This document shows, in pieces, positions 1 to 64,000 of a stretch of DNA of 64,000 nt. Below the pieces are notes generated by a model that worked only from the letters and a program-made list of their open reading frames with translations, made no database searches and was not told the DNA's origin. The position numbers and the translations under genes were made by a program. Source of the stretch: Candidatus Poribacteria bacterium. GTDB lineage: Bacteria > Poribacteria > WGA-4E > WGA-3G. The stretch's first letter is position 1. Every line of letters starts with the position of its first letter. The stretch covers positions 1 through 64,000 of the forward strand of contig JAJEIE010000033.1 in NCBI GenBank assembly GCA_022827625.1. The letters run 5' to 3'.

Positions 1-31
1 GATTAATTTATTAATTCAGTAATTTCTGAAC

Positions 32-90
32 GTGCGATAAATCGCACTACTACGAACAAACCCGTTTGTAGTAGGGCAATTCATTGCCCG
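32..90. repeat. Inverted pair of GTAG-headed palindromes (REP/BIME-like)
   Basis: Two short palindromes face each other: GTGCGAT-AA-ATCGCAC at 32-47 followed by TACTAC, and GTAGTAG at 68-74 leading into GGGCAAT-TC-ATTGCCC (74-89). Read on the minus strand, the first one also starts with GTAGTAG. The same paired design returns at 14772-14864, 20272-20326, 24961-25019 and 39597-39667. A GTAG foot in front of an imperfect palindrome is the classic form of REP elements mobilised by RAYT-type Y1 transposases; that link is an inference because no such transposase lies in the window. The remaining bases up to the desaturase stop at 177 show nothing else. Confidence 0.7.
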
Positions 91-176
91 TCTATTACCA
101 AATTATTTTCTGAAATTTCATACAGTTTGCGATACGATAGAAGTGTTCAATTTTATGGAACTCATGGTAATATTGC

Positions 177-1322
177 TTATGCCAACCCTTTAGGTGCCAA
201 TTCGCCAATAGAACTTTCCAGAACATCAGACGCTTCAGTGGGAATATGCTTTGCCGTTGACGGCAGTGGCGTATCAAAAAAGTAGTCAGGATCGGCTTTT
301 TGTCGCTGCCACGTTTCGCGCATTTCTCGCCAGGCTCCGAAAAGCGTCCGCAGCTCGGGCATATCCTCAACAAGCAGATGATGCAATTTTTTCAAGTTGT
401 AGCAAGGCACTCCCGCGAACATGTGATGCTCAATATGCCAATTCATGCGCCAATATAAAAACTCCGCCAACGGATTAAGCTTGATTGACCGTGTGGATTT
501 GCGAAAGTCAGGATCGTTTTCCTTTAAACCACAGTGTTGGGGCAGCGAAACGGCATAGGATCCCCAGTTTGCAATAAAGGCACTGGCGGTGATGATGAGT
601 GGAAAAACCCAATAGCCGGTGGCGAGTGAAACGACAAGCAGACCACCATGAAAAAGGAGTAAAACCCGCGACCACCAAATTGAGTTTTTATGCTCTTCAG
701 GTTGGTCGATATGTAAGGCTGCCAACCACTCCTGACTCGGAACATCCGGCGGACCTTCTTTGCCAAAGGCACTACGGACGGTGCAGATAACTGCAGCAAT
801 CAACCCACCTTTGCTAAAGGTGCGACCGGGTTGTGTAAGCAAATTTACCGTAAACAACTGGAGAACGAACAGGGATCCTAATTTGGGTTCAAGCGGGAGA
901 AGGTTTTCGCGATCCCCTTCCGGGTATAAGGTATAGCGATGATGATAGGTATGGCTGCTGGCGTAGTCAAAATGATCCCACCAGCTGATGAGGCTAAATA
1001 GGTAAAGAAAAAATTTGTTCAGCCATTTGGTCTGAAATACGGTCCCGTGTCCTAATTCGTGATTCGCTGTCCCTTTGAAAAAACTCGCAACCGTGCCATG
1101 CACAAAGAGTGCCATGAAAAAGCCAAGCCACAGCGTTCGCGCCCAAAAGACGTAGACCAAACTCCCCGTCAATAGCCAGAGGGCAAGATGTCCACCTGCC
1201 TGAAACCAGCCTTGCAGATCACTTCGCTTTGATAGATTTCGTAAAGTTGCGTGGTCTATTCTGCTCCGGTACCATTTTACACGAAGCACTTTTCGTACTG
1301 CAGCAAGAGGTTGATACGTCAT
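177..1322 (-). CDS. Membrane fatty acid desaturase family protein
   Basis: This 381-residue protein belongs to the membrane-bound di-iron fatty acid desaturase/hydroxylase superfamily, which introduces double bonds or hydroxyls into acyl chains or related lipids in the inner membrane. The three diagnostic histidine boxes are visible: HELGH at about residues 88-92, HTYHH at 124-128 and WHIEHH at 295-300, with hydrophobic stretches at roughly 45-80, 100-113 and 220-250 placing the boxes on the cytoplasmic face. The ATG at 1322 was chosen because AAAGAGG stands 7-8 bases upstream; an in-frame extension to 1451 would cross the promoter. It is divergent from the multicopper oxidase gene. Substrate (phospholipid acyl chain, sterol or carotenoid) cannot be told from sequence. 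Confidence 0.9.
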   Translation of the reverse strand: MTYQPLAAVRKVLRVKWYRSRIDHATLRNLSKRSDLQGWFQAGGHLALWLLTGSLVYVFWARTLWLGFFMALFVHGTVASFFKGTANHELGHGTVFQTKWLNKFFLYLFSLISWWDHFDYASSHTYHHRYTLYPEGDRENLLPLEPKLGSLFVLQLFTVNLLTQPGRTFSKGGLIAAVICTVRSAFGKEGPPDVPSQEWLAALHIDQPEEHKNSIWWSRVLLLFHGGLLVVSLATGYWVFPLIITASAFIANWGSYAVSLPQHCGLKENDPDFRKSTRSIKLNPLAEFLYWRMNWHIEHHMFAGVPCYNLKKLHHLLVEDMPELRTLFGAWREMRETWQRQKADPDYFFDTPLPSTAKHIPTEASDVLESSIGELAPKGLA

Positions 1323-1359
1323 CTGAATATCCTCTTTACAAAAGGAGTTTTCTACGGAT

Positions 1360-1388
1360 ATTATATCACTACCCCGCAAAATTGACGA
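1360..1388 (-). promoter_or_regulatory. Sigma70-type promoter for the desaturase
   Basis: On the minus strand TCGTCA (1388-1383) and TATAAT (1365-1360) are separated by 17 bases. The -10 box is a perfect consensus and the -35 matches four of six positions. It lies about 40 bases ahead of the chosen ATG at 1322. Confidence 0.55.
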
Positions 1389-1444
1389 CTTTTTTCTTCT
1401 GCGTAAAAATATAAGACCTGATGAACTTATTTTTTTACATTTAT

Positions 1445-1473
1445 TTGACACTTCCCAATTTCCGTGTTATAAT
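1445..1473 (+). promoter_or_regulatory. Consensus sigma70 promoter for the multicopper oxidase
   Basis: TTGACA at 1445-1450 and TATAAT at 1468-1473 are both perfect consensus boxes with the optimal 17-base spacer. Transcription would start near 1480, about 75 bases before the oxidase start codon. It is one of the strongest-looking promoters of the window and faces away from the desaturase promoter at 1360-1388. Confidence 0.8.
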
Positions 1474-1513
1474 TAACTCCAAATTAACCAATAGCGGTTT
1501 TAATCAGGAGAAT

Positions 1514-1540
1514 ATGAAGATAGTTCCGGGTCTGCTTTAA
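1514..1540 (+). other. Possible 8-codon leader ORF ahead of the multicopper oxidase
   Basis: After a Shine-Dalgarno-like CAGGAG (1505-1510), an ATG at 1514 opens an ORF encoding MKIVPGLL and ending with TAA at 1538-1540. It sits in the transcript leader and in a different frame from the oxidase, whose own ATG at 1558 has no clear ribosome binding site. It may act by translational coupling, or be chance. Confidence 0.25.
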
Positions 1541-1557
1541 CATCTTCTATTTTGAAA

Positions 1558-2655
1558 ATGAGTCTCAAGTTCATAAAACCATCCCCGTTTATAAAACGGA
1601 CTTACCGGCTACGTTTCCTTTTACCCCTAACTTCTTACACACTTATTGCATTCACAAGTATTCTGCTGTCGTACTGCCCTACCTTCGCTGAAGCCGCAAC
1701 GCGGGAATACTGGATCGCAGCAGAGAAGGTTGAATGGAATTACGCACCAAGCGGAAAAAATCTCATCAGACCTGCGATGGGATTAGGCGTTTGGGGCAAG
1801 GCACTCGTCTATGAAAAATATCGCTACATTCAGTATACCGATGACACTTACACGACCCAAGTCGAACAACCTGTGTGGATGGGTATCCTCGGACCACAGA
1901 TCCATGCCGTTGAAGGCGACAGTGTGAAGGTGCATTTCCGTAATCGTGCCGATAAACCCCTCAGCATCCACGTCCACGGACTCCAATACGATGAAGAAAA
2001 CGAAGGCGCAGATATGAAAGGCTCTGGTGCTGCGGTGCAACCCGGTAACACATTCACTTATCACTGGGAAGCAGATAGCGATGCTGCGCCGGGACCGAAT
2101 GATCCCTCCTCTATTGTCTGGCTTTACCACTCACACGTCGATGCCGTTACTGAAGTCTACGACGGCTTGATCGGAACTATCGTTGTCACGAAAAAAGGGA
2201 TGGAACGCGCCACAGACGACCCGCGCCCCAAAGACATTGACAAAGCCTTTACCACGCTCTTCCTTGTCTTCGACGAAAATGGGCGTAAAGTCGTCAAAAA
2301 TGGACAGCGTGAGGAATATGCGTCCGCAGAGGAAGCCGAAGAGGGAAACCTCAAGCACGCTATTAACGGCTTGATCTTCGGCAATTTACAAGGTTTGGAA
2401 GTCGAGCAGGGCGACAAGGTCCGCTGGTATCTCATCGGATTAGGCACTGAAGTCGATATGCACACCGCACACTGGCATGGGCAAACCGTTCTCAACGCTG
2501 GGAAACGTACCGACGTTGTAGAACTACTTCCCGGCAGTATGGTTACGGTCGACATGACGGCAAAAACGCCCGGCAACTGGCTCTATCATTGCCATGTCGC
2601 CGATCATATTACGGCAGGTATGAACACCCGCTGGCGGGTCGTACCAAAGCGTTAG
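1558..2655 (+). CDS. Two-domain multicopper oxidase, exported
   Basis: A copper oxidase of about 365 residues that would oxidise phenolics, metals or similar donors and reduce oxygen to water outside the cytoplasm. A hydrophobic N-terminal segment (about residues 20-45, ending FAEA) looks like a signal peptide. Copper ligands are recognisable: HxHG at 138-141, HSH at 191-193, HxxHxHG at 302-308, HCH at 344-346, then H350 and M355. Domain 1 has no Cys-His pair, so the type 1 copper site is only in domain 2, as in type B two-domain (small laccase-like) enzymes. Full three-domain laccases are longer. A TTG at 1552 in frame is an alternative start; ATG 1558 is preferred. It is followed by iron-uptake genes, which would fit a ferroxidase role, but that is inference. 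Confidence 0.88.
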   Translation: MSLKFIKPSPFIKRTYRLRFLLPLTSYTLIAFTSILLSYCPTFAEAATREYWIAAEKVEWNYAPSGKNLIRPAMGLGVWGKALVYEKYRYIQYTDDTYTTQVEQPVWMGILGPQIHAVEGDSVKVHFRNRADKPLSIHVHGLQYDEENEGADMKGSGAAVQPGNTFTYHWEADSDAAPGPNDPSSIVWLYHSHVDAVTEVYDGLIGTIVVTKKGMERATDDPRPKDIDKAFTTLFLVFDENGRKVVKNGQREEYASAEEAEEGNLKHAINGLIFGNLQGLEVEQGDKVRWYLIGLGTEVDMHTAHWHGQTVLNAGKRTDVVELLPGSMVTVDMTAKTPGNWLYHCHVADHITAGMNTRWRVVPKR

Positions 2656-2775
2656 AGGCTCGGATTACAGAGAAGACATTTGTCGATAATTCCGAACACA
2701 TTCCCAGCATATTTGACTAAAGTTATAACATCTTTAATTCCCATAGATGTTTATTAATTTGTAAAAGGAGATACA

Positions 2776-3798
2776 ATGTTTAAGAACCATTTTAGTTTAT
2801 TCAAGCACGTTTTATCGGTCTTGCTGGTATTCACCCTTGTTGGACCGGTTGTTGCGTCGAATCACGCCGAAACGTTAACGATCTATTCTGGACGCAGTAA
2901 AAGCCTCGTTGAACCGATTATCAAGCAGTTTCAGGAAGCAACCGGTATTCAAGTGAAGGCGAATTACGGCGGAACAACGCAGTTAGCCGCTGCGCTCCTC
3001 ACAGAAGGCGACAAAAGTCCGGCAGCCCTTTTTTGGGCACAGGATGCTGGTGCGCTCGGCGCTGTTAGTAAAAAAGAAATGTTTGAAAAACTTCCAGAAA
3101 CTATCCTCACGAAAGTCCCTTCAAGTTTCCGTGACGCTGAGGGTCTTTGGGTTGCGACAAGTGGTAGAGCACGTGTTCTCGCCTACTCTCCAGAACGTGT
3201 TAAAATGGAAGAGCTCCCGGAAAGCATTTTCGACTTAACACAACCGATGTGGAAAGGTAGGGTCGGCTGGGCACCAACGAACGCTTCTTTCCAAGCCTTT
3301 GTCACTTCCCTGCGCGTGCAAGTCGGCGAAGAAAAAACACAAGAATGGTTGCTCGGTATGAAGGCAAATGGTGTAAAAAAATACGCCAAGAATACACCCA
3401 TCATAGAGGCACTCGCTGCAGGTGAAATCGACCTCGGTTTGCCGAATCACTACTACCTACTCCGATTCAAAAAGACGGACGCAGATTATCCAGTGGCGCA
3501 AACCTTCTTTAAGGCGAGCGATCCAGGGAACCTCGTCAATATTGCGGGGGTCGGCGTGTTAAAGAGTGCCGAGAACAAGGAAGCCGCCCTGAAGTTTGTG
3601 GAATTCTTGCTATCTACCGAAGCACAGCAGTACTTTACAAGCGATGTTTTTGAATATCCCGTTACTGAGGGTGTGACGCAAAACGAAAATCTGCTACCGC
3701 TATCTGAACTGATCAAAGCAGCGCCAGTCTTTAACCTCAATGATATAGACGATCTTGACGGTACGGTTAAGCTCCTACAATCAGTTGAGGTTCTATAA
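2776..3798 (+). CDS. Iron(III) ABC transporter substrate-binding protein
   Basis: A 340-residue periplasmic binding protein of the FbpA/FutA/HitA class. The N-terminus is a clear signal peptide (hydrophobic about residues 10-28) and the mature protein opens with the family pattern LTIYSGRSKSLVEPII. A paired-tyrosine stretch, NHYYLLRF, about two thirds along, is where the FutA/FbpA family places Fe-coordinating tyrosines. An AAAAGGAG ribosome site precedes the ATG at 2776. The permease gene starts 36 bases after the stop, so the two are probably co-transcribed. The multicopper oxidase lies 120 bases upstream, in the same direction. Confidence 0.9.
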   Translation: MFKNHFSLFKHVLSVLLVFTLVGPVVASNHAETLTIYSGRSKSLVEPIIKQFQEATGIQVKANYGGTTQLAAALLTEGDKSPAALFWAQDAGALGAVSKKEMFEKLPETILTKVPSSFRDAEGLWVATSGRARVLAYSPERVKMEELPESIFDLTQPMWKGRVGWAPTNASFQAFVTSLRVQVGEEKTQEWLLGMKANGVKKYAKNTPIIEALAAGEIDLGLPNHYYLLRFKKTDADYPVAQTFFKASDPGNLVNIAGVGVLKSAENKEAALKFVEFLLSTEAQQYFTSDVFEYPVTEGVTQNENLLPLSELIKAAPVFNLNDIDDLDGTVKLLQSVEVL

Positions 3799-3834
3799 AT
3801 TCACAACTGATTCGGGAGGTCGAGGCTACAGAAA

Positions 3835-5403
3835 TTGAATGCCAAGACACATACACTAAGTACACACCGATACTTCTTCATTCCCGCCGTTGTCGTCGGG
3901 ATCGGTGGACTTATCCCGTTAGGTTATTTGCTCATCAAAGCGTTCTCAGTGGAAGGCACCGCTCTTTTGGAGATTGTCTTCCGCTGGCGAAACGCAAGAC
4001 TCTTCCTTAACACACTCTTCCTGACGGTGGGCGTTCTCGCCCTGAACCTACTAATAGCAACACCCGCTGCATGGTTAACCAGCAGAACCCGCCTGAAAGG
4101 CAAATCCATCTTTACGGTACTGAATGTCCTACCGCTCGCAATACCGGGCTACGTAATGGCGTATGCTTTGCTGGCACTCGGCGGAAACACGGGTATCGTT
4201 GCACAGTTATTCGGTAAGAGTATCCCACGTCTGAGCGGCTACTGGGGCGCGCTTCTTGCGCTCAGTGCCTATACAAGCCCATATCTTTTTTTAAATCTAC
4301 GGACCGCCTTACAGGGACTCGATCCAAGTCTCGAAGAATCGGCGCAGAATCTCGGTTATCGGTATACTGAGATTTTCTGGCAGATTGTCCTTCCCCAATT
4401 GCGTCCTGCCTTTTATGCGAGCGGTCTACTCATCAGCCTACATGTCCTCGGCGATTTCGGGGTTGTATCGCTGATGCGCTATGAGACCTTCAGTTACGCA
4501 CTGTACATCGAATATACACTCTCTTTTGAACATACTTATGCGGCGTGGCTCGCGCTGATGCTCCTGACCTTCACGGGGTGTCTCCTCTATTTTGAGACGA
4601 AGTTGCTGAAACAAGTGACACTCCACCGTGCTGGGCGCGGGACTTCTCGACAGTCCTCTCTGATTTCACTCGGTACGTGGCGCGTGCCGGCTTATTTCTA
4701 CCTCTGCCTGCTTGCGCTCATAATTGTGATTATCCCTGCTGGATCTGTACTCCTTTGGATCTTCAGAGGATTTGATGCCTCCGCCTTGCAAGGGCTTGTA
4801 GAAGCACTTACCGGTTCACTCTCCGTTGCGATACCTACGGGTGTGCTGTGTGCGATTCTGGCAGTACCGTTGGCTTATATCGAGGTCCGACACCCCTCGC
4901 GAACATCAAATATGCTGGCGCGTGCCGCCTACATAGTTTATGCTATACCGCCACTCGCATTCGCCTTATCGCTCATCTTTTTTGTGCTAAACACTGTTCC
5001 TTTTATTTATAAGACGTTACCCGTGCTAATCTACGCCTGCACGCTACATTTCTTGGCGGAAGCCATTGGACCCGTCAGGAGTTCGCTCTATCAAACCTCA
5101 CCACATTTAGAAGAAGCCGCTCGCGCGCTCGGCTATCCACCACTTCAAGCATTCCTCAGAGTGCTTTTACCGATTCTGCTCCGCGGTATGCTCACAGCCA
5201 CTGCTTTGGTCTTCCTCGCAACAATGAAGGAATTACCGTTTACCTTTCTCTTATCACCCCCCGGATACGAGACGCTCGCCCTCAATGTCTGGAGTTATAC
5301 ATCAGAAGCCATGTTTGCCGAAGCCGCACCCTATGCCCTCGCGATCTTAATCTTTTCTGGAATATTTGTCGGATTAATCATCCGCCACGAAGGACAGACA
5401 TAA
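3835..5403 (+). CDS. Iron(III) ABC transporter permease (fused two-module type)
   Basis: A 522-residue inner-membrane permease of the FbpB/HitB class, which carries two binding-protein-dependent transport modules in one chain and about twelve membrane helices. Each half ends with an EAA loop that contacts the ATPase: LEESAQNLGY in the first half and LEEAARALGY in the second. The start is a TTG at 3835, with GGGAGG about 15 bases upstream; no nearer ATG or GTG fits. No ATP-binding subunit follows; a small lipoprotein gene takes that position, so the ATPase must be encoded elsewhere. Confidence 0.9.
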   Translation: MNAKTHTLSTHRYFFIPAVVVGIGGLIPLGYLLIKAFSVEGTALLEIVFRWRNARLFLNTLFLTVGVLALNLLIATPAAWLTSRTRLKGKSIFTVLNVLPLAIPGYVMAYALLALGGNTGIVAQLFGKSIPRLSGYWGALLALSAYTSPYLFLNLRTALQGLDPSLEESAQNLGYRYTEIFWQIVLPQLRPAFYASGLLISLHVLGDFGVVSLMRYETFSYALYIEYTLSFEHTYAAWLALMLLTFTGCLLYFETKLLKQVTLHRAGRGTSRQSSLISLGTWRVPAYFYLCLLALIIVIIPAGSVLLWIFRGFDASALQGLVEALTGSLSVAIPTGVLCAILAVPLAYIEVRHPSRTSNMLARAAYIVYAIPPLAFALSLIFFVLNTVPFIYKTLPVLIYACTLHFLAEAIGPVRSSLYQTSPHLEEAARALGYPPLQAFLRVLLPILLRGMLTATALVFLATMKELPFTFLLSPPGYETLALNVWSYTSEAMFAEAAPYALAILIFSGIFVGLIIRHEGQT

Positions 5404-5431
5404 AATCCATCTACAAGAGGAGAAACGAATT

Positions 5432-5848
5432 ATGACAAGTCAAAAGAAAATTTCCAACATCGTTTTTGTATGCGCTTTGTTTCCATGCACCATCCTTGGT
5501 TGTCTGCCTGTGGCAACGCAAAATATAGCTCGCGTTGATGGTGGCATGACGGAGGTCTATGAAGTCTCCGAAAGTGGTCTCGGTTCAATTCAGAAGTGGA
5601 TACTCCCAGAAAGACGCGCTATCAGTCGAATTGAAATCTACTTTGATCCGATTGAACCTTTAAAGAATATGACCGTTTACGCACGGATGGGTGAAGGTAA
5701 GTGGCGGACTGTTAAAGCCTTCAAAACACCCATCCGAAAATCGCCCCATATTATTCGCACGCCTCTCGTTACTGATGCCATTCGCATTGTCCTATCGTCA
5801 TCGATGGGAAGTGTCGATCAGCTGCGTCTCTACGGATCCTCGCTTTAA
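5432..5848 (+). CDS. Small lipoprotein with a possible jelly-roll domain
   Basis: A 138-residue protein with a short basic N-terminus, a hydrophobic stretch and the lipobox ILGC, so Cys24 would be the lipidated residue. The rest looks beta-rich and resembles in pattern F5/8-type (discoidin) or carbohydrate-binding jelly rolls (segments such as RIEIYFDPIEPLKNMTVYAR and DAIRIVLSS); the match is weak. It begins 28 bases after the iron permease stop with its own GAGGAG ribosome site and ends just before a terminator, so it appears to be the last gene of the iron-uptake operon. Function is unknown; a cell-surface accessory to metal capture is only a guess. Confidence 0.75.
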   Translation: MTSQKKISNIVFVCALFPCTILGCLPVATQNIARVDGGMTEVYEVSESGLGSIQKWILPERRAISRIEIYFDPIEPLKNMTVYARMGEGKWRTVKAFKTPIRKSPHIIRTPLVTDAIRIVLSSSMGSVDQLRLYGSSL

Positions 5849-5876
5849 CGCGTTTTTTTTGGACAATTTTCCCATT

Positions 5877-5898
5877 AACGCGTTTAACGCGTTTTTTT
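5877..5898 (+). terminator. Rho-independent terminator of the iron-uptake operon
   Basis: AACGCG (5877-5882), a TTTAA loop and CGCGTT (5888-5893) form a six-pair stem followed directly by a T run to 5898. A similar sequence without the hairpin (TTTAACGCG plus T run) occurs just upstream at 5845-5860, overlapping the lipoprotein stop. Confidence 0.65.
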
Positions 5899-6175
5899 AG
5901 GCAATTTTTCCAGGTCTATTTATCTATTTGTAAAAATAAATATCACATAAACGACCTTTTTTAATAAATACGTCGGGCCACAAACTATGGTAGATTTTAG
6001 GATTACTTTTGCATTACAGATCAGCACGTAGAAGCCGTCGGGATTTGGAAAAAATCAACGGTATGAATGCCATATGGCATTCCCCGCCTCCTACAGTGGA
6101 TATAGGATCATTGAACATCTAAAATTTCGGAAAACTAAATCACCCTAACAATTTTCCAACATTTTCTTTTCAAGT
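5899..6175. other. Gene-free AT-rich intergenic stretch
   Basis: Between the terminator and the next promoter there is no ORF with coding character. The only structure seen is the palindrome at 6065-6094, listed separately. Confidence 0.6.
6065..6094 (-). repeat. Perfect 18-bp palindrome with GTAG foot (REP-like)
   Basis: GAATGCCATATGGCATTC at 6065-6082 is a perfect palindrome. On the minus strand it is preceded by CTGTAGGAGGCG, so it has the same GTAG-plus-palindrome form as the other dispersed elements, although its core sequence is different. A regulator-binding site is the alternative reading. Confidence 0.5.
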
Positions 6176-6204
6176 TTGTCAAATTATGATAGACTACCGA
6201 TAAA
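6176..6204 (+). promoter_or_regulatory. Probable promoter for DUF4956-cotH
   Basis: TTGTCA at 6176-6181 (five of six) and GATAAA at 6199-6204 (four of six) with a 17-base spacer end 20 bases before the DUF4956 start codon. Confidence 0.4.
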
Positions 6205-6224
6205 TTTTCAATTAGTGGACAGGA

Positions 6225-6884
6225 ATGAACATATTATCCGATTTTTTAACCTTTCCACCACTTATAACGATGGGAACCGACGCACTCCGGTTGCTTCTCG
6301 CGTTTGTGCTTGGTGTTTTTATTGTTAACATCTACCGGTGGACGCACGCTGGAATCCCACAAAAATCGTTTACAGATACGCTCATTATTTTGTGTATGCT
6401 GATTTCGGTTGTGATGGTCATCATCGGCGATAGTATAGCCCGGGCGTTTAGTTTGGTCGGGGCGTTATCTATTATTCGGTTTCGCACGGCGATCCAAGAT
6501 CCACGCGACATAGGTTTTGTTTTCTACGCATTGGCTGTTGGAATGGCGATTGGTGCCGGAAATTCATCTGTAGCCGTTTTGGCGGCGTTCCTCATCGGTA
6601 TCATTATACTCGGCATATACAGCTGGCATGAACATTTTAGCAACAATAATGAGTTTCGCCTCGAGTTCTGCTTACCACCCGAACCGGGTTTTGAAGCCGT
6701 TTATCGCCCCATTTTTGATAGACACCTGATTTATGAACGTCTGATTGAAAAAAGGATAAGGAAAAGGGGCGTCGTTGAGTTGAACTACCGGGTTAAATTG
6801 GAAACACCACAGGACTGGCTCGTTTTTTTTAACGAACTCTCAAACATCGAAAGCGTGACAGATGTGAAACTGGACAAAGAATAA
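6225..6884 (+). CDS. DUF4956 integral membrane protein
   Basis: A 219-residue protein with about four hydrophobic helices in its first 140 residues and a charged cytoplasmic C-terminal domain. The core SLVGALSIIRFRTAIQDPRD (around residue 80-100) followed by a small-residue helix is the hallmark of DUF4956, a family of unknown function whose genes commonly sit beside CotH-kinase genes and VTC-type polyphosphate polymerase genes. Here the cotH-like gene is 66 bases downstream in the same direction. The ribosome site AGGA is only one or two bases from the ATG at 6225; a second ATG at 6270 would remove the first 15 residues. Confidence 0.85.
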   Translation: MNILSDFLTFPPLITMGTDALRLLLAFVLGVFIVNIYRWTHAGIPQKSFTDTLIILCMLISVVMVIIGDSIARAFSLVGALSIIRFRTAIQDPRDIGFVFYALAVGMAIGAGNSSVAVLAAFLIGIIILGIYSWHEHFSNNNEFRLEFCLPPEPGFEAVYRPIFDRHLIYERLIEKRIRKRGVVELNYRVKLETPQDWLVFFNELSNIESVTDVKLDKE

Positions 6885-6950
6885 TACAGAGGGGTTTGAA
6901 ACGCAAACTTCTCCATAGCAGACAGCTCTAAAACTAAAAAGGAAAATACA

Positions 6951-9401
6951 ATGAAACAAATTAAATCAATTGCCTTGATTGTGCTAATAGCCGTGGGTTG
7001 GATAATATCTGTAGATGCCCAAGACGACCAGAAGGCACCCAAACTTTCGGACGAACAGAAACGATTCGACCACAACGGCGATGGGAAACTGAGTGATGAA
7101 GAACAAGCAGTCATGCTCCGCGTTACAAACGTAGAAGCGTTCACTGGTGATAAACTCAGCCGTGAAGAGGTTGAAAAGATTCGAGCGAGTATGGCACCCG
7201 ACAGAGACGGTGCAGACTTTGGTAGAATGCCACCAGGTTTTGGGGGCAGACGAGGTGGTTTTGGGGGTGGACGCCGTGGACCGAGACCGCCTGAAAAACT
7301 GGTAGCACAATTCGATAAAAATGAAGATGGAAAATTAACCGGAACCGAACGACAAGTCGCCTTGGATACACGAGGTGGTGGAAACGTTACACTCCTAAAC
7401 GCATCGAACTTAGAAGAAAGCGTCGAGAACGATGTGCAAAGCAGCTTGGCTGCTGTGCCGGAAGGTTCACCGCCACTTTACGATGCCTACACACTTCGGA
7501 CCCTCTATCTCCGGTTTCACCATGAAGACTGGTATCAGCAGATGAACGCCTTTTACCGTACAGACGTTGAGGTGCCAGCCGAACTGATTGTTGATGGCAA
7601 GGTGTATCCAGAGGTCGGTGTCCACTTCCGAGGGAGCTCCTCATATTTTACCGTTAACTCGGAGAAAAAATCCTTTAATATTGCCGTCGATTATGCTGAA
7701 GATGGGCAACGTCTCTACGGCTACAAGACCCTCAATTTGCTCAATGGACACGTTGATGCCTCCTTCCTCCGCGAAGTCCTTTACAACCGAATTGCCCAGA
7801 ACTACATTCCGGCGATGAAAACAAATCTCGTGAAACTGGTCGTCAACGGCGAAAATTGGGGGGTTTATATCAATCTTCAACAATACAATAAAGACTTTCT
7901 CGCTGAATGGTTTGGGACAAGAGATGGCATCCGTTGGAAAATAGGTCCCGGGGGCGGTGGTGCGTTGACGTATAGCGGCGATAGTCTTGAAAGGTATCAA
8001 GAGGCGTACCAACTCAAAACCAACAACGTTGAAAACCCTTGGGAAGACCTCATTAGACTCTGCAAAATGCTTGATGATACAACCGCTGATGCGGAACTCG
8101 TGGAGAAACTTCCGTCCTTGCTTAACATCGATCAGGTCCTATGGCAACTCGCCGTCTCAAACGTCTTCATGGATGACGACGGTTACATCCACAAAGGCGG
8201 GGACTATACCATCTATCAAGATGTCAACGGCAGATTTCACCTTGTACCGCACGACAACAATGAAAGCATGAGATTCGCTCGTCAAGGCGGACGTGGGGGT
8301 CCCGGGGGCGGCTGGTCGTGGGGTGAATTCACAAATGGAATGGTATCTCCCGTCACACATCAAAACAATCCGGCGCGACCGCTTATTAAGAGGCTACTCT
8401 CCAATCCACAGTGGCGTGCCCGTTACCTGGCGCACGTCCGTACCGTTGTAAACGAATGGTTGGATTGGGAAGTGCTTGATCCCATTATCAACGAATACAT
8501 CGAACTTATTGATACAGAAGTCCAGCAAGATGATAAAAAACTTTACGGATACGACGAATTCAAGAACGGCGCGCCTGAAGACCTTAGGGATTTTGTAAAC
8601 CAACGCCGCGAGTATCTGTTGAACCATCCAGAACTGGACAGACCGACCCCGAAAATTCTCTCTGTTAGTATTGAATCCGAAACGGATCCTATACAGAGCA
8701 ACCCTGTGTCAGTTAAAGCGACGCTTGACGCATCAGTTACGGTTGATTCTGTTTTGCTGTATTATAGTACCGAGCGTTATGTTGTTTTCAACGAGGTCCC
8801 GATGACGCAGCGCGGCGGTAGTTATATCGGCAACATTCCTACTTTTCCGCCCGGAACAACGGTTTATTACTATGTTGAGGCAAATGCAGTGAAAACACAC
8901 GGTACAACTGATTTTTCACCGGCACGCGCAGAACCCAACGCTGCGCAGTATCGGGTCAGCCCACCTATCGTTATCAATGAACTGATGGCAGTCAACACGA
9001 AGAGCCTCACAGATCCACAAGGACAATACGAAGATTGGCTCGAATTGCATAACCTCACTAATGATACAGTGGACCTCTTTGGAATGTACCTAACAGATAA
9101 AATGGATAATCCCAAAAAATGGGGGTTTCCAGAGAATACAACGATTCCAGGACGAGGATACCTCCTTGTATGGTTGGATGAAAACGGTAAAGCCGAAAAG
9201 GGACTCCATGCCAATTTTAAGCTGTCCCGTAACGGTGAAACTGTAGCCCTCGTTGATACCGATACGCGTGGGAATCAAGTGCTTGATAGTGTGACCTTTG
9301 AAAAACAGGAGAAAGACGTTGCCCTCGGCAGATGGCCAAACGGCGATGGGGAACTTAGACATGTCCAAACCACACCCGGTAAGGAAAACACGCTTCATTA
9401 A
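6951..9401 (+). CDS. Secreted CotH-family protein with EF-hands and lamin-tail domain
   Basis: An 816-residue exported protein. After a signal peptide (about 1-23) there are two EF-hand-type calcium loops, at residues 40-51 (DHNGDGKLSDEE) and 122-133 (DKNEDGKLTGTE), separated by a Gly/Arg-rich linker. Residues of about 200-500 form a CotH domain: VGVHFRGSSS, KTLNLLNG, VNGENWGVYINLQQ, the acidic VFMDDDGY and the HDNNE motif are all present. CotH of Bacillus is a spore-coat protein kinase; in non-sporulating phyla the substrate is unknown. A short Ig-like stretch follows, and residues of about 680-800 (VINELMAVN, DWLELHN, GRGYLLVWLDE) match a lamin-tail domain, frequent in secreted bacterial proteins. 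It is probably co-transcribed with the DUF4956 gene. Confidence 0.9.
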   Translation: MKQIKSIALIVLIAVGWIISVDAQDDQKAPKLSDEQKRFDHNGDGKLSDEEQAVMLRVTNVEAFTGDKLSREEVEKIRASMAPDRDGADFGRMPPGFGGRRGGFGGGRRGPRPPEKLVAQFDKNEDGKLTGTERQVALDTRGGGNVTLLNASNLEESVENDVQSSLAAVPEGSPPLYDAYTLRTLYLRFHHEDWYQQMNAFYRTDVEVPAELIVDGKVYPEVGVHFRGSSSYFTVNSEKKSFNIAVDYAEDGQRLYGYKTLNLLNGHVDASFLREVLYNRIAQNYIPAMKTNLVKLVVNGENWGVYINLQQYNKDFLAEWFGTRDGIRWKIGPGGGGALTYSGDSLERYQEAYQLKTNNVENPWEDLIRLCKMLDDTTADAELVEKLPSLLNIDQVLWQLAVSNVFMDDDGYIHKGGDYTIYQDVNGRFHLVPHDNNESMRFARQGGRGGPGGGWSWGEFTNGMVSPVTHQNNPARPLIKRLLSNPQWRARYLAHVRTVVNEWLDWEVLDPIINEYIELIDTEVQQDDKKLYGYDEFKNGAPEDLRDFVNQRREYLLNHPELDRPTPKILSVSIESETDPIQSNPVSVKATLDASVTVDSVLLYYSTERYVVFNEVPMTQRGGSYIGNIPTFPPGTTVYYYVEANAVKTHGTTDFSPARAEPNAAQYRVSPPIVINELMAVNTKSLTDPQGQYEDWLELHNLTNDTVDLFGMYLTDKMDNPKKWGFPENTTIPGRGYLLVWLDENGKAEKGLHANFKLSRNGETVALVDTDTRGNQVLDSVTFEKQEKDVALGRWPNGDGELRHVQTTPGKENTLH

Positions 9402-9584
9402 AAAACGAACCTTTTCTTTTTTGCTATGTCTAATCTAATAGCAGAACGGTTATCGATTATCAGTGATCGGTTAAGAGCCGCTTGTCGTTGGTAAGAACGT
9501 TTGGAATGACTACAACGCGTACTGACAGCCGATAACTGGCAACTATGAAAGCGTTTTCTTAACCACGTCGTTTGGAGAAAAAGT

Positions 9585-10208
9585 ATGTCCGTTGCAACAG
9601 TCTTTTCAGCTACTATGGAAGATTATTCGGAGATGGGCAATACACAAGAATTAGATCGCGCGCAGGAACATGAACTTGTTTTGCGCTGCCAAAAGGGCGA
9701 TGTTGATGCAATGGGAACCCTCATTACGCGTTATCAACATTGGGTCTACAATATCGCTTACGGGATATTGGGGCATCACCAAGATGCAGAGGATGTCGCC
9801 CAAGATGCTTTCCTCTCCGTATGGGAAAATATCGGAAAATTCGAGTTCCGTTCCCAATTTTCTACATGGCTCTATCGGATCGTGAAAAACAAGTGTTTTA
9901 ATCATATTGATCAATACCAACGCCGGAAAACCGATCCGATGGAAATTGACGATTCACAACCGTGGGTCCCACTTGATTCGGCAACACCGGAAGACGAGGC
10001 GTTACGGTCAGAAGAAAAAGATATTGTGCATAAGGCACTCGCGAAACTCAAAGATAGTTATAGAGAGATACTCGTGCTAAGGGAGCTGCGAGAACTCTCT
10101 TATGAAGAAATATCCGAAATCCTCGGTTGTACGCTTGGACGGGTTAAATCTCGGTTACATGAAGCCCGAAAAGCACTCAAAACAGAACTGGAGCGAGTCG
10201 TGTGGTAG
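9585..10208 (+). CDS. ECF-type RNA polymerase sigma factor
   Basis: A 207-residue group 4 sigma factor. Region 2 occupies about residues 28-95 (TLITRYQHWVYNIAYGILG, DAEDVAQDAFLSVW, FSTWLYRIVKNKC) and region 4 about 145-198 (LREL-LSYEEISEILGCTLGRVKSRLHEAR). No region 3 is present, as expected for ECF factors. It heads a compact cluster with a zinc-finger anti-sigma gene 34 bases downstream and an RseB-like gene after that, an arrangement like rpoE-rseA-rseB, pointing to an envelope-stress or cell-surface signal. An AUG at 9585 after GGAGAAAAAGT was chosen as start. Confidence 0.93.
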   Translation: MSVATVFSATMEDYSEMGNTQELDRAQEHELVLRCQKGDVDAMGTLITRYQHWVYNIAYGILGHHQDAEDVAQDAFLSVWENIGKFEFRSQFSTWLYRIVKNKCFNHIDQYQRRKTDPMEIDDSQPWVPLDSATPEDEALRSEEKDIVHKALAKLKDSYREILVLRELRELSYEEISEILGCTLGRVKSRLHEARKALKTELERVVW

Positions 10209-10242
10209 TTATTTCCGCTTACCACTATCCTCGATTGAAGAT

Positions 10243-10992
10243 ATGAACCATCGTCAAATTCAAAACGCATTATCTGCTTATTTAGACGACGAATTAAGGG
10301 CGAGCGTGCGAAAGCAGGTCGAGGCACATCTCCATACCTGCGACGAATGTTCTGATATGCTCGCAGCGTTCCGAGAAAATAGTGCCAAAATCAGAGACTT
10401 CGTTCATCCCGCACCACCTATCAAGGAGATGGTGATGGCGAGGATACACGAACAACTCCAAGATGAATTGTCGGCATATTTAGACAATGAATTGGCACCG
10501 GATACGCGAACTCGGATTGCAGCACATCTCCATACCTGCGACGAATGTTCTGATATGCTCGCAGCATTTCAGCAGAATCGCGAACAGATCCGCGGACTTG
10601 AACATCGCGCCCCTGCTTCGATTCAGCACGCAGTCATGGCACAGATACGCCAAGGGGCAGCACAGGCTAACGTAGAAAAACCCACCCGCACGCTACGATT
10701 ACCAGATATTGGGGGTTGGTTATTGGATTTTGGACGCTGGTTCCTGCGTCCTGTTACTGCAGGCGCGACTGGTATCCTAACGCTCGCGATAGTCTTGGGA
10801 ACGCTCTATTTTTATCCCACAACTTCCCAATATGAAGAGACACTCGATTACTACTTTGGGCTTCACACGGAACAATTAACAGATAATCCATTGAGTCTAA
10901 ACGGCAGTATCGCGCAGCCTGAGGAATCTTCAGAACCGAATGGTGATACCGACCTGTTTCTTGACCTCCATATAGAGAATGTAGGACACTAA
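10243..10992 (+). CDS. Membrane anti-sigma factor with two zinc-finger modules
   Basis: A 249-residue protein that should bind and hold the sigma factor encoded just upstream. It has two copies of the zf-HC2 module: H29-x3-C33-x2-C36 and H95-x3-C99-x2-C102, each preceded by a LSAYLDDEL/LSAYLDNEL helix. A membrane helix spans about residues 171-191, leaving a short extracytoplasmic tail of around 58 residues. The two modules share an exact 44-base match (10324-10367 and 10522-10565), so the duplication is recent. The ATG at 10243 was chosen because the in-frame upstream extension overlaps the sigma gene. Most anti-sigma factors of this class have one module. Confidence 0.9.
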   Translation: MNHRQIQNALSAYLDDELRASVRKQVEAHLHTCDECSDMLAAFRENSAKIRDFVHPAPPIKEMVMARIHEQLQDELSAYLDNELAPDTRTRIAAHLHTCDECSDMLAAFQQNREQIRGLEHRAPASIQHAVMAQIRQGAAQANVEKPTRTLRLPDIGGWLLDFGRWFLRPVTAGATGILTLAIVLGTLYFYPTTSQYEETLDYYFGLHTEQLTDNPLSLNGSIAQPEESSEPNGDTDLFLDLHIENVGH

Positions 10993-11024
10993 ATTTCCCA
11001 GATAGGCAACCGATAGGTGAATCC

Positions 11025-12125
11025 ATGCGAATTTGTAAATATCTAATTTTCGATAAGGACCTTCGGATTAAGTTGTCCCTCCTCTGCAGTACAATTTTAG
11101 CTTTTCTGCTACCTGCACCACAGACACTTTTTGCCGACACCGAAACGCTCGAACGTATCGCAAAAGCCGAACGTGAAGTCAGTTACGTTGGGGTACGTTT
11201 GATGACTTTTATTTCATCGAGAGGTACAAAGACTTTTGAAGAACTCGTCATTCATAAATCCCCTGATATCTTCTATGCAAAAGAACTGTCCGAGGTAGGT
11301 GCCCCCAAACAGTTGGAAGATTCGCGCGGTGATAGAGATCACAGAGATAACCGGGGAAGAGCCCAAGACGAGAATCGTAGAAACGGTCGAGAAAGAGAGA
11401 TAAGGTGGAAAAAGGCTAATAACTTATTTTCAAAAAAAGAAGTCCAATTGATCGCACAAAATTACAACTTAGAAAAATCGTCATCTACGGAAAAAATAGC
11501 GAATTACGAGGCTGATATCCTAACAATCACACCGAAATTCGCTAACAGACCGACCAAACGAATTTTCTTTGCCCGCGAGAACGGTGCTATCTTACGCGTA
11601 GAAAACCTCAACTCCGAAAGTGTTCTTTGGGCGATGAGCGTCTATACCCGAATTAGTTTTGATCCGAAAGTTGTAGAACGGAAATGGGCAGCTTTTGAAA
11701 AAGACATAAAGAAAGAGATAGCACCAAGATCACAACGCAGCACCCCTATTTCGCTTGCCGAGGCTGAAAAGGTCCTCGAAACGAAACCGATCCAACCCGC
11801 ATATCTGCCAGCCGGGTTCCAGCTGCAGGACGTTCATAACATAAAAGGCAGAAAAAATACAATCCATCTGATTTATACAGACGGTTTGTTAGGTTTCTCT
11901 ATATTCGAAACCACGGACAAACGAGCACGTCGTAGTAGTGATCGGCGTAGAGAGTCAGATGTAATTGAGATTGAAGGCACGCGCGTACATAAACATCAGC
12001 GCGGACCAACGCATGCTTTCAGCTGGTCGAGTGGGGGTATTCGCTTCTTCCTATTCGGCGCAATGCCCGCTACTGAAATGGAACAGGTAGCGAAATCCAT
12101 TATTCACAAAACAATCAAGAAGTAA
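11025..12125 (+). CDS. RseB/MucB-like periplasmic regulator
   Basis: A 366-residue exported protein. After a signal peptide (about residues 15-38) an N-terminal domain beginning ETLERIAKAEREVSYVGVRL resembles the LolA/LppX-fold N-domain of RseB/MucB, and a C-terminal part from about residue 240 (PAYLPAGFQL, HLIYTDGLLGFSIFE, AFSWSSGGIRFFLFG) matches the RseB C-domain or related DUF4367-like folds. In the rpoE system RseB binds the periplasmic side of the anti-sigma factor and senses lipids or LPS. A charged stretch rich in Arg, Asp and Asn around residues 104-125 interrupts the N-domain. The gene starts 32 bases after the anti-sigma stop, supporting one operon. Confidence 0.78.
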   Translation: MRICKYLIFDKDLRIKLSLLCSTILAFLLPAPQTLFADTETLERIAKAEREVSYVGVRLMTFISSRGTKTFEELVIHKSPDIFYAKELSEVGAPKQLEDSRGDRDHRDNRGRAQDENRRNGREREIRWKKANNLFSKKEVQLIAQNYNLEKSSSTEKIANYEADILTITPKFANRPTKRIFFARENGAILRVENLNSESVLWAMSVYTRISFDPKVVERKWAAFEKDIKKEIAPRSQRSTPISLAEAEKVLETKPIQPAYLPAGFQLQDVHNIKGRKNTIHLIYTDGLLGFSIFETTDKRARRSSDRRRESDVIEIEGTRVHKHQRGPTHAFSWSSGGIRFFLFGAMPATEMEQVAKSIIHKTIKK

Positions 12126-12134
12126 GGAGACACT

Positions 12135-12944
12135 ATGCAGATATGCAACGCTATTGTGTTAGGTATCATTGTTACAGGGTTCTTGTCTATCGGTAACGCC
12201 GGAGCCGACAGCATCAAGGATGAACTTGAAGCATCACCCCGCCACGGTGAATGGGTAAAGGTCACAACTGCTGATGGACGCGATGTCAATACATTTGTCG
12301 TTTACCCGGAAGTGAAGGAACCCGCAACGGCTATTATCGTTATCCACGAAATTTTTGGACTCACCGATTGGATTCGGCTCGTCGCCGACAGACTCGCTGC
12401 AGAAGGGTTTGTCGCAATCTGTCCCGACTTACTTTCGGGTATGGGACCTGACGGCGGCGGTACTGAGAGTTTCGAGTCGGGTGATGATGTCCGACGGACG
12501 ATTCGAGAACTCTCATCCTCCCAAGTTACATCCGATCTGGATGCCATTCAGAAATACGCCCGCGATTTACCCTCAACCAACGAAAAGGTTGCGGTTTCGG
12601 GATTCTGTTGGGGCGGCGGACAAACCTTCAGTTACGCCGTCAATTCCGATACAATCGCTGCTGGATTTGTGTTCTACGGCCGTGCTGCAGCCGCGGAGGA
12701 TGTCCGCAAAATATCTGCCCCCATATACGGCTTCTACGGCGAAAGTGACAACCGCATCAATGCCACAATCGATGAAACGAAAGCTGCAGCCGATGCTGCA
12801 AACGTTACTTATGAACCCGTTATCTATGAAGGCGTTGGACACGCTTTCCTGAGACGCGGCATGGCAGAAGACGCCAACGAAGCACAGAAAGCCGCCACCA
12901 AAGCCGCATGGGAACGATGGGTATCTCTCCTACGAAGACTATAG
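12135..12944 (+). CDS. Exported dienelactone hydrolase family protein
   Basis: A 269-residue alpha/beta hydrolase of the dienelactone hydrolase family. An N-terminal signal peptide of about 24 residues (ending GNAGA) puts it outside the cytoplasm. The nucleophile elbow is GFCWGG, the Cys characteristic of dienelactone hydrolases; the Asp is in YGESDNRI and the His in GVGHAFL, so the triad looks intact. It starts nine bases after the RseB-like stop with AAGGAGA in front, so it is likely the fourth gene of the sigma operon. Its natural ester or lactone substrate is unknown, and a link to the stress response is inferred from position only. Confidence 0.88.
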   Translation: MQICNAIVLGIIVTGFLSIGNAGADSIKDELEASPRHGEWVKVTTADGRDVNTFVVYPEVKEPATAIIVIHEIFGLTDWIRLVADRLAAEGFVAICPDLLSGMGPDGGGTESFESGDDVRRTIRELSSSQVTSDLDAIQKYARDLPSTNEKVAVSGFCWGGGQTFSYAVNSDTIAAGFVFYGRAAAAEDVRKISAPIYGFYGESDNRINATIDETKAAADAANVTYEPVIYEGVGHAFLRRGMAEDANEAQKAATKAAWERWVSLLRRL

Positions 12945-13002
12945 GCTCTGCTCATCCTGGATCCCCGTCAAACGCTATTCGATAAGAAAGAGGTACGGCA
13001 CA

Positions 13003-13632
13003 ATGGCATTTAGCGATTTCAAGACGATCTCTGATGTATTAGAAAAATTCAGAATCACCTACGCGGAAAACGACTTCCTTGAGATTGCAGATCCCTCAAA
13101 TCCTTCAGAGCAATTTTTGCAAGAATTTGAGTTTTGCAGACAGCACATTGATGTCTTCGCGTCCGAGGCAGCACGGTGTGAAGTCATTATCTTTCCGATT
13201 CTAAAGGAGATTTACAAAGCGTATGTCGATATCTACGCGCTTTGGATACAGAAATCCATCGCTTACGATGAGATGCTCAGCGGAACACCAGATTACCTTA
13301 TCTCGACCAAATCCGAATTGGGCAGGCCCGTTGTCGGGACTCCCCTAATAATGTTAGTTGAGGCAAAGAAAAACGATTTTGAACAAGGTTGGGGGCAATG
13401 CCTGGCAGAGTTAATCGCCGCGCAAAAAATAAACGATGCTCCAGATTTTCCTGTGTATGGCATTGTTAGTGACGGAATATGGTGGCAATTTGGGAGGCTT
13501 GTCGGGAACGCGTTTACCCAAAACCGAACCAGTTTCGGTGTAGATAATTTGCCGCTCCTTTTCGGGGCGGTTGATGCTGTATTTAAAAAGGTAACTCCAG
13601 TAGCAGGAGAAGTCATGACACAGTCCACTTAG
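13003..13632 (+). CDS. PD-(D/E)XK nuclease-fold protein, uncharacterised
   Basis: A 209-residue soluble protein. The motif GTPDYLIS with D97, followed by LIMLVEAKK with E120-x-K122, has the spacing of a PD-(D/E)XK nuclease core, and a downstream stretch (GQCLAELIAAQKI) fits the conserved helix of that fold. Similar stand-alone proteins are common in cyanobacteria and in sponge- or marine-associated bacteria and have no assigned role. No methylase, helicase or other restriction partner is nearby; it lies between the sigma operon and an SDR gene. DNA cleavage activity is possible but unproven. Confidence 0.6.
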   Translation: MAFSDFKTISDVLEKFRITYAENDFLEIADPSNPSEQFLQEFEFCRQHIDVFASEAARCEVIIFPILKEIYKAYVDIYALWIQKSIAYDEMLSGTPDYLISTKSELGRPVVGTPLIMLVEAKKNDFEQGWGQCLAELIAAQKINDAPDFPVYGIVSDGIWWQFGRLVGNAFTQNRTSFGVDNLPLLFGAVDAVFKKVTPVAGEVMTQST

Positions 13633-13665
13633 CAGGGAGCAACCTCGCTATAAAAAGGATCCCAC

Positions 13666-14430
13666 ATGTCGAACCGACTCAAGGACAAAATCACAATTAT
13701 AACAGGTGCAGCACGAGGCATCGGTGCGAAAAGCGCGGAACTCTTTGCAAATGAAGGGGCATCTGTCGCCATCTGGGATGTGAATGTCGAACGTGGCAAA
13801 GAAACCGCGCGACAAATTCAAGCAAACGGCGGAGTGGCCCTTTTCTGTGAATGCGACGTAACCGACGCTGCACAGATTAAGACTGCTGTTGCAAGGGTCA
13901 CGTCCGAACTCGGTAATCCAAACGTTCTGTTTAACAATGCCGGTATTGCCGTCGTCGGTGAATTAGAAGAAATCTCCGAAGAAGACTGGGATCGGCAATA
14001 CGCTGTCAATGTAAAGAGCATCTACCTCGTTTCTCGTGCGATCATTCCGTTGATGCGTGAAGCCGGTGGCGGTTCTATTATCAATATGGCGAGCGAATCG
14101 GCGTATGTCGGGTTTCCGATGCACCCCGCCTATACCTCCTCTAAAGCCGCCGTGGTGCATCTCTCACGGAGCATGGCGGTTCGTTACGCTGAGGACAACA
14201 TCCGGGTCAACAGCCTCTGCCCCGGCACAATCAACACCGAACTCTACCAAGAATTCTTGTCGCAGCAACCCGATCCCGAAGCGATCAATAAAGAAATCAA
14301 AGAGATGCACCCATTAGGCATCGGCGAACCCGAAGACATTGCTTGGGCAGCGGTCTATTTAGCCTCCGATGAATCCAGATACATGACGGGTGCCCCGATG
14401 CTCGTCGAGGGCGGCATCCTATCGCTCTAA
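13666..14430 (+). CDS. Short-chain dehydrogenase/reductase
   Basis: A 254-residue classical SDR oxidoreductase using NAD(P)H. The cofactor motif TGAARGIG is at residues 13-20, NNAG near residue 90, a catalytic Ser in the IINMASES stretch, and YTSSK supplies the catalytic Tyr and Lys. The C-terminus (PEDIAWAAVYLASDESRYMTGA) is typical of the FabG-like subgroup. Acidic IWDVN after beta-strand 2 suggests NAD preference. The substrate is not predictable from sequence or neighbours. AAAAGGATCC precedes the ATG. Confidence 0.92.
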   Translation: MSNRLKDKITIITGAARGIGAKSAELFANEGASVAIWDVNVERGKETARQIQANGGVALFCECDVTDAAQIKTAVARVTSELGNPNVLFNNAGIAVVGELEEISEEDWDRQYAVNVKSIYLVSRAIIPLMREAGGGSIINMASESAYVGFPMHPAYTSSKAAVVHLSRSMAVRYAEDNIRVNSLCPGTINTELYQEFLSQQPDPEAINKEIKEMHPLGIGEPEDIAWAAVYLASDESRYMTGAPMLVEGGILSL

Positions 14431-14439
14431 AAGTCCGTT

Positions 14440-14506
14440 GTAGTGTAAACTGTTAGTTTGCACAGAATCAGGCACAAACTCCTACTGAAAGGTCAGTTTG
14501 TGCTAC
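14440..14506. repeat. Inverted pair of GTAG-headed palindromes
   Basis: GTAG at 14440-14443 leads into the stem GTGTAAACT-GTT-AGTTTGCAC (14443-14463). A second hairpin, GCACAAACT (14472-14480) with AGTTTGTGC (14495-14503), ends in CTAC, so it is the same element in opposite orientation. A related stem (CGCAAACT-GTT-AGTTTGCG) is found at 16242-16260. It sits just after the SDR stop codon. Confidence 0.65.
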
Positions 14507-14755
14507 AAACCCTCCTTATCGAACCCACATTTTACGCCATTTTCCCAACTTTCTGCAAAATTAGGCAACCTTTTCGACCTTAACTCGCGTCATATATATT
14601 ACAAAATGCCTCGTTTGGTGTTGAGAGATAGCAAGATTGTCGCCTTGAGGTCATTGCACAAATGTGTGCATTTGTCGTGAGTGTTTGCCCTATTTGGTAC
14701 AGGGTCTCCTAACTATTTGTCCCAAAACTTGCCTAATTTTACATTTAGCACACTT
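14507..14755. other. Gene-free intergenic stretch
   Basis: No ORF with coding character, RNA gene or clear promoter is seen between the two repeat clusters that follow the SDR gene. Confidence 0.55.
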
Positions 14756-14878
14756 AGGACTGACGCAGACAGGCGATGAATCGCCTTACTACAAACATAA
14801 GTACCTTGGAAATACCCGTGTTTTTCAAAGGCAGTCCAGTTCGTAGGAGCGCAATTTATTGCACCTTGTGTAAGTCCT
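14756..14878. repeat. Composite repeat with terminal inverted repeats
   Basis: The element is bounded by AGGACTGACGC (14756-14766) and GTGTAAGTCCT (14868-14878), imperfect inverted ends. Inside are the paired palindromes GGCGAT-GA-ATCGCC followed by TTACTAC (from 14772) and GTAGGAGCGCAATTTATTGC (from 14843). Almost the same ends bound a different core at 39789-39906, so the ends may belong to a MITE-like unit that carries or has captured REP palindromes. Confidence 0.5.
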
Positions 14879-14968
14879 GACACTATTTCAAATTGGCACA
14901 TAAATTGCAAGCAAATTGATTGAAGGTTAACATCGCAATTGACGCTACTAACAAAAGGAGTTGTTCAA

Positions 14969-16210
14969 ATGAAAAAACAATTGGGTCTAATAATATTGGT
15001 AGCGTTTCTGCTATTAAATTGGATAGCATTTACCGCTCACACAGCAGCACTCAAAATTGAAAAGACTTTGACCCAAGCAGACGGTTTGGCATCCAATACG
15101 GTGCTTACCATTTTTGAGGACAGCCACGGCGCGATGTGGTTCGGAACGACCGATGGTGTCACCCGTTATGATGGTGAGAATTTCCAAACCTTTACAACAG
15201 AAGATGGATTATCACGAAACACGATAGGGCTTATCTTTGAGGACCAGCAAGGGGACCTCTGGTTCGCGGACGGTATGCTCTCAAGTATTCTGGATAGAGG
15301 CAAACCCATGGATATGTCCCACATGGCAATGCCGTTGAGTGAGCTCGCTAAGGAGATTGACAACGAAATCCAGGCAGAAACAGTACCGCCTGCTCCATTA
15401 AAATTAAATGGCGTGAGTCGCTACGATGGACAGGCGTTTCGGATTTTTACGACAGATGACGGTCTCCTCCGCGATACTGTTAAGGACATATTTGAGGACA
15501 AAACGGGAACGCTTTGGTTGGCGACCTCTTCAGGTATGAATTACTACGATGGCGAAAAGTTCTATCATCTTATTATGCACGGTCCCATAGGCATGGATAT
15601 ATTACCCGACTGGTGGAGTCAGGTCACGGCAGTTGCCCAGGATACAGCAGGCAATTTTTGGTTCGGCAGTACCGCTGGAATTACCTACTATAATACCGAA
15701 ACGTCCCATTTCCGTCATTTTGCTGTTGATACGGATTTTGCTCCCTTTGAAGAGATGGCGAAGGCGAGAAGTGCAAACATTACAGATCTGCAGTTTGATG
15801 CCAAGGAAAACCTCTGGATGAGTCGAGAAGGCGGGGGTGAGGAGAGGAGTGGCCTTCGTAGATACGACGGGAAAGAGTTGGTCACTTTTCCACTCAGTGA
15901 AGCACTTCCGATGAATAGTGTTGACAATATCATGTTGGATAGCAGCGGCAATCTCTGGTTTACAGGTGTTAAGAATCTCCCATCGCAGCTGAATGAAACT
16001 GAGGACAGTATCAGCATGGTTTTTCCTGAGGTTGAATCCGGTGTAAGTGTATACAACGGCAAAGCCTTCCAAAACTTTAACACAGATGACGGGCTGCCGA
16101 GCAATCGGGTCTGGTCGGTATTTGAGGATAGCAGCGGCGATCTCTGGTTCGCTACGGATGCCGGTGCTGCAGTTGGGGTGTATCTCCCCTCCCAGCACTC
16201 CGGTAATTGA
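14969..16210 (+). CDS. Exported Reg_prop beta-propeller protein
   Basis: A 413-residue protein with an N-terminal signal peptide or membrane anchor (about residues 4-28) followed by repeated two-component-regulator propeller (Reg_prop) units: GAMWFGTTDGVTRYDGE, LFEDQQGDLWFADG-type segments and further copies ending with GDLWFATDAGAAVG. In hybrid two-component systems these blades form the periplasmic sensor; here no kinase or output domain follows, so this is a free-standing propeller, possibly ligand-binding or structural. The ATG at 14969 has AAAGGAG eight bases upstream, and is preferred over an in-frame start at 14939. Confidence 0.85.
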   Translation: MKKQLGLIILVAFLLLNWIAFTAHTAALKIEKTLTQADGLASNTVLTIFEDSHGAMWFGTTDGVTRYDGENFQTFTTEDGLSRNTIGLIFEDQQGDLWFADGMLSSILDRGKPMDMSHMAMPLSELAKEIDNEIQAETVPPAPLKLNGVSRYDGQAFRIFTTDDGLLRDTVKDIFEDKTGTLWLATSSGMNYYDGEKFYHLIMHGPIGMDILPDWWSQVTAVAQDTAGNFWFGSTAGITYYNTETSHFRHFAVDTDFAPFEEMAKARSANITDLQFDAKENLWMSREGGGEERSGLRRYDGKELVTFPLSEALPMNSVDNIMLDSSGNLWFTGVKNLPSQLNETEDSISMVFPEVESGVSVYNGKAFQNFNTDDGLPSNRVWSVFEDSSGDLWFATDAGAAVGVYLPSQHSGN

Positions 16211-16237
16211 AGACCGTTCATCGTTCAAGGTGATTTC

Positions 16238-16310
16238 GTAGCGCAAACTGTTAGTTTGCGTCCCTCGCTTGCGCGGGTAGGCGGATCGCAATCTAACAGA
16301 TTTGCGGCGT
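16238..16310. repeat. GTAG-headed palindrome pair
   Basis: GTAG (16238-16241) precedes CGCAAACT-GTT-AGTTTGCG (16242-16260), and a second, inverted relative CGCAATCT-AAC-AGATTTGCG occupies about 16287-16306. The stem is shared with the element at 14440-14463. It lies between the Reg_prop stop and the YCF48-type lipoprotein start, and the open frame it contributes upstream of 16358 is not regarded as coding. Confidence 0.6.
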
Positions 16311-16357
16311 ACTCGCCCAGATGCGACGTGCATCATGCTACTAAAGGAGATGAAACA

Positions 16358-19300
16358 ATGAAAAAGAGACTTCAACACATCACTCGCTATTCCATAGCGA
16401 TTCTCTTAGGAACCGCCTTGCTGCTAACCGGTTGTGTCGAAAAGGAAATTACGCGTCAAGCGGATTGGGAAACACATTTTATGGACATCCACTTTGCGGA
16501 TGCCAAACACGGCTGGATTGTCGGGCATCAGGGATGGATTCTCCATACGGCGGACGGCGGTATCAGTTGGGAAAAACAGACGGTCAATACAACTGAAGAT
16601 TTTAAATCGGTATATTTCACAAATCTCCGTAACGGGTGGGCAGTTGGCGACAAGGGGTTAATCGCGATTACGGACGACGGCGGACGGCACTGGACAGTCC
16701 AAAAAACTGAGGTCTCTATGCTATTTTTGGATGTCTTCTTCTACGACTCAAACATCGGTTGGATTGCTGGACAGGATGGGATATTCTACACAGAAAACGG
16801 GGGAAAAACATGGCAGCATCAGGACGTGAGTGAGTTTCAAATTAAGGGCGTTTTCTTTGTAGATAAAGCGCGCGGATGGACCGTCGGTGACTATGACCGA
16901 ATTTTTGCTACCACTGACAGCAGTGATACCTGGCGGAGACAAGAGAACCTTGTGAAGACAGATACCGCAACGACGGTCTGCAACCTCCACACCGTATTTT
17001 TTATCAATCCTTATACGGGATGGTGCGGCGGCACAGATGGCACGGTTTTCCATACCGACAACGGTGGCACAGAATGGAGATCCCAGGCGACTCGGCTGCC
17101 GCCAATTTATGGACACGTCGCTCCGATTGTGAACAACTTCCATTTCCTCAGTGAGGATTATGGGATCCTCGTTGCGCAAGGTGGATTTATTAACCGTACA
17201 GAGGACGGCGGAGACAATTGGCAACTCGTAGAAACCCCAACAAAAAACGATCTGATGGGGGTTCAGTTCACAAGCCGTAAACAGGCATGGGCAGTCGGTA
17301 TGAATGGAACGCTCTTGCACTCGGAAGATGGCGGCATAACGTGGGAAATGAAAAGTGGCACGACAGCGGATGCGCTACAGAGTGTGGCGTTCGCGGACGC
17401 AAACCGTGCGGTCGCCGTCGGAGAGAAAGGCACAATCACAACAAGTGATGACAGTGGTAAAACGTGGACCAATATTGAGATGGACACGTGGCATCGTATC
17501 CGGAATCTATCTTTCGCTACCGATGCGGAGGGCTGGGCAGTTGGAGATGGCGGACTCATCCTTCATACCACCGATGCCGGTCAGACGTGGGAACGGCAAA
17601 CCAGCGGGTGGTGGTATACACTGAACGCCCTTCATTTTATTAATCCTCAGAAAGGCTGGATCGTTGGGGATTTAGGCACTGTACTTCACACTGCGGACGG
17701 CGGCAAGACGTGGGTCCAACAAACACCGCGCTACTTCCACGAAATGATTAAAGGCATCTTTTTCCTCAATGAAAAAGAAGGCTGGGTGGTCGGATGGCCG
17801 GGTATTATTTTCCATACAACAGATAGTGGTCGGACGTGGAAACGGCAGAACAGCAAGAGTTACAACGAACTCTACGCCGCTTACTTTATTGATAGACATA
17901 CCGGCTGGGTCGTCGGACAACTCGGTGAGATTCTACACACACTCGACGGTGGAAAAACGTGGAAATTTCAACGAAGCGGGACACAGGCAAATCTAAACAA
18001 GGTCTATTTTGCCGATGAAAACTACGGGTTAATCGTTGGAGATGAAGGGGTCATTTTGACCACTATCAATGGGGGTGTGACGTGGGAGTTACAGAACAGT
18101 GGCACATCTAACGATCTCTATAGCTTCTCGCTCTCGCCTGAAGGCATCCTCGCTGTCGGTGAAAACGGTGTTGCGATGCGTTATGCTGTGGATACAGAGA
18201 AGTTTATCGTTGAATTGCCACCATCTGCCGAAGAAGTCGCAGCTGAATTAGAAGCACAACTCGTAGAAACTGTTGAATATCACTGGGAGATTATCCGATC
18301 AGGCACCTCGCAGACCTATTTCACCGATACTTACTTCCTGTCGGCGTTGCACGGATGGACGGTCGGACACGGGGGTGCTATTTTAAATACAACAGATGGC
18401 GGCAAAACGTGGCACCCACAACAGAGTGGCGTAACAGAAGACCTGCAGCGTATCGTCTTCATAGATGAGAAACACGGCTGGATCGCGGGCAATCGGGTAC
18501 TCCTGCGGACCGAAAATGGCGGTGAGACCTGGGAAGTAACCCGTGAAGGGTTAGAAACTATCTACTATATCAGTGCGATGCACTTCATTAATCCGCAAAT
18601 GGGTTGGATCGGTGCGAATGATGCGCAAACGCTTCACACAAGCGATGGTGGTAAAACCTTCCGATTGCAGAAAATAGGGCTTGGGAGTCCGCCTATTGAC
18701 GACTTACACTTTATCAACACCAAAGAGGGTTGGGCAATAACGGCACACAGGATGAGAGGCACAGGCTACATTCTGCATACCGTAGATGGTGGTGATCACT
18801 GGGAGATCCAAGCCAGAACGAATCAGCATGGTGTCGGTGTTCATTTTATGAATGAGACCTCCGGTTGGGTGGTCCTGGTGAATGGGGCATCACTTCTCAC
18901 AACAGATGGCGGCACGACGTGGCAACAGACCCTGTCCACAATGTCCGCTGGTACGCGACTCCACGCCGTGAAATTCCGTAATCATACGGAAGCTTGGGGC
19001 ATCGCGAATGACAAGAAACTTCTCACGACGCACAACCAAGGCAAGCATTGGGAAGTAATAAATGACTCGCTCGGTAACCAACGCGCAACCCGTGGTGATG
19101 AAAGCTGGGTGCACCAAATGGCAAAAGAACAATTTCTCCCTGCCTTCAACGTGACAAACGCCCATATCCTTGCGAATGGACAGGCGTGGATAGTCGGTGC
19201 GATGATGTCAGCACCCCGCACTACCGATGACTTTGTTATCGATGCCGACGAGCAAGTGCAAGATACGATAGGCCAGATTTATCGCACAACAGATTTCGGA

Positions 19301-20185
19301 AAAAACTGGTACCACCAACTCGGCAAACATCGGAATACCCTCCGTGATGTGTTATTTCTCGATGAGCAACACGGTTGGATTGCCGGAGATAACGGGGACT
19401 TATTTTCAACTGAAGATGGCGGACAGACGTGGCAACGTTTAGAGAGTGGGACGGCGCAACGTATTGTGGATGTCCACTTCACCAGTCTCGAACCGAAATG
19501 GGGATGGCTGATGCTCCGTGACGCAACACTACTTTACACGCAAGACGGATCGCAATGGACGGCGCAAAACAAGCAAGAACAACTCCCACGTGAGAACTCG
19601 TTTGCCCTAAATGATGTCGCATTCGGTAACTTTTCTGAAGGCTGGGCTGTCGGAGAGCGTGGCGATATTATACACAATCCAGACGGAGGGACGACTTGGG
19701 CACGGCAGCGCACCTCCACCAGTAAACCTCTCACGAGCGTTGATATGAAATTCGCACCCCTCGGCTGGGCGGTTGGCACAAATGGTGTAACCCAACGCAC
19801 CGTCAACGGTGGCGAATATTGGAAGTTCCACGAAACCCATACCGGTTCCGATCTGAAGGCAGTGTCGTTCATCACGAAACGAAAGGGATGGGCAGCGGGA
19901 CGTGGCGGAATTATACTCTCTACCACTGATGGCGGTTTCACGTGGACATCACAAGCAAGTGGTATCAATCAGACGCTTTACGATATTCTGGCACTCTCTG
20001 AACAGGAAATCTACGCCGTCGGTGCTTCTGGGACTATCATTCACTCGACAGATGGCGGGGAAACTTGGGAACAAGAGCATACTGGGATTAATGACAACCT
20101 GTATGCAGTCACGCGGGTCAAAGGCAGCGAGACGCTTTGGGCGGTTGGACAGTTGGGTGTCGTGCTGCGTTGTCCTAAACGTTGA
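16358..20185 (+). CDS. Giant YCF48/BNR-repeat lipoprotein
   Basis: A 1275-residue exported lipoprotein: lipobox LLTGC with Cys26, then a repeated blade of about 43-45 residues with the form GW-x-VG-x-x-G-x-I-L-x-T-x-D-G-G-x-T-W. By eye there are about 28 blades, 14 before and 14 after a Glu/Ala-rich linker at roughly residues 640-665 (around 18215-18270). The family is YCF48/Hcf136-like, known in cyanobacteria and plastids as a seven-bladed photosystem II assembly factor. Bacteria outside those groups use similar blades in secreted proteins of unknown role. ATG 16358 follows AAAGGAGA; an upstream in-frame extension lies in a repeat. Nothing suggests photosynthesis. Confidence 0.88.
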   Translation: MKKRLQHITRYSIAILLGTALLLTGCVEKEITRQADWETHFMDIHFADAKHGWIVGHQGWILHTADGGISWEKQTVNTTEDFKSVYFTNLRNGWAVGDKGLIAITDDGGRHWTVQKTEVSMLFLDVFFYDSNIGWIAGQDGIFYTENGGKTWQHQDVSEFQIKGVFFVDKARGWTVGDYDRIFATTDSSDTWRRQENLVKTDTATTVCNLHTVFFINPYTGWCGGTDGTVFHTDNGGTEWRSQATRLPPIYGHVAPIVNNFHFLSEDYGILVAQGGFINRTEDGGDNWQLVETPTKNDLMGVQFTSRKQAWAVGMNGTLLHSEDGGITWEMKSGTTADALQSVAFADANRAVAVGEKGTITTSDDSGKTWTNIEMDTWHRIRNLSFATDAEGWAVGDGGLILHTTDAGQTWERQTSGWWYTLNALHFINPQKGWIVGDLGTVLHTADGGKTWVQQTPRYFHEMIKGIFFLNEKEGWVVGWPGIIFHTTDSGRTWKRQNSKSYNELYAAYFIDRHTGWVVGQLGEILHTLDGGKTWKFQRSGTQANLNKVYFADENYGLIVGDEGVILTTINGGVTWELQNSGTSNDLYSFSLSPEGILAVGENGVAMRYAVDTEKFIVELPPSAEEVAAELEAQLVETVEYHWEIIRSGTSQTYFTDTYFLSALHGWTVGHGGAILNTTDGGKTWHPQQSGVTEDLQRIVFIDEKHGWIAGNRVLLRTENGGETWEVTREGLETIYYISAMHFINPQMGWIGANDAQTLHTSDGGKTFRLQKIGLGSPPIDDLHFINTKEGWAITAHRMRGTGYILHTVDGGDHWEIQARTNQHGVGVHFMNETSGWVVLVNGASLLTTDGGTTWQQTLSTMSAGTRLHAVKFRNHTEAWGIANDKKLLTTHNQGKHWEVINDSLGNQRATRGDESWVHQMAKEQFLPAFNVTNAHILANGQAWIVGAMMSAPRTTDDFVIDADEQVQDTIGQIYRTTDFGKNWYHQLGKHRNTLRDVLFLDEQHGWIAGDNGDLFSTEDGGQTWQRLESGTAQRIVDVHFTSLEPKWGWLMLRDATLLYTQDGSQWTAQNKQEQLPRENSFALNDVAFGNFSEGWAVGERGDIIHNPDGGTTWARQRTSTSKPLTSVDMKFAPLGWAVGTNGVTQRTVNGGEYWKFHETHTGSDLKAVSFITKRKGWAAGRGGIILSTTDGGFTWTSQASGINQTLYDILALSEQEIYAVGASGTIIHSTDGGETWEQEHTGINDNLYAVTRVKGSETLWAVGQLGVVLRCPKR

Positions 20186-20215
20186 GGGGTGTTAACCTAT
20201 CTCATAAGCGTTTAA

Positions 20216-20388
20216 ATATCGTGCGGAGCCTATTAGTCTGTCAACGTTAAAATGAAGGGTAAACTCGGTTGGTAGTCGTGCGATTTATGGCACGTCGGAA
20301 CGGGCAATGAATTGCCCTACTACGAACCGTCCATCAGTTTAGATGTGACAGACTAATAGTGAAATACACAGAGTTCTCCGCACGATAT
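20216..20388. repeat. Fold-back element enclosing REP-like palindromes
   Basis: ATATCGTGCGGAG (20216-20228) pairs with CTCCGCACGATAT (20376-20388), and CTATTAGTCTGTCA (20230-20243) pairs with TGACAGACTAATAG (20346-20359); both are perfect. A 16-base insertion at 20360-20375 on one arm breaks the symmetry. The loop holds the GTAG (20272-20275) and GGGCAAT-GA-ATTGCCC-TACTAC (20302-20323) pair seen elsewhere. The structure lies between convergent genes and could serve as a bidirectional terminator or be a mobile fold-back unit. Confidence 0.6.
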
Positions 20389-20455
20389 CTTTCCTATTCG
20401 CGTGATAAAACAGATTTAGCGGGTTATCGGGGATAGATTCACTACTGATACTGAG

Positions 20456-22090
20456 CTACTGCACGCGAATGATTCGGCGTCCTGTGAAAGTTTGACCAAA
20501 CATATCAGTCGTACGGACGTAGATCACATGGGTCCCTTTCGGGGCATTCGCTGGGAGTTTCGCTTGCCAGATGTGCGATGATTTTGTAATTCCGCTAAGC
20601 CCTCGCCCCCTTTGTGGCAGTTCGCCGTTTTCCTTCAACTGCGGCTTCATTGTTTCTCGAAGAGCGATATGCAGTTTCCGTTCAAGATGATTCGTATCGT
20701 CCCGCGCCTTGAGGGCTTTGTAGTATGGGTCCTCCTGCGGCATATAGGTCATCGGTTCCCATTCGGCGTCTTCACCCAGACGGATTTCAACCGTTGAGCG
20801 TTCGGTGCCACCAAAAACGTTAACAACAACCTCTGTGTTGCCGGTTTCTGCTGACGCAACTTCCCAAGGTGCCCATATATTCATCTGATAATCTGCTGGC
20901 CGCCGAGCCGCTTTAAACCGAATCGAATATTGATTTCCGCTGAATGTGAAGATGCCATATCCGTTCGGTGCGCCATCTCGCATCGTTGTGTGGGGAATAC
21001 CGACTTCATCAAGCGCGCCCGTCCACCAAGAGCCTGATGTGGTTGCATGATTGTGATGATGGTGTGGGTCGTCGCCATGCCAACCGTGCTCGGGTCCGAC
21101 GAAGCCGTCTCGTTGGAAGTGCGTGTGCGCTGACAGGGATAACGTGTTGGGTCGATCGCCAAGTAGATTCATTAATTCTTTCACATCGCGCATCCCGGTC
21201 AACGGAATATGAAAGGATATAACAATAAGCTGATCTTTCGGCACAAAAGCGAGATCGTTGCGGAGGAAAGTCAATTGCTGTTCTCCTACCTCACTGGCGT
21301 AGCGCGGGTTGTCCTCCTCATCGCGGTAAAAGAGCACATTGTCGATGTTGATGAAATGGACGGGACCCCAATCATAAGAATAGCACGCGGGACCGTATAC
21401 ACGTTCAAATGTTTCATCGGCATATTGGTCATCCGTCGCAAGAAAGTTCATATCATGATTACCGTGGACGTTGTACCACGGGATCCCAACAGTAGCCATC
21501 ACCTCGTTAAGCGGGGAAAATAAGCTTAAATCGTCACCCACCAAATCGCCAAGGCTGATGCCAAACACTGCATCTGTGCCAATCACTTCTTCAATCACAT
21601 CATGGGCTAACCATTCAATTTCTTGCATATTATAGGGTTGTGTATCCCCGAAGACGAGTACCTTGAAGGTATCCGCCTCGATCTGCTCGGTGAGCGGAAA
21701 ATCGATCGACTCGGGTAGTGGACCGGTGGGTGCAATGCCTGCATACTTCAGTCCTTCCGGTGAACCGTGTGGTTTGTGAATGTAATAAAATTTCGGGAGC
21801 CGATTTTCATCAACGGGTGTCATAAACCCACGGGGCTTAATGACGAAGAGAATGGTATCATCGCTGACTGCAAGCGAGTATTTTCCGTCGGCATCGGTTT
21901 GGACAATATCCTGCCCATTAGAGACGCGAACCCCGGACAACCCCTTCTCATTTTCATCTTTCACCTGGTTTCCGTTTGTATCCAGAAATACAATGCCAGT
22001 TGCCGTTGCATTTGCTGCAACACTGTTTCCAATCCCGTAAAAAATCAAGATGACGGTTAAAACCGCAAAATTCCATTGCTTGTAAACCAT
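20456..22090 (-). CDS. Exported calcineurin-like phosphoesterase
   Basis: A 544-residue secreted metallophosphoesterase. A signal peptide (about residues 6-28) is followed by an SdrD-B/Cna-B-like beta domain of about 90 residues (GIVFLDTNGNQVKDENEKGL). The catalytic domain has the family metal ligands in order: FGDTQP, GDLVGDD, GNHD, SFHIPL and SAHTHFQ. A further beta domain from about residue 400 (NVFGGTERSTVEIRLG) resembles the C-terminal domain often attached to this class. The arrangement matches secreted phosphoesterases of Bacteroidetes and Planctomycetes, possibly phosphodiester or phosphomonoester hydrolysis. ATG 22090 has AAGGAGG eight bases upstream, which outweighs the longer frame to 22129. 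Confidence 0.9.
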   Translation of the reverse strand: MVYKQWNFAVLTVILIFYGIGNSVAANATATGIVFLDTNGNQVKDENEKGLSGVRVSNGQDIVQTDADGKYSLAVSDDTILFVIKPRGFMTPVDENRLPKFYYIHKPHGSPEGLKYAGIAPTGPLPESIDFPLTEQIEADTFKVLVFGDTQPYNMQEIEWLAHDVIEEVIGTDAVFGISLGDLVGDDLSLFSPLNEVMATVGIPWYNVHGNHDMNFLATDDQYADETFERVYGPACYSYDWGPVHFINIDNVLFYRDEEDNPRYASEVGEQQLTFLRNDLAFVPKDQLIVISFHIPLTGMRDVKELMNLLGDRPNTLSLSAHTHFQRDGFVGPEHGWHGDDPHHHHNHATTSGSWWTGALDEVGIPHTTMRDGAPNGYGIFTFSGNQYSIRFKAARRPADYQMNIWAPWEVASAETGNTEVVVNVFGGTERSTVEIRLGEDAEWEPMTYMPQEDPYYKALKARDDTNHLERKLHIALRETMKPQLKENGELPQRGRGLSGITKSSHIWQAKLPANAPKGTHVIYVRTTDMFGQTFTGRRIIRVQ

Positions 22091-22391
22091 ACGAATCCTC
22101 CTTAGTAATAACATTATTCCAATCCCCACTCCCTGCGGAGTTCTGTTTTCGGTTTGTTCAATACCATTATACCTTTATACCACAAAATACCCTTTAAATG
22201 CCAATCTTTTTCCTGTTAAGGCACTCCTATCAGAGATAGCATCCACCATCTCCATGTCCTCAATTTTCCACTTTATGCACCCTTTCCGTTCTCAAACCGG
22301 ATCATTAATTATAAAAGGGACACATGCCCCTTCACCAAAAGCGATAGCGACCTGACAGCCAACAGTCAATAGCCATTAAAGGGAGTTCAAC
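22091..22391. other. Intergenic region between divergent genes
   Basis: About 300 bases separate the phosphoesterase and the ABC-2 permease. Apart from the conserved block at 22274-22320 no repeat or gene is seen. Confidence 0.5.
22274..22320 (+). promoter_or_regulatory. Shared upstream block (copy 1)
   Basis: TATGCACCCTTTCC at 22274-22287, then TCAAA and finally TTAATTATAAAAG reaching about 22317 are found again at 25049-25093 in the same order and similar spacing. This copy lies about 75 bases before the ABC permease gene, the other about 150 bases before the sigma-propeller gene. It may be a common regulator or alternative sigma factor site, or a degenerate repeat. Confidence 0.35.
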
Positions 22392-23792
22392 ATGTTAATG
22401 ACGATGATTCAAAAAGAGATTATGCATCACATCCTGAGTGTCCGGTTCGTCGCGCTCCTTTTGATGTGTCTCCTTCTCGTTCCGCTGACGCTTTCTACAA
22501 ATTACCGAAATTATCGCCAGAATTTAGTGGATTACCAAGAAGCCGTCAAACTCGCAAACATTGAAGAGACTACGATGAACCCAGGGATGCCACTCGATCC
22601 AGAACTCGAAGTTTCCAAACTTTTCCTCAAGCCGACCCCTTTGAGCGTCTTCGCAAATGGATTGGCAGATGCATTGCCGAGTTATCTTGGTATGACACGC
22701 AATGGAATTATACAAGGTGCACCCGCCTTGGTGTCCTCTCTCTCCCATCTGTTAGGACATCTCGATTTTCTGTTCGTCGTTGGTACCGTTTTTAGTCTAC
22801 TCGCGCTACTGTTTACGTTCGATGCGGTTGCCGGGGAACGGGAAGCGGGCACCCTTCGGATCACCTTAGCGAATTCCGTGCCGCGCGACCTATTCTTATG
22901 GAGCAAATTGATTGGCGGATACGTGGTATTTGTCGTTCCGTTCTTGGTGTCGTTGCTGTTCGGCTTACTGATACTTGTCTGGCAAGGGTTCCCTCTCGGC
23001 GAACCTGAAATTTTTCCGAGAGTCCTCGGTTTAATCCTCATTTCATTGCTCTACATTGGTGTCTTTTTTGCAATCGGCACAGTGATTTCCACCTACTTAG
23101 ACAATTCCAAGACAGCACTTATCGTTGCCTTTACCGTCTGGGTGTTTGCCGTGCTAATTACACCACGCGTTGGGTTCCTTGCTGCCAAATTTATCGCACC
23201 CACACGGACTTCACAGAGCGTCTATATGGAAAAAACAGCCATGCGAGACGATTTCAACGCAGTACTCAAAGAGGAAGAACACAAAATGGTCATGGAAGTA
23301 CCCACGAATGAAAAGGGACACAGAGTCATAAGCGGGGAGATTTCCAAAAAAATTAGTGAACGTATGAAACCCCTTGAAGAGGAATATAGATCGCAATTCC
23401 AGAACCATGCTAACAAATTGGATCGGAATTACAAACGTGAAACGGAACGGCAAGAACAGGTGGGACAGATGCTTTCTCGACTCACGCCGACATCTTCTTT
23501 AATTTATATCACGACAAACCTAACGCAGACCGGAAAGGCAAAAAGAAGCACCTATTTTCAAACGGGTGAGCACTATTATGAGATGCTCCATACAGATTTG
23601 TTCAGTAAAATTATAGATTATACGCATAGCAGACAATACAGACCCGTCAAAATTACACAACCTCCCTCTTGGGAGAAAACGGACTTAAGAGAAACGCTCC
23701 GTCAATCAGCAGTGGATGTGATGTTGCTCTGCTTCTTTGCAATCATATTGACAACCGTTGCATTTCTAAAATTCTTCCGTTCCGATATTTGA
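22392..23792 (+). CDS. ABC-2 type transporter permease
   Basis: A 466-residue inner-membrane protein with one N-terminal helix (about residues 18-36), a long extracytoplasmic or soluble loop, a block of five helices between about 130 and 265 and a final helix near 440-458. The GEREAGTLRITLANSVPR segment after the second helix is the signature of ABC-2 permeases such as NosY/GldF-like proteins. A second charged loop (about 275-380) is strongly helical. No ATP-binding partner lies within the window's neighbouring genes, so this permease is an orphan locally. Substrate unknown; DUF3526-type permeases of similar shape are a possible alternative label. Confidence 0.82.
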   Translation: MLMTMIQKEIMHHILSVRFVALLLMCLLLVPLTLSTNYRNYRQNLVDYQEAVKLANIEETTMNPGMPLDPELEVSKLFLKPTPLSVFANGLADALPSYLGMTRNGIIQGAPALVSSLSHLLGHLDFLFVVGTVFSLLALLFTFDAVAGEREAGTLRITLANSVPRDLFLWSKLIGGYVVFVVPFLVSLLFGLLILVWQGFPLGEPEIFPRVLGLILISLLYIGVFFAIGTVISTYLDNSKTALIVAFTVWVFAVLITPRVGFLAAKFIAPTRTSQSVYMEKTAMRDDFNAVLKEEEHKMVMEVPTNEKGHRVISGEISKKISERMKPLEEEYRSQFQNHANKLDRNYKRETERQEQVGQMLSRLTPTSSLIYITTNLTQTGKAKRSTYFQTGEHYYEMLHTDLFSKIIDYTHSRQYRPVKITQPPSWEKTDLRETLRQSAVDVMLLCFFAIILTTVAFLKFFRSDI

Positions 23793-23939
23793 TGCCAAGT
23801 ACGGCTCAGTATGTTAATGATAGCCGAATTATCGGCAACTTTTAAAAACGCGTCTTAAGAATATAGACGCATATTGTTCAAAGGTTAAACTTCAAACACG
23901 AGGCAACATAACGCCTCTGAATTAAAAGGAGATACTAAA

Positions 23940-24944
23940 ATGAAACGCATTTTTCGCGAGGGAGAAGTTCTCGTAAGACTTCCACTCTTCGCAACTTTAG
24001 GACTCGCTATCCTTTTGTGGGGAGGCACCTATGCATATACACAAAGTTCCGAAACTGGATCGTCGCATACACGCATAAAAAGTAAATCCGTTGAATTCAA
24101 CCCGACAGTGCTATCCAGTCATAAAAGGTATACCGGTCCCCAAAATGCGCAGGAATTGATGAAAGCGTTAGATGAGGATTACAATAAGGGACTGCTAAAA
24201 AGACAGCCAGAGACCAAAGTGATTATATCCGATGGCAGCCTCGTGATTCGCAACGGAGAGATACTGGAACGGCCAAAAACCACGACTTATAGCAGTGACC
24301 TCACAATAAGTGAAATAGATGCAAGGTATCCACGGGCGGAATGGCTTCAGCTGCTTTTGGATAAAGGGGTCACCATAGATAACTCCGACGAGTATGCATC
24401 TTTGCTATCAAAGCGTTACATTTTGGCACTCTTTGAAGACAATCCAGATTTGCAGCAGTCAAGGATTCACGGTATTTCACCAACAGATGATTGGGAAACT
24501 TATAAAGTCGCTTACATCAATAAGTTGGTAAACGATCACACCAAGATCCAAAAAGCTGCAAAACAGATTGAACATAGTAAGGAACAAGTCGAACGTGCCA
24601 AAGCCCAACTCGAAAGGGGCACCATACAACTTGAACGTGCTAATGTCCAGCTTGAGCATAGAAAAAAACAGGTCGAACGCGCTATCGAACGCAGTAAGGA
24701 ATCAATGGCGCACGCCATGGCTCAACTTGAGCATAGCATAGAACAGGTCAAAGGTGCCAAGGAAGTGTTGAATTCGCAGCAGCTTGAGCATATTAGGAAG
24801 CAACTTGAGCACGCAAAGAAACAGATTGAACGCGCACAAGAGGCTTTAGAACGCCCTGAAGAACCGGTCCCTCCTCAGAAACCGATCTCTCCTCAGGAGC
24901 GAAACCAGAATATAAGAAAGAAGCCGCTGCATCCTTCTTTATAG
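23940..24944 (+). CDS. Membrane-anchored heptad-repeat protein, uncharacterised
   Basis: A 334-residue protein not assigned to a known family. A single hydrophobic helix lies at about residues 13-33. A middle part of mixed composition has no recognised motif. Residues of about 205-300 are a long amphipathic helix made of seven-residue units (VERAKAQLERGTIQLERANV, QLEH-KKQVER), predicted as coiled coil. The tail is Pro-rich (EEPVPPQKPISPQER). GTAG-containing repeat DNA and then the sigma-propeller gene follow. AAAGGAG precedes the ATG. It may be an envelope scaffold or a regulator of the adjacent membrane sigma factor, but there is no direct evidence. Confidence 0.7.
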   Translation: MKRIFREGEVLVRLPLFATLGLAILLWGGTYAYTQSSETGSSHTRIKSKSVEFNPTVLSSHKRYTGPQNAQELMKALDEDYNKGLLKRQPETKVIISDGSLVIRNGEILERPKTTTYSSDLTISEIDARYPRAEWLQLLLDKGVTIDNSDEYASLLSKRYILALFEDNPDLQQSRIHGISPTDDWETYKVAYINKLVNDHTKIQKAAKQIEHSKEQVERAKAQLERGTIQLERANVQLEHRKKQVERAIERSKESMAHAMAQLEHSIEQVKGAKEVLNSQQLEHIRKQLEHAKKQIERAQEALERPEEPVPPQKPISPQERNQNIRKKPLHPSL

Positions 24945-24960
24945 AACAATAAGAATAATA

Positions 24961-25019
24961 GTTCGTAGTGGGCGATTTATCACATATCTCAAAGTACAAT
25001 GAATTGCCCTACTACGAAC
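24961..25019. repeat. Degenerate REP pair
   Basis: GTTCGTAGTGGGCGATTTAT at 24961 and ATTGCCCTACTACGAAC ending at 25019 form inverted ends (GTTCGTAGT / ACTACGAAC) around decayed copies of the GGGCAAT and GTGCGAT palindromes. Confidence 0.6.
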
Positions 25020-25048
25020 AACACCTAATTTTAGATTGGACAGAATAC

Positions 25049-25093
25049 TATGCACCCTTTCCACCTCAAAATAGTATCTTTAATTATAAAAGC
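25049..25093 (+). promoter_or_regulatory. Shared upstream block (copy 2)
   Basis: The second copy of the block described at 22274-22320: TATGCACCCTTTCC at 25049-25062, a TCAAA, and TTTAATTATAAAAG ending at 25093. It precedes the sigma-propeller gene. Confidence 0.35.
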
Positions 25094-25197
25094 GCAATGT
25101 AATGTTTCAAATTTATGGGTTTCATTCTAATGTTGTGTTTGGTATACTCTCCGGTAGGAAAGTGACTCGATATTGAGAGAATTTGCTATTTACCGCT

Positions 25198-25226
25198 GTG
25201 TCAGCCTAAACTCGACGGAATATAAT
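25198..25226 (+). promoter_or_regulatory. Possible promoter of the sigma-propeller gene
   Basis: TATAAT at 25221-25226 is a perfect -10 box, with GTGTCA (four of six) 17 bases upstream. The start codon at 25241 would then be only a few bases into the message, leaving little room for the GGAG at 25230-25233, so this may not be the working promoter. Confidence 0.3.
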
Positions 25227-25240
25227 TACGGAGTACTCTG

Positions 25241-28228
25241 ATGGAAAGAGAAAACGACGTTCAATTGATTCGTAAAATTTTATCAGGCAGCGATGAGGCA
25301 TTTAGGGTTTTAGTCCAAAAGCACCAAAAGAATATTCACGCGCTTGCGTGGCGGAAAGTCGGTGATTTCCACATTGCTGAGGAGATTACGCAAGACACTT
25401 TCCTCCAAGTCTATAAGAACCTGACGCAGCTAAAGAATCCGAACCAGTTTTCTGGATGGATTTATGTCATTGCAAATCGACTTTGCCTGAAATGGCTTCA
25501 AAAGAATAGATTCGTACCCCAATCATTGGAAGACACGCCTATGGAAGAAATCGAGGAATCCTCTTATACACATCATGTATTTGAACAGCGGCGGAGAGAG
25601 GTTACCGAGGATCGTCAGGAACTCGTCAAAAAACTTCTGGCAAAACTCCCGGAGAGTGAACGCACGGTCGTGACGCTCCACTATCTCGGCGAAATGACAG
25701 CAAAAGAGATTGGAAGATACTTAGGTGTATCAGTAAACACGATTAAAAGTCGACTCCGTCGGGGTCGAAAGCGTTTACAGGAACAGCAGGTAGAACTACT
25801 GGTTCGCGAAACCCTCGGAAGTATCCCATTCCCCGCCCAAGTAACTGAGCGTATCATGCGGCAGGTTGCCGATATGAAACCGATACCGCCTCCCGTCGGC
25901 AAACCCTTGCTACCGTGGGCGGCTTTTGGAACTGCCGCTGTTTTGGTTATATTGTTGCTCGGTGCGACCAACCAATATCTCGCGCGTTTTCAGAAGCCTT
26001 ACAGTTTTGAAGCACAATCCGAACCGACTATTGAAATTATTGACACACCTATCGTTCTCAATATTGCCGCAAAACCAGCGGTACGAAGCCGAGTTGGACA
26101 GGCTGCTGCCGGTAAAAGCAGCGGCACCGGCACACAAATTTCTACAACTACCACAACATCCGCTATATTGGAGGATTCCACTAAGTTTTCTACTTCGCAG
26201 TGGACGCGGGGAAGCGCGCCGCCAGGCGGGCACGTAAGCGATATCTTCGCTACATCGGACGGGACCGTCTATGCTGTTGCCCCGACAGGCATATATAGAT
26301 TAAGAACAGATGCAACCGCGTGGACACGCATCAACACGGATATTCCAATTGGTCCATCGCTAATGCCGATGGCAGAACGTGATGGCACCCTTTACATCGT
26401 ATCTACCGATGAAATATTTACGTCGGGGGACAAGGGTGAAACCTGGCATACGATGGGTCCCAGACCAAAGGGAGATGCTGTCGGTCTCATCATCACAGAT
26501 GAAATCCGTTCTACGATGTATCTCGCACTTAGAGATGAGGGGATTTATCGATCTACAGACGGTGGAACGCAATGGCACTTATTTAATGAAGGATTAGCAA
26601 ACAAAAGGATTGCTACAGTCGCTGCTGTGGAAAAAACAGTGTTCGCGGGTACAGCGCGCGGTCTCTATCGTCTCGATTCAGGCACTTGGAAAAAGCTTCC
26701 GGTGGAAACATCAAGAGCCATTTACTCCTTGGCAGTGTTTGAGAATAACCTCTATGTTGGAACAGGTCCCCATCTGTTAGGATTCACGCCAATAACGGTA
26801 GCACAAGAAGTGCCAAAAATTGAGTCGTATACACTCAAGGTTTTCCATTCGGCTGACTTGGGAGCATCGTGGGTGGAAATAACACCGAGTTATAAAACTT
26901 ACTACAAGCCGGCGATACCCTCTGGCATCATGGTTTCGGCTGTTGGTGAAACGCTTTTAGCGTCAACTGCCCACCACCGATATCGTTCAACAGATAACGG
27001 ACACACCTGGACGGAACTTCCAGGGGATACGGATATGTTGATGATTAATAGCCTGCCAGTTGTGGCCGTAAACGAGACGACATTTTACGAAGCCGGTCCC
27101 TTCGGCGCGCATCGCACAACTGATGGTGGAAAGCGGTGGCGCCTACTTATGGATGGGATGGTGGGAACAAGACTAAAAGATTTAGTTGCGTTCAACAACA
27201 AATTATACGCACATACGGGTTATGCGGTGTATCAATCAACCGACGAAGGTGTATCTTGGAAAAAACTCCCAATTGCCGAGGGGGTTTTTGGAAAGGTGAC
27301 GACAATTACAACTGAATCATCAAAACCGTACAGTGCCCGTGTCGCTCACTCCTTTGATTCAAAATTGATAGCTGATGACAACAATCTTTACTTTCTTTCA
27401 CATATAGATATAGATAGCAGCTTGCGAAACAACTTGCGTATTTTCGGCTTATCTACGGACGGCAATATACTCAGTCCAGTTCAAAGCACACCGACTTCTG
27501 ATGATGAAGCATTACGCCGTAAGTTACGGACAAGTAACGAGGCAGCAAAAGAGACGCACTTATCTGAAGGTTCCGAGAAAGCGCATCAATCAATCGTGTC
27601 AATCCTTCCACCGCCTGCACGTAGAAAGGACAGCAAAGCCACAACCATTGTAGTTTGTAGTGATGTGCTCTATGCTGAGTACGGACGTCGGCTTTTTAAG
27701 AGGAGACTTGGTGATCTGGAATGGACAAACACAGGATTAACAGACAGAAGTCAACGGTCTTATGAAGACTTAAGTCAGGAACTCAAATTAGCGGTTTTGG
27801 GAGAAACCATCTACGTCGGGAAACGCGACGGTAAACTATTCCAGTCGCTTGATGGAGGGGGCAGCTGGAGAGATGTTACGCCCAACCTACCACTTCACTT
27901 TACCTGTTTCAAGGAGATAATCTTCGCAGGTTCAACAGTTTATGTCGCAACAGACGAAGGGGTATTGAGTTCAGAAACCGGCGTACACTGGCGCGTGCTA
28001 ACCGATAGTGCTGGAGGGCATCCTATCATAGACAGATTTGCTGTGGAGGGTACTACGATCTATGGTGTTGGCGATAGTGGTGCCTATCGCTTAGATACGA
28101 GTAATCAATGGAAACAAGTTTCTTCAGAAGCACTCGGTGAAACTGTTGCGCTCGCTGTCGTTAACGATAAATTGTATAGTGCTATCAAAGATCGCGGGAT
28201 ATTTCACATCTCGCTTGCAGAAGAATAA
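25241..28228 (+). CDS. ECF sigma factor fused to membrane helix and BNR-type propeller
   Basis: A 995-residue one-chain signalling protein. Residues of about 10-90 are sigma region 2 (FRVLVQKHQKNIHALAWRKV, AEEITQDTFLQVYKNL, FSGWIYVIANRLC) and about 125-182 region 4 (LPESERTVVTLHYLGEMTAK, EIGRYLGVSVNTIKSRLRRG). A single membrane helix lies at 224-246, preceded by a Pro-rich linker. The remaining 700 residues, presumably periplasmic, form a BNR/sortilin-like propeller with blades such as YRSTDNGHTW, HRTTDGGKRW and YQSTDEGVSW. The frame is open throughout, so the fusion is not an assembly join of two frames. Membrane-bound ECF factors with C-terminal repeat domains have been described in Planctomycetes; here a propeller could sense an external ligand and control the tethered factor. 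Confidence 0.9.
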   Translation: MERENDVQLIRKILSGSDEAFRVLVQKHQKNIHALAWRKVGDFHIAEEITQDTFLQVYKNLTQLKNPNQFSGWIYVIANRLCLKWLQKNRFVPQSLEDTPMEEIEESSYTHHVFEQRRREVTEDRQELVKKLLAKLPESERTVVTLHYLGEMTAKEIGRYLGVSVNTIKSRLRRGRKRLQEQQVELLVRETLGSIPFPAQVTERIMRQVADMKPIPPPVGKPLLPWAAFGTAAVLVILLLGATNQYLARFQKPYSFEAQSEPTIEIIDTPIVLNIAAKPAVRSRVGQAAAGKSSGTGTQISTTTTTSAILEDSTKFSTSQWTRGSAPPGGHVSDIFATSDGTVYAVAPTGIYRLRTDATAWTRINTDIPIGPSLMPMAERDGTLYIVSTDEIFTSGDKGETWHTMGPRPKGDAVGLIITDEIRSTMYLALRDEGIYRSTDGGTQWHLFNEGLANKRIATVAAVEKTVFAGTARGLYRLDSGTWKKLPVETSRAIYSLAVFENNLYVGTGPHLLGFTPITVAQEVPKIESYTLKVFHSADLGASWVEITPSYKTYYKPAIPSGIMVSAVGETLLASTAHHRYRSTDNGHTWTELPGDTDMLMINSLPVVAVNETTFYEAGPFGAHRTTDGGKRWRLLMDGMVGTRLKDLVAFNNKLYAHTGYAVYQSTDEGVSWKKLPIAEGVFGKVTTITTESSKPYSARVAHSFDSKLIADDNNLYFLSHIDIDSSLRNNLRIFGLSTDGNILSPVQSTPTSDDEALRRKLRTSNEAAKETHLSEGSEKAHQSIVSILPPPARRKDSKATTIVVCSDVLYAEYGRRLFKRRLGDLEWTNTGLTDRSQRSYEDLSQELKLAVLGETIYVGKRDGKLFQSLDGGGSWRDVTPNLPLHFTCFKEIIFAGSTVYVATDEGVLSSETGVHWRVLTDSAGGHPIIDRFAVEGTTIYGVGDSGAYRLDTSNQWKQVSSEALGETVALAVVNDKLYSAIKDRGIFHISLAEE

Positions 28229-28236
28229 ATAACATT

Positions 28237-28255
28237 ATACCATTTCTAATGGTAT
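28237..28255 (+). terminator. Hairpin after the sigma-propeller gene
   Basis: ATACCATT (28237-28244), loop TCT and AATGGTAT (28248-28255) form a perfect eight-pair stem nine bases after the stop codon. No T run follows, so it is at best a weak intrinsic terminator or an mRNA 3' end stabiliser. Confidence 0.35.
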
Positions 28256-28298
28256 GACAACAATATAGGGCGGATGTAAGAACCTGCCCTTCACGATT

Positions 28299-28433
28299 TA
28301 TAGCGGATTCTACAATTAACTTTACATCTGAACTGTAGGACGGAACTCCGATTCCCGACTCACAGCGGTTGGGTCGCGATTCGGAGATCGCTCCTACAGA
28401 AGATATGTAAACTTATTTACATAATTTACTATA
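28299..28433 (+). repeat. 135-bp fold-back element, copy 1
   Basis: From TATAGCGGATTC to ATTTACTATA the segment reappears, as its reverse complement, at 59126-59261 with only a handful of differences. The two halves are imperfectly self-complementary: outer TATAG ends, then GTAGGA...TCCGATTCCCGAC against GTCGCGATTCGGAGATCGCTCCTAC. An inner TATGTAAA-CTTA-TTTACATA hairpin lies near its right end. It contains no ORF. This is what a MITE or fold-back repeat looks like; TA at the ends could be a target duplication. Confidence 0.75.
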
Positions 28434-28453
28434 ATATCTGACGAAAGATCGTA

Positions 28454-29389
28454 CTACAAGGCATGGTCTTCAGGACGAATACCGCGTGTAAACGTACCAA
28501 AGCCGAAGAACGTCGGTGCGTAATCGCCGACATAATCGACAACGCTTTTGTCAGGAATCGCGTCCTCCATCCCCATACACCAATAACACCCGTTGACCAG
28601 AAGCCTACGGAGGCCTGCACTCTCTAAATCGACCGAGGCACCCATCGTTGTGCCGAGGACGCGTGAAGTATTCCCTTCCTCTCCTGTGTAGGTCTTTATC
28701 CATACCATCGGCATCGTGACAGTGTCGGGTTTCGGTGCATCCGTCGGTTCCATACCGACCAACACCTGTCCGTGGATAAGCACTTGGGCATCGCCAGTCA
28801 AGTCATTAATGCCGTAGACATCAGACGGACCCCAAACGTCATCAACGCCTTTGAGAATCGGATGATCTTTCATCCCTTCGTCGATAACACCGCGCGCACT
28901 CTCTTTACCGTGATGTCCGTGGTGGTTAACCCACGTTTCACCGAGTACCTGTCTGCCATATCCACCCTCAAAACTCTCGCTATCAAAACTATATTTTGCG
29001 TATGGACTCTCAAGGTTGCGACTATAACTAAAAGCGTGCGTCGCCGTACGAAGCCCCATTACAGGTTTCCCGGCGTTGGTATAGTCAACGATGTACTTCA
29101 TCTGTTCATCGGGCAGTTCACGGAAACGCGTGAACAGGATCATCATATCGGCGGATTCCAAATGCTGGAGTCCAGGGATGTTCGTTTGGTTCTCTGGATC
29201 AATCTCGCCTGTTTCGGGATCAATAGCAAACAGCACCGTGCATGTAAACCCGTGGTGTGTGGCTAAGACTTTGCCCAACATCGGCAACGCTTCTTCAGAG
29301 CGATACTCTTCGTCACCGCCGACAAGAACAATATGTTTGCCCTTTCCGGGCCCCTCGTTTCCTTCATAAACAACCCATTCATGTTTCAT
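28454..29389 (-). CDS. ThuA-like domain protein
   Basis: A 311-residue cytoplasmic protein of the ThuA (trehalose utilisation-like) family, which has a class I glutamine amidotransferase-like fold. Signatures are HIVLVGGDEEYRSEEALPML at the start, ADMMILFTRFRELPDEQM, GKPVMGLRTATHAF and NGCYWCMGMED near the end. The family occurs beside sugar-processing dehydrogenases and in many Planctomycetes secreted enzymes; here no signal peptide is visible. ATG 29389 (TTG 29392 is also in frame) follows a TGGAG about 13 bases upstream. The DUF433 gene ends 31 bases upstream on the same strand. The reaction is not established for this family. Confidence 0.85.
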   Translation of the reverse strand: MKHEWVVYEGNEGPGKGKHIVLVGGDEEYRSEEALPMLGKVLATHHGFTCTVLFAIDPETGEIDPENQTNIPGLQHLESADMMILFTRFRELPDEQMKYIVDYTNAGKPVMGLRTATHAFSYSRNLESPYAKYSFDSESFEGGYGRQVLGETWVNHHGHHGKESARGVIDEGMKDHPILKGVDDVWGPSDVYGINDLTGDAQVLIHGQVLVGMEPTDAPKPDTVTMPMVWIKTYTGEEGNTSRVLGTTMGASVDLESAGLRRLLVNGCYWCMGMEDAIPDKSVVDYVGDYAPTFFGFGTFTRGIRPEDHAL

Positions 29390-29420
29390 CAAAAGTTAAA
29401 CTCCATAAAAGTTGTTGGAT

Positions 29421-29624
29421 TTAAGCAGAATCCGCAGCATACGCAAAACAGGCACGAATGTCTGTCTCGGTTAACTCGGGAAAATCATTAAGAACTTCTG
29501 CTACCGTCATACCGGAGGCAAGGTATTCAAAGATGTCGTAAACCGTGATCCGCATTCCGCGAATACAGGGTTGTCCACTGCGCTTATCCGGTTCAATTGT
29601 AATAATATCCTTATAGTGGTTCAT
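29421..29624 (-). CDS. DUF433 domain protein (antitoxin-like)
   Basis: A 67-residue protein with the DUF433 pattern: IDPDKRSGQPCIRG-type segment, ITVYDIFEYLASGMTVAEVL and LTETDIRACFAYAAD, which forms a winged-helix domain. Such proteins are usually antitoxins paired with a PIN-like DUF5615 toxin encoded immediately downstream. Here the downstream gene is the ThuA protein, so no partner is present. The ATG at 29624 has GGAGGTGC directly upstream; a longer frame to 29663 is rejected. Confidence 0.8.
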   Translation of the reverse strand: MNHYKDIITIEPDKRSGQPCIRGMRITVYDIFEYLASGMTVAEVLNDFPELTETDIRACFAYAADSA

Positions 29625-29790
29625 CTTCGCACCTCCAAAATATAAAAAAATAAATTTCAGCAAAACACAGATTCAAAAATCCGCGGCACCTGCACAACAG
29701 GTTAATAGTACCACATCCAAGAACCAGGTGTCAATCGAAACCCCTATTTCCCATTCAAACTTCTTGCTTTCCACAAACTTTACACACCTA

Positions 29791-29819
29791 TTGACAAATC
29801 TTTCTAATTGCAGTAAAAT
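29791..29819 (+). promoter_or_regulatory. Strong sigma70 promoter for aspartate kinase
   Basis: TTGACA (29791-29796) and TAAAAT (29814-29819, five of six) with a 17-base spacer, about 70 bases before the start codon. Confidence 0.7.
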
Positions 29820-29887
29820 TAAACATTATAAACATCGCGAGACCTTTCGTTTATTTCTTAGTTACATCCTACATTGGAGGATCTGGA

Positions 29888-31240
29888 TTGTTAAAAGTAT
29901 CAAAATTCGGCGGGAGTTCCCTCGCTTCGGCGGATCAGGTGCGTCAAGTTTGCGACATCATCACCGCCGACCCGGAGCGCCGCCTTATCGTCGTCTCTGC
30001 CCCCGGAAAACGCCATAGCGAAGACATCAAAGTAACAGATCTGCTTATCGCTGCTGCCTCAGAACGACTCACAGGAAAAATCGGTGCCTCGGAATGTGCT
30101 GAAGTGATCGAACGCTATCGCAGTATCGCTTCAGGGTTAGGGCTGCCACCTGAAGTGATTGAACCCATTGCCCGTGATTTGACGGAACGTCTGGAAAAAA
30201 GCACGACCGACGCGAACCTCTATATGGACACAATGAAGGCAGGCGGCGAAGACAACTGTGCACGGCTCATCGCGCAGGCACTACAAGCACGCGGTGTAGA
30301 AGCACATTACGTCAGCCCGAAAGATGCCGGTCTAATCTTGTCCGATGAACCCGGTAATGCACAAGTTTTGCCCGAAGCGTACAGCCGTCTACGCGATCTG
30401 AACGAACGTCCGGGTATCACGATTTTTCCCGGTTTTTTTGGTTATTCAAAAGAGGGGAACATCGTCACTTTTTCACGTGGCGGTTCAGACATCACAGGTG
30501 CTATTCTTGCCAGTGCTGTTCGTGCAGAGGTCTACGAAAATTTCACCGATGTCGATTCCGTGTTCGCAGCGAACCCATCTATCGTTAAAGAACCAGCACC
30601 GATTGCGGAGTTAACCTATCGTGAGATGCGTGAACTCTCTTATGCCGGGTTCTCCGTATTCCACGACGAGGCACTCGAACCCGTCTATCGAGCGCAAGTG
30701 CCTGTCCACATTCGCAATACAAATAACCCGAAAGCGCAAGGCACGCTAATTGTGCCAAACCGTGCGTCAACGGATATTCCTGTCGTCGGTATTGCAGCAA
30801 TGGATAGCGTTTGTTGTATCTATCTCAGTAAATATCTAATGAACCGCCAAATCGGGTTTGGGCGGCGGTTGCTGCAGATCTTGGAAACCGAGGACATCTC
30901 TTTTGAACATGTCCCGTCCGGCATAGACAACATGTCAGTTATTATTCGCGAGGAAAATCTCTCGATGCAGAAAGAGAAAAGGGTTGTTGAACAGATTCGC
31001 CAGACCCTTGCCCCTGAAGATGTCTTCGTAGAACGCCGACTATCGCTTATCATGGTCGTTGGAGAAGGCATGCGCCATACTGTCGGTATCGCTTCGCGCG
31101 CCACACACGCCTTAGCCAGCGCACAGGTCAATATCGAAATGATTAATCAAGGTTCCAATGAAGTCAGTATGATGTTCGGCATAAAATCCGAAGATATGGA
31201 GACTGCCGTTCAAGCACTCTATGCCGAATTTTTTGCCTAA
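29888..31240 (+). CDS. Aspartate kinase
   Basis: A 450-residue enzyme phosphorylating L-aspartate, the first step to lysine, threonine, methionine and diaminopimelate. The N-terminal KFGGSSLASADQV is the amino acid kinase substrate/phosphate loop (usually KFGGTSV), and FSRGGSDITGAILA with the later YENFTDVDSVFAANP complete the kinase domain. C-terminal ACT domains (from about residue 310, with AMDSVCCIYLSKYL and RATHALASAQVNIEMINQGS) would bind lysine or threonine for feedback control. The start is TTG at 29888 with TTGGAGGATC in front; there is no nearer ATG. It is a monofunctional enzyme with no homoserine dehydrogenase fused. Confidence 0.93.
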   Translation: MLKVSKFGGSSLASADQVRQVCDIITADPERRLIVVSAPGKRHSEDIKVTDLLIAAASERLTGKIGASECAEVIERYRSIASGLGLPPEVIEPIARDLTERLEKSTTDANLYMDTMKAGGEDNCARLIAQALQARGVEAHYVSPKDAGLILSDEPGNAQVLPEAYSRLRDLNERPGITIFPGFFGYSKEGNIVTFSRGGSDITGAILASAVRAEVYENFTDVDSVFAANPSIVKEPAPIAELTYREMRELSYAGFSVFHDEALEPVYRAQVPVHIRNTNNPKAQGTLIVPNRASTDIPVVGIAAMDSVCCIYLSKYLMNRQIGFGRRLLQILETEDISFEHVPSGIDNMSVIIREENLSMQKEKRVVEQIRQTLAPEDVFVERRLSLIMVVGEGMRHTVGIASRATHALASAQVNIEMINQGSNEVSMMFGIKSEDMETAVQALYAEFFA

Positions 31241-31252
31241 AGGAATACCACT

Positions 31253-32092
31253 ATGGAAATCACCGTGCAACCTGAAGAATTGGCAGCAGGAAAACTTACA
31301 GACGCACACGTTGAACAAGCCGTCCGGGCGATCCATGTTGATGGTTACGTTATCTTAGAAAATGTCATCAATCATGAACACTTGGACATTCTGCGTGAGC
31401 GGATGGATGCCGATTCACAGATCCTCATTAATGCAGAAAAATCGGGCGGAGCGGGTCGACTTAAAGGACATCTTCAGCAAGGACCACCCCCTTACGCCCC
31501 GTACATTTTCAGAGACATCGTGGCGAATCCTTACGTTGTGCAAGTAACGAGGGAACTCCTCGGTGCGGGTCTCTACAATAACTTTTATAACGGAAACACG
31601 AATTGCCCCGGTAGCACAACACAACCCCTTCATAGAGACGGTGCACACCTGTGGCCAGATCAAGAAATAGCGCACCCGACAGCAGAGGTTGTCGTTAATA
31701 TCTCACCGCAGGATACAACAGCAGAGAACGGAAGTGTTGAAATCTGGCCCGGTTCACATCTGGAGGTCAGCGGTAAACGCATAGCGGCAGAGGAAGAAGA
31801 AGCCCGCAGGAAAATCTGCCCGCCTATCCGTGGCAGTGCGAAGAAGGGGAGCGCGCTCATTCGGGATATGCGACTCTGGCATCGAGGTGTTCCCAATCCG
31901 TCTGATAAACCGCGCCACATGATAGCAATGATTCACCGCGTCTCTTGGCTCGGATCCAACCGCCGACTGAAGTATAAAACCGGCTGCGAAGCCGCCTTTG
32001 AAAACAGCGATCTCGACCCTAATGCTGAGTTCCTTGACTTCGCCAAAGACAAAATAGATGATTACGACTATCTCTTCAATCCGCGTTTTTAA
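31253..32092 (+). CDS. Phytanoyl-CoA dioxygenase family protein
   Basis: A 279-residue 2-oxoglutarate/Fe(II) oxygenase of the PhyH family. The iron triad can be placed at H127-x-D129 (PLHRDGAH) and H210 (LWHRGVPN), with R221 in RHMIAM as the 2-oxoglutarate contact. The jelly-roll strand VEIWPGSHLEV is also typical. These enzymes hydroxylate or halogenate small molecules; substrates range from phytanoyl-CoA to ectoine and antibiotics. It begins 12 bases after the aspartate kinase stop and is followed 20 bases later by a second, different oxygenase, implying one operon. PhyH paralogues are numerous in Poribacteria-like genomes. Confidence 0.92.
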   Translation: MEITVQPEELAAGKLTDAHVEQAVRAIHVDGYVILENVINHEHLDILRERMDADSQILINAEKSGGAGRLKGHLQQGPPPYAPYIFRDIVANPYVVQVTRELLGAGLYNNFYNGNTNCPGSTTQPLHRDGAHLWPDQEIAHPTAEVVVNISPQDTTAENGSVEIWPGSHLEVSGKRIAAEEEEARRKICPPIRGSAKKGSALIRDMRLWHRGVPNPSDKPRHMIAMIHRVSWLGSNRRLKYKTGCEAAFENSDLDPNAEFLDFAKDKIDDYDYLFNPRF

Positions 32093-32112
32093 CGATTGAC
32101 ACGGAGATTCCC

Positions 32113-32949
32113 ATGAGCATCCAAAACAATTGGCTCCCAGCGGAGCCTGACCTTGAAACGGTTTGTAAAACCTATAGCGACCCGATTTATGCCCTCTCCC
32201 AAGCCGAAATGCCTGCTATTCTGCTTCGGAATGCCTACTCCCCCGAACAGTGCAACGGACTCATTAATCGGTTCACAAACATGGGTTTGATGCGCGACGA
32301 AGCCGATAGCAACTCCGTTGACAGACGCACCCGTATCGACATCGGCACAAGCCTCGGGAACCGCGGTGCAGATAAAGCTAAATTTCTGGCACATGCCAAA
32401 GCGACACATCACCTCTTTAAATTCCTATTCGATGGATTCGATAATCCTGTCGACTTGATTTATAACTCCCTTGACACGCTTTCCCCCGAAAAAAAGGTGA
32501 AGGTCGCGTATGAACCCGACGGTTCGCGCTACGGTCCAGCGATCTTCCGCGTCCACTACGAAACCCATAGCTACAAGCCACACATTGATCACGTCAAATA
32601 CCGCGAGAATCGCACTGACTACCAAGTCTACCGCTTTGAACATCAGTTTGCAGGCGTGCTGTGCGTCCAAAACGCAGACGAACACGGAAAAGGCACACAA
32701 GCCATCCTGCACCGGTGCCTCTGGTCTGAGGAGATTCAGCCCCATATCGCCGAAGAAACGTTTGACAGGTACGCTGCTGAAAATGGAATCGAAAACTATC
32801 AGGTCGATCTTCAACAAGGCGACCTCTACTTTTTCAACACGCGTTGTATCCACGAAGTGCCACCTGTTCAAGGGACACGCGCCCGTATCGTCTTGGCAGT
32901 GTTTATAGGTTATTCTCCTGATGATGACGAAATATTCGTCTGGTCGTAA
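32113..32949 (+). CDS. 2-oxoglutarate/Fe(II) oxygenase
   Basis: A 278-residue protein that is not a PhyH copy but carries a 2OG-Fe(II) dioxygenase core: H157-I-D159 (YKPHIDHVKY), distal H247 (TRCIHEVPP) and an Arg in GTRARIV for 2-oxoglutarate. Flanking strands FAGVLCVQN and GDLYFFNTR fit the double-stranded beta helix. The first 150 residues are helical and unassigned. It lies third in the aspartate kinase operon. Its substrate could be an amino acid, peptide or metabolite; the aspartate kinase neighbour hints at amino-acid chemistry, but that is only positional. Confidence 0.82.
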   Translation: MSIQNNWLPAEPDLETVCKTYSDPIYALSQAEMPAILLRNAYSPEQCNGLINRFTNMGLMRDEADSNSVDRRTRIDIGTSLGNRGADKAKFLAHAKATHHLFKFLFDGFDNPVDLIYNSLDTLSPEKKVKVAYEPDGSRYGPAIFRVHYETHSYKPHIDHVKYRENRTDYQVYRFEHQFAGVLCVQNADEHGKGTQAILHRCLWSEEIQPHIAEETFDRYAAENGIENYQVDLQQGDLYFFNTRCIHEVPPVQGTRARIVLAVFIGYSPDDDEIFVWS

Positions 32950-33156
32950 CCTGTTCAAATTCTGAACATCTTTGTGCATACCCTGCACAATCTGGGGCAA
33001 TAATAGAGGATTGGCAGATAGGAAGATTGGGTATCCCTCCTTCCTACCTGCTGTCTGCCCGCCCTGCCATCCGCCTATCTCCCTACCCCTCCAATCGCAA
33101 CTGGCACGATATTTGCTATATGCTATACACAACGCGTCAGATAGGAGGACGAACCC

Positions 33157-36100
33157 GTGAAGCACCCCACCTTTTTCTTCTACACACTAACGATTGCTGC
33201 CATTCTATGTGTATCAACTCCCTTGTATTTACAAACCGTTGCTGCAGATCCGTACAGCACGCAGATAGCATTACCCGAAGGCGCAAAAGCACGGTTGGGT
33301 AAGGGTAGTATCAACGCGATAGCGTATTCACCCGATGGTACCCGCCTCGCCGTTTCAAGCACCCTTGGCATCTGGATGTATGACACCCACAGCGGAGAAG
33401 AATTGGAAGTGTTCGTCGCACGGAACGCGGATGCTGCCATCATGCAAACTGCGCCTGTGAGCATAGGAGACATCGCCTTCAGTCCCGATGGACAAACGCT
33501 CGCAAGTGCAGGGTACGACAGCGTTGTCCGTTTATGGGATGCTGTAACCGGGGAACAGAAAGCAATATTCACTGGACACGAGCGGAGCGCCGTTCAGATC
33601 GCCTTCAGTCCAGACGGACAAACCCTCGCAAGCGGCGGTGGATATTGGGACCCAACCGTGCGTCTGTGGGATATTAGTAGCGGCCGGCAAAATGCCATAT
33701 TCACGGGGCATGAGTCGGCTATCACCAGTCTTGCGTTCAGTCCAGATGGACAGACACTCGCAAGTGCAAGCAACGCCAATGAAGTTAAAACGATCCGTTT
33801 GTGGAATACTGCCAGTAGACAGCAAAAAGCAATACTCACCTCACACAATGCCCCTGTATATAGTCTTACGTTCAGTCCAGACAGTCGTATCCTCATAAGT
33901 GGGGAGGGATATGACCGTAGAACTGTCCGCCTATGGGATGTCAGCAGTCTTCAGAAGAAGCAGACACTCCCAGGACATCAAGGAAATGTCTATAGCGTCG
34001 TTTTCAGTCCAGATGGACAGACACTCGCAAGCGGCGATTCCGATGGCCACGTGTTTCTGTGGGATACAGTCAGTTGGGAACAGAAAGCTTCCATCGCGCA
34101 CACAACTGATGTCCAACACATCGCCTTCAGCCCAGACGGTAGGACACTCGCCATCGCTAACTCGGCGGAGGTGCATTTATGGGATGTCGTTAAAGGGGTT
34201 CCTATAAGACAACTTACCAAGCGTCTCGATGCACCGCTGTCAGTCGCCTTTAGTCCGGATGGACACACCCTTGCCAGCGGCAGCCGTGATGGGAGCGTTC
34301 AGCTCTGGAATGTTCGCAAGCAGCAACTCATAACCGCCTTGCCGGCACCACCACTCCTCAGATATGGATCCTGGGGATGGCATCCGTGGCGCGTCGAGAG
34401 TATAGCGTTCAGTCCGAACGGTAAAATCCTCGCAACTGTCGGGTATGAGCAGATATATCTATGGGAGCGCGTTCCACAACAATCGGGGTTACAAACCTCT
34501 TCCGCTATGTTATGGTGCCAAAAAGCGATACTTACTGGGCACACGAGCAATATTTATAGCATTGCCTTCAGTCCGGATGGACATCTAATCGCCAGTGGAA
34601 GTGCTGACCGAACGGTACGGCTTTTTGATGTTGAGAGCGGTCAGCATAAACGCACTTTCATAGGACATACAGGGACTATTTTAAGCGTTGTGTTCAGTCC
34701 CGATGGCAAAGCCCTCGCAAGTGGTGGTTACGACGACACTGTCCGATTGTGGAACATTGTTACAGGTGAAAATACAAAAATTCTGGCTACAGATACCTGG
34801 GTTATGGACGTTGCATTCAGTCCTGACGGGCAAACGCTCGCAAGCAGTGGGAGTTGGCGAGACAAAACTGTGATGTTGTGGGATGTTAGCACGGGGACCC
34901 GTAAAACGACCTTCGCACATACAGCGGAGCTGGGATCAATCGTCTTCAGTCCGGGTGGGCATACCCTCGCGGGCGGCGGTTCCGACGGCACTATACTGCT
35001 ATGGGATATGCAGACGAAAACACGGAAACGCATACACCGCGGGCATGCCGAATCAATTACAAGCATGGCATTCAGTCCGGATGGGCGCACATTCGCGAGC
35101 GGAAGTTATGACAGCACTGTGGTACTCTGGGAATTTGAACCGGCGGTAGAGGTAATACCAGCGACATACGTAGATAAGGGTGCAGCGGTGAAGGTCCAAG
35201 ATAGAGACGTTGTTGCGCCACCCCTCAGACAAGATGTGACACAATGGCATCTGCCTGAAGGGGCGAAAGCGCGCTTTGGAAAGGGCGGAATATCTGGAAA
35301 CGTGGTCTTCTCACCCGATGGTGCACAGTTGGTCGTTCCAACGTCGATCGGCATCTGGATATACGACGCCGACACAAACAATGCATTAAAACTTTACACC
35401 GAACATTCTCATAGGATCGGACGGGTTGCATTCAGTCCAGATGGCAAGACGCTTGTCGGTAGTCGGGACTGGGGAGATACCAAGGTCTATTTGTGGGACG
35501 CTCACACGGGGCAGCACAAAACTACCCTCGCTGGACATGCGGATGACGTGACGAACGTTGCTTTTAGTCCCGATGGTAACACAATCATCAGTAGCAGTGA
35601 AGATGGATCTCTATTCTTATGGGATGCTGTTACGGGTATGCCTTTCGCCACGTTCGGGGGGACTGAAGACGGTTGGATGAAGGCTCTCGCTATCAGTCCC
35701 GATGGCAAAACGCTCGCAAGTGGCGGATGGGCGGATCCCTTGCAGTTATGGAATATTAACACTCGGCAAACCGTTGCCATCCTTGAAAGTCATAGATTTT
35801 CTGTCGATGCAGTCGCTTTTAGCCCGGACGGTACCACCCTCGCCAGTGGGGGTTACGACGCGACAATCCGTTTGTGGGATGTTGAAAGCCACACCCTCAA
35901 AGCCGAATTCAGCGGTCCAACACGTCGCGTCTGGAGCCTCGCTTTTAGTCCTGACGGGCAAACCCTCGCCAGTAGCAGTGATGACGGCACTGTATTTTTG
36001 TGGGATGTTGAAAGCCACACCCTCAAAGCCACGCTCACGGGCCATACCCGTCCAACCACGAGTCTCGCCTTCAGTCCGAATGGCTTTACACTCGCCAGTG

Positions 36101-37446
36101 CAAGTCAAGACGGCACCATCCGACTCTGGGATGGAATAAAGGGTGACCATCGAGCGACTATTGCTGGGCATGCTGTGGAGGTCTCCAGTCTCGCGTTCAG
36201 TCCTGACGGGCAAAGCCTCGCAACCAGCGGTTGGGATAGCCTTGTGCAATTATGGGATATAGCAGATCCTGCACCGCTCAAAGCGATTCTGACAGGACAT
36301 TCAGAAGGCGTTGAGTCCATCGCGTTCAGTCCGGATGGGCAAACCCTTGCGAGTGGCGGCAGCAGTGGTTGGGCAGACAATAAAGTGTTCTTATGGGACA
36401 TAACGGGGACAGCCACACAGCAATCATCGACACTCGAATGCCAATTTCCTGTGGCAAGCAATCACGCAGCTGCTTACTTACATCATATTTCAACGGTGAG
36501 TGCGGTTGCCTTTAGTCCAGACGGCACCCGCCTCGCAGTCAGTGAAGAATATGAAAATAACAGAGTCATTCTGTTAGATGTTGCGACGGGTATGTCCGAA
36601 GCAGTGCTTGCTATCCCACAGACGAACAACTCAGACGGTGTCGCCTGCATTGCGTTCAGTCCAGACGGAAAAACACTCGCAGTTGGGTATTACAGGAACC
36701 TACGACTGTGGGATGTTCCCAGTGCAACACTCACTGCGACACTTGAAGGACATCGCCATTGGATTTCCGATGTTGCCTTCAGTCCAGATGGAGATATACT
36801 TGTCAGCAGTAGTTACCGGGACCCAGTCCGGGTATGGGATGTTGCCAGTGCTACAGAAATTGCAGTACTCAATGGACATACAAATGGTGCTCAGAGTGTC
36901 GCCTTCAGTCCGAGTGGCAAAACGCTTGCAATTGGCGGCACTTATAGAGACGGTATAGTGCGACTGTGGGATGTTCCCAACGCCAGGTATAAAACCACAC
37001 TCGTAGGACATAGGGATGGCGTAAACGACCTTGCGTTCAGTCCTGATGGTCGTACGCTCGCAAGTGGGGGCGGAGACGGAACTGTTCTCTTGTGGACCCT
37101 ACCCACTGAATCTGAAACGATCGGTGCACCACCCCAAAATTTACGAACCGCTAAGCAGACAGCTTTGCTGCAGAATTACCCGAATCCGTTCAACCCGGAG
37201 ACGTGGATACCTTACCAGCTGACAGAACCCGCTGAAGTTACTGTGCATATCTATACAGCAAAGGGAACCTTGATTCGCACGTTAACTGTTGGACACCGAC
37301 CTGCTGGTATCCACACACATCAAGGAGATGCCGTCCATTGGGATGGGAAGAACGAGTTCGGTGAATCTGTCGCAAGCGGTGTCTATTTCTACACACTGTC
37401 TGCAGGAAATTTCATAGCAACCCAGAAGATGTTGATTCAGAAATAG
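33157..37446 (+). CDS. Giant exported WD40 protein with FlgD-like C-terminal sorting domain
   Basis: A 1429-residue exported protein. A signal peptide (about residues 8-28) is followed by two long blocks that each begin LPEGAKAR-GKG and GIW-YD, with the repeated blade FSPDGQTLASGG...VRLWD. I count 14 FSPDG-type blades per block, 28 in total, consistent with four seven-bladed propellers; the block boundary is near residue 660-690 (about 35200). The last 85 residues (QNYPNPFNPETWIPYQL ... SGVYFYTLSAG) are a FlgD-Ig-like/type 9 secretion-like tail. The start is GTG with AGGAGGA upstream. Function unknown; such scaffolds often mediate protein-protein or cell-surface contacts. Confidence 0.9.
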   Translation: MKHPTFFFYTLTIAAILCVSTPLYLQTVAADPYSTQIALPEGAKARLGKGSINAIAYSPDGTRLAVSSTLGIWMYDTHSGEELEVFVARNADAAIMQTAPVSIGDIAFSPDGQTLASAGYDSVVRLWDAVTGEQKAIFTGHERSAVQIAFSPDGQTLASGGGYWDPTVRLWDISSGRQNAIFTGHESAITSLAFSPDGQTLASASNANEVKTIRLWNTASRQQKAILTSHNAPVYSLTFSPDSRILISGEGYDRRTVRLWDVSSLQKKQTLPGHQGNVYSVVFSPDGQTLASGDSDGHVFLWDTVSWEQKASIAHTTDVQHIAFSPDGRTLAIANSAEVHLWDVVKGVPIRQLTKRLDAPLSVAFSPDGHTLASGSRDGSVQLWNVRKQQLITALPAPPLLRYGSWGWHPWRVESIAFSPNGKILATVGYEQIYLWERVPQQSGLQTSSAMLWCQKAILTGHTSNIYSIAFSPDGHLIASGSADRTVRLFDVESGQHKRTFIGHTGTILSVVFSPDGKALASGGYDDTVRLWNIVTGENTKILATDTWVMDVAFSPDGQTLASSGSWRDKTVMLWDVSTGTRKTTFAHTAELGSIVFSPGGHTLAGGGSDGTILLWDMQTKTRKRIHRGHAESITSMAFSPDGRTFASGSYDSTVVLWEFEPAVEVIPATYVDKGAAVKVQDRDVVAPPLRQDVTQWHLPEGAKARFGKGGISGNVVFSPDGAQLVVPTSIGIWIYDADTNNALKLYTEHSHRIGRVAFSPDGKTLVGSRDWGDTKVYLWDAHTGQHKTTLAGHADDVTNVAFSPDGNTIISSSEDGSLFLWDAVTGMPFATFGGTEDGWMKALAISPDGKTLASGGWADPLQLWNINTRQTVAILESHRFSVDAVAFSPDGTTLASGGYDATIRLWDVESHTLKAEFSGPTRRVWSLAFSPDGQTLASSSDDGTVFLWDVESHTLKATLTGHTRPTTSLAFSPNGFTLASASQDGTIRLWDGIKGDHRATIAGHAVEVSSLAFSPDGQSLATSGWDSLVQLWDIADPAPLKAILTGHSEGVESIAFSPDGQTLASGGSSGWADNKVFLWDITGTATQQSSTLECQFPVASNHAAAYLHHISTVSAVAFSPDGTRLAVSEEYENNRVILLDVATGMSEAVLAIPQTNNSDGVACIAFSPDGKTLAVGYYRNLRLWDVPSATLTATLEGHRHWISDVAFSPDGDILVSSSYRDPVRVWDVASATEIAVLNGHTNGAQSVAFSPSGKTLAIGGTYRDGIVRLWDVPNARYKTTLVGHRDGVNDLAFSPDGRTLASGGGDGTVLLWTLPTESETIGAPPQNLRTAKQTALLQNYPNPFNPETWIPYQLTEPAEVTVHIYTAKGTLIRTLTVGHRPAGIHTHQGDAVHWDGKNEFGESVASGVYFYTLSAGNFIATQKMLIQK

Positions 37447-37521
37447 GGCTGAGATACTGAACGTCCTAATTTCTAACCAGAGCCATTCAATTGTCGGTTT
37501 TTGATCGCCTTTACTCAAAAA

Positions 37522-37620
37522 GTCGCGATTCGGAGATCGCTCCTACAGGGATATGTCGGGAATCGGAGATCGCTCCTACGGGGATATGTCGGGAATCGGA
37601 GTTCCCTCCTACAGGAGAAT
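37522..37620 (+). repeat. Three tandem 33-bp units
   Basis: Units at 37522-37554, 37555-37587 and 37588-37620 follow the form GTCG-GATTCGGAGATCGCTCCTACAGGGATAT. They match one arm (GTCGCGATTCGGAGATCGCTCCTAC) of the 135-bp fold-back element, so they look like tandem, one-sided copies of it. The third unit has the GTTCCCTCC variant of the other arm. They are non-coding, between the WD40 gene and the PorV-like promoter. Confidence 0.7.
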
Positions 37621-37649
37621 TGAATGCCTCTGAACCTAACGATCTTTGT

Positions 37650-37678
37650 TTGACTTCCACGCGACAATGTGATATACT
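37650..37678 (+). promoter_or_regulatory. Promoter for the PorV-like gene
   Basis: TTGACT (37650-37655, five of six) and TATACT (37673-37678, five of six) with a 17-base spacer. The start codon lies 30 bases after the -10 box. Confidence 0.6.
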
Positions 37679-37708
37679 AAATTTGGACTTTATCGACAGG
37701 GAGGAAAA

Positions 37709-38680
37709 ATGAGACATCTTAGATACCAGAGACGTATGTGCTGCAAGAGATATTGCCTTTTTACATATACACTCATCGCAATTTTTACCCTCATATCTCT
37801 GTCTACAGCAGCCGATAGCACAGACATCCACGAAAATGCCGGCACCCGCGCCATGACATTCCTCAAAATCGGGGTCGGCGCCGAGGCAATGAGCATGGGG
37901 GAATCGCAAGTCGCTGCGACCGATGACCTCTACGCATCATACTGGAATCCTGCCGGACTTACGAGACTCCAAAAACCGCAACTCGCGCTCATGCATAACG
38001 AGTGGTTCGCTGGAATCAACCACGAATTCGTTGGGTTCGCACTTCCACTTGGGAATATAGGCACCGTCGGCTTTAGTTCGAGTTACCTGTCTTTTGGTGA
38101 GTTACAGGGACGCGACCGAGAGGGGAACGAGACGACTATCTTCCGTCCCTACGATTTGGCGTTGATTCTCTCGTATGCCCGTAGTTTCGGCGACTCCCTT
38201 GCTTTCGGAACGAACGCGAAATTCTTACGCGAACAAATTGCTGACGCAGCCGGAACCGGTATTGCCTTCGATTTCGGCGTATTATACACCTTTCCCGGAA
38301 TGCCGCTCTCTTTGGGTTTCAACGCACAGCATCTCGGACCGAGAGTCAAGTTCATTGAGGAGGCTTTTGGGCTGCCTGTTACGTTTAGGCTCGGTAGTGC
38401 CTACAAACTCTGGAACGACGCGTTCACCCTCACCACTGACATTATCCGTCCATCCGATAATGATGTCGCGATAGGTGTCGGTGGGGGTTATACCATCGGC
38501 AATATCTTGCAACTCCGTACCGGTTATAAGTACAAGATCGGCGGCAACGATTTGGGAGCGATTTCTGGGCTGGCTGGCGGTTTTGGATTGACACTTCGGC
38601 AGTTCCAAATTGATTACGCCCTCGTCCCGTTCGGTGTCCTCGGATTGACCCACCGCTTCTCGTTGGTCGCTAATTTTTAA
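37709..38680 (+). CDS. PorV/PorQ-like outer-membrane beta-barrel protein
   Basis: A 323-residue outer-membrane protein of the PorV/PorQ (UPF0164) family. After a signal peptide (about residues 15-35) the mature N-terminus contains the family signature AGTRAMTFLKIGVGAEAMSM and ATDDLYASYWNPAGL. The remainder alternates amphipathic strands with Gly/aromatic turns (GTVGFSSSYLSFGEL, LQLRTGYKYKIGGND) and ends with the C-terminal Phe (SLVANF) of barrel proteins. PorV carries cargo to the type 9 secretion system; the neighbouring WD40 gene encodes a matching C-terminal tail. A full type 9 apparatus (SprA, PorK-N) is not in this window. Its stop overlaps the convergent C26 gene by four bases. Confidence 0.88.
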   Translation: MRHLRYQRRMCCKRYCLFTYTLIAIFTLISLSTAADSTDIHENAGTRAMTFLKIGVGAEAMSMGESQVAATDDLYASYWNPAGLTRLQKPQLALMHNEWFAGINHEFVGFALPLGNIGTVGFSSSYLSFGELQGRDREGNETTIFRPYDLALILSYARSFGDSLAFGTNAKFLREQIADAAGTGIAFDFGVLYTFPGMPLSLGFNAQHLGPRVKFIEEAFGLPVTFRLGSAYKLWNDAFTLTTDIIRPSDNDVAIGVGGGYTIGNILQLRTGYKYKIGGNDLGAISGLAGGFGLTLRQFQIDYALVPFGVLGLTHRFSLVANF

Positions 38681-39366
38681 TCCGACGCAGCTTTAATAAA
38701 CGCCTTAAACAATTTACCCCGGTGTTCACGAGATTCCGCAGTTTTGAACATCCGTTCTGGATGGTATTGCACACCCAGCATAAACTTTTTTGATTCGTCT
38801 TCTATGGCTTCAATAATCCCATCTTCTGATTGGGCAGTTACTGCAAAGCCGTCCGCTATTACTTTCAGGGCTTGATGATGTCTTGAATTGACTTCGGCGG
38901 TCTTTTCTTTTGTAATCTGATTTAGCAGGCTGTCCGGTTGAATCTTGATAGGATGCCAATCATCATCCGTATCTTCCATTCTCTTATGTGTCAAGTGGTC
39001 TGTAAATTGTGACGGAATATCTTGGTACAGACTTCCACCTATCATGACATTCATCACCTGAATCCCTCGGCAGACTCCAAAAACTGGAATATCTTTTTCC
39101 ATCGCCCATTCAAACACTTGTAATTCCAACTTATCTCGGCCTCGGTCAACGTCTGCAGTTTCGTGTTCTGTTTCATTGTAATGCACTGGGTCGATATCAG
39201 GACCACCTGTTAGCAAAAGTCCGTCGATATCAGTGAATTCAGAACTTGGAATATCAGGATACAAAATGCGAGGGATACCGCCGTGCTCTTCAATAGCACA
39301 GATGTAATTTTTAGAAGTGCCGCTTATAAACTCCGAGCTAAATGTAATTCCAATAATAGGTGCCAT
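38677..39366 (-). CDS. Class I glutamine amidotransferase-like (peptidase C26)
   Basis: A 229-residue cytoplasmic hydrolase of the peptidase C26/PuuD family, such as gamma-glutamyl-GABA hydrolase. GLLLTGGPDIDPVHYNE opens the domain, the nucleophile is C99 in FGVCRGIQVMNV, and VQYHPERM near residue 205 gives the His and Glu of the triad. The usual pathway is degradation of gamma-glutamylated polyamines, but no other puu gene is here. AAGGAAG precedes the ATG at 39366. Confidence 0.9.
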   Translation of the reverse strand: MAPIIGITFSSEFISGTSKNYICAIEEHGGIPRILYPDIPSSEFTDIDGLLLTGGPDIDPVHYNETEHETADVDRGRDKLELQVFEWAMEKDIPVFGVCRGIQVMNVMIGGSLYQDIPSQFTDHLTHKRMEDTDDDWHPIKIQPDSLLNQITKEKTAEVNSRHHQALKVIADGFAVTAQSEDGIIEAIEDESKKFMLGVQYHPERMFKTAESREHRGKLFKAFIKAASD

Positions 39367-39596
39367 GTATGAAATCTTCCTTATTAAGGCGTTTATATGT
39401 CCATTTGGTTCGCAAAGTAGAGTAAATAATGTGATTCATATCACTCTTGAGGGATGCCCCAACTTGTTGGGGACGCATTCAGGGAAAGACTCCCGAACAA
39501 GTTCTGGCATCTGGATGATCTTTTAATCTAACCCGTGTAGCCTATTAAATTATACCATATTCTAACCTCAGATAACAAACCAATCTAAATCGCTGA
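39367..39596. other. Gene-free spacer
   Basis: Between the C26 gene and the following repeat cluster no promoter or gene is evident. A hairpin-like stretch at about 39447-39468 (GGGATGCCCCAACTTGTTGGG) is the only structure seen. Confidence 0.45.
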
Positions 39597-39667
39597 GTTC
39601 GTAGTAGGGCAATTTATTGCCCATTGATAGCGTTTTATGACGTGCGATGAATCGCACTACTACAAAC
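39597..39667. repeat. Inverted REP pair, best-preserved copy
   Basis: GTTC-GTAGTAG leads into GGGCAAT-TT-ATTGCCC (39607-39622); then GTGCGAT-GA-ATCGCAC-TACTAC (39642-39663) and AAAC. This is the clearest example of the paired GTAG palindromes also seen at 32, 14772, 20272 and 24961. A tract of TTATAAC-like heptamers follows at 39692-39738. Confidence 0.7.
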
Positions 39668-39691
39668 ATCTTGGTCCTAATTCAAACCATC

Positions 39692-39738
39692 AACTTTATA
39701 ACTTATAACCTACAACTCACAACCCAGCACCCACAACC
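39692..39738 (+). repeat. TTATAACTTATAAC / CACAACCCA low-complexity heptamers
   Basis: ACTTTATAACTTATAACC followed by TACAACTCACAACCCAGCACCC is a degenerate tandem of six- to eight-base units. Similar tracts occur at 46213-46272 (reverse strand) and 63883-63902. Confidence 0.5.
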
Positions 39739-39788
39739 ATTTGCATTAACTAACGATGCATGGTATAATTTAGGATAATATTTATCAG

Positions 39789-39906
39789 GACTTACGTAAA
39801 TTGCGGAAATATCCGACATTGAGACGCAAGAAGCGTAAGTTTCTACCCCTTAAACCCCCTAAATCCCCCTTATCAGGGGGACTTTAAGAGAAAATGCGTA
39901 AGTCCT
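39789..39906. repeat. MITE-like element with AGGACTTACG ends
   Basis: AGGACTTACG (39789-39798) and CGTAAGTCCT (39897-39906) are perfect 10-bp inverted ends. Inside, a CCCCTTAAACCCCCTAAATC run and a TCCCCCT-TATC-AGGGGGA hairpin (39864-39881) are visible; GGGGGA/TTTAGGGG sequences like this are widespread in repeats of cyanobacteria and marine bacteria. It ends four bases before the next start codon. The same kind of ends bounds 14756-14878. Confidence 0.6.
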
Positions 39907-39910
39907 ATTT

Positions 39911-40666
39911 ATGTTACATCGTGAAGTTAGCAAAACAGCGTTATCTATTACAGAAGACGGCTTACCGATACTCGCATGCTGTTACGGTGACCTTGAACGT
40001 CCGACCTATCTCCATCCGCTCTATGCACCGAATGGACAGGTCGTAACAGCGGACGGGGACAACCGAGCGCAGTATCCACCGGGAATCTGCTTCACACTCG
40101 GAACCGTCAACGGCGCGCAGCGAGCAGCACATGAACGGAAGCTGACCGTTGTGGAATCTTCGGAAGAATTCGCAATTGTCACAACGTCCGGTGTCCCAGA
40201 ACCGTTCCTGATAGAGACATTCACGACAAAGGTCCATCTCCGCCAAACCGAAGTACAGGTGTTGGACATAGAGGTCTCACTACACGCACCAACGGTTTCA
40301 CTGGAAGTTGCGGGGAATACAGGGCTGGCGTGTCGGACTGTTGAGATGGAATACCGCAAAGCCTTGGATGCAGACGGACGGCTTGGCGAGTCGGAAGTCA
40401 ACGAAAATAAATCGGCGTGGGGAACAATTGCTGGTATCACGACTGCTGAACAAAATGCTGTCGGTGTCGCGATCTTTCCGCATCCAACAAACGGAGAAAC
40501 AACGTTCTTTGCTGACGATACATCGTACGGATTTCTGTTCGCGGCGGTCGCGCCTTTTACAGTCAATGTCGGTGCAACGCGTATCTTGAAATACCGGGTG
40601 CTCGCTTACATTGGTGATCTCTTTACTTTTGATGTCTGGAAATACCATCAAGATTATATTGGCTGA
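39911..40666 (+). CDS. DUF6807 (PmoA-family) protein
   Basis: A 251-residue protein whose segment RPTYLHPLYAPNGQVVTADG, followed by about 20 residues and TVNGAQR, matches the DUF6807 family (formerly called methane oxygenase PmoA, a misnomer). The usual motif DHPHHRG is replaced here by NRAQYPPG-type residues. There is no signal peptide. It is a beta-rich protein with no established activity; relatives occur in Planctomycetes and Bacteroidetes glycan-use loci. No ribosome binding site is visible in front of ATG 39911, because a repeat ends at 39906; translation may rely on a leader supplied by the element, or the 5' part may have been altered. Confidence 0.65.
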   Translation: MLHREVSKTALSITEDGLPILACCYGDLERPTYLHPLYAPNGQVVTADGDNRAQYPPGICFTLGTVNGAQRAAHERKLTVVESSEEFAIVTTSGVPEPFLIETFTTKVHLRQTEVQVLDIEVSLHAPTVSLEVAGNTGLACRTVEMEYRKALDADGRLGESEVNENKSAWGTIAGITTAEQNAVGVAIFPHPTNGETTFFADDTSYGFLFAAVAPFTVNVGATRILKYRVLAYIGDLFTFDVWKYHQDYIG

Positions 40667-40809
40667 GCCGCGTAATATGGTGCTTTCGGGATAAAAAATA
40701 GGAACTTGAAATATTTTGTGCATCCATACATTTACGCGACATAAATGAGATGGACAAGTATCGCCGTCCTCAGGAAAATTACAAACGCGCTTTTCAAGGA
40801 GATAGCACG

Positions 40810-41538
40810 ATGCCAGAAAAAATAGGCTTTGCCCCTACACTCGTCTATCCCGAATCAGACGGTGAACCAATGGCAGAAACTGAAAAACACCGAAAGGTCA
40901 TGATAGACATCATAGATATCCTGGAGCAGCATTTTCAACACCTACCTGACGTGCATGTGTCCGGGAACCTACTGCTCTATTATGAAGAAGGCAACCCTCG
41001 AAAAAGCATCTCGCCGGACGTGTTCATGGTTCGTGGTTTATCCAAAAAAGAGCTCCGGACGTATAAAACGTGGGAGCAACCCCCGACGCTTGATTTCGTA
41101 TTGGAACTTGCCAGCCCAAGCACTTTTCGTCGGGATTTTACGGAGAAAAAGCAGATTTATGAGAAGATACTCCGTGTTAAAGAGTACTATATCTATGACC
41201 CTTACGGTGAAATTGAACCGGATTTCATCGGGTTCAGACTCGTTGATACAGGCTATGAACCGATAGCGTTTGTAGAGGAGCGACTCTTGAGTGAGACACT
41301 GGGATTGGAATTAGAGGCACGAGACGGTATTTTGCGGGTATATGATCCGGCAATAGAGGCATGGTTGCAACCGTCTCGGGATCGCGTAGATATAGCAGAG
41401 ACGCGCGCTGCCGAGGAAGCACACGCACGAAAAGAAGCAGAGACGCGCGCTGCCGAGGAAGCACGCGCACGAAAAGAAATAGAAGCTGAACTCGTAGAAG
41501 CACGCGAGGCACTCAAACGCCTACAAACTTCCAAATAG
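40810..41538 (+). CDS. Uma2-family PD-(D/E)XK protein with coiled-coil tail
   Basis: A 242-residue protein of the Uma2 (DUF820) family, in which SISPDVFMV supplies the D and LDFVLELASPST the E of a nuclease-like fold, followed by KKQIYEKI and VKEYYIYDP. Uma2 proteins are highly expanded in cyanobacteria and Poribacteria-like genomes; function unproven. The C-terminal 50 residues are a charged helix with a near-exact duplication (AETRAAEEA-ARKE at 41396-41480). ATG 40810 has AAGGAG eight bases upstream and is preferred to 40750. The miaB gene follows after two bases. Confidence 0.85.
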   Translation: MPEKIGFAPTLVYPESDGEPMAETEKHRKVMIDIIDILEQHFQHLPDVHVSGNLLLYYEEGNPRKSISPDVFMVRGLSKKELRTYKTWEQPPTLDFVLELASPSTFRRDFTEKKQIYEKILRVKEYYIYDPYGEIEPDFIGFRLVDTGYEPIAFVEERLLSETLGLELEARDGILRVYDPAIEAWLQPSRDRVDIAETRAAEEAHARKEAETRAAEEARARKEIEAELVEAREALKRLQTSK

Positions 41539-41540
41539 GA

Positions 41541-42989
41541 ATGGAACGCACGAATACCGAACGATTTATGAAAAATGATACGCTTCTCCCACTCTATAAT
41601 AAAGATAAACCAAAAAGCAATCCGTCGAATGAATTGCCCACAGCAATACCTTCGCATGCCCGACGCGTCTACATCGAAACCTACGGGTGCCAGATGAACG
41701 TCAGCGATAGCGAACTCATGGCGGGTATCTTGACGCAAAACGGACACCAGACCGTACCACACCTCGATGATGCGGATGTCGTCCTTGTTAATACCTGTGC
41801 AATACGGGAAAACGCCGAAACCAAAGTTATCAATCGACTTGTGCAGCTTAACCATCGCAAACGCCGTCAACCCGACCTTATTATCGGCGTATGTGGCTGT
41901 ATGGCACAACATCTCCGGGACAAACTCCTGGACGCAGCACCTTATGTCGATCTCGTGATGGGACCCGATGCCTATCGCGATCTACCCGTGGCACTCGATT
42001 CTCTGGCGCGTGGTGTCGAATCTCACGTCTCCCTCACCGATCGGGATCCGTTCGTCGGGCTACGGCTGGACAAAAGCGAGGATTACGCCGACATCGTACC
42101 CATCCGAAAAGAGGGAATCCGGGCATGGCTCACGATCCAACGCGGATGTGATAAGATGTGCACCTTCTGCATCGTCCCGTTCGTCCGCGGTAGAGAGCGA
42201 AGCCTCCCCTTAAAATTCCTCGTTGAGGATGTCGAAAAACTCGTAGACCAAGGCTTCAAAGAGGTCGTGCTGCTCGGTCAGACGGTTAACTCCTACCGCG
42301 ATAACGGTGCCGATTTCGGAGACCTTCTCTACGCCGTCGGTGATGTCAACGGGTTAGAACGCGTGCGATTTACCTCGCCACATCCCGCCGATGCGACAGA
42401 TAGTATGATTGATGCAATGGCAAGTTCTCCGAGTGTCTGTAAACACCTACATCTCCCACTCCAATCCGGTTCGACCGAAGTCCTTGAAAGGATGCGGCGT
42501 ACCTATACGGCTGAGGCATACCGTAACCTCGTCTCCAAACTCCGCGAACGGATCCCCGATATTGCCATCACAACCGACATTATCGTCGGTTTCTGCGGTG
42601 AGACCGATGCTGAGTTTATGGAGACGTACCAGATGATGGCGGACATCCGCTACGATTCGGCGTTTATGTTTAAGTATTCCGAACGCGAGGGAACCCTTGC
42701 ACACAAAGTCTTTCCTGACGATGTGCCAGAGACGGTAAAAGGGGAACGGCTTAAACAGATTATCGAACTCCAAGAAAACATCTCCGCAGCAATCAATCGT
42801 GATACCGTCGGTGATACCGTCGCTGTGCTTATAGAGGGTGAATCACGGCGGGACGCGGATAGATACCACGGGAAAACGGATGGCTTCAAAACTGCTGTAT
42901 TTCCAAAAGCGAATACCAAAATCGGCGATGTGGTCAACGTTCGCGTTGATACGACAACTGCACACACTTTAATAGGACAGACGATTTGA
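41541..42989 (+). CDS. miaB: tRNA 2-methylthio-N6-isopentenyladenosine synthase
   Basis: A 482-residue radical SAM methylthiotransferase that converts i6A37 to ms2i6A37 in tRNAs reading UNN codons. The N-terminal UPF0004 domain has C50 (YGCQMNVSDSE), C86 (VNTCAIREN) and C120 (GCMAQ) for one iron-sulfur cluster; the radical SAM cluster is C203-x3-C207-x2-C210 (RGCDKMCTFC). A TRAM domain (DTVGDTVAVLIEGESR, KTAVFPK) ends the protein. It begins two bases after the Uma2 stop, with little ribosome site; ATG 41568 is an alternative. The bacterial type and length are normal. Confidence 0.95.
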   Translation: MERTNTERFMKNDTLLPLYNKDKPKSNPSNELPTAIPSHARRVYIETYGCQMNVSDSELMAGILTQNGHQTVPHLDDADVVLVNTCAIRENAETKVINRLVQLNHRKRRQPDLIIGVCGCMAQHLRDKLLDAAPYVDLVMGPDAYRDLPVALDSLARGVESHVSLTDRDPFVGLRLDKSEDYADIVPIRKEGIRAWLTIQRGCDKMCTFCIVPFVRGRERSLPLKFLVEDVEKLVDQGFKEVVLLGQTVNSYRDNGADFGDLLYAVGDVNGLERVRFTSPHPADATDSMIDAMASSPSVCKHLHLPLQSGSTEVLERMRRTYTAEAYRNLVSKLRERIPDIAITTDIIVGFCGETDAEFMETYQMMADIRYDSAFMFKYSEREGTLAHKVFPDDVPETVKGERLKQIIELQENISAAINRDTVGDTVAVLIEGESRRDADRYHGKTDGFKTAVFPKANTKIGDVVNVRVDTTTAHTLIGQTI

Positions 42990-43008
42990 TGGATACACGC
43001 CAACACCT

Positions 43009-43078
43009 GTAGGAGGGGTTTGTAACCCCGACTCCCTCTTTCTCCATTAGGTGGTAGGTGCGGTTTCCTAACCGCACC
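43009..43078. repeat. Two GTAG-associated hairpins
   Basis: GTAGGAG at 43009 leads into GGGGTT-TGT-AACCCC (43015-43029); GGTAG then precedes GGTGCGGTT-TCCT-AACCGCACC (43057-43078), a perfect nine-pair stem. Both are GTAG-headed palindromes of another sequence family. The second lies 28 bases before map and could form in its leader. Confidence 0.55.
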
Positions 43079-43106
43079 GTAATGAATAAATAAACCTAAA
43101 ACGATA

Positions 43107-43892
43107 ATGGACAAACTTAGAATCAAAAGCAGAACTGAAATCGAAAAGATGAAGCGGAGCGGAAAAGCCGCAGCGACTGTCCTCAAACGCATTGGCGAGG
43201 CAATTGCACCGGGTGTATCGACTGCCGAGTTAGAACGCATTTCACGGGATACAATCGCTGAACTCAACGCCATATCTTCCTTCCTGGGCTACCGGCCTCC
43301 TGAACACGAACCTTATCCCGCTACGATATGTACCTCTATCAACGATGTCGTCATCCACGGGATTCCCGACGAAAGGCACGTGCTCAAAGACGGCGACATT
43401 ATAGGAATTGATACGGCTGTCAGTATCGACGGCTATCACGGCGATAACGCCTTTACCTTTCCTGTTGGCGACATTTCACCCTCCGCCGCACGTCTGCTGA
43501 AGGTGACACGCGGTTCTCTCTACGATGCAATTGCCGAAGCGAAACCCGGAAACCGGGTCGGTGACATTTCTTCCAAATTACAGCAAGGCGCGGAATCCCA
43601 AGGTTTTTCCGTACTCCAGAATTTTTCTGGACACGGCATCGGACGGAGCCTCCATGAAGCACCAGAGGTCCCTTGCATGGGAGTCGCAGGGCGCGGCTTA
43701 CGGCTCAGACCGGGGATGGTCCTCGCGATTGAGACGATGGTTAACGTAGGACTTCCCGATGTACAGATACTCACAGACGGGTGGACGGTATCAACAGTAG
43801 ACGGAAGCCTCTCGGCACTCTTTGAGCATACGGTGGCAATACTCTCCGACGGACCCGAAATCTTAACAGGAAGCACATTGTGGGACTTTTAA
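43107..43892 (+). CDS. map: Type I methionine aminopeptidase
   Basis: A 261-residue cytosolic dimetal peptidase removing N-terminal Met. Ligands can be placed: D in IGIDTAVS, D in YHGDNAFTF, H in GHGIGRSLHE, E in LAIETMVN and E in LFEHTVAIL. Residue H in IHGIPDERHV is the substrate-binding His of this family. No ribosome site is visible ahead of ATG 43107 apart from a hairpin at 43057-43078. Length is standard for type I. It follows miaB by 117 bases. Confidence 0.95.
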   Translation: MDKLRIKSRTEIEKMKRSGKAAATVLKRIGEAIAPGVSTAELERISRDTIAELNAISSFLGYRPPEHEPYPATICTSINDVVIHGIPDERHVLKDGDIIGIDTAVSIDGYHGDNAFTFPVGDISPSAARLLKVTRGSLYDAIAEAKPGNRVGDISSKLQQGAESQGFSVLQNFSGHGIGRSLHEAPEVPCMGVAGRGLRLRPGMVLAIETMVNVGLPDVQILTDGWTVSTVDGSLSALFEHTVAILSDGPEILTGSTLWDF

Positions 43893-44071
43893 CGATTAAA
43901 TCTGGGCTGCTGCGTCCGTTGTCCTTGCAGTATTCCAATTGCTAACAGACCTTTCATAACCTAAAGTAGGATTTTTAACGATTTTAGAAAATCAACGGTA
44001 TCTAAGTTTCCTTACAGCATGAACCGTGGCGTTCACAAGAGAAACACCGTCCAGGAGTAATAGTTAAAAAT

Positions 44072-44737
44072 ATGAGAATTATTGCCCTCATCACCGCACT
44101 CCTTATTTTTATCTCCCTCTATCTCATTTTCGGATATGCCCGAATTGAAGGCACGATGCTTGAGGTCCAGAAAATCTTCTACTACCACGTCTCCGCCGCG
44201 CTGACGGTCTTTGTAGCCTTCGGTGTCAACTGCGTCTTTAGTATCAAATACCTCATCCAGCGGAAACCGAACGACGACCTACTCGCAGTCGCCGCTGCCG
44301 AACTCGGCATCGTCTTTTGCACGATCGCACTCCTCTCTGGACCGATTTGGGCAAGATACGCATGGAATACATGGTGGAATTGGGAGGCACGCCTCACCAG
44401 TACGCTTGTGCTCTGGCTGATGTACATCGGCTATTTTATTCTCCGCTCCGCGCTGGAGGGCGACAGGCGAAGGCTCTATTCCGCGGTTCTCGGTATTATC
44501 GCCTATCTTGACGTACCGATCGTTTATTACGCTGTGGACATCTGGCAGGGGGGACTGCATCCCGATCGCGGGACAAAGTGGAGTCTTGAGACAACGATGC
44601 AGCATACATGGATGGTAGCACTCATCGCACTCATTCTGCTATTCACGTTCCTACTCATGGTGCGGTATCGTATGAAGAAAGCACAGGCGCGCTATGCAGC
44701 CATACAACAGCAACACCTCACGGAGGCATCTTCATGA
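44072..44737 (+). CDS. ccmC: Cytochrome c biogenesis heme-handling protein CcmC/CcsA family
   Basis: A 221-residue inner-membrane protein with about six helices. The WWNWEARLTS segment near residues 109-118 is the tryptophan-rich heme-binding loop of the CcmC/CcsA/CcmF family, and conserved His residues are seen at YYHVS and in TTMQHTW. Its size and topology favour CcmC, which hands heme to CcmE in system I. Only ccmC and a ccmD-like gene are present here; ccmAB would be expected elsewhere. CAGGAG precedes ATG 44072. The stop overlaps the next start (ATGA). Confidence 0.85.
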   Translation: MRIIALITALLIFISLYLIFGYARIEGTMLEVQKIFYYHVSAALTVFVAFGVNCVFSIKYLIQRKPNDDLLAVAAAELGIVFCTIALLSGPIWARYAWNTWWNWEARLTSTLVLWLMYIGYFILRSALEGDRRRLYSAVLGIIAYLDVPIVYYAVDIWQGGLHPDRGTKWSLETTMQHTWMVALIALILLFTFLLMVRYRMKKAQARYAAIQQQHLTEASS

Positions 44738-45072
44738 AAATAGCAATCTTAGTCAGTTTTTTAGCGGTTTTGATTACCTTCTTTTCTGTGGTACAGGTGC
44801 CGATTACCTTGACCTCGGATGAAGTCGCCAAGGCTGTTTCGGAAGCCACGTCTGCGTCTGGGGTGTCTGTCGATGAAGAGGTACTGGAACGCGCAGTGCA
44901 GCTATCGGTTGCGAAACTTGAAGAAGGGCAGCGCACACGCCTAAAATATCTCGCTTCCGCCTATCTCGTTATCTGGTTAGTGTTTATCCTCTATGTCCTG
45001 TACTTAGAGCGGCAACAGCAAGAACTCGACAAACGCCTCGCCCAACTCGAACAAGCGTCTGAAGGTGTCTGA
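44734..45072 (+). CDS. CcmD-like small membrane protein
   Basis: A 112-residue protein whose start overlaps the ccmC stop by four bases. It has a short N-terminal helix (MKIAILVSFLAVLITFFSVV), a charged middle and a second helix (YLASAYLVIWLVFILYVLYL) followed by a coiled tail (ERQQQELDKRLAQLEQA). The second helix plus tail are the pattern of CcmD, a heme-export accessory that binds CcmC; the N-terminal extra helix makes it longer than usual. Translational coupling with ccmC supports the assignment, but sequence conservation in this family is low. Confidence 0.65.
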   Translation: MKIAILVSFLAVLITFFSVVQVPITLTSDEVAKAVSEATSASGVSVDEEVLERAVQLSVAKLEEGQRTRLKYLASAYLVIWLVFILYVLYLERQQQELDKRLAQLEQASEGV

Positions 45073-45524
45073 TGAAAACGTTCCTTTTCAAAACACAACA
45101 GACGCTTGAACAGCCCCTCACAGAAGTTTTCTCATTCTTTTCCGATGCCCATAACCTCGCTATGATTACACCCCCATGGCTCCGCTTTGAAGTCCTAACG
45201 CCTGCCCCAATTGAGATGTCTCCCGGCACGCGGATTGATTATCGACTGAGACTTCGCGGTATCCCACTCCGTTGGCAGAGCGAGATTACGGAATGGAATC
45301 CTCCGTATATGTTTGCAGATGAACAACGCCGCGGTCCGTATCGGCTCTGGCGACACACCCATACCTTCGAGGAGACAGAAAATGGAGTGGTCGTAGGTGA
45401 TTCAGTCGAATACGCCGTCTGGGGCAATCGGCTCATTGACAAATTTTTTGTGCGTCCCGATATAGAGAAAATCTTCGCCTACCGCTCAGAACAACTCGAT
45501 AAAATCTTCCACCAAGCTGACTGA
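45072..45524 (+). CDS. SRPBCC/START-like ligand-binding protein
   Basis: A 150-residue cytosolic protein starting inside the stop codon of the CcmD-like gene (TGATG). The opening KTFLFKTQQTLEQPLTEVFSF, then NLAMITPPWLRFEVLTP, WQSEITEWNPPYMFADEQ and YRLWRHTHTFEE, match the SRPBCC superfamily, whose fold holds a hydrophobic cavity for lipids or other ligands. The ccm gene neighbourhood is suggestive only; the substrate is unknown. Confidence 0.85.
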   Translation: MKTFLFKTQQTLEQPLTEVFSFFSDAHNLAMITPPWLRFEVLTPAPIEMSPGTRIDYRLRLRGIPLRWQSEITEWNPPYMFADEQRRGPYRLWRHTHTFEETENGVVVGDSVEYAVWGNRLIDKFFVRPDIEKIFAYRSEQLDKIFHQAD

Positions 45525-45525
45525 A

Positions 45526-46203
45526 TCATGCCTTGAAAGACAGCAAGCCTCCATACAAACAGATCCTACCGTAATAATGCATCACCCGGTCCACGTACGC
45601 CAGCGTCTCATGAGACCCTTCAAAATAGCCGTGCGGAGGTATACCACTTCCCCACACCTCTTTATGTATATCCGTATGCTGTCGTGTCAGTTGGCTCAGT
45701 GCTATGCTTACAGGACCCCACAGCGATGGATCTGCCCCCTTTCGATGACGGACGAGTGCCTGCGCATCGCGAACCCGTCCCAACCCGCCATTGTAACTCG
45801 CTAACACCAGTCGATGTTGATCTTCCTCGGGACTCTCAGGAAAAGCGTGATATAACGTCCGCAGATAGCGCGCCGCACCCGCAATGTTCTGTTCCGCATC
45901 AAATGGATCCTCGACACCGAGTTCTTCTGCTGTCGTTGGCATCAGTTGTGTCAATCCGAGTGCACCGACGGCACTCACCGCTTTTTCGTTGAACCCAGAT
46001 TCCTGCACAATCAGCGCACAAACCAGTCGAGCGTCCAATGATTCTTTGACAGCATACTTCTGGATCAGTCCCTTGTATTCAAAAATTTTCGGTGTAAGCG
46101 CGAGCAGACGCACATCAGGTGGGAAACCGTTGATAAGCCCACTGATTAGGAAAATCAGAACGAGCGTTGCAATAATGAGGAGAACTGTCCGTTTGCGTAT
46201 CAT
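45526..46203 (-). CDS. Lytic murein transglycosylase (SLT domain)
   Basis: A 225-residue enzyme with an N-terminal membrane anchor (about residues 5-25) and an SLT domain. The catalytic Glu is in ALIVQESGFN, followed by SAVGALGLTQLMPTTAEELG and the AARYLRTLY, SYNGGLGRV segments typical of Slt70-like goose-type transglycosylases, which cleave peptidoglycan between MurNAc and GlcNAc. The N-terminal 26 codons of the longer frame (to 46278) are the TTATAA repeat and are not coding. The gene is the last of a minus-strand run below the Wzi-like gene. Confidence 0.88.
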   Translation of the reverse strand: MIRKRTVLLIIATLVLIFLISGLINGFPPDVRLLALTPKIFEYKGLIQKYAVKESLDARLVCALIVQESGFNEKAVSAVGALGLTQLMPTTAEELGVEDPFDAEQNIAGAARYLRTLYHAFPESPEEDQHRLVLASYNGGLGRVRDAQALVRHRKGADPSLWGPVSIALSQLTRQHTDIHKEVWGSGIPPHGYFEGSHETLAYVDRVMHYYGRICLYGGLLSFKA

Positions 46204-46212
46204 TTTTTTCGG

Positions 46213-46272
46213 GTTATAAGTTAGTGAGTTATAAGTTATAAGTACGTAGACAATCAACAGCTTATAACTTAC
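46213..46272 (-). repeat. GTTATAAG heptamer tract with inverted partner
   Basis: GTTATAAGTTAGTGAGTTATAAG-type units at 46213-46243 are followed by CTTATAACTTAC at 46261-46272, so the tract could fold back. Related TTATAAC runs are at 39692 and 63883. It occupies the spacer between the two minus-strand genes. Confidence 0.5.
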
Positions 46273-46277
46273 GACCA

Positions 46278-47855
46278 CTAAAAAAGATAACCTATATCAA
46301 ATATAAACCTATGTGCTTGATCCGTTTGCCCTTTGCGATGTTCGGTATTTTGCGTGTGTTGCCATCCGTAAGATAGTGAAGCGTTCCACCCTTTTCGTGG
46401 ACGATAAGAGAATGTTCCGCCAATTTCTGCTGTCCGAGCAACAACACCCGTCGGAAATGAGAGTGCCTCGTAATCCTCACCGTAAAACCGATCCGCAACT
46501 GTTCCCTCTCCGTGTCGCGTCAGCACCGTGCGGATTTCCGCCTGCGTAGAAACAGTAAACTGATAGGACGCTGAAAATCGAAACACATCCGAATCCGTGC
46601 CAATCGGGTGTCCGATGACATAACCGAAGTGCGTGAACTGATTATCAGGTACAAGATGCGTGTATGCCCACCGATTGACGCGCCCATATTCGCTATGAAT
46701 ACCGAGATGCCGTTTTAACTGTCGCGGATACCACGTCGCCCCCAAGAGCCACGCAACCGCATGCGGATCGTTTGAAGTCCGGACGTACTGAATATCGTCG
46801 ATAAGCCATTCACCGTAGAGCCGTACACCGTCAATCGGACGGATCGCAGCATCAAAGGCGAACATAATATTATCATCGGCTTTGGCATGGTATTGCAGCG
46901 CGTAATAGAAAGTGACCGGATTCGCGTATTCCCACTCCACTGTCTGGGCATCACCGCCGTAAAGCACCCACTCAGCGACCCCGATTTCTACGCGGTCGTT
47001 GAGTTGATAGTCGAGTCGGTGTCCGCTCATGTAGCGTTTCGCCAAGTATCGTTTTTCACCGTCATCGTACCACGTTGAATTCAGTTGCGTGGTAAAGGCT
47101 GTTGCTTTAAACTTTTTTCCGAGTCTACCTGTGAGTCGAATCTGATCAAAGGGCGGTGAGTTATCCGAGATACCGACCGTTTTGAAAGGACTCGCGCCCC
47201 AGAAAAGCCAATCTCTACCGACAAGTAGATCGAGGTGTGTGCTGTTTATTTGTAGGTAACTTCTTTTGAAATCTATGACGTATCCGCGGGCGCGATGCCA
47301 CGGCTCGAAACGTTGCTCCGCAGTTTTTCCATCAAGTGGAGGGTTCTCAAAGTTCTGTGCTTCAAATTCAGCGTAAAGCGTTACGCGCGGTGCAGCCCGT
47401 TTGTCAACTTTACCGATTGTATATTGGAACGCACTTTCAAGAGTCGGTGCTATTTTTTCCTCTGTTGCTCGCAATTGTGGAAACGCATTTATCGCCAATC
47501 CCGGCGTCTCCGCGATTTCCTGTCGAAATTCTCGTTTCAGTTTTTCGAGGAGTTGTCTATCAGTTGCCGATGTAACGACCTCACCCGCCCGAACTCGCGA
47601 TTCCGCCTGCGCTATAATCTCCACTATTTCTGCTCGTGAGAGTGGCGCGGTTTGTCGATGAAATCCACCCGTTATACCATTGGTCTCCAATTTCGCCAGT
47701 GCTTCGGTAATCCATCCGTCGAAGTTCAGCGGTACATCTGGTGCACCGAACGCACAGTTCACAATAAACAGGAACGCAAGACAGGCATAGAATAACAGGC
47801 ACCGGTTTTCAGTTTGCAATTTACTGACCGCTGACCGCTGACTACTGACCGCCAT
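46278..47855 (-). CDS. Wzi-like capsule-assembly outer-membrane protein
   Basis: A 525-residue protein with a signal peptide (about residues 18-38, ending CAFGAP), an SLH-like helical N-domain (DGWITEALAKLETNGITGGF, PLSRAEIVEII) and a long beta-rich region (DFKRSYLQINSTHLDLLVGR, DWLFWGASPFKTVG, FHAKADDNIMFAFDAAIRPI-type strands) resembling the Wzi/capsule assembly barrel family, which tethers polysaccharide to the outer membrane. It ends in FIFDIGYLF, a barrel-like terminal Phe. The chosen ATG at 47855 overlaps the NAD synthetase 3' end by 14 bases, but codons 2-14 are the GGTCAGCAGTCAGC-like heptamer, so the true start may be a TTG downstream. Confidence 0.75.
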   Translation of the reverse strand: MAVSSQRSAVSKLQTENRCLLFYACLAFLFIVNCAFGAPDVPLNFDGWITEALAKLETNGITGGFHRQTAPLSRAEIVEIIAQAESRVRAGEVVTSATDRQLLEKLKREFRQEIAETPGLAINAFPQLRATEEKIAPTLESAFQYTIGKVDKRAAPRVTLYAEFEAQNFENPPLDGKTAEQRFEPWHRARGYVIDFKRSYLQINSTHLDLLVGRDWLFWGASPFKTVGISDNSPPFDQIRLTGRLGKKFKATAFTTQLNSTWYDDGEKRYLAKRYMSGHRLDYQLNDRVEIGVAEWVLYGGDAQTVEWEYANPVTFYYALQYHAKADDNIMFAFDAAIRPIDGVRLYGEWLIDDIQYVRTSNDPHAVAWLLGATWYPRQLKRHLGIHSEYGRVNRWAYTHLVPDNQFTHFGYVIGHPIGTDSDVFRFSASYQFTVSTQAEIRTVLTRHGEGTVADRFYGEDYEALSFPTGVVARTAEIGGTFSYRPRKGWNASLSYGWQHTQNTEHRKGQTDQAHRFIFDIGYLF

Positions 47856-49944
47856 CCACTGCCTCCAATTTTTCGACATAGGCATCAATGTGGCGAAATT
47901 GCCAGGTCCAGCGTGTGTTATACAGGAACTGCCGGAGATCAAAGCGGTTGTCGTCCGGCGAATAGGATTCTGCGTGATAGGACGGAGTCAACGTCGTCAT
48001 CTTGTGTCGATTGATGGAATAGTACCTGAAGAACCGTTTCACCTTTTCAGCGACCTCACGTGGCGGTAAATGATCCCACTCCTCTACTAATTTTTCAAAC
48101 ATGCTAACAGGACCGCACTGCTCCATTTTTCGGAGCTGCCCGAAACGACTCAATTCCGCATAAGTCATTCCCATGTCGTCCTCGTCCGTTTGCGTGTAGG
48201 TTTCAGTGATCGGTTCGAGTTCCGCTGTCGGTGGTGCCGCTACAATTTCAGCAAGCGCAGAATAGCCGAGTGCATCTTTCGCCCAATTCAGAAACCGCCG
48301 CAGATCGTGTTTACTAATCCCGCCGATCGGGTTGATGTCGCCGCTGCTACAATCATATTTTGTCAGATAACCGCGGAGTGCCTCATCAACGTTCCCCGTG
48401 CCTAAAACGAGAAGTGTCCCTTGACGGTTTCGCGTCCACGGCATCATCTGCGCAAAGAGATAACTAATCACCATCCGCAATCTCGCCTGTATGTTTTGCA
48501 GTGCCTGGTTTTCTGTGTATGATCCACCTTCGACCTTGAATCGCGGGGTCTTCTGCGTGATACGGGTAAAGAGCGATTGCAGGGCGTTAACGAGTCCATC
48601 CATGTTAATGTTCAGGTGGGACGCCCCTATCTGTTCAGCGAGCTGCTTCGCACGTTTCTGTGTCTCACGGGAACTGTTCTCGGTTCCAATGTAACATGTA
48701 TACAATAGGCGATTCGCGAGCACACACGGATCCGTAAAAACCGCTGATGTTTCACCCTTCTCCAACCATCGTTCGACGTCACTGATGACCGTTTCATCAT
48801 TTTCACGAATCGCTGCGGCGACGAGTTGGCACATCGAACCGACGAGCGTCGCAACCGCACCGCTGTCCGCACCGCCAGAAAGCGGAATAAAGTAACCCGC
48901 CGCACCAGATCTACGCAGGTAGTCCCACAGCCAACACGCCGGACCGAGGGCTATTTCTTCTTCTGGCTCGTGATAATGTGGAACGATTTTCGGACTCACA
49001 CGCGGCGCAATTTCTGAACCCGCAGGATTGAACTCAAAATCGACATCAATCTGTGGAAGCGCTATCGTTTTGCTCGCTTGAACAGCACGGCTTGCCTTCG
49101 TCCCTCGATACGCGCGGACATCATCAAGGTTCACCGTCGCTGTGATGACCTCTACATCTTTGAGCGAGAATTGCGTGCCTTGTGCCAAGATCTCACCGTT
49201 TTGGGCGATGAGTGCACACCCATCAAAATAGAGCCTACCCCCATCGCATCCCTGTTGGTTTGCATAAAGATAGACACCACCGTTTTTCTCACTCGCATTT
49301 CGGATCAGCGCGATGCGCGTATCCAATTTCCGCAATTCATGGTGAGAACCCGAACCGTTCGCGATGATCTCCACACCTGCATTGCCGAAGTGGATATGTG
49401 GACTCATCGGCACAAACAACTCCTCACACGTCTCAGATGCCAAGAGTGTATCACCCGTGGCAATTGCCGCGATACCGATAGGTACTTTCTGTTGTCCTGT
49501 GAGTTCACGAATCCGGCGCGGCAGTCTGTAGGGTTCAGTCGTCCACCCGTGTTCCCATGCCGCAAACCACCGATGTTCCCGATAGTTACCATCGCTCGCC
49601 AAGACCATTTTCGGACGAATCAACAACACCTTACCATCTAACACAAAGACCCGACAGTTATACCGGACATTTTTGTGCATGACCGGCATACCGATGTCGC
49701 AGAGAATACCGTCTGTGTGTTTCCCTTTGAGGATATGCGCCAGCGATTCCCAACTGTGTTGCAGCGTGTCTAATTCCAGAAAATGGTCTTCGCAAGAATA
49801 CCCTGTAATCTCCAGTTCCGGTCCCAGCCGATACCGCGCACCCCGTGCTTTAGCGATCTCGATAGATTCAATAATACGCGCCGTATTCCCTTCAAAATCG
49901 AGACTCCACTGATTCAGATTGCACGTTGCAAGCACAGCTTTCAT
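47842..49944 (-). CDS. nadE: Glutamine-dependent NAD+ synthetase
   Basis: A 700-residue enzyme that amidates nicotinic acid adenine dinucleotide, the last step of NAD synthesis, using glutamine. The N-terminal nitrilase-type amidase has its Glu (GPELEITGYSCEDHF), Lys (RPKMVLASDGNYREHRW) and Cys (ASETCEELFVP); the C-terminal synthetase has the ATP pyrophosphatase loop PLSGGADSGA and the LGTGNVDEALRGYLTKYDCS stretch. Length and details such as YFIPLSGGADSGAVATLV and RFGQLRKMEQCGPVSMF resemble eukaryotic QNS1/NADSYN1 more than typical bacterial NadE. ATG 49944. Confidence 0.93.
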   Translation of the reverse strand: MKAVLATCNLNQWSLDFEGNTARIIESIEIAKARGARYRLGPELEITGYSCEDHFLELDTLQHSWESLAHILKGKHTDGILCDIGMPVMHKNVRYNCRVFVLDGKVLLIRPKMVLASDGNYREHRWFAAWEHGWTTEPYRLPRRIRELTGQQKVPIGIAAIATGDTLLASETCEELFVPMSPHIHFGNAGVEIIANGSGSHHELRKLDTRIALIRNASEKNGGVYLYANQQGCDGGRLYFDGCALIAQNGEILAQGTQFSLKDVEVITATVNLDDVRAYRGTKASRAVQASKTIALPQIDVDFEFNPAGSEIAPRVSPKIVPHYHEPEEEIALGPACWLWDYLRRSGAAGYFIPLSGGADSGAVATLVGSMCQLVAAAIRENDETVISDVERWLEKGETSAVFTDPCVLANRLLYTCYIGTENSSRETQKRAKQLAEQIGASHLNINMDGLVNALQSLFTRITQKTPRFKVEGGSYTENQALQNIQARLRMVISYLFAQMMPWTRNRQGTLLVLGTGNVDEALRGYLTKYDCSSGDINPIGGISKHDLRRFLNWAKDALGYSALAEIVAAPPTAELEPITETYTQTDEDDMGMTYAELSRFGQLRKMEQCGPVSMFEKLVEEWDHLPPREVAEKVKRFFRYYSINRHKMTTLTPSYHAESYSPDDNRFDLRQFLYNTRWTWQFRHIDAYVEKLEAVDGGQ

Positions 49945-50300
49945 CTAAGCTTCGGACTGGGGACCCGCCTTTCGGTAGGAAGAAAAGTCCGCCTCCTATC
50001 TTTTTGACATAAATCAAAAATTGTGGTATGATAGAAATATCACATAGGACCCTGAAAGACAGAGGATATTTAGGAATAGATCCTCTTCATAATTTGGATA
50101 CTATATTATCAGATTTTTACATCCACTTCAAGCCTAAAAGTTTCAATATGGACCCGTCTGTTTTAATGCACAATGTAAAACGGTGGGGTAAAAAAGGAGT
50201 GCTTTTTCTTTCTGAGTGTGTTATACTTTAAATTGCCAAAGGGCGGTGGATATGTAAAGACAACATCAGTTTCCAAACAAGGGAGAGGGCGACCTCAAGT
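49945..50300. other. Intergenic region with long leader upstream of the Rpn gene
   Basis: After the NAD synthetase start, a consensus promoter at 50004-50032 points rightwards. The 260 bases from there to 50301 hold no supported gene: an ATG ORF at 50028-50231 begins inside the -10 box and would not be transcribed intact. Confidence 0.5.
50004..50032 (+). promoter_or_regulatory. Consensus sigma70 promoter for the Rpn-type gene
   Basis: TTGACA (50004-50009) and TATGAT (50027-50032, five of six) are separated by the ideal 17 bases. Transcription would start near 50040, giving an unusually long leader of about 260 bases before the gene at 50301. Confidence 0.7.
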
Positions 50301-51224
50301 ATGGCACAAGATTTCGACAATCTAAGCAAACGTTTATGGACGGATCATCCCCAAGACCTGTCGCGCTTCGTCACTGGCGAAGACGATGTTGAAATCGGTG
50401 AAGACATTAACACAGAACAACATTTTGTCGTCGCCCGGTACACCGACATCACAAAGTGGGCACAGATCAACGGACAGACAGTAATTTTACACGTTGAGCT
50501 GCAGCTTCGCGAAAGCACACACAGACCCATGTGGGCACGAAATGCACAATATCAGGGATACCTCGTTGGCGAATACCAGGTGCCCGTCTATTCTAACGTT
50601 ATCTATTTCCACCCCAGAGCCGGACGCGACGACCCGGGTGGATACGCCTACAAACACGAAGGTTATGGACATGCGAATCACTATAAGGTTATCCGCCTCA
50701 GTGAGGTAGAGGGGCAACCGATATTGGAGCAACAAGCACCGGGGCTACTCCCATTTACACCGCTTATGAAACCCCCCGAAGGCATGGCTCTCGAACACTG
50801 GATCCAAACCTGTGTTGACGCAACACTCGCCCTACCTGCTGATCAGGAGACCCAAGGAGACCTTCTTTGTGGCATCTCTCTGTTTGGTGGCATCGTCTAT
50901 GACCCACAACTTTTCAAGAGACTCATCCCGGAGGCAGTCATGCAAGAATCGAGATATTACCAACTCTTGCGTCAAGAATTCATCGCGCAAGGCATAGAAC
51001 AAGGCATAGAACAAGGTATAGAACAAGGTATAGAACAAGGTGCGCGCCAAATGAGTATTGAAAGCACATTGAACATTCTCAGTGAACGCTTCCCAAGTGC
51101 GGATGTCAACGCTCTCAAGCCGCTTCTGGAAGCGATTGAAGATCTTAACCGGCTCAAGGCGTTGAACCTAAATGCTTCCATAGCAGAGAATTTCCGCGCG
51201 TTCGAAGAAGGCTTAGAGACATAG
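50301..51224 (+). CDS. Rpn-family PD-(D/E)XK nuclease-like protein
   Basis: A 307-residue protein of the Rpn/PDDEXK transposase-like class. Residues 1-110 carry the core: a D-rich segment (DDVEIGEDINTEQ) and E66-x-Q68 in VILHVELQLR, the variant catalytic pair of this family. Rpn proteins of E. coli promote RecA-independent recombination. Residues 230-250 are four GIEQ units encoded by a 12-base tandem repeat (50988-51035), as often seen before the C-terminal helical domain (SIESTLNILSERFP). A helical DUF4351-like tail completes it. The gene has a long leader and its own promoter. Confidence 0.85.
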   Translation: MAQDFDNLSKRLWTDHPQDLSRFVTGEDDVEIGEDINTEQHFVVARYTDITKWAQINGQTVILHVELQLRESTHRPMWARNAQYQGYLVGEYQVPVYSNVIYFHPRAGRDDPGGYAYKHEGYGHANHYKVIRLSEVEGQPILEQQAPGLLPFTPLMKPPEGMALEHWIQTCVDATLALPADQETQGDLLCGISLFGGIVYDPQLFKRLIPEAVMQESRYYQLLRQEFIAQGIEQGIEQGIEQGIEQGARQMSIESTLNILSERFPSADVNALKPLLEAIEDLNRLKALNLNASIAENFRAFEEGLET

Positions 51225-51241
51225 ATCTAACCGATGTAGTG

Positions 51242-52243
51242 CTATCGTTCCGATTCCTGGGCTTTCACGCGTCCCCAGACCGTCGTCAACAAATGCGGTT
51301 GAGGTGAAACCGGCAGTGCGAACGCCGGATCGAACCAATCCGCACTATAATTCCCGCCGCTGTCCGTGAGTTGTTCGGGTCTACCCCCGGCTAAAGCGAC
51401 TTTGAAGAGCTGCGTCCCCTCACGGGTTTTCTTTTCGTAAATAAGTGTATCGCCCTGCGGTGCCAAAGCCGGATTCGATCCTGGACCCTCCACAGCTTTA
51501 CGCGGCTTCTTGTTCCCTTTGCGATTTACAATGTAGAGTTGCATTGTAGGTGCTAAATCATCAACGCTTATACCGGAAAAGACGAGTCGGGTGCCATCCG
51601 GTGTCCATGCAGTGTGAAAAATCAAAGGAAACCCATCTGGCGAGATTTGATCTTTGGCATGCGTTCGCACGTTAACAATCTCAATTCTCGGTTTGGCGAT
51701 CTCTACGCCCCCAAATCTGTCATCTACAGGTAGAAGCACTTTGGCAGAGATGAAAGCGATTTCAGGACCCTCCGGTGCCCAAGTAGGATTCATACCGGTT
51801 GCTATCCGTTTTTCAGCGCCTCCTTTAATTGAGGCTGTATAGATAGCGACCTCACCCCTATCCACCCGATAGTAGGCGATCTGTTCACCATCGGGGGACC
51901 AGGTCGGATAACTCCGCCGCACTCTTTTGTGAAAAACACGCTTCACATCGCTACCATCCGCATCCATCACGTAGAGGTCTGAAATATTCCCGCCCCGCTC
52001 GGAGGCGAACAGAATCTGTCTGCCTGTCGGAGACCAGACCGGCGAGTAATCCGGCCCGCGATGATGTGTTAAATTCACCTGTCCACTGCCATCAGGATTC
52101 ATCACGTAAATTTCAGAATTGCCATCTCGGTTTGAGGCAAACACAATTTTAGCAGTTCGAGGTGCCCCCGCCGCAGTAGATATTACAGACCAACCAACCA
52201 CCAAACCCAATCCACACACAAGCAAAAAACGGATAAATTTCAT
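51242..52243 (-). CDS. Exported PD40/TolB-like propeller protein
   Basis: A 333-residue protein with a signal peptide (about residues 1-25) and repeated PD40 blades: IVFASNRDGNSEIYVMNPDG, SPVWSPTGRQILFASER, YPTWSPDGEQIAYYRVDR and later copies, as in TolB-type six-bladed propellers. The C-terminus LLTTVWGRVKAQESER carries the Leu-x-Thr/Trp-x-x-hydrophobic-Lys motif shared with three other secreted proteins nearby. It stands alone on the minus strand, convergent with the Rpn gene. The ATG at 52243 has AAGGAG in front. Confidence 0.88.
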   Translation of the reverse strand: MKFIRFLLVCGLGLVVGWSVISTAAGAPRTAKIVFASNRDGNSEIYVMNPDGSGQVNLTHHRGPDYSPVWSPTGRQILFASERGGNISDLYVMDADGSDVKRVFHKRVRRSYPTWSPDGEQIAYYRVDRGEVAIYTASIKGGAEKRIATGMNPTWAPEGPEIAFISAKVLLPVDDRFGGVEIAKPRIEIVNVRTHAKDQISPDGFPLIFHTAWTPDGTRLVFSGISVDDLAPTMQLYIVNRKGNKKPRKAVEGPGSNPALAPQGDTLIYEKKTREGTQLFKVALAGGRPEQLTDSGGNYSADWFDPAFALPVSPQPHLLTTVWGRVKAQESER

Positions 52244-52327
52244 CGTCAACTCCTTATTTGTTGTGCGATGTTTTCTGTTCAATCCAATCTACGTACTGAC
52301 TGCTGATTGCTGACCGCTGACGGCTAC

Positions 52328-53725
52328 CTACGTCTTCTGCGGTTTCTTACGTGCCGCCGGAAACAGAATGTTGTTCAGGATGAGCCGATACCCCGGCGAA
52401 TGTTTGTGTAAATCCAGATTCGTCGGGATTTTGCCTTCACCGACAAGGTGGCGATAGTCCTCTGGGTCGTGTCCACCGAGGAACGTCCAAGTGCCTTTCC
52501 CTAATTTACCGTGGATATATTTGGCGTAGTTCGTGCCTTCCACCTCTCCCAGAATCGTGACAGAGCCGCGAATCTTATCCATGTTAAACGATGTCGTCTG
52601 CCCGAGGTAGCCCGGCACAACGCTTACATGATTTTGTGTGAGCATCGTCGGAATCGGATCGTGTTTTGCGGCGAACTCGAAAAGCTTGAAGTCCTCAACG
52701 CCGCTCTGTGCGTCCCTATCAGGATTCGGGTTATCTATATCCGAGAATTCGTATCGGTACGGATTCGTGTAGAGTTTGAAGTTCTCAAACGCCAAAGTGC
52801 GCTGAAAATCGAGCCGTGTTTCCGCATCTACTTCGATAGGTGTCCCATCTAATTCAGGTGCAACAATGTCAACAGCACCGCCAAGAGTTGCCAACGCGAT
52901 GTCCAAGGTTTCAGGGGCAGAACACATCGCAAAGATGAAGCCACCGTTAACGATATAGTCTGCGATCATCTGTGCCGTCTCACCTTTGTGCTGCGCGACG
53001 CGTCGAAACCCTGCCTCCGTAGCGGCTTGCTCAAACATTAACATCCGTTGTTGATACCAGACCTGCGTCGAAAACGAGGCGTGGAACTTGCCGTGCTGCC
53101 CCGTAAAATCCTCGTGGTGCAGATGGAGCCAATCGTAATCATCTGTCTCTAAAACGCCGCTTTGGACCTCTTTATCCCAGATGACATCGTAGGGAATCTG
53201 TGCGTAGTCCAGCGCAATTTTAACAGCATCGTCCCATGGATCTCGATAAGGCGATGCCTCCGAGGGTGCGTATACCGCAATCTTCGGAGCCTTTTCCAAG
53301 AGAATCTCGTCCATATTGCTACCTTGCAGAACAGATGCCTTGATGCTGCTATACGTAGCGTTGTCCATCGCTTCAAAGCTGACCCCCATGAGCGCAGCGC
53401 GTATGCGGACATCTGAAGCGTCCGGCAGCACAAATGCGCCACCACGGTAATTCAGCCACCAATAACAGCGATACTCACGCGGAACCTCTAATGCCCAGTA
53501 TGTCAAACCGTAAGCCTTCAGATGGTTTGTCTGTGCGCCGAGATCCATCGGTATCAAAAGCCATTGCGCGGCGGCGATGTTTGGACCGATAAGGAACAGG
53601 GCGAGTACCAAGAGCATAGTGCCGAGCCTCAAAAACCTCCCAGCACGCGGTAGGCGAGGTTGGAAAACCTCGCCGGTCTGTAGTGTCCAATTAATTCTAA
53701 ATTTCACGATACGAAACGTATTCAT
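52328..53725 (-). CDS. Uncharacterised exported protein (asparagine synthetase B-named family)
   Basis: A 465-residue exported protein. A hydrophobic segment at about residues 35-53 (MLLVLALFLIGPNIAAAQ) precedes a mature part that starts LLIPMDLGAQTNHLKAYGL. Similar proteins in Bacteroidetes-related databases are called asparagine synthetase B, but no synthetase motif is visible. Segments such as IADYIVNGGFIFAMCSAPET and TWTFLGGHDPEDYRHLVGEG suggest a class I glutamine amidotransferase-like or ThuA-like fold. Its start overlaps the stop of the upstream gene (TGATG), so it is translationally coupled to the large transthyretin/PD40 protein. Function not known. Confidence 0.7.
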   Translation of the reverse strand: MNTFRIVKFRINWTLQTGEVFQPRLPRAGRFLRLGTMLLVLALFLIGPNIAAAQWLLIPMDLGAQTNHLKAYGLTYWALEVPREYRCYWWLNYRGGAFVLPDASDVRIRAALMGVSFEAMDNATYSSIKASVLQGSNMDEILLEKAPKIAVYAPSEASPYRDPWDDAVKIALDYAQIPYDVIWDKEVQSGVLETDDYDWLHLHHEDFTGQHGKFHASFSTQVWYQQRMLMFEQAATEAGFRRVAQHKGETAQMIADYIVNGGFIFAMCSAPETLDIALATLGGAVDIVAPELDGTPIEVDAETRLDFQRTLAFENFKLYTNPYRYEFSDIDNPNPDRDAQSGVEDFKLFEFAAKHDPIPTMLTQNHVSVVPGYLGQTTSFNMDKIRGSVTILGEVEGTNYAKYIHGKLGKGTWTFLGGHDPEDYRHLVGEGKIPTNLDLHKHSPGYRLILNNILFPAARKKPQKT

Positions 53726-56460
53726 CAATTTCTACTCGGAATATCTGCTTGTGGATTACCCGCGACAGCCGCCGGTTCACGCCCAAATACGACATGTCCA
53801 TTGTGTATCAGTGCTGCCTCGGTAGTTTCGGGGTGCGTCGTATCAATTTTCCAAAGTTGTCCGTTATTTTCGTAGATAAGCCACCGCCCTGCGGGTGGCA
53901 CCCAGGCTGGATGCGAGCCCCCCCTGCGGGTTAACTGCTTTTCTGTAGGGACACCGTCACTTGAATAAGTAACAAGCCAAATCTGTTGGTAATCGCCTAC
54001 CTTTCGTGTGAATGCCAGTTGATTCGGATTCGCAGGCGACCAAGTCGGTTCTATATCGTCTGTGTCTGGTGATATGACAATCGGCTCAACACGCTGTGCA
54101 ATTTGATCGAAGGCGTAGATGTTTCGTCTCTGTTGCCCATCAACCCGAACCGCTGCGTCCGGATTCTCAATGCTCCCTGCGGTAACATAAGCCAGTATCG
54201 TGCCGTCGCTATTCCAGGCAGGTGTGAAACTTTGCAGAGCCGTTGACGGCACAGTGAACTCAGAACCACTCGAAATATGCTGTATAATCAGGCGAGTTCG
54301 GTCTCCGAACTCCGGACGTGTATAGGCAAGGTATTCTGCATCCGGTGAGATCGCGACATCGTCTGCCATTTTTCGTCTATCAAGCAGCAGCCCCCCATCC
54401 GGCATTTCACGGTTCCGAATAATAACGTTTCCATCCCTATCTTGATAAACGAGTGTCCCATCATTTGCAACAGTCGGATTGTGTCCAATGCCTAACGGTG
54501 TGCTATTGCTATCAGGCGAGATCCCCCAAATCATACCGTCGTAAGCGAAATAGATAAAGGCGGATAACTGTCCTGCCGCTCCCATTGTAGACGCCTCAGA
54601 CGCTTCCGCATTTTCATTTCCGAGGTCTTTCTTTATCAGTTTCGGATCAACGTCCTCTTTGAGCGTGAACGATTCCGTATTACCTAATTCCCAACCTGCC
54701 CCGTTCGCTTTCCAAACAAAACTGAGCCCTTTTGTCCAGTAGTTCCACTCCTCGTTTAAACGCCCATTGCGAGTGACACGAAAAATGTCTTCCGGTTCTC
54801 CATAAAGTTTCCTGATTTCCCAGCGTCCACCGTCCTCAATTTCCGCCATATTTCCGTCTGCATCGATGTAAATTGCGAGAACTCCAATGTCAATATGTGC
54901 CGTTGTGTCTCCAGGGAAGACATGAACCGCTGTCGGTTCTCCGCGGACGGGATGACGTGTGCCGTAGATTCCAACGCCATCGGCGATACCCGTTTTCTGG
55001 TCGTTATTTGCGTCCACTACTACCATGACGTAATAGCTGCCCGGTAGCACACTGACTCGGTAGCTGCCATCGCCTGAAACAGTAATCGGCATCGCAATCG
55101 GTGTACTGAAGTCAGACGCGTAAGAGAGCGTCAGTATGCCTTGCTCGACAGTGTGTCCGTCCCATACGATACGTCCGGCGATGCCGCCTTGTTCAATGTG
55201 TGCTTCAATACCGGGTGGCGTGGCATGAAGCCGTCCATCGTCATCGTAGCGGGCACTGATCACGACTTCAATTTCTTGGGTCTCGCCTTCTGCTAAGGTG
55301 AGCGCAGTTGGGGGCTGCATCGTGATGTCTATCGTACCATAGCCTCCTAAACCATCACCCTTACTATACCTACCATCTTTATCCGCATCCAGATTGGCGA
55401 TCACATAGTATTCATCCGGCGGGAGTGCTAAACGGAACGCGCCACCAGGCGCCGTTTCCGCACTGGCAACCGGCGCCACTAAAGCGGGGTCCGAATACAC
55501 TTCAATCCGCCCGGTTACATCTCCCGGAACCGGAGACAGGATGCCCGTGAGCGTGCTGGTCGCCGCCTCTTGCGTTTTTTTTCGAGTCTGGTAGGTAGCG
55601 GTGATTGCTATTTCTATATTTTCGGTGAATTTGTTCGCAGAAACCAAAACAGGTTGTGGGAAATTCCCACGTTTCCGCATATCCTCAACGCCGTAGAAGC
55701 CAAAGTCGTCCCCTGTATCCAATTTATTTGTATTATTGTTATCGACAATCGCCATCAGGTAATACTTACCCGGCGGAAGGTTGAGCGTCCAATTGCCAGT
55801 GTCTGTCCCTCTGGTAATACCGGCGCGATATTTCCAAGATAAATCTGTATACGCAAGGATTAACGCTTTTGAACCCGTTTGAAGCGGATTCGGGTTTTCT
55901 GCAGTCCGACGCAGGGCAGCGATTGTGCCACTACACCCCGATGTCGCTTTGCGCAACTCCGTCTGAAATTGCTGGAGTTGACTCGGCTCGTATTCGGATA
56001 GTGGAACAACTGTCGGGCTACCATCGATGTAAGTGGCGCGTGCGGTTATCGGAATCTCTAAACCTCGAATCTTTTCTCCGTCTTGAACTTCAACCACCTG
56101 TTTGTTTTGAGCTTCATTGCCCCAGTCAGTAATTCCGAACATACCCAAGCCATCTCCGGTATCGAAACTCCCAGATTTGTCAACATCTACATAAGCGACA
56201 AGATAATAGCGTCCGGGTTCCACGCGGAGTGTGAATTGCCCATCACCGAGTTGCGGGATCCCGCTGATATAAACCTGTTGGAGCGCTTCATCGCGATAGA
56301 CAGACACGCTTGTGTGTGACAAATCTTGACCTCTCCAGACGACTCTTCCTGTTAAGGTTGCCGTCATCCGTTTTGCCGTAGCGTCTGCCTGTGCCTGACC
56401 AAAAGCCTCACCGGCAAATCCAATACTGATAATAAATAACAAAAGTGCCAACGATTTCAT
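53725..56460 (-). CDS. Exported protein with four transthyretin-like repeats and a PD40 propeller
   Basis: A 911-residue exported protein. After a signal peptide (about residues 1-21) come four similar beta-sandwich units, each ending with the block YY-V/M-x-x-x-D-x-x-x-x-x-x-x-DG-GxYG: YYLVAYVDVDKSGSFDTGDG, YYLMAIVDNNNTNKLDTGDD, YYVIANLDADKDGRYSKGDG and YYVMVVVDANNDQKTGIADG. The acidic loops could bind calcium, like those of dockerin/EF loops. The last third is a PD40-type propeller (YFAYDGMIWGISPDSN, ISPDAEYLAYTRPEFG, PTWSPANPNQLAFTR). It overlaps and is coupled to the gene downstream. An AAAGGAA site precedes ATG 56460. Confidence 0.82.
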   Translation of the reverse strand: MKSLALLLFIISIGFAGEAFGQAQADATAKRMTATLTGRVVWRGQDLSHTSVSVYRDEALQQVYISGIPQLGDGQFTLRVEPGRYYLVAYVDVDKSGSFDTGDGLGMFGITDWGNEAQNKQVVEVQDGEKIRGLEIPITARATYIDGSPTVVPLSEYEPSQLQQFQTELRKATSGCSGTIAALRRTAENPNPLQTGSKALILAYTDLSWKYRAGITRGTDTGNWTLNLPPGKYYLMAIVDNNNTNKLDTGDDFGFYGVEDMRKRGNFPQPVLVSANKFTENIEIAITATYQTRKKTQEAATSTLTGILSPVPGDVTGRIEVYSDPALVAPVASAETAPGGAFRLALPPDEYYVIANLDADKDGRYSKGDGLGGYGTIDITMQPPTALTLAEGETQEIEVVISARYDDDGRLHATPPGIEAHIEQGGIAGRIVWDGHTVEQGILTLSYASDFSTPIAMPITVSGDGSYRVSVLPGSYYVMVVVDANNDQKTGIADGVGIYGTRHPVRGEPTAVHVFPGDTTAHIDIGVLAIYIDADGNMAEIEDGGRWEIRKLYGEPEDIFRVTRNGRLNEEWNYWTKGLSFVWKANGAGWELGNTESFTLKEDVDPKLIKKDLGNENAEASEASTMGAAGQLSAFIYFAYDGMIWGISPDSNSTPLGIGHNPTVANDGTLVYQDRDGNVIIRNREMPDGGLLLDRRKMADDVAISPDAEYLAYTRPEFGDRTRLIIQHISSGSEFTVPSTALQSFTPAWNSDGTILAYVTAGSIENPDAAVRVDGQQRRNIYAFDQIAQRVEPIVISPDTDDIEPTWSPANPNQLAFTRKVGDYQQIWLVTYSSDGVPTEKQLTRRGGSHPAWVPPAGRWLIYENNGQLWKIDTTHPETTEAALIHNGHVVFGREPAAVAGNPQADIPSRN

Positions 56461-56571
56461 TTTTTTTCCTTTGTACGGGTGTTTTCTTCTCTGCGATAAC
56501 TTAAATAATATTAACACGTACAGCGATAATTTGCAAATAGAGATGACAACCGATAACGAATAACACTAAAT

Positions 56572-56601
56572 TTGACTTTCGCCTTTAATATATGGTATAA
56601 T
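56572..56601 (+). promoter_or_regulatory. Promoter for the LamG-type gene
   Basis: TTGACT (56572-56577) and a perfect TATAAT (56596-56601), spacer 18 bases. It faces away from the transthyretin-like gene. Confidence 0.7.
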
Positions 56602-56609
56602 ATTTCCAA

Positions 56610-56631
56610 TTTACCGACATGTGTCGGTAAA
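56610..56631. promoter_or_regulatory. Operator-like inverted repeat at the transcription start
   Basis: TTTACCGACA and TGTCGGTAAA are perfect inverted arms with a two-base centre. The repeat starts eight bases after the -10 box, so it overlaps the expected start of transcription. A dimeric repressor bound there would block initiation; in RNA it could form a stem. No regulator gene is adjacent. Confidence 0.55.
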
Positions 56632-56695
56632 ATAATTTGTTTTCCATCTTTGGTGAACATCTGACTCCGATAAATTCAAAAAGGAGCTCCGATTC

Positions 56696-57460
56696 ATGAG
56701 AAGAATAGGCTATTACATCTGTGCGATCTTACTGACGTTGTCCGTATCAATGCCAGCATTTGCACAGGACGCGCAAGCAGACAATTTGCTTGGCTGGTGG
56801 TTATTTGACAGCGAAAAGGACGAAATCGGTAACTGGAGCGATATCGACCTTCACGGTGCTGAACTCAAAGACGGGCAGCTGATTGTTGAGACAGGAAGAT
56901 GGGCACACGCACTTGAATACTCCGGACCCGATATTGAAGAGAAAACTTTGATGACATGGGTAGCATTGGACAGCCTCGATCCAACAGCAGGTTCGGCTCT
57001 CACGCTTGATAAAGCCAGCGAAGACCAATTCAACGCCATCGTTTATGCAGAACGTCAACCAAAGCAATGGATGTCGGGAAGCAGCTGGTTCCACCGCACT
57101 GAAGACTTCCCGGATGCACACAATGAAAACAAAGAAGGCGAAATGGTCTACTTAGCCTTCACTTATGAAGATAAGGGTGGGACTTACAAGATAACGGGCT
57201 ACCGCAACGGTGAAAACCTCGGTAGTTATGAAAAGGGTGAGATCAAAACTTGGCCCACGGATGACGCAGAAATTATCTGGGGTAAACGTCATACAAACGG
57301 ACTCGACGGTCCTGGCGACCTCAACGCACACATTGAGGAATCCCGTATTTACTCCGTCGCATTGACCGAGGATGAGGTCAATGACATGGAACTCGGAACG
57401 CTTTCTGTTGATCCACAGGGCAAACTCGCAACGCGCTGGGCAAAACTTAAAGCGAAGTAA
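56696..57460 (+). CDS. Secreted LamG/concanavalin-like lectin-fold protein
   Basis: A 254-residue exported protein. A signal peptide of about 25 residues (ending AFAQ) is followed by a LamG-type jelly roll: NLLGWWLFDSEKDEIGNWSD, GRWAHALEYSGPDIEEKTLM, TWVALDSLDPTAGSALTLDK and, near the end, HIEESRIYSVALTEDEVND. Such domains bind glycans or form parts of surface proteins. It ends with PQGKLATRWAKLKAK, the C-terminal motif shared with neighbouring secreted proteins. Promoter and operator-like repeat lie directly upstream. Confidence 0.88.
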   Translation: MRRIGYYICAILLTLSVSMPAFAQDAQADNLLGWWLFDSEKDEIGNWSDIDLHGAELKDGQLIVETGRWAHALEYSGPDIEEKTLMTWVALDSLDPTAGSALTLDKASEDQFNAIVYAERQPKQWMSGSSWFHRTEDFPDAHNENKEGEMVYLAFTYEDKGGTYKITGYRNGENLGSYEKGEIKTWPTDDAEIIWGKRHTNGLDGPGDLNAHIEESRIYSVALTEDEVNDMELGTLSVDPQGKLATRWAKLKAK

Positions 57461-57470
57461 TGCTGGAATT

Positions 57471-57501
57471 GTAGGGCAAGGTCGCCTGACCTTCGCCCTA
57501 C
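57471..57501. repeat. GTAGGGC hairpin after the LamG gene
   Basis: GTAGGGC-AAGGTC (57471-57483), loop GCCT and GACCTT-C-GCCCTAC (57488-57501) form a long, nearly perfect stem ten bases past the stop codon. It again starts with GTAG and ends with CTAC. It may serve as terminator, though no T run follows. Confidence 0.55.
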
Positions 57502-57611
57502 TTCTCATGTTGGCTCTGTGAAAGCGATTTGTGGAGTCCCAATTTTGTTAGCACTACAAAAGATTTCTTAACCAACCACTGACGGTTTCCGACAACCGAC
57601 AGCCATTATTT

Positions 57612-58298
57612 ATGAACAGCCGAATCACACGCTTCCTGATGTACATCAGTATCTGTTTCGCTTCCGTCGCAAGTGCCGATGAACTCACTTGGACATTCGA
57701 CGACACTGCTGCAGACTGGACCCCCGCAAACGGCACGTGGGCAGTCGAAGATGGGGTCTATAAACAGACAACACGCTATGGTAAGGCACAGAAAGCGTTA
57801 GCGAATGGGGCGGAGTGGACAGACCATACCGTAGCGGCAAAAGTCCGTATTGAGGCAGGACACTGGGCGGGGATCGTTTTCCGCGCACAAAACGAATTTG
57901 AGTACTACGTCTATCTCATCTGCCCGAAAGAAAACAAGTCAGAATTGTGGCGACACCGGCGCAGCACCGCCTTTAAAGATGGATTTGAAGGGCGCGACGA
58001 GATTGAACACGATATCGCGCCTATCGGACTCACGCTGGCTCGAAATGAATGGTTCACGCTCAGAGCAACCCTTGAAGGCAGCCGCATCGCACTCGCTATT
58101 AATGATATAGAACAAGCGGTGTTTGTTGACGACACGTATCCTCGCGGTAAAATCGGCGTCTGGACCTGGGACACGCAAGCCAGTTTTGATGATGTCAGTG
58201 TCAACGGTGTTAACACAACGTCTCTCACACCCGTGGAACCGCACGGAAAACTCGCAACAGCATGGGCGGGGCTAAAGCAAATAACGAATAGTGATTAG
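57612..58298 (+). CDS. Secreted DUF1080/LamG-like jelly-roll protein
   Basis: A 228-residue exported protein with a signal peptide (about residues 8-23, ending ASADE-like) and a jelly roll resembling 3-keto-disaccharide hydrolase/DUF1080 domains: LTWTFDDTAADWTPANGTW, GHWAGIVFRAQNEFEYYVYL and PRGKIGVWTWDTQASFDDVSV. It may bind or hydrolyse a sugar. The C-terminus PHGKLATAWAGLKQ carries the shared Leu-x-Thr/Trp-x-x-Leu-Lys motif. No ribosome binding site is evident before the ATG at 57612. Confidence 0.82.
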   Translation: MNSRITRFLMYISICFASVASADELTWTFDDTAADWTPANGTWAVEDGVYKQTTRYGKAQKALANGAEWTDHTVAAKVRIEAGHWAGIVFRAQNEFEYYVYLICPKENKSELWRHRRSTAFKDGFEGRDEIEHDIAPIGLTLARNEWFTLRATLEGSRIALAINDIEQAVFVDDTYPRGKIGVWTWDTQASFDDVSVNGVNTTSLTPVEPHGKLATAWAGLKQITNSD

Positions 58299-58340
58299 TA
58301 ATGAGTGATTAGCGAACAGCGATTAGCAAATAGCAAATTA
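58280..58340 (+). repeat. GATTAG heptamer tract
   Basis: AACGAATAGTGATTAGTAATGAGTGATTAGCGAACAGCGATTAGC: a run of seven- to eight-base units around the stop codon and just beyond it. GTCAGC-type tracts of the same style occur at 47822-47850 and 52296-52325. Confidence 0.5.
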
Positions 58341-58351
58341 GGAGGATTTTA

Positions 58352-58819
58352 ATGGCAAATGTAGGAAGTGCTGCACCAGATTTTACACTACAAGGTGCGG
58401 TCAACCAAGAAGATGTTGAAGTTTCATTGGGCGACTATGCTGGTAAAAATTTAGTCGTGCTTTTCTATCCACTCGCTTTTTCCCCAGTCTGTGCTGAGCA
58501 GGTACCGGATTTCAACGAACAGTTGAGCGCAATTCAGGCGAAGGGTGCTGAGGTCATCGCTATCAATCGGGATTCAACCTTCGCGCATAAGGCGTGGAGC
58601 GAAGTACTCGGTGGTGTCGATTTTCCGCTGCTTGCGGATATGAACCTTGAGGTATCCAAAGAGTTCGGTATGGCACTTGAAGAAGTTGGTATTACCACGC
58701 GCGGTGTGTTTATCATTGATAAATCCGGAAACATCGCCTTCAAACACGTCGAAGCCGCACCGCCAGACAATACGCTGACTGCCGAACAGGTTTTGGGCGA
58801 ATTAGACAAACTGCAATAG
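58352..58819 (+). CDS. Peroxiredoxin (AhpE/PrxQ-like)
   Basis: A 155-residue cytoplasmic thiol peroxidase. The family core is ATPDFTLQG-type N-terminus and the active site PLAFSPVCAEQ, with peroxidatic C47; the usual Thr of the PxxxTxxC motif is Ser44. Further features are AINRDSTFAHKAWSEVLGG and GVFIIDKSGNIAF. A second resolving Cys is not present, so this is a one-Cys, AhpE-like type, which would use an external thiol. A TTAGGAGG ribosome site precedes the ATG. Confidence 0.9.
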   Translation: MANVGSAAPDFTLQGAVNQEDVEVSLGDYAGKNLVVLFYPLAFSPVCAEQVPDFNEQLSAIQAKGAEVIAINRDSTFAHKAWSEVLGGVDFPLLADMNLEVSKEFGMALEEVGITTRGVFIIDKSGNIAFKHVEAAPPDNTLTAEQVLGELDKLQ

Positions 58820-58861
58820 ACACGCCAGTATCGCAGGCGAGGTACGTCTCTCGTATAAACG

Positions 58862-58924
58862 AAAAAGCGGGTATCTGGTAAAACCGGCAAACGATCGTTT
58901 ACATGCTACCGACACCCGCTTTTT
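58862..58924 (+). terminator. Long-loop terminator-like hairpin
   Basis: AAAAAGCGGGT (58862-58872) and ACCCGCTTTTT (58914-58924) form an 11-pair stem ending in Ts, with a 41-base loop holding GGTAAAACCGGC and an AAACGATCGTTT palindrome. It ends peroxiredoxin transcription and is symmetrical, so could work in both directions. Promoter or riboswitch-like use of the loop is not excluded. Confidence 0.5.
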
Positions 58925-59042
58925 GCTTTAACTTTTTACTTTACTTTGAAAACGTCAGATGGATGTGTTATTATAATTAATTAATGAAAGGGATTCATAG
59001 AATCATCGACTGCTGATGGTTTCCAACAGCCATCGTATAAAT

Positions 59043-59114
59043 GCGGGTGTAGCTCAGCGGTAGAGCGTCAGCTTCCCAAGCTGAGGGTCGCGGGTTCAAT
59101 TCCCGTCACCCGCT
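59043..59114 (+). tRNA. tRNA-Gly (CCC anticodon)
   Basis: A complete cloverleaf: acceptor stem GCGGGTG with CACCCGC (59107-59113), D arm GCTC/GAGC, anticodon stem TCAGC/GCTGA around TTCCCAA (anticodon CCC, reading GGG glycine codons) and T arm GCGGG-TTCAATT-CCCGT. Discriminator T at 59114. The 3' CCA is not encoded, so it must be added after transcription. The fold-back element of 59126 begins 11 bases after it. Confidence 0.93.
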
Positions 59115-59125
59115 TGACTATCTTT

Positions 59126-59261
59126 TATAGTAAATTATGTAAATAAGTTTACATATCTTCTGTAGAAGCACTCTCCGAATCGCGACCCAATCGCTGTGAG
59201 TCGGGAATCGGAGTTCCCTCCTACAGTTTCAGATGTAAAGCTAATTGTAGAATCCACTATA
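59126..59261 (-). repeat. 135-bp fold-back element, copy 2
   Basis: This segment is the reverse complement of 28299-28433 with few mismatches: it starts TATAGTAAATTATGTAAA and ends TTGTAGAATCCACTATA. It lies just downstream of the tRNA-Gly gene and 25 bases before the TPR gene, in the opposite orientation to copy 1. The TA-flanked fold-back form suggests a MITE. Confidence 0.75.
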
Positions 59262-59286
59262 AAATCGTGTAGAACTGAGGACAATC

Positions 59287-60390
59287 ATGGCACAAGACCG
59301 ACGACTAACGAAAGAAGAAATCCAAGAAGATAAATTTGTTGAAGGTGTCCTGGAAGTCTATGCCTTCCTGCGCCGAAATCTGCGGGCGATTGTTATTATT
59401 GTGGGTGTAATCGTTGTTGCCGTTGCAGGTTATGCAGCATATTCTCAGAATCAGGAGAACCGCCGCGCCGAAGCAACCCTCGCACTCCGTCAGGCGACCG
59501 AAGCCTATCAGACCGCCGAAGAAAGCCTTTTTGACACCGAGACATTGGCTGAAAGTGAAGAATCACTTAAGGCGGCACAGACGCAGCTGCAAGAGATTTA
59601 TGAGAAATATCCGAGTTCAACTTTTAGTGACAAGGCGCGCTACCAATACGCAAAGACCCTCTATTATCAAAAAAATTACCCAGAAGCACGGGCGCAATTC
59701 CAACAAATCATTGACCAGCACCAACCCGAAAATCAAATCTACAGCCTATATGCCCAAAAAGCGATAGGCAATACCTACGAACAAGAAGGTAATTACGAAG
59801 CCGCCATCGCTGCCTATCAAGCGAAGGCATTTCTACCAACGCAGCAACTCTCACCTGCAATCCGGCAATTCGTCCTCGCCAGTGCCAAATTTAACCAAGC
59901 CCTCGCTTATGAAAAGTCTGGCGATCCAGACGCTGCAGGTGCCGCATATAAAGAAATTATAGACGAATTCCGAACCACACTTGAGGCAGGAATCGCTCAG
60001 AAAAGCCTCGAGCTCATCGAGGATGCAAAAGTTGTTATCGAAGCGATTGGCGAACCGTTAGATATATCGGGCGCGCAAACCCTCGAAAACGAAAAACGGT
60101 ACTATGACGCTTACGTCGCGTACACGGACGCAATTCGCACCTATAAAGTGAACAAAGACATCGCAGGTGGACTCACCTCTGAACTCCGAAAGCAGATTGG
60201 CAGCTTTGAAAAAGAGGCAATGGAAGTCATAAACAACGTTCAAAACGCCCGTCGCGCCGATGAAGAAGGCAGAGAAAGTTCGGCACTGTATAGCTATGAT
60301 CTCGTTGTTGAATTTGAGAAACTCGGATTAAGCCGTCGGCTCTATGAAAACGCACTTCTCCATCACAAACGGCTTGGATCTGCCCAATGA
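59287..60390 (+). CDS. TPR protein with N-terminal membrane helix
   Basis: A 367-residue protein. After about 35 residues a membrane helix is seen (IVIIVGVIVVAVAGYAAYSQ), then a periplasmic part of alpha-helical tetratricopeptide repeats (TLYYQKNYPEARAQFQQIID, AIGNTYEQEGNYEAAIAAYQ, ALAYEKSGDPDAAGAAYKEI). The layout resembles YfgM/BamD-like envelope TPR proteins, which assist protein export or barrel assembly. A PD40 gene starts 24 bases later in the same direction. ATG 59287 is preceded by GAGGAC. Assignment of a partner is not possible. Confidence 0.82.
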   Translation: MAQDRRLTKEEIQEDKFVEGVLEVYAFLRRNLRAIVIIVGVIVVAVAGYAAYSQNQENRRAEATLALRQATEAYQTAEESLFDTETLAESEESLKAAQTQLQEIYEKYPSSTFSDKARYQYAKTLYYQKNYPEARAQFQQIIDQHQPENQIYSLYAQKAIGNTYEQEGNYEAAIAAYQAKAFLPTQQLSPAIRQFVLASAKFNQALAYEKSGDPDAAGAAYKEIIDEFRTTLEAGIAQKSLELIEDAKVVIEAIGEPLDISGAQTLENEKRYYDAYVAYTDAIRTYKVNKDIAGGLTSELRKQIGSFEKEAMEVINNVQNARRADEEGRESSALYSYDLVVEFEKLGLSRRLYENALLHHKRLGSAQ

Positions 60391-60413
60391 TTTTTATTTC
60401 GTAAGGAGCAGTA

Positions 60414-61442
60414 ATGACACATAAATATAGCCGGATACCTTTTTCTGCCTCTAAGACCCTTCAGTTCACGCTTTTGAGCCTGTGCGCCTTATGCCTCATT
60501 TTCCTCGCTTCACCAGTCAATGCTGAACCTTCTGGACAATTGGCTTATGCGGTTAACGGGTTTGATGAGAATTTAGGACGTTTCGATTGGAACCTCTATG
60601 CTACTGCCCTTAAAGGTACGAAAGATTTCACAGCGATCCCTTTGAATCACAAAGGCATGTATCCCTCTTGGGGACCTAACGGCGATTTGCTTTATTTCAT
60701 CCAACGTGATAAGGGACACTCTGATATCTATTCCATTAATCCTGACAACCCGAAGAATAAGAAACTCGTTACTCCCGCTTCCGGGACATACCGTTTCCTT
60801 TCTGTCTCTCCCAACGGTAGACAACTTGCTTTCAACGGTTATACGATAAACCAATTGCCCCAAGAAAACCAGATTTGGGTTCTCGACATCGAAACTGGCG
60901 AAATGGAAGTGATGACACAGGTACCACATGCCGGATGGCCCTATTCATTCTGGGGCATCTCTTGGTCCCCTAACGGAAGGCGACTCGCCTTTTCGCTCTC
61001 CAGACCGGGGTGGTTGGAACACCTCTACCTTTTAGATGTCGAAACTAAAGAGATAGAGGTTCTGACTGAACTCAATAAAGATTTTTATCCCGTCTGGGCA
61101 CCTGGCGGCGATCGCATCCTTTTCCTCAGATGGAATAGAGAGTTTGAAACCTTTTGCACAATTGACATTAACACCAAAGAGATTGTACCGTTGTTTGATG
61201 TTGATAAAGCCACGGGCTATTGGGGCGACTGGTCGCCTGAAGGGGACTACATAGCCTATTCTCGGTGGGGATCGGTCTATCTTTATGACTTCGCTACCGA
61301 CGAGACACAGGAGATCGTTGAGGTGGATGGCAGTATTTTCGTCATTTCCTGGTTGCGAGATATAAGGATATTACCTGTCGAAGCACAGCAAAAATTGGTC
61401 ACGACGTGGAGTGACATTAAACGCGAAGCAACTCAGCAATAA
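60414..61442 (+). CDS. Exported PD40/TolB-like propeller protein
   Basis: A 342-residue protein with a signal peptide (about residues 15-38, ending SPVNA) and PD40 blades: FLSVSPNGRQLAFNG, GISWSPNGRRLAFSLSR, YPVWAPGGDRILFLRW and GDWSPEGDYIAYSRWGS, a TolB-type propeller. The C-terminus is VEAQQKLVTTWSDIKREATQQ-like, carrying the shared Leu-x-Thr-x-Trp-x-x-Ile-Lys motif. It is in a tight run with the TPR gene and mutS2 (gaps of 24 and 14 bases). AAGGAGC precedes ATG 60414. Confidence 0.88.
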   Translation: MTHKYSRIPFSASKTLQFTLLSLCALCLIFLASPVNAEPSGQLAYAVNGFDENLGRFDWNLYATALKGTKDFTAIPLNHKGMYPSWGPNGDLLYFIQRDKGHSDIYSINPDNPKNKKLVTPASGTYRFLSVSPNGRQLAFNGYTINQLPQENQIWVLDIETGEMEVMTQVPHAGWPYSFWGISWSPNGRRLAFSLSRPGWLEHLYLLDVETKEIEVLTELNKDFYPVWAPGGDRILFLRWNREFETFCTIDINTKEIVPLFDVDKATGYWGDWSPEGDYIAYSRWGSVYLYDFATDETQEIVEVDGSIFVISWLRDIRILPVEAQQKLVTTWSDIKREATQQ

Positions 61443-61456
61443 CAAAGGACAAGCCG

Positions 61457-63871
61457 GTGTTACCCAGTGTTGAAAAGGCTTTAGAATACGATAAAATTCG
61501 CGAACTTTTGAAAAAATACACCGCTTCGCGACTTGGGATGGCACGTGTTGACGCCCTCATACCGTCCTACGACGTTGATAAGATTCGCTATCTACAAAAC
61601 TTATGCAGTGAAGTTAAGTTTTTTCATGAACTTTATGGTGGCATCCCTTTGGGGGGCTTAACAGATGTTCGAGCATCGCTGAACCACACCGCGAAAGTCG
61701 GGGCAATCTTAGATACTGAAGAACTCTTGAATGTCCGAAAAGTTGCACAGATTCCTACGGACATCCATAAGGCGTTTGAAAAACGCGACCGAGACGAATT
61801 CCCCAATTTATTTTCCATCGTTGATGCGTTACCGGTGTTTCCAGAGTTAGTTGAGGCGATTGGCTATTGCATTAACCCTGACGGTATCATACTCGATCGC
61901 GCCAGCACCGAATTACGTGCGATTCGTCGCAAGCTATCGCGCCTCCGTGAAAATGTTCATCAAAAACTCGAAGCCACGCTCCGCTCACCTCAACATCAAA
62001 AAGCAATTCAAGAACCCGTTATCACCTCTCGAAATAATAGATACGTCATTCCAATAAAACAGGAGGCACGATCCTCTTTCAGGGGCGTTGTCCAAGGACA
62101 ATCCACGAGCGGCGCGACCTTTTTTGTCGAGCCTCTGGAAATCGTCCAAATGAATAATGAACTCCACGAAGCCGCTGAAGCAGAGCACCGCGAAATTCGA
62201 CGTATCCTCCTTGATCTCACAGATCGTGTGCGCGACAACTTACACGAATTGGAATTAGCCATCGATCTCTTAGCAGAACTCGATTTTTTAAACGCAAAGG
62301 CGCGTTTTAGCCTCGCATTGAATGCCGTTGAACCGAAAATCAACACCCAAGGTTACGTCAAATTAATTGAGGCGCGGCACCCGCTGCTCGAATCTCATCT
62401 CCAGAATGTGAAAGCCGCTGATGCTGATGAGAACAGAGACCTTCCAGAACGCGTCGTGCCGACGAATGTCCATATTGGTGACACGTTTAACACCTTGATT
62501 ATTACCGGTCCGAATACCGGCGGTAAAACGGTTGTGCTTAAAACTGTCGGCTTATTGACGCTTATGGCGCAATCTGGTCTACATATCCCTGCAGCACACG
62601 GGAGCAAAATCGCTATCTTTGACATGGTCTTCGCCGACATCGGCGATGATCAAGGGATAGAACAGAATCTCAGCACTTTCTCTTCGCATATTACGAAAAT
62701 CGCCGAGATGCTGAAAAAAGTTGATTACGCCGAACACTCGCTTGTTTTGTTGGATGAAATCGGGGCAGGCACAGACCCCAGCGAGGGAACTGCCCTCGGT
62801 ATGGCGCTTCTCGATTGGCTTGGGAAAAGACGGGTGAATACCATTGTGACGACGCACTACGGCGCACTCAAGGCTTACGCACATACGCAAGAACACATGG
62901 AAAACGCCTCAATGGAGTTTGATTGGAAGACGCTCCGTCCTTCATATCGACTGCAGGTCGGTGTTCCGGGGAGTAGCAACGCTATAAAAATCGCAGAACG
63001 TCTTGGGATTCCGTCTGAAATTCTGGAGGCGGCAGCGGTCCATTTAGGGAGTAATACTGTTGCGGTTGAAGATTTGCTCGTCCGTTTACAAGAAACGCAG
63101 CATGAGATGGACGTCGCGCGAAACCGCTTGCACCGTGAACTGCGCGATGCTGAATTCGCTCGCGAAAAACACAACGAACTGCTTCATGACCTTAAATCGG
63201 AACGCCATAAATTGAAACAGGAAGCCGAAGATGAAGCGCGCACTATCGTTGCCGGTGCGCGACGAACTGTTGAGAATTTGGTCGCCGATATCCGTAAAGA
63301 ACAAGCCTCTAAAGCCAGTATCCAAGACGCTTTCTCAAAAATAGAAACCACCCGAAAATCGCTACAACCCAAGCAGCCCAAGAAACAACAACCCAAACAA
63401 CAGAAAATTAAAGTCTCTGTCGGCGATAAGGTCAGGGTCAAGAAACTCGGCAAATTCGGCGAGGTTACGGCTATAAAACCACGCCGGAAAATGCCTTTAC
63501 AGATCCTCGTGGGAAATATGCAAATGCAAGCCGCATACCACGATATCGATTCTGTTCACCCCAAGCAGGAAGTGTCTCGTTTATCAACTTCTGTGCTTGA
63601 TATCCAATACAGCAAAGCCAATTCAATCAGTAGTGAGTTGAATATTCACGGAATGCTTGTAAAGGAGGCTTTAGATATTACCGATAAATACCTCGATGAT
63701 GCGTATCTCGCCGGTCTCCCGACAGTGCGAATCCTGCACGGCAAAGGGACAGGTGCGTTGCGGAACGCTGTGCATGCGGAATTGCGTGGAAATCCACACG
63801 TCGCGAAATACCAATTCGCACCCTACGATCAAGGCGGAGAAGGTATAACCGTTGTTACCTTTAAGGAGTAA
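61457..63871 (+). CDS. mutS2: Endonuclease MutS2
   Basis: An 804-residue MutS2. The core domain and clamp (about residues 1-300) lead to the ATPase with Walker A GPNTGGKT at about residue 350, VLLDEIGAGTDPSEGTAL as Walker B and a TTHYGALKAYA switch. A long charged coiled coil (about 540-625) follows, then KVSVGDKVRVKKLGKFGEV and the C-terminal Smr nuclease domain (ELNIHGMLVKEALD, VRILHGKGTGALR). MutS2 suppresses recombination or rescues collided ribosomes. The start is GTG 61457 with AAAGGAC ahead. Standard length. Confidence 0.95.
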   Translation: MLPSVEKALEYDKIRELLKKYTASRLGMARVDALIPSYDVDKIRYLQNLCSEVKFFHELYGGIPLGGLTDVRASLNHTAKVGAILDTEELLNVRKVAQIPTDIHKAFEKRDRDEFPNLFSIVDALPVFPELVEAIGYCINPDGIILDRASTELRAIRRKLSRLRENVHQKLEATLRSPQHQKAIQEPVITSRNNRYVIPIKQEARSSFRGVVQGQSTSGATFFVEPLEIVQMNNELHEAAEAEHREIRRILLDLTDRVRDNLHELELAIDLLAELDFLNAKARFSLALNAVEPKINTQGYVKLIEARHPLLESHLQNVKAADADENRDLPERVVPTNVHIGDTFNTLIITGPNTGGKTVVLKTVGLLTLMAQSGLHIPAAHGSKIAIFDMVFADIGDDQGIEQNLSTFSSHITKIAEMLKKVDYAEHSLVLLDEIGAGTDPSEGTALGMALLDWLGKRRVNTIVTTHYGALKAYAHTQEHMENASMEFDWKTLRPSYRLQVGVPGSSNAIKIAERLGIPSEILEAAAVHLGSNTVAVEDLLVRLQETQHEMDVARNRLHRELRDAEFAREKHNELLHDLKSERHKLKQEAEDEARTIVAGARRTVENLVADIRKEQASKASIQDAFSKIETTRKSLQPKQPKKQQPKQQKIKVSVGDKVRVKKLGKFGEVTAIKPRRKMPLQILVGNMQMQAAYHDIDSVHPKQEVSRLSTSVLDIQYSKANSISSELNIHGMLVKEALDITDKYLDDAYLAGLPTVRILHGKGTGALRNAVHAELRGNPHVAKYQFAPYDQGGEGITVVTFKE

Positions 63872-63882
63872 CGTAAACATAC

Positions 63883-63902
63883 CTAACTTATAACTTATAA
63901 CC
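63883..63902 (+). repeat. CTTATAAC heptamer tract
   Basis: CTAACTTATAACTTATAACC is the third appearance of this simple motif in a spacer (see 39692 and 46213); it lies between mutS2 and dnaG. Confidence 0.45.
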
Positions 63903-63921
63903 ATATTAGGACCGATTCATC

Positions 63922-64000
63922 GTGAACACCCATCGATCAAGAAATAATCATATACCAAGCGACACGATTGATGAAATTCGGACGCGTACGAACATCGTTG
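63922..64000 (+). CDS. dnaG: DNA primase, N-terminal fragment
   Basis: From the GTG at 63922 an open frame of 26 codons runs to the end of the window. It reads (M)NTHRSRNNHIPSDTIDEI then RTRTNIV, which is the start of DnaG (typically IP..VIDEIRERTDIV), just before the zinc-binding domain. AGGA at 63907 is a weak ribosome site. It follows mutS2 by 51 bases. The rest lies beyond the window, so the assignment rests on these residues only. Confidence 0.8.
   Translation, partial: MNTHRSRNNHIPSDTIDEIRTRTNIV

Follow-up and report, generated by a model that had tools for sequence, protein, structure and literature searches.

The question raised by this locus is whether a single gene joins an ECF sigma factor, a membrane anchor and a sensor in one chain and, if so, how such a protein would pass a signal on to transcription. 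The window, by which the whole 64,000-nt stretch analysed is meant, comes from a Candidatus Poribacteria MAG, a draft in 41 contigs hereafter called the source genome. The frame at 25241-28228 runs on the plus strand from ATG to stop without interruption over 995 residues, and a search for a long rival frame on the opposite strand found none. A first-pass annotation, made from the sequence alone, had read in this frame ECF regions 2 and 4, a single helix and a BNR-like propeller, and the ORF, Pfam and hydropathy results agree with that layout. A sensor-like domain and a sigma domain do share one chain, as the annotation had held. The features are collected in Table 1.

A Pfam search of the protein finds Sigma70_r2 at residues 24-90 (5.9e-12), Sigma70_r4_2 at residues 128-179 (3.3e-17) and Sortilin-Vps10, PSII_BNR and BNR matches from residue 391 onward, the helix lying between the two parts. 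The protein scores 99 bits against the NCBIfam model TIGR02937, whose cut-off is 42.9, and its sigma domain finds SigW among the PDB profiles (5wuq, E 4e-29). Regions 2 and 4 are present and regions 1.1 and 3 absent, which is the domain composition of ECF (group 4) factors.

The only strongly hydrophobic segment of the protein comprises residues 223-241 (Kyte-Doolittle mean 2.19), the AlphaFold2 model places a helix at residues 227-243, and among 54 relatives the net charge is +1.7 ahead of the helix and -2.1 past it, so that the segment behaves as the membrane helix it had been taken for. A type II (N-in) topology is supported by this charge bias, and the C-terminus would lie outside, in the periplasm, because of the same bias and because the sigma domain must be cytoplasmic. 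The model, built from 19 sequences with a mean pLDDT of 65, shows sigma helices and propeller strands from about residue 320 to the C-terminus; its confidence is low over residues 183-318 including the helix, with pLDDT values below 50 in the pre-TM segment and the stalk. The conserved stalk and the low-complexity linker that separate the helix from the propeller are absent from the first-pass annotation.

The BNR-type repeats named there are present, with seven Asp-box motifs in the protein, although they do not form one propeller: fold searches point to a two-propeller unit resembling GH74. The best PDB matches are GH74 xyloglucanases (Foldseek, 2cn3, E 1.4e-23), the VIA-align Z score against GH74 is about 25 over 560-580 residues, the sequence profile matches 2cn3 at 2e-14, and residues 319-995 have the predicted tandem seven-bladed propeller fold of that family. 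The xyloglucanases share this fold at only 16-19% identity, the likeness being one of fold, and the profile alignment is unreliable at one or both positions of the catalytic aspartate pair. Further structural matches of the propeller in the PDB include BT4663, a heparin/heparan-sulphate sensor, and its relative BT4673. In BT4663, from Bacteroides, a periplasmic propeller serves as a glycan sensor, whereas the output domain of the Poribacterial protein is a sigma factor.

Table 1 Features of the sigma gene, its surroundings and a contrast locus in the window.
Feature	Coordinates	Strand	Evidence
Ordinary soluble ECF sigma factor, contrast case	9585..10208	+	Paralogue survey, hydropathy
ZAS (zf-HC2) anti-sigma factor of the 9585-10208 sigma, contrast case	10102..10992	+	zf-HC2 search
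Predicted second promoter, same type as that of the sigma gene, ahead of the ABC-2 permease	22274..22306	+	Family motif scan
ABC-2 type permease, conserved upstream neighbour	22392..23792	+	Pfam PF12679 2e-31; synteny
Signal-anchor / heptad-repeat protein between permease and sigma	23940..24944	+	Synteny
Predicted ECF-type promoter of the sigma gene, TATGCACCCTTT-N14-TATCTTT, about 190 nt ahead of the start codon	25049..25081	+	Orthologue conservation, motif scan, genome pattern search (C25:25050-25080)
Shine-Dalgarno GGAG	25230..25233	+	Sequence; kept in orthologues
Membrane-tethered ECF sigma factor, 995 aa	25241..28228	+	ORF, Pfam, relatives, module profile
ECF sigma regions 2 and 4, residues 10-182	25268..25786	+	Pfam; SigW profile match
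Cytoplasmic pre-TM segment, residues 183-219, Pro-rich end	25787..25897	+	Kept across paralogues
Single transmembrane helix, residues about 223-243	25907..25969	+	Hydropathy, predicted helix, charge bias
Juxtamembrane periplasmic stalk, residues 242-286, conserved	25964..26098	+	Paralogue alignment
Low-complexity linker, residues 287-318	26099..26194	+	Poorly conserved; pLDDT < 50
Tandem beta-propeller, residues 319-995 (from about 315), GH74-like fold, predicted extracytoplasmic	26195..28225	+	Foldseek, VIA-align, sequence profile

It was also overlooked in the first-pass annotation that the product belongs to a large family, defined here by a sigma domain, a helix and an RFQxPY...SExT stalk on one chain; the 995-aa protein matches the A2 profile at 25784-26104 with E 7e-52. 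Many independent MAGs of Poribacteria encode full-length relatives sharing 48-85% identity, and in the GTDB genome collection every one of the 22 strong relatives belongs to this phylum, the search being pattern-based and liable to miss distant relatives outside it. The source genome encodes about 24 close sigma paralogues, 18 of which are intact with the pre-TM segment, helix and stalk following the sigma domain. A profile of these three segments matches 68 of the 84 genomes of the phylum; copies per genome number 1-58 in the family to which the window belongs, 0-3 in two related families and zero elsewhere save for one marginal match. The sigma-helix-stalk module was found solely in Poribacteria, where one family has expanded it. 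The closed single-contig 6.66-Mb genome G081 contains 57 complete tethered sigma proteins (58 profile matches at most); each stalk match in it is preceded by a sigma domain, and every complete stalk protein is a sigma fusion. Twelve tethered sigma genes with WD40, BNR and RseB-like sensors mixed together lie within 50 kb at 1522860-1573145 of this genome (L107-L110), and a second tandem array of five is located at 3143390-3159279.

The stalk, with the consensus NQYLxRFQKPYSFEAxSEPTIEIIDAPIVLDxxxKPAVRNQxGR, has a mean identity of 60% among the 18 source-genome members and of 55% between members with different C-terminal classes, while the linker between sigma regions 2 and 4 reaches only 36-37%. 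As the stalk is so much better conserved than that linker between proteins with unrelated sensors, it has a function that does not depend on the sensor. Past the stalk, the chain of each member runs through a low-complexity linker into a domain drawn from many unrelated kinds, represented in the source genome by BNR propellers (8), Kelch, LRR, LRR with GHL15, thioredoxin-like, Big_5 with an esterase-like region and others. The classes in G081, assigned partly by ad hoc motif rules, are BNR (25), WD40 (14), RseB/LolA-like (4), LRR (4) and one-off kinds that include Kelch, M16-peptidase-like, PD40 and carboxypeptidase-regulatory-like. When 75 modules of the two genomes are placed on one tree, the class of the sensor switches at least 23 times, between the possible minimum of 7 and the shuffled mean of 38.8, and therefore sensors are inherited with the module and yet repeatedly exchanged.

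Two relatives depart from this layout. The BNR-propeller paralogue L039:11822-14578 on the minus strand has neither helix nor stalk, which probably leaves at least one propeller in the cytoplasm; this gene offers a natural test of the role of the anchor. At L050:4264-6666, also on the minus strand, a helix-less sigma factor of the same family is fused to an M61-type peptidase and adjoins a homologue of its peptidase part.

Sigma proteins whose C-terminal domain has a homologue encoded by a non-sigma gene no more than 3 kb away number 14 of 57 in G081 and 8 of 26 in the source genome, and permuted loci, with means of 2.8 and 1.0 respectively, never reached these counts. Examples are M16-like beside M16-like, Kelch beside Kelch and LRR-GHL15 beside LRR-GHL15. 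No domain-sharing gene was found within 3 kb of the BNR members, the 995-aa protein included, and the nearest BNR protein (16256-20185, 5 kb away) does not match its C-terminal domain at E 1e-6. The latter, a 1309-aa lipoprotein, follows a gene at 14939-16210 that has a copy of the promoter described below, with one change, ahead of it at 14562-14594, and a similar BNR lipoprotein is encoded directly 3' of a tethered sigma gene in G081. The window also encodes a 1429-aa WD40 protein (33157-37446) whose N-terminus is signal-like and whose C-terminal region is FlgD-like and of sorting type, its repeat kind being the one that forms the C-terminal domain of many of the relatives' tethered sigma factors.

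When the regions upstream of the orthologues are aligned, a single conserved block stands out, about 190 nt 5' of the start. A first promoter guess, GCAACCTTT / TATCTT, brought no clear gain over shuffles, whereas the corrected consensus did. The family element, obtained with a weight matrix seeded on the family's own upstream regions, reads TATGCA[CA]CCTTT-N13/14-[CT]GTC[AT], with the -10 box also given as CGTC[AT]. An AAC-like -35 and a CGT-like -10 box are the hallmark of ECF promoters (PMC8103513); the family consensus has both, and the predicted site of the 995-aa protein's own gene is a variant, GCACCC / GTATCTT. The element lies upstream of 18 of the 24 members in the source genome, and for two of those lacking it (L038, L046) an upstream gene close by has the element. 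The strict pattern has 28 matches in the whole source genome, against 3 each for the reversed and complemented controls.

The element was likewise detected upstream of 34 of 55 members in G081, compared with 10 of 270 control genes, and the top controls are mostly neighbours of sigma genes, namely ABC-2 permeases and M16-like, WD40 and LamG-like proteins. Its occurrence before such neighbours would give the pattern of a local regulon. Behind further copies of the promoter stand genes for signal-peptide-like LRR, Kelch and PD40-type proteins, as well as one for a heptad-like protein, the next gene encoding an ABC ATPase. Over 49 sigma/promoter pairs, -10 box distance correlates with sigma-domain distance at a Mantel rho of 0.39, as would be predicted were each sigma factor to recognise its own promoter. 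The flanks (30 nt upstream, 23 nt downstream) give a rho of 0.18 each, about half of that value; co-duplication of genes and promoters may explain part of the covariation but should affect the flanks too. The first-pass idea that an external signal is coupled to transcription is thus backed by ECF promoters ahead of the gene itself and of its neighbours and by the matching of sensors to neighbours across the family.

The reading that we consider probable is that of an autoregulated one-chain transmembrane ECF sigma factor, freed by proteolysis of its stalk and helix and transcribing its own gene and nearby envelope genes. The sigma domain would be kept at the inner membrane by the type II anchor with the propeller extending into the periplasm, where it would bind a ligand, with a glycan as the first guess from the fold. 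Binding would lead to cleavage of the chain, first within the conserved stalk and next within the helix, probably by an RseP homologue. The freed sigma domain would join RNA polymerase and transcribe its own gene from the promoter at 25049 together with nearby envelope genes having the same promoter type, including that of the ABC-2 permease. Other members would work through the same module with swapped sensors, often homologous to the product of the adjacent gene.

A classical anti-sigma partner was sought for this protein and none is encoded adjacent to it; genome-wide, zf-HC2 (ZAS) genes stand beside ordinary ECF factors and beside none of the tethered members. An RseP homologue is encoded in the source genome, as the proposed release would require, and its presence says little because RseP is near universal. 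Neither a protease cut site nor an anti-sigma element was identified. The closest experimentally tested precedent for the mechanism appears to be IutY of Pseudomonas putida, a sigma/anti-sigma fusion of ECF243 that likewise has an ECF sigma domain, a helix and a periplasmic domain on one chain. RseP cuts it after its periplasmic part has been shortened to about 50 residues (PMC5411451), a length beside which the conserved stalk of the tethered family, at about 45 residues, can be set. IutY is activated by release of the sigma domain, and by analogy regulated proteolysis of the tethered sigma factors is plausible. In contrast to the 995-aa protein, in which Pfam finds no FecR-type domain at E 0.01, IutY carries a terminal CSS-type anti-sigma domain and takes its signal from an outer-membrane receptor; the place of this domain is taken in the Poribacterial family by the 680-residue propeller or another domain.

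The actinobacterial groups ECF52, ECF53 and ECF48 (e.g. SCO4117, whose extracytoplasmic domain is carbohydrate-binding) similarly combine an ECF sigma domain with a C-terminal helix and an extracytoplasmic domain and are predicted to be freed by proteolysis. Unlike them, the 995-aa protein contains no zf-HC2 match in Pfam that would correspond to their zinc-finger (ZAS-like) segment, and its stalk and sensors differ. RsgI anti-sigma factors have exchanged sensor domains, e.g. carbohydrate-binding modules and glycosidase domains (PMC12203970), and the SigI/RsgI pairs of Clostridium thermocellum, with several paralogous sensors and in-membrane proteolysis by RseP, would be the closest precedent for a paralogous sensor set with exchanged substrate-binding C-terminal domains. 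In those pairs the sensor is on a separate anti-sigma factor, whereas the Poribacterial one is on the sigma factor itself, and the sigma group differs. Planctomycete ECF57 and related WD40-bearing ECF factors form expanded families with C-terminal repeat domains, a likeness in repeat-domain extension in general (PMC8999054, PMC8567305), whereas the stalk module was detected in Poribacteria only.

Several other explanations were weighed against release by proteolysis. The sigma factor might work while tethered, in the manner of CadC or ToxR, with the ligand altering conformation or dimer state and RNA polymerase recruited to the membrane. The conserved helix and stalk could relay a conformational signal, and neither a cleavage motif nor a dedicated protease gene was found beside the genes. 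Nevertheless, a sigma factor, as part of RNA polymerase, must reach many loci. The characterised membrane-fused ECF factor, IutY, moreover acts through proteolysis (PMC8999054), and we regard activity of the tethered factor as unlikely. It is also conceivable that the C-terminal domain is a surface protein that reports on export, the sigma factor being sequestered once the chain is inserted and assembled, and active when export stalls. Such a role would suit the resemblance of the C-terminal domains to next-door proteins, many with signal-like N-termini, and of the targets to exported repeat proteins and ABC permeases. The sensor-class changes on the 75-member tree fit many different inputs better, which makes this proposal improbable.

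Control by a partner, in which the heptad protein or the ABC-2 permease would act on the stalk, as a sensor or an anti-sigma factor, and the propeller would be a scaffold, takes up the first-pass suggestion of the heptad protein as a candidate partner. Six orthologous loci (L011, L012, L014, L017, L018, L019) keep the permease, heptad and sigma genes in this order, to which extent the suggestion holds, and the permease subfamily recurs beside several paralogues. However, other paralogues were searched for a permease nearby and several have none, and the heptad family has only 3 further members among the source-genome and G081 loci compared, being missing beside almost all other paralogues, which rules it out as a general partner of the family. 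At another locus it adjoins an ABC ATPase and therefore seems to go with the transporter instead, and we consider control by a partner very improbable. That the gene is an artefact of a chimeric contig or a spurious sigma/BNR fusion might be suspected of a draft assembly, but the identical full-length fusion recurs in many independent MAGs, the source genome has its 18 intact modules, and the 57 intact fusions of G081 are on a single contig; an assembly join is refuted by these, and the chance of an artefact is negligible.

Returning to the one-chain factor freed by proteolysis, its extension to the whole family would be a kind of plug-in kit, in which one sigma-helix-stalk cassette, duplicated to as many as about 57 copies per genome, would have been joined time and again to extracytoplasmic domains, often copied from a neighbour, so that it would sense what the target protein handles and switch on both the target and itself. 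This extension is put forward tentatively, its chances being a little short of even.

Two further sigma fusions of the source genome concern other partners. At L048:7058-8269 on the minus strand (C15:47060-48268), a soluble ECF sigma factor is fused to an FtsZ GTPase domain (PF00091, 1e-40), with an ordinary FtsZ gene elsewhere in the genome; about 16 genomes of the genus keep the fusion over its full length, with 73-78% identity, and there is a second version, mostly of 1350-1430 aa, at 55-60% identity. At L051:5071-6804 on the plus strand (C20), an ECF sigma factor is joined in one chain to an entire beta clamp of DNA polymerase III, with three DnaN domains, in addition to two stand-alone beta clamps in the genome.

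No description of the sigma factors of Poribacteria as such was found in the literature searched, an earlier mention being possible, and as far as that literature shows the family, with the 18 and 57 copies detailed here in two genomes, is previously undescribed. What is surprising is its scale, the conserved exchangeable module and the sensors that copy a neighbour. The WD40, LRR and TPR repeats of the phylum were earlier termed 'eukaryote-like' (PMC3909097), and such repeat domains are in part the C-terminal domains of sigma factors. If the plug-in reading is true, sigma factor, anti-sigma factor and receptor are merged in one chain on a scale absent from the literature searched. If the one-chain reading is right, the family offers an extensive natural collection of transmembrane sigma switches, each made of one protein, that share a release module and have exchangeable inputs. 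Such a collection could be used to study how compatibility is maintained between sensor exchange, promoter specificity and one juxtamembrane segment. The promoter class amounts to a predicted regulon that can be checked against metatranscriptomes, and the many outside sensors wired to gene expression would give a handle on what the uncultured sponge-associated Poribacteria sense.

Follow-up and report, generated by a model that had tools for sequence, protein, structure and literature searches.

The window, the whole stretch of 64,000 nucleotides of Candidatus Poribacteria bacterium contig JAJEIE010000033.1 that was analysed, contains four genes encoding exported proteins that share a short C-terminal tag (Table 1). 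A Sec signal peptide was predicted in all four, and alignment of their C-termini on the tryptophan gave the ends PVSPQPHLLTTVWGRVK-AQESER, SVDPQGKLATRWAKLK-AK, PVEPHGKLATAWAGLK-QITNSD and PVEAQQKLVTTWSDIK-REATQQ for genes 51242, 56696, 57612 and 60414, respectively, the tags lying 2–6 residues before the stop codon. The initial annotation had quoted the same four C-termini on exported proteins and had counted three unrelated scaffolds among them; both statements were borne out, the scaffolds numbering three because the products of genes 51242 and 60414 belong to one PD40/TolB-like propeller family. It had also described the window as being without a recognised sorting system for the motif, which calls for a correction, as parts of a sorting system, namely a T9SS type-A domain protein and a PorV/PorQ-family protein, are encoded there. 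With its type-A domain, the former carries the genome's other C-terminal signal. No match to the type-A domain (TIGR04183/PF18962) was found in the four tagged proteins of the window.

Table 1. Tagged genes, their C-terminal tags and T9SS-type genes in the window.
Feature	Position	Strand	Evidence
Exported WD40-repeat protein ending in T9SS type-A sorting domain	33157..37446	+	TIGR04183 31.4 bits, cut-off 23
PorV/PorQ-family outer-membrane protein, T9SS-type component	37709..38680	+	NF033709 205.8 bits, cut-off 90
Exported PD40/TolB-like beta-propeller protein, tagged	51242..52282	-	signal peptide; PF07676 1.2e-22; AlphaFold2
C-terminal tag VSPQPHLLTTVWGRVK, residues 325-340 of 346 (51242 gene)	51263..51310	-	
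Exported LamG-like (PF13385) jelly-roll protein, tagged	56696..57460	+	signal peptide; PF13385 6.7e-10; AlphaFold2
C-terminal tag SVDPQGKLATRWAKLK (56696 gene)	57404..57451	+	DNA pattern match 57422-57451
Exported 3-keto-disaccharide-hydrolase-like (PF06439) jelly-roll protein, tagged	57612..58298	+	signal peptide; PF06439 2e-10
C-terminal tag PVEPHGKLATAWAGLK (57612 gene)	58230..58277	+	DNA pattern match 58248-58277
Exported PD40/TolB-like beta-propeller protein, tagged	60414..61442	+	signal peptide; PF07676 1.4e-12
C-terminal tag PVEAQQKLVTTWSDIK (60414 gene)	61374..61421	+	profile match 61368-61427

The tag is approximately 16 residues long, follows a short flexible linker and has the consensus [AP]-V-[EDS]-[PA]-x-[GD]-K-L-[AT]-T-T-W-[GA]-x-[LI]-K, with 1–6 further residues before the stop codon. 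Searching the window's genome with a profile derived from the tag, as had been proposed in the initial annotation, identified it at the end of 69 of the 1563 predicted genes (>7.5 bits) in the 2.06 Mb (41% of the genome) covered by the survey; its carriers number well above a hundred exported proteins in this bacterium. A signal peptide was called automatically in 66 of these 69 genes, compared with 481 of 1563 overall (hypergeometric 1e-31); of the other three, two have a signal peptide by eye and one is a frame-split gene, hence essentially all tagged genes encode exported proteins. The missing automatic calls were attributed to start choice or to the split gene. None of the 69 proteins looks cytoplasmic, which is contrary to an equal occurrence of the motif in cytoplasmic proteins, and in 65 of the 66 nothing resembling a membrane segment follows the signal peptide. 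With the same profile, reversed copies of the same proteins yielded only one sequence that exceeded 4 bits (at 7.7 bits), and a 30-base degenerate DNA pattern with 65 matches in the genome had none when read backwards; chance or composition as the origin of the tag was ruled out by these controls. Synonymous codons within the tag differ freely among copies, indicating that selection acts on the peptide and ruling out a DNA repeat or mobile 3' end as its source.

The proteins carrying the tag formed about 19 unrelated sequence clusters, with Pfam assignments to LamG (35), PD40 (6), Kelch (3–4) and also CBM9, 3-keto-disaccharide hydrolase and LTD. Mean identity among paralogues was 50% in the tag vs 19% in the bodies. 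In the AlphaFold2 model of the 51242 protein the propeller had a pLDDT of about 90 and residues 325–343 were below 50, as were residues 236–254 of the 56696 protein; the tag was thus placed outside the body fold, at low confidence, in both the propeller and the jelly-roll model, which speaks against its being part of a longer conserved fold. The helical hydrophobic moment of the tag was no higher than in shuffled tags, excluding an amphipathic helix reading, and the strand moment was higher (z 4.9), so that little weight should be given to the helix modelled there at low confidence. In the part of the genome read, practically every LamG-family protein was tagged, one variant and one frame-broken copy among them, suggesting that the tag partly travels with this family. 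This would fit a tag that caps the carrier domains structurally, or that is merely inherited along with a single domain family, and has no sorting role; such an explanation is very improbable and already disfavoured, as the same tag recurs in about 18 further clusters that differ in fold, is predicted to be detached from both jelly-roll and propeller, and is better conserved than the bodies. The sequence clusters, the models and the contrast in conservation together led to rejection of the tag as a fold part or single-family trait.

Poribacteria are abundant uncultured bacteria best known as sponge symbionts. The strict DNA pattern of the tag was present in all 85 Poribacteria genomes searched, and in 11 of them profile matches ranged from 36 to at least 150 per genome; one genome (G009), in which the strict pattern found hardly any tags, gave 68 profile matches. 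The Bacteroidaceae and Clostridia genomes tested had one profile match each (E >0.2). A scan of 85 000 species assigned 109 of 114 places to Poribacteria, among the matches listed, and none of the matches listed was from Bacteroidota, the group in which T9SS is best known; the tag is therefore not a general T9SS signal. On the basis of these sequence searches the tag is a phylum marker of Poribacteria that can be read from sequence alone. None of the Poribacteria genomes searched proved to be naturally free of the tag, and since the tag is universal in the phylum, phylogenetic profiling cannot single out a partner. No description of the tag was found in Pfam, NCBIfam, PDB or the literature searched; the PDB search gave no significant match, the best weak ones being internal.

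The LPXTG/sortase and PEP-CTERM/exosortase systems resemble the tag in that a short conserved C-terminal motif is found on many exported proteins per genome. However, their signals are tripartite, consisting of motif, membrane helix and basic end, whereas the Poribacteria tag has no membrane helix and only 1–6 residues after it. Likewise, MYXO-CTERM, the signal paired with myxosortase, is a phylum-wide C-terminal sorting signal on dozens of proteins per genome (PMC11980579). The invariant Cys of MYXO-CTERM and the GlyGly of GlyGly-CTERM/rhombosortase are accompanied by a membrane helix and a basic cluster, none of these features being present in the tag; the combination of signature, transmembrane helix and Arg/Lys cluster that defines the PEP-CTERM, MYXO-CTERM and GlyGly-CTERM signals was not seen in it. 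Encapsulins and microcompartments use short terminal encapsulation or targeting peptides following a flexible linker, an arrangement similar to that of the tag, but their cargo is cytosolic and the tag's carriers are exported. Sortase (PF04203) and exosortase (PF09721) had no match in 11 representative Poribacteria genomes (positive controls in 3 and 1 of 14 genomes, respectively), so a sortase or exosortase system behind the tag was rejected. The suggested likeness to LPXTG or PEP-CTERM was thus not upheld in terms of architecture; as for the suggested co-occurrence of a protease or sortase family, sortase was found in 0 of 11 genomes and C25 peptidases (PF01364 above cut-off) in 84 of 85, mostly with three matches per genome.

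These peptidases could point to a processing role, in which a peptidase, for example a C25 paralogue or a tail-specific protease, would cut off the tag and thereby free the carrier or attach it, in the way PorU handles T9SS domains. The invariant Trp and Lys of the tag, with a conserved V-x-P ahead, could form a recognition or cleavage site; however, the cut bond cannot be inferred because only 1–6 residues follow the tag, and the one C25 peptidase that was inspected has a normal type-A-like domain at its end, making this explanation unlikely.

Further T9SS-type components, type-A domains among them, were found across the phylum. An SprA-like protein, mostly of 2100–2300 amino acids, was detected with significant E-values in 84 of 85 Poribacteria genomes and in 0 of 14 controls, but reached the curated equivalog cut-off in one genome only; its score in the window's genome was 145 bits. 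The PorV/PorQ family was above cut-off in all 11 Poribacteria genomes tested, with at least 12 matches each. Like the tag, the T9SS type-A domain (TIGR04183/PF18962) marks the C-terminus of Sec-exported proteins with many different folds, and the machinery families (PorV, SprA-like and C25 proteins) co-occur with the tag in the same genomes. It is, however, an Ig-like fold of 80–90 residues with no sequence similarity found to the 16-residue peptide; the short tag is therefore not its homologue, and most tagged Poribacteria proteins are without it. In one further protein, in addition to the 69, the tag immediately precedes a T9SS sorting domain, and in 59 of 85 genomes W-G-x-x-K was found directly upstream of a type-A domain, mostly in one gene each and in eight genes in one genome. 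The distance from W-G-x-x-K to N-[YF]-P-N-P-F-N in these composites is nearly fixed, usually 54 bases, in several families and genera. This spacing might suggest that the tag represents the front of the type-A domain, in truncated or ancestral form, which remained once the Ig-like domain was lost; this appears quite improbable, given that the tag precedes the domain in only 1 of the 18 type-A proteins in the part of the genome read and that composites are far fewer than tag-only proteins, whose bodies are of other families.

That the tag can stand ahead of a T9SS domain implies T9SS use by at least some carriers, and a T9SS link of the tag is possible, the evidence being circumstantial. A PorV paralogue was located near tagged genes in two genera, but the tag was not enriched near PorV-family genes overall (the 517 kb surrounding them held 13 tags, close to the genome average), and a PorV paralogue as neighbouring receptor was rejected. 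Co-location with the SprA-like gene was likewise discarded as a link, the adjacency being seen only within the window's genus. Shared presence is thus the sole genomic tie of the tag to T9SS genes, which leaves room for periplasmic docking or retention, the tag binding a scaffold in the periplasm, either soluble or attached to a membrane, with no passage across the outer membrane. The carriers are indeed Sec-exported, small and soluble, and the tag is short and has no membrane segment, but cargo of the lectin-like LamG, CBM9 and propeller types fits surface or extracellular roles, and the implied T9SS use by carriers of composite type also argues against docking, which we consider rather doubtful.

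The proposal that the motif is a sorting, anchoring or processing tag is partly supported: the motif is real, C-terminal, found on exported proteins only, whatever their fold, and missing from every family library searched. Its function is a matter of likelihood. We consider it likely that it serves as a dedicated sorting, retention or processing tag of one kind or another; that Poribacteria have in it a true, modular recognition tag at the C-terminus of Sec-exported proteins seems on balance probable, and the sequence data point to a previously undescribed address label for such proteins. After Sec export, a periplasmic or outer-membrane receptor would bind the Trp/Lys and hydrophobic positions of the tag and sort or retain the carrier, with the cell surface as the probable site. 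A T9SS-like apparatus in the outer membrane (SprA-like translocon, expanded PorV/PorQ family, C25 peptidases) would be the most economical receptor candidate, in which case the tag would serve alongside the usual type-A domain as an additional and much shorter signal; we propose such an apparatus as reader only tentatively. Phylum-specific sorting, in which a 16-residue tag without membrane anchor directs some 150 or more exported proteins in each genome to the cell surface and is read either by a Poribacteria receptor or by a PorV/SprA-type apparatus accepting a peptide for a folded domain, is plausible, if a little short of an even chance.

The tag provides a list of about 150 or more candidate surface or periplasmic proteins per genome, many of them lectin-like. 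If a 16-residue peptide does replace the folded T9SS domain, it would constitute a new minimal secretion signal. In 2014, Poribacteria were reported to have domains of T9SS type without any structural genes of the system (PMC3909097); this question is reopened by current models, which find SprA-like proteins, PorV-family proteins and C25 peptidases phylum-wide.

The C-termini that the initial annotation had quoted for four genes of the window (51242, 56696, 57612 and 60414, named by start coordinate) were confirmed in all four cases. Aligned on the tryptophan, they have in common V-x-[PA] upstream followed by L-x-T-x-W-[GAS]-x-[ILV]-K. A Sec signal peptide is present at the N-terminus of all four. 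The three unrelated scaffolds were also borne out, as two of the proteins belong to one propeller family and the other two are separate jelly-rolls (see table). No model in NCBIfam or Pfam covers the ends of the four proteins. Adjoining the 51242 gene, 50301-51224 encodes a protein whose C-terminal third contains consecutive GIEQ repeats (GIEQGIEQGIEQGIEQG).

Features of the window and of other loci discussed in the text (C31, contig of the window's genome; L246, a further locus; type-A, C-terminal sorting domain of type IX secretion, T9SS)
Feature	Location	Strand
PD40/TolB-like propeller, same family as 60414	window, 51242..52282	-
LamG-like jelly-roll	window, start 56696	
3-keto-disaccharide-hydrolase-like jelly-roll	window, start 57612	
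PD40/TolB-like propeller, same family as 51242	window, start 60414	
WD40 protein with type-A domain, directly followed by PorV/PorQ-family gene	window, 33157-38680	
C25 peptidase ending in type-A-like domain, beside PorV-family gene	C31:85765-92037	
SprA/Sov-like giant outer-membrane protein	L246:4469-11242	-

The window corresponds to contig C25:1-64000 in a genome of 5.02 Mb. As the initial annotation had proposed, the proteins of this genome were searched with a motif profile, built from Trp-anchored protein ends. Among 1563 genes called with simple scripts in the 2.06 Mb that were read, 69 carried the tag 1–6 residues before the stop; the reversed-protein control gave a top score of 7.7 bits, followed by 3.8. 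Numbered from Trp (0), the conserved positions were V(−10) in 62/69, P or A(−8) in 61/69, K(−5) in 60/69, L(−4) in 56/69, T(−2) in 53/69, T(−1) in 49/69, G or A(+1) in 65/69 and L or I(+3) in 61/69; W(0) and K(+4) were found in 69/69, partly because both anchored the search. The remaining 59% of the genome was covered by profile and pattern searches, which over the whole genome returned at least 150 profile matches and 65 matches to a degenerate 30-base pattern, with synonymous codons freely used (reversed pattern, no match). Starts less than 3 kb apart were seen in 22 neighbouring pairs among the 69 genes. Tandem clusters of tagged genes lie at C33:42000-51000 and C31:4000-9600.

Signal peptides, called by a crude in-house predictor, were present in 66 of the 69 tagged proteins compared with 481 of all 1563 (hypergeometric, 1e-31), in line with the export initially suggested. 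Two of the other three have a signal-peptide-like stretch from a later start, and the third represents the 3' portion of a gene whose coding sequence is split across frames. Further membrane segments were absent in 65/66 tagged proteins, whereas many untagged proteins with signal peptides have them.

Pfam domains among 68 tagged proteins included LamG (35), PD40 (6), Kelch (3–4), and CBM9, 3-keto-disaccharide hydrolase and LTD (one or two each). With signal peptide and tag removed, the bodies fell into about 19 clusters, the biggest comprising 37 LamG-type proteins. Mean pairwise identity among paralogues was 50% in the tag versus 19% in the body, and 64% versus 28% for the LamG set taken together with homologues from other genomes. 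The motif is predicted not to be part of a longer conserved fold, which the initial annotation had named as a refuting outcome: AlphaFold2 models of the LamG protein 56696 (mean pLDDT 67) and the propeller 51242 (mean 80, blades about 90) set the tag off the body as a short helix with pLDDT below 50. This helix is untrustworthy, because the helical moment of the tag was no better than shuffled and its strand moment was better. Nearly all members of the LamG family carry the tag: of 37 matches, 35 were plainly tagged, one had a variant tag and one was a frame-broken gene. In this last gene (L041; contig C25:89510-90424), the tag NPKDKLATSWGQIKRLR persists near the end in another frame.

A strict DNA pattern was present in 85/85 Poribacteria genomes (22 genera), with controls near zero, and eleven genomes spanning the phylum had from 36 to at least 150 profile matches each. 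A stricter pattern was run on contigs of 84 980 species, selecting neither for stop proximity nor for signal peptides. Among the matches listed, 109 of 114 places were in records titled Poribacteria, 118 of 121 matches on the scan loci had a stop 1–6 codons further on, and a signal peptide was present in 99 of 106 complete ORFs. Five listed records bore other titles. The Bacteroidaceae match (protein-internal) and the Clostridia match (24-codon frame) were rejected as chance; profile searches of these Bacteroidaceae and Clostridia genomes gave low-scoring single matches (E >0.2) and thereby a negative control for the profile. Tags in an archaeal and a deltaproteobacterial bin were confined to a single small contig in either bin, and these contigs were probably misbinned. 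In the latter (L166:2636-3717, minus strand), an esterase reading frame ends shortly before the tag, with a stop or frame change between. A sponge metagenome bin titled Pseudomonadota had tagged exported proteins on three contigs (L137, L267, L272), distantly similar to those of Poribacteria; the contigs may be misbinned, or the genes may have been transferred to another symbiont of sponges. No description of the tag was found in the open-access papers searched.

The peptide is modular, strictly placed, strongly conserved, restricted to exported proteins and phylum-wide, and is probably a dedicated tag of some kind. Carriers would be exported by Sec, and a receptor would then recognize the tag and sort, retain or process them. 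The initial annotation had proposed to look for a co-occurring protease or sortase family; neither sortase (PF04203) nor exosortase (PF09721) matched in 11 Poribacteria genomes. The presence of the apparatus and of composite proteins, with a tag-like element and a type-A domain, makes a T9SS-like reader attractive; we regard it as possible, if somewhat doubtful. Tags occurred near PorV-family genes at background frequency and adjoined a SprA-like gene only within the window's genus, neither of which supports such a reader, and co-occurrence does not discriminate, since the tag is in every genome and T9SS parts are in nearly every one. The main alternatives are that the tag serves in periplasmic docking or marks a site of proteolytic processing.

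In composites, a W-G-x-x-K element immediately precedes the type-A domain, usually by 54 bases, in at least one place in 59/85 genomes, with eight places in one deep-branching genome. The tag can thus occur together with a T9SS domain in one protein, and removal of that domain, if it took place, would leave the tag at the C-terminus. Among 18 type-A proteins in the part of the window's genome read, only one, an FG-GAP/ASPIC protein, had the tag in front. Two of 20 composite loci examined (L247-L266) were out-of-frame chance matches.

As for the apparatus, a 2014 single-cell study (PMC3909097) described C-terminal domains of T9SS type in Poribacteria and reported that structural genes of T9SS were not found. 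With present-day models, a SprA/Sov-like protein, mostly of 2100–2300 aa, was detected in 84/85 genomes and in none of 14 controls; its best stretch had E mostly of 1e-14 to 1e-22, under the curated cut-off in all but one genome. The protein of the window's genome scored 145 bits. C25 peptidases occurred in 84/85 genomes, and the PorV/PorQ family had at least 12 matches in each of 11 (about 16 in the window's genome). At C31:84617-92037, a PorV-family gene and a C25 peptidase resemble a PorV/PorU pair.
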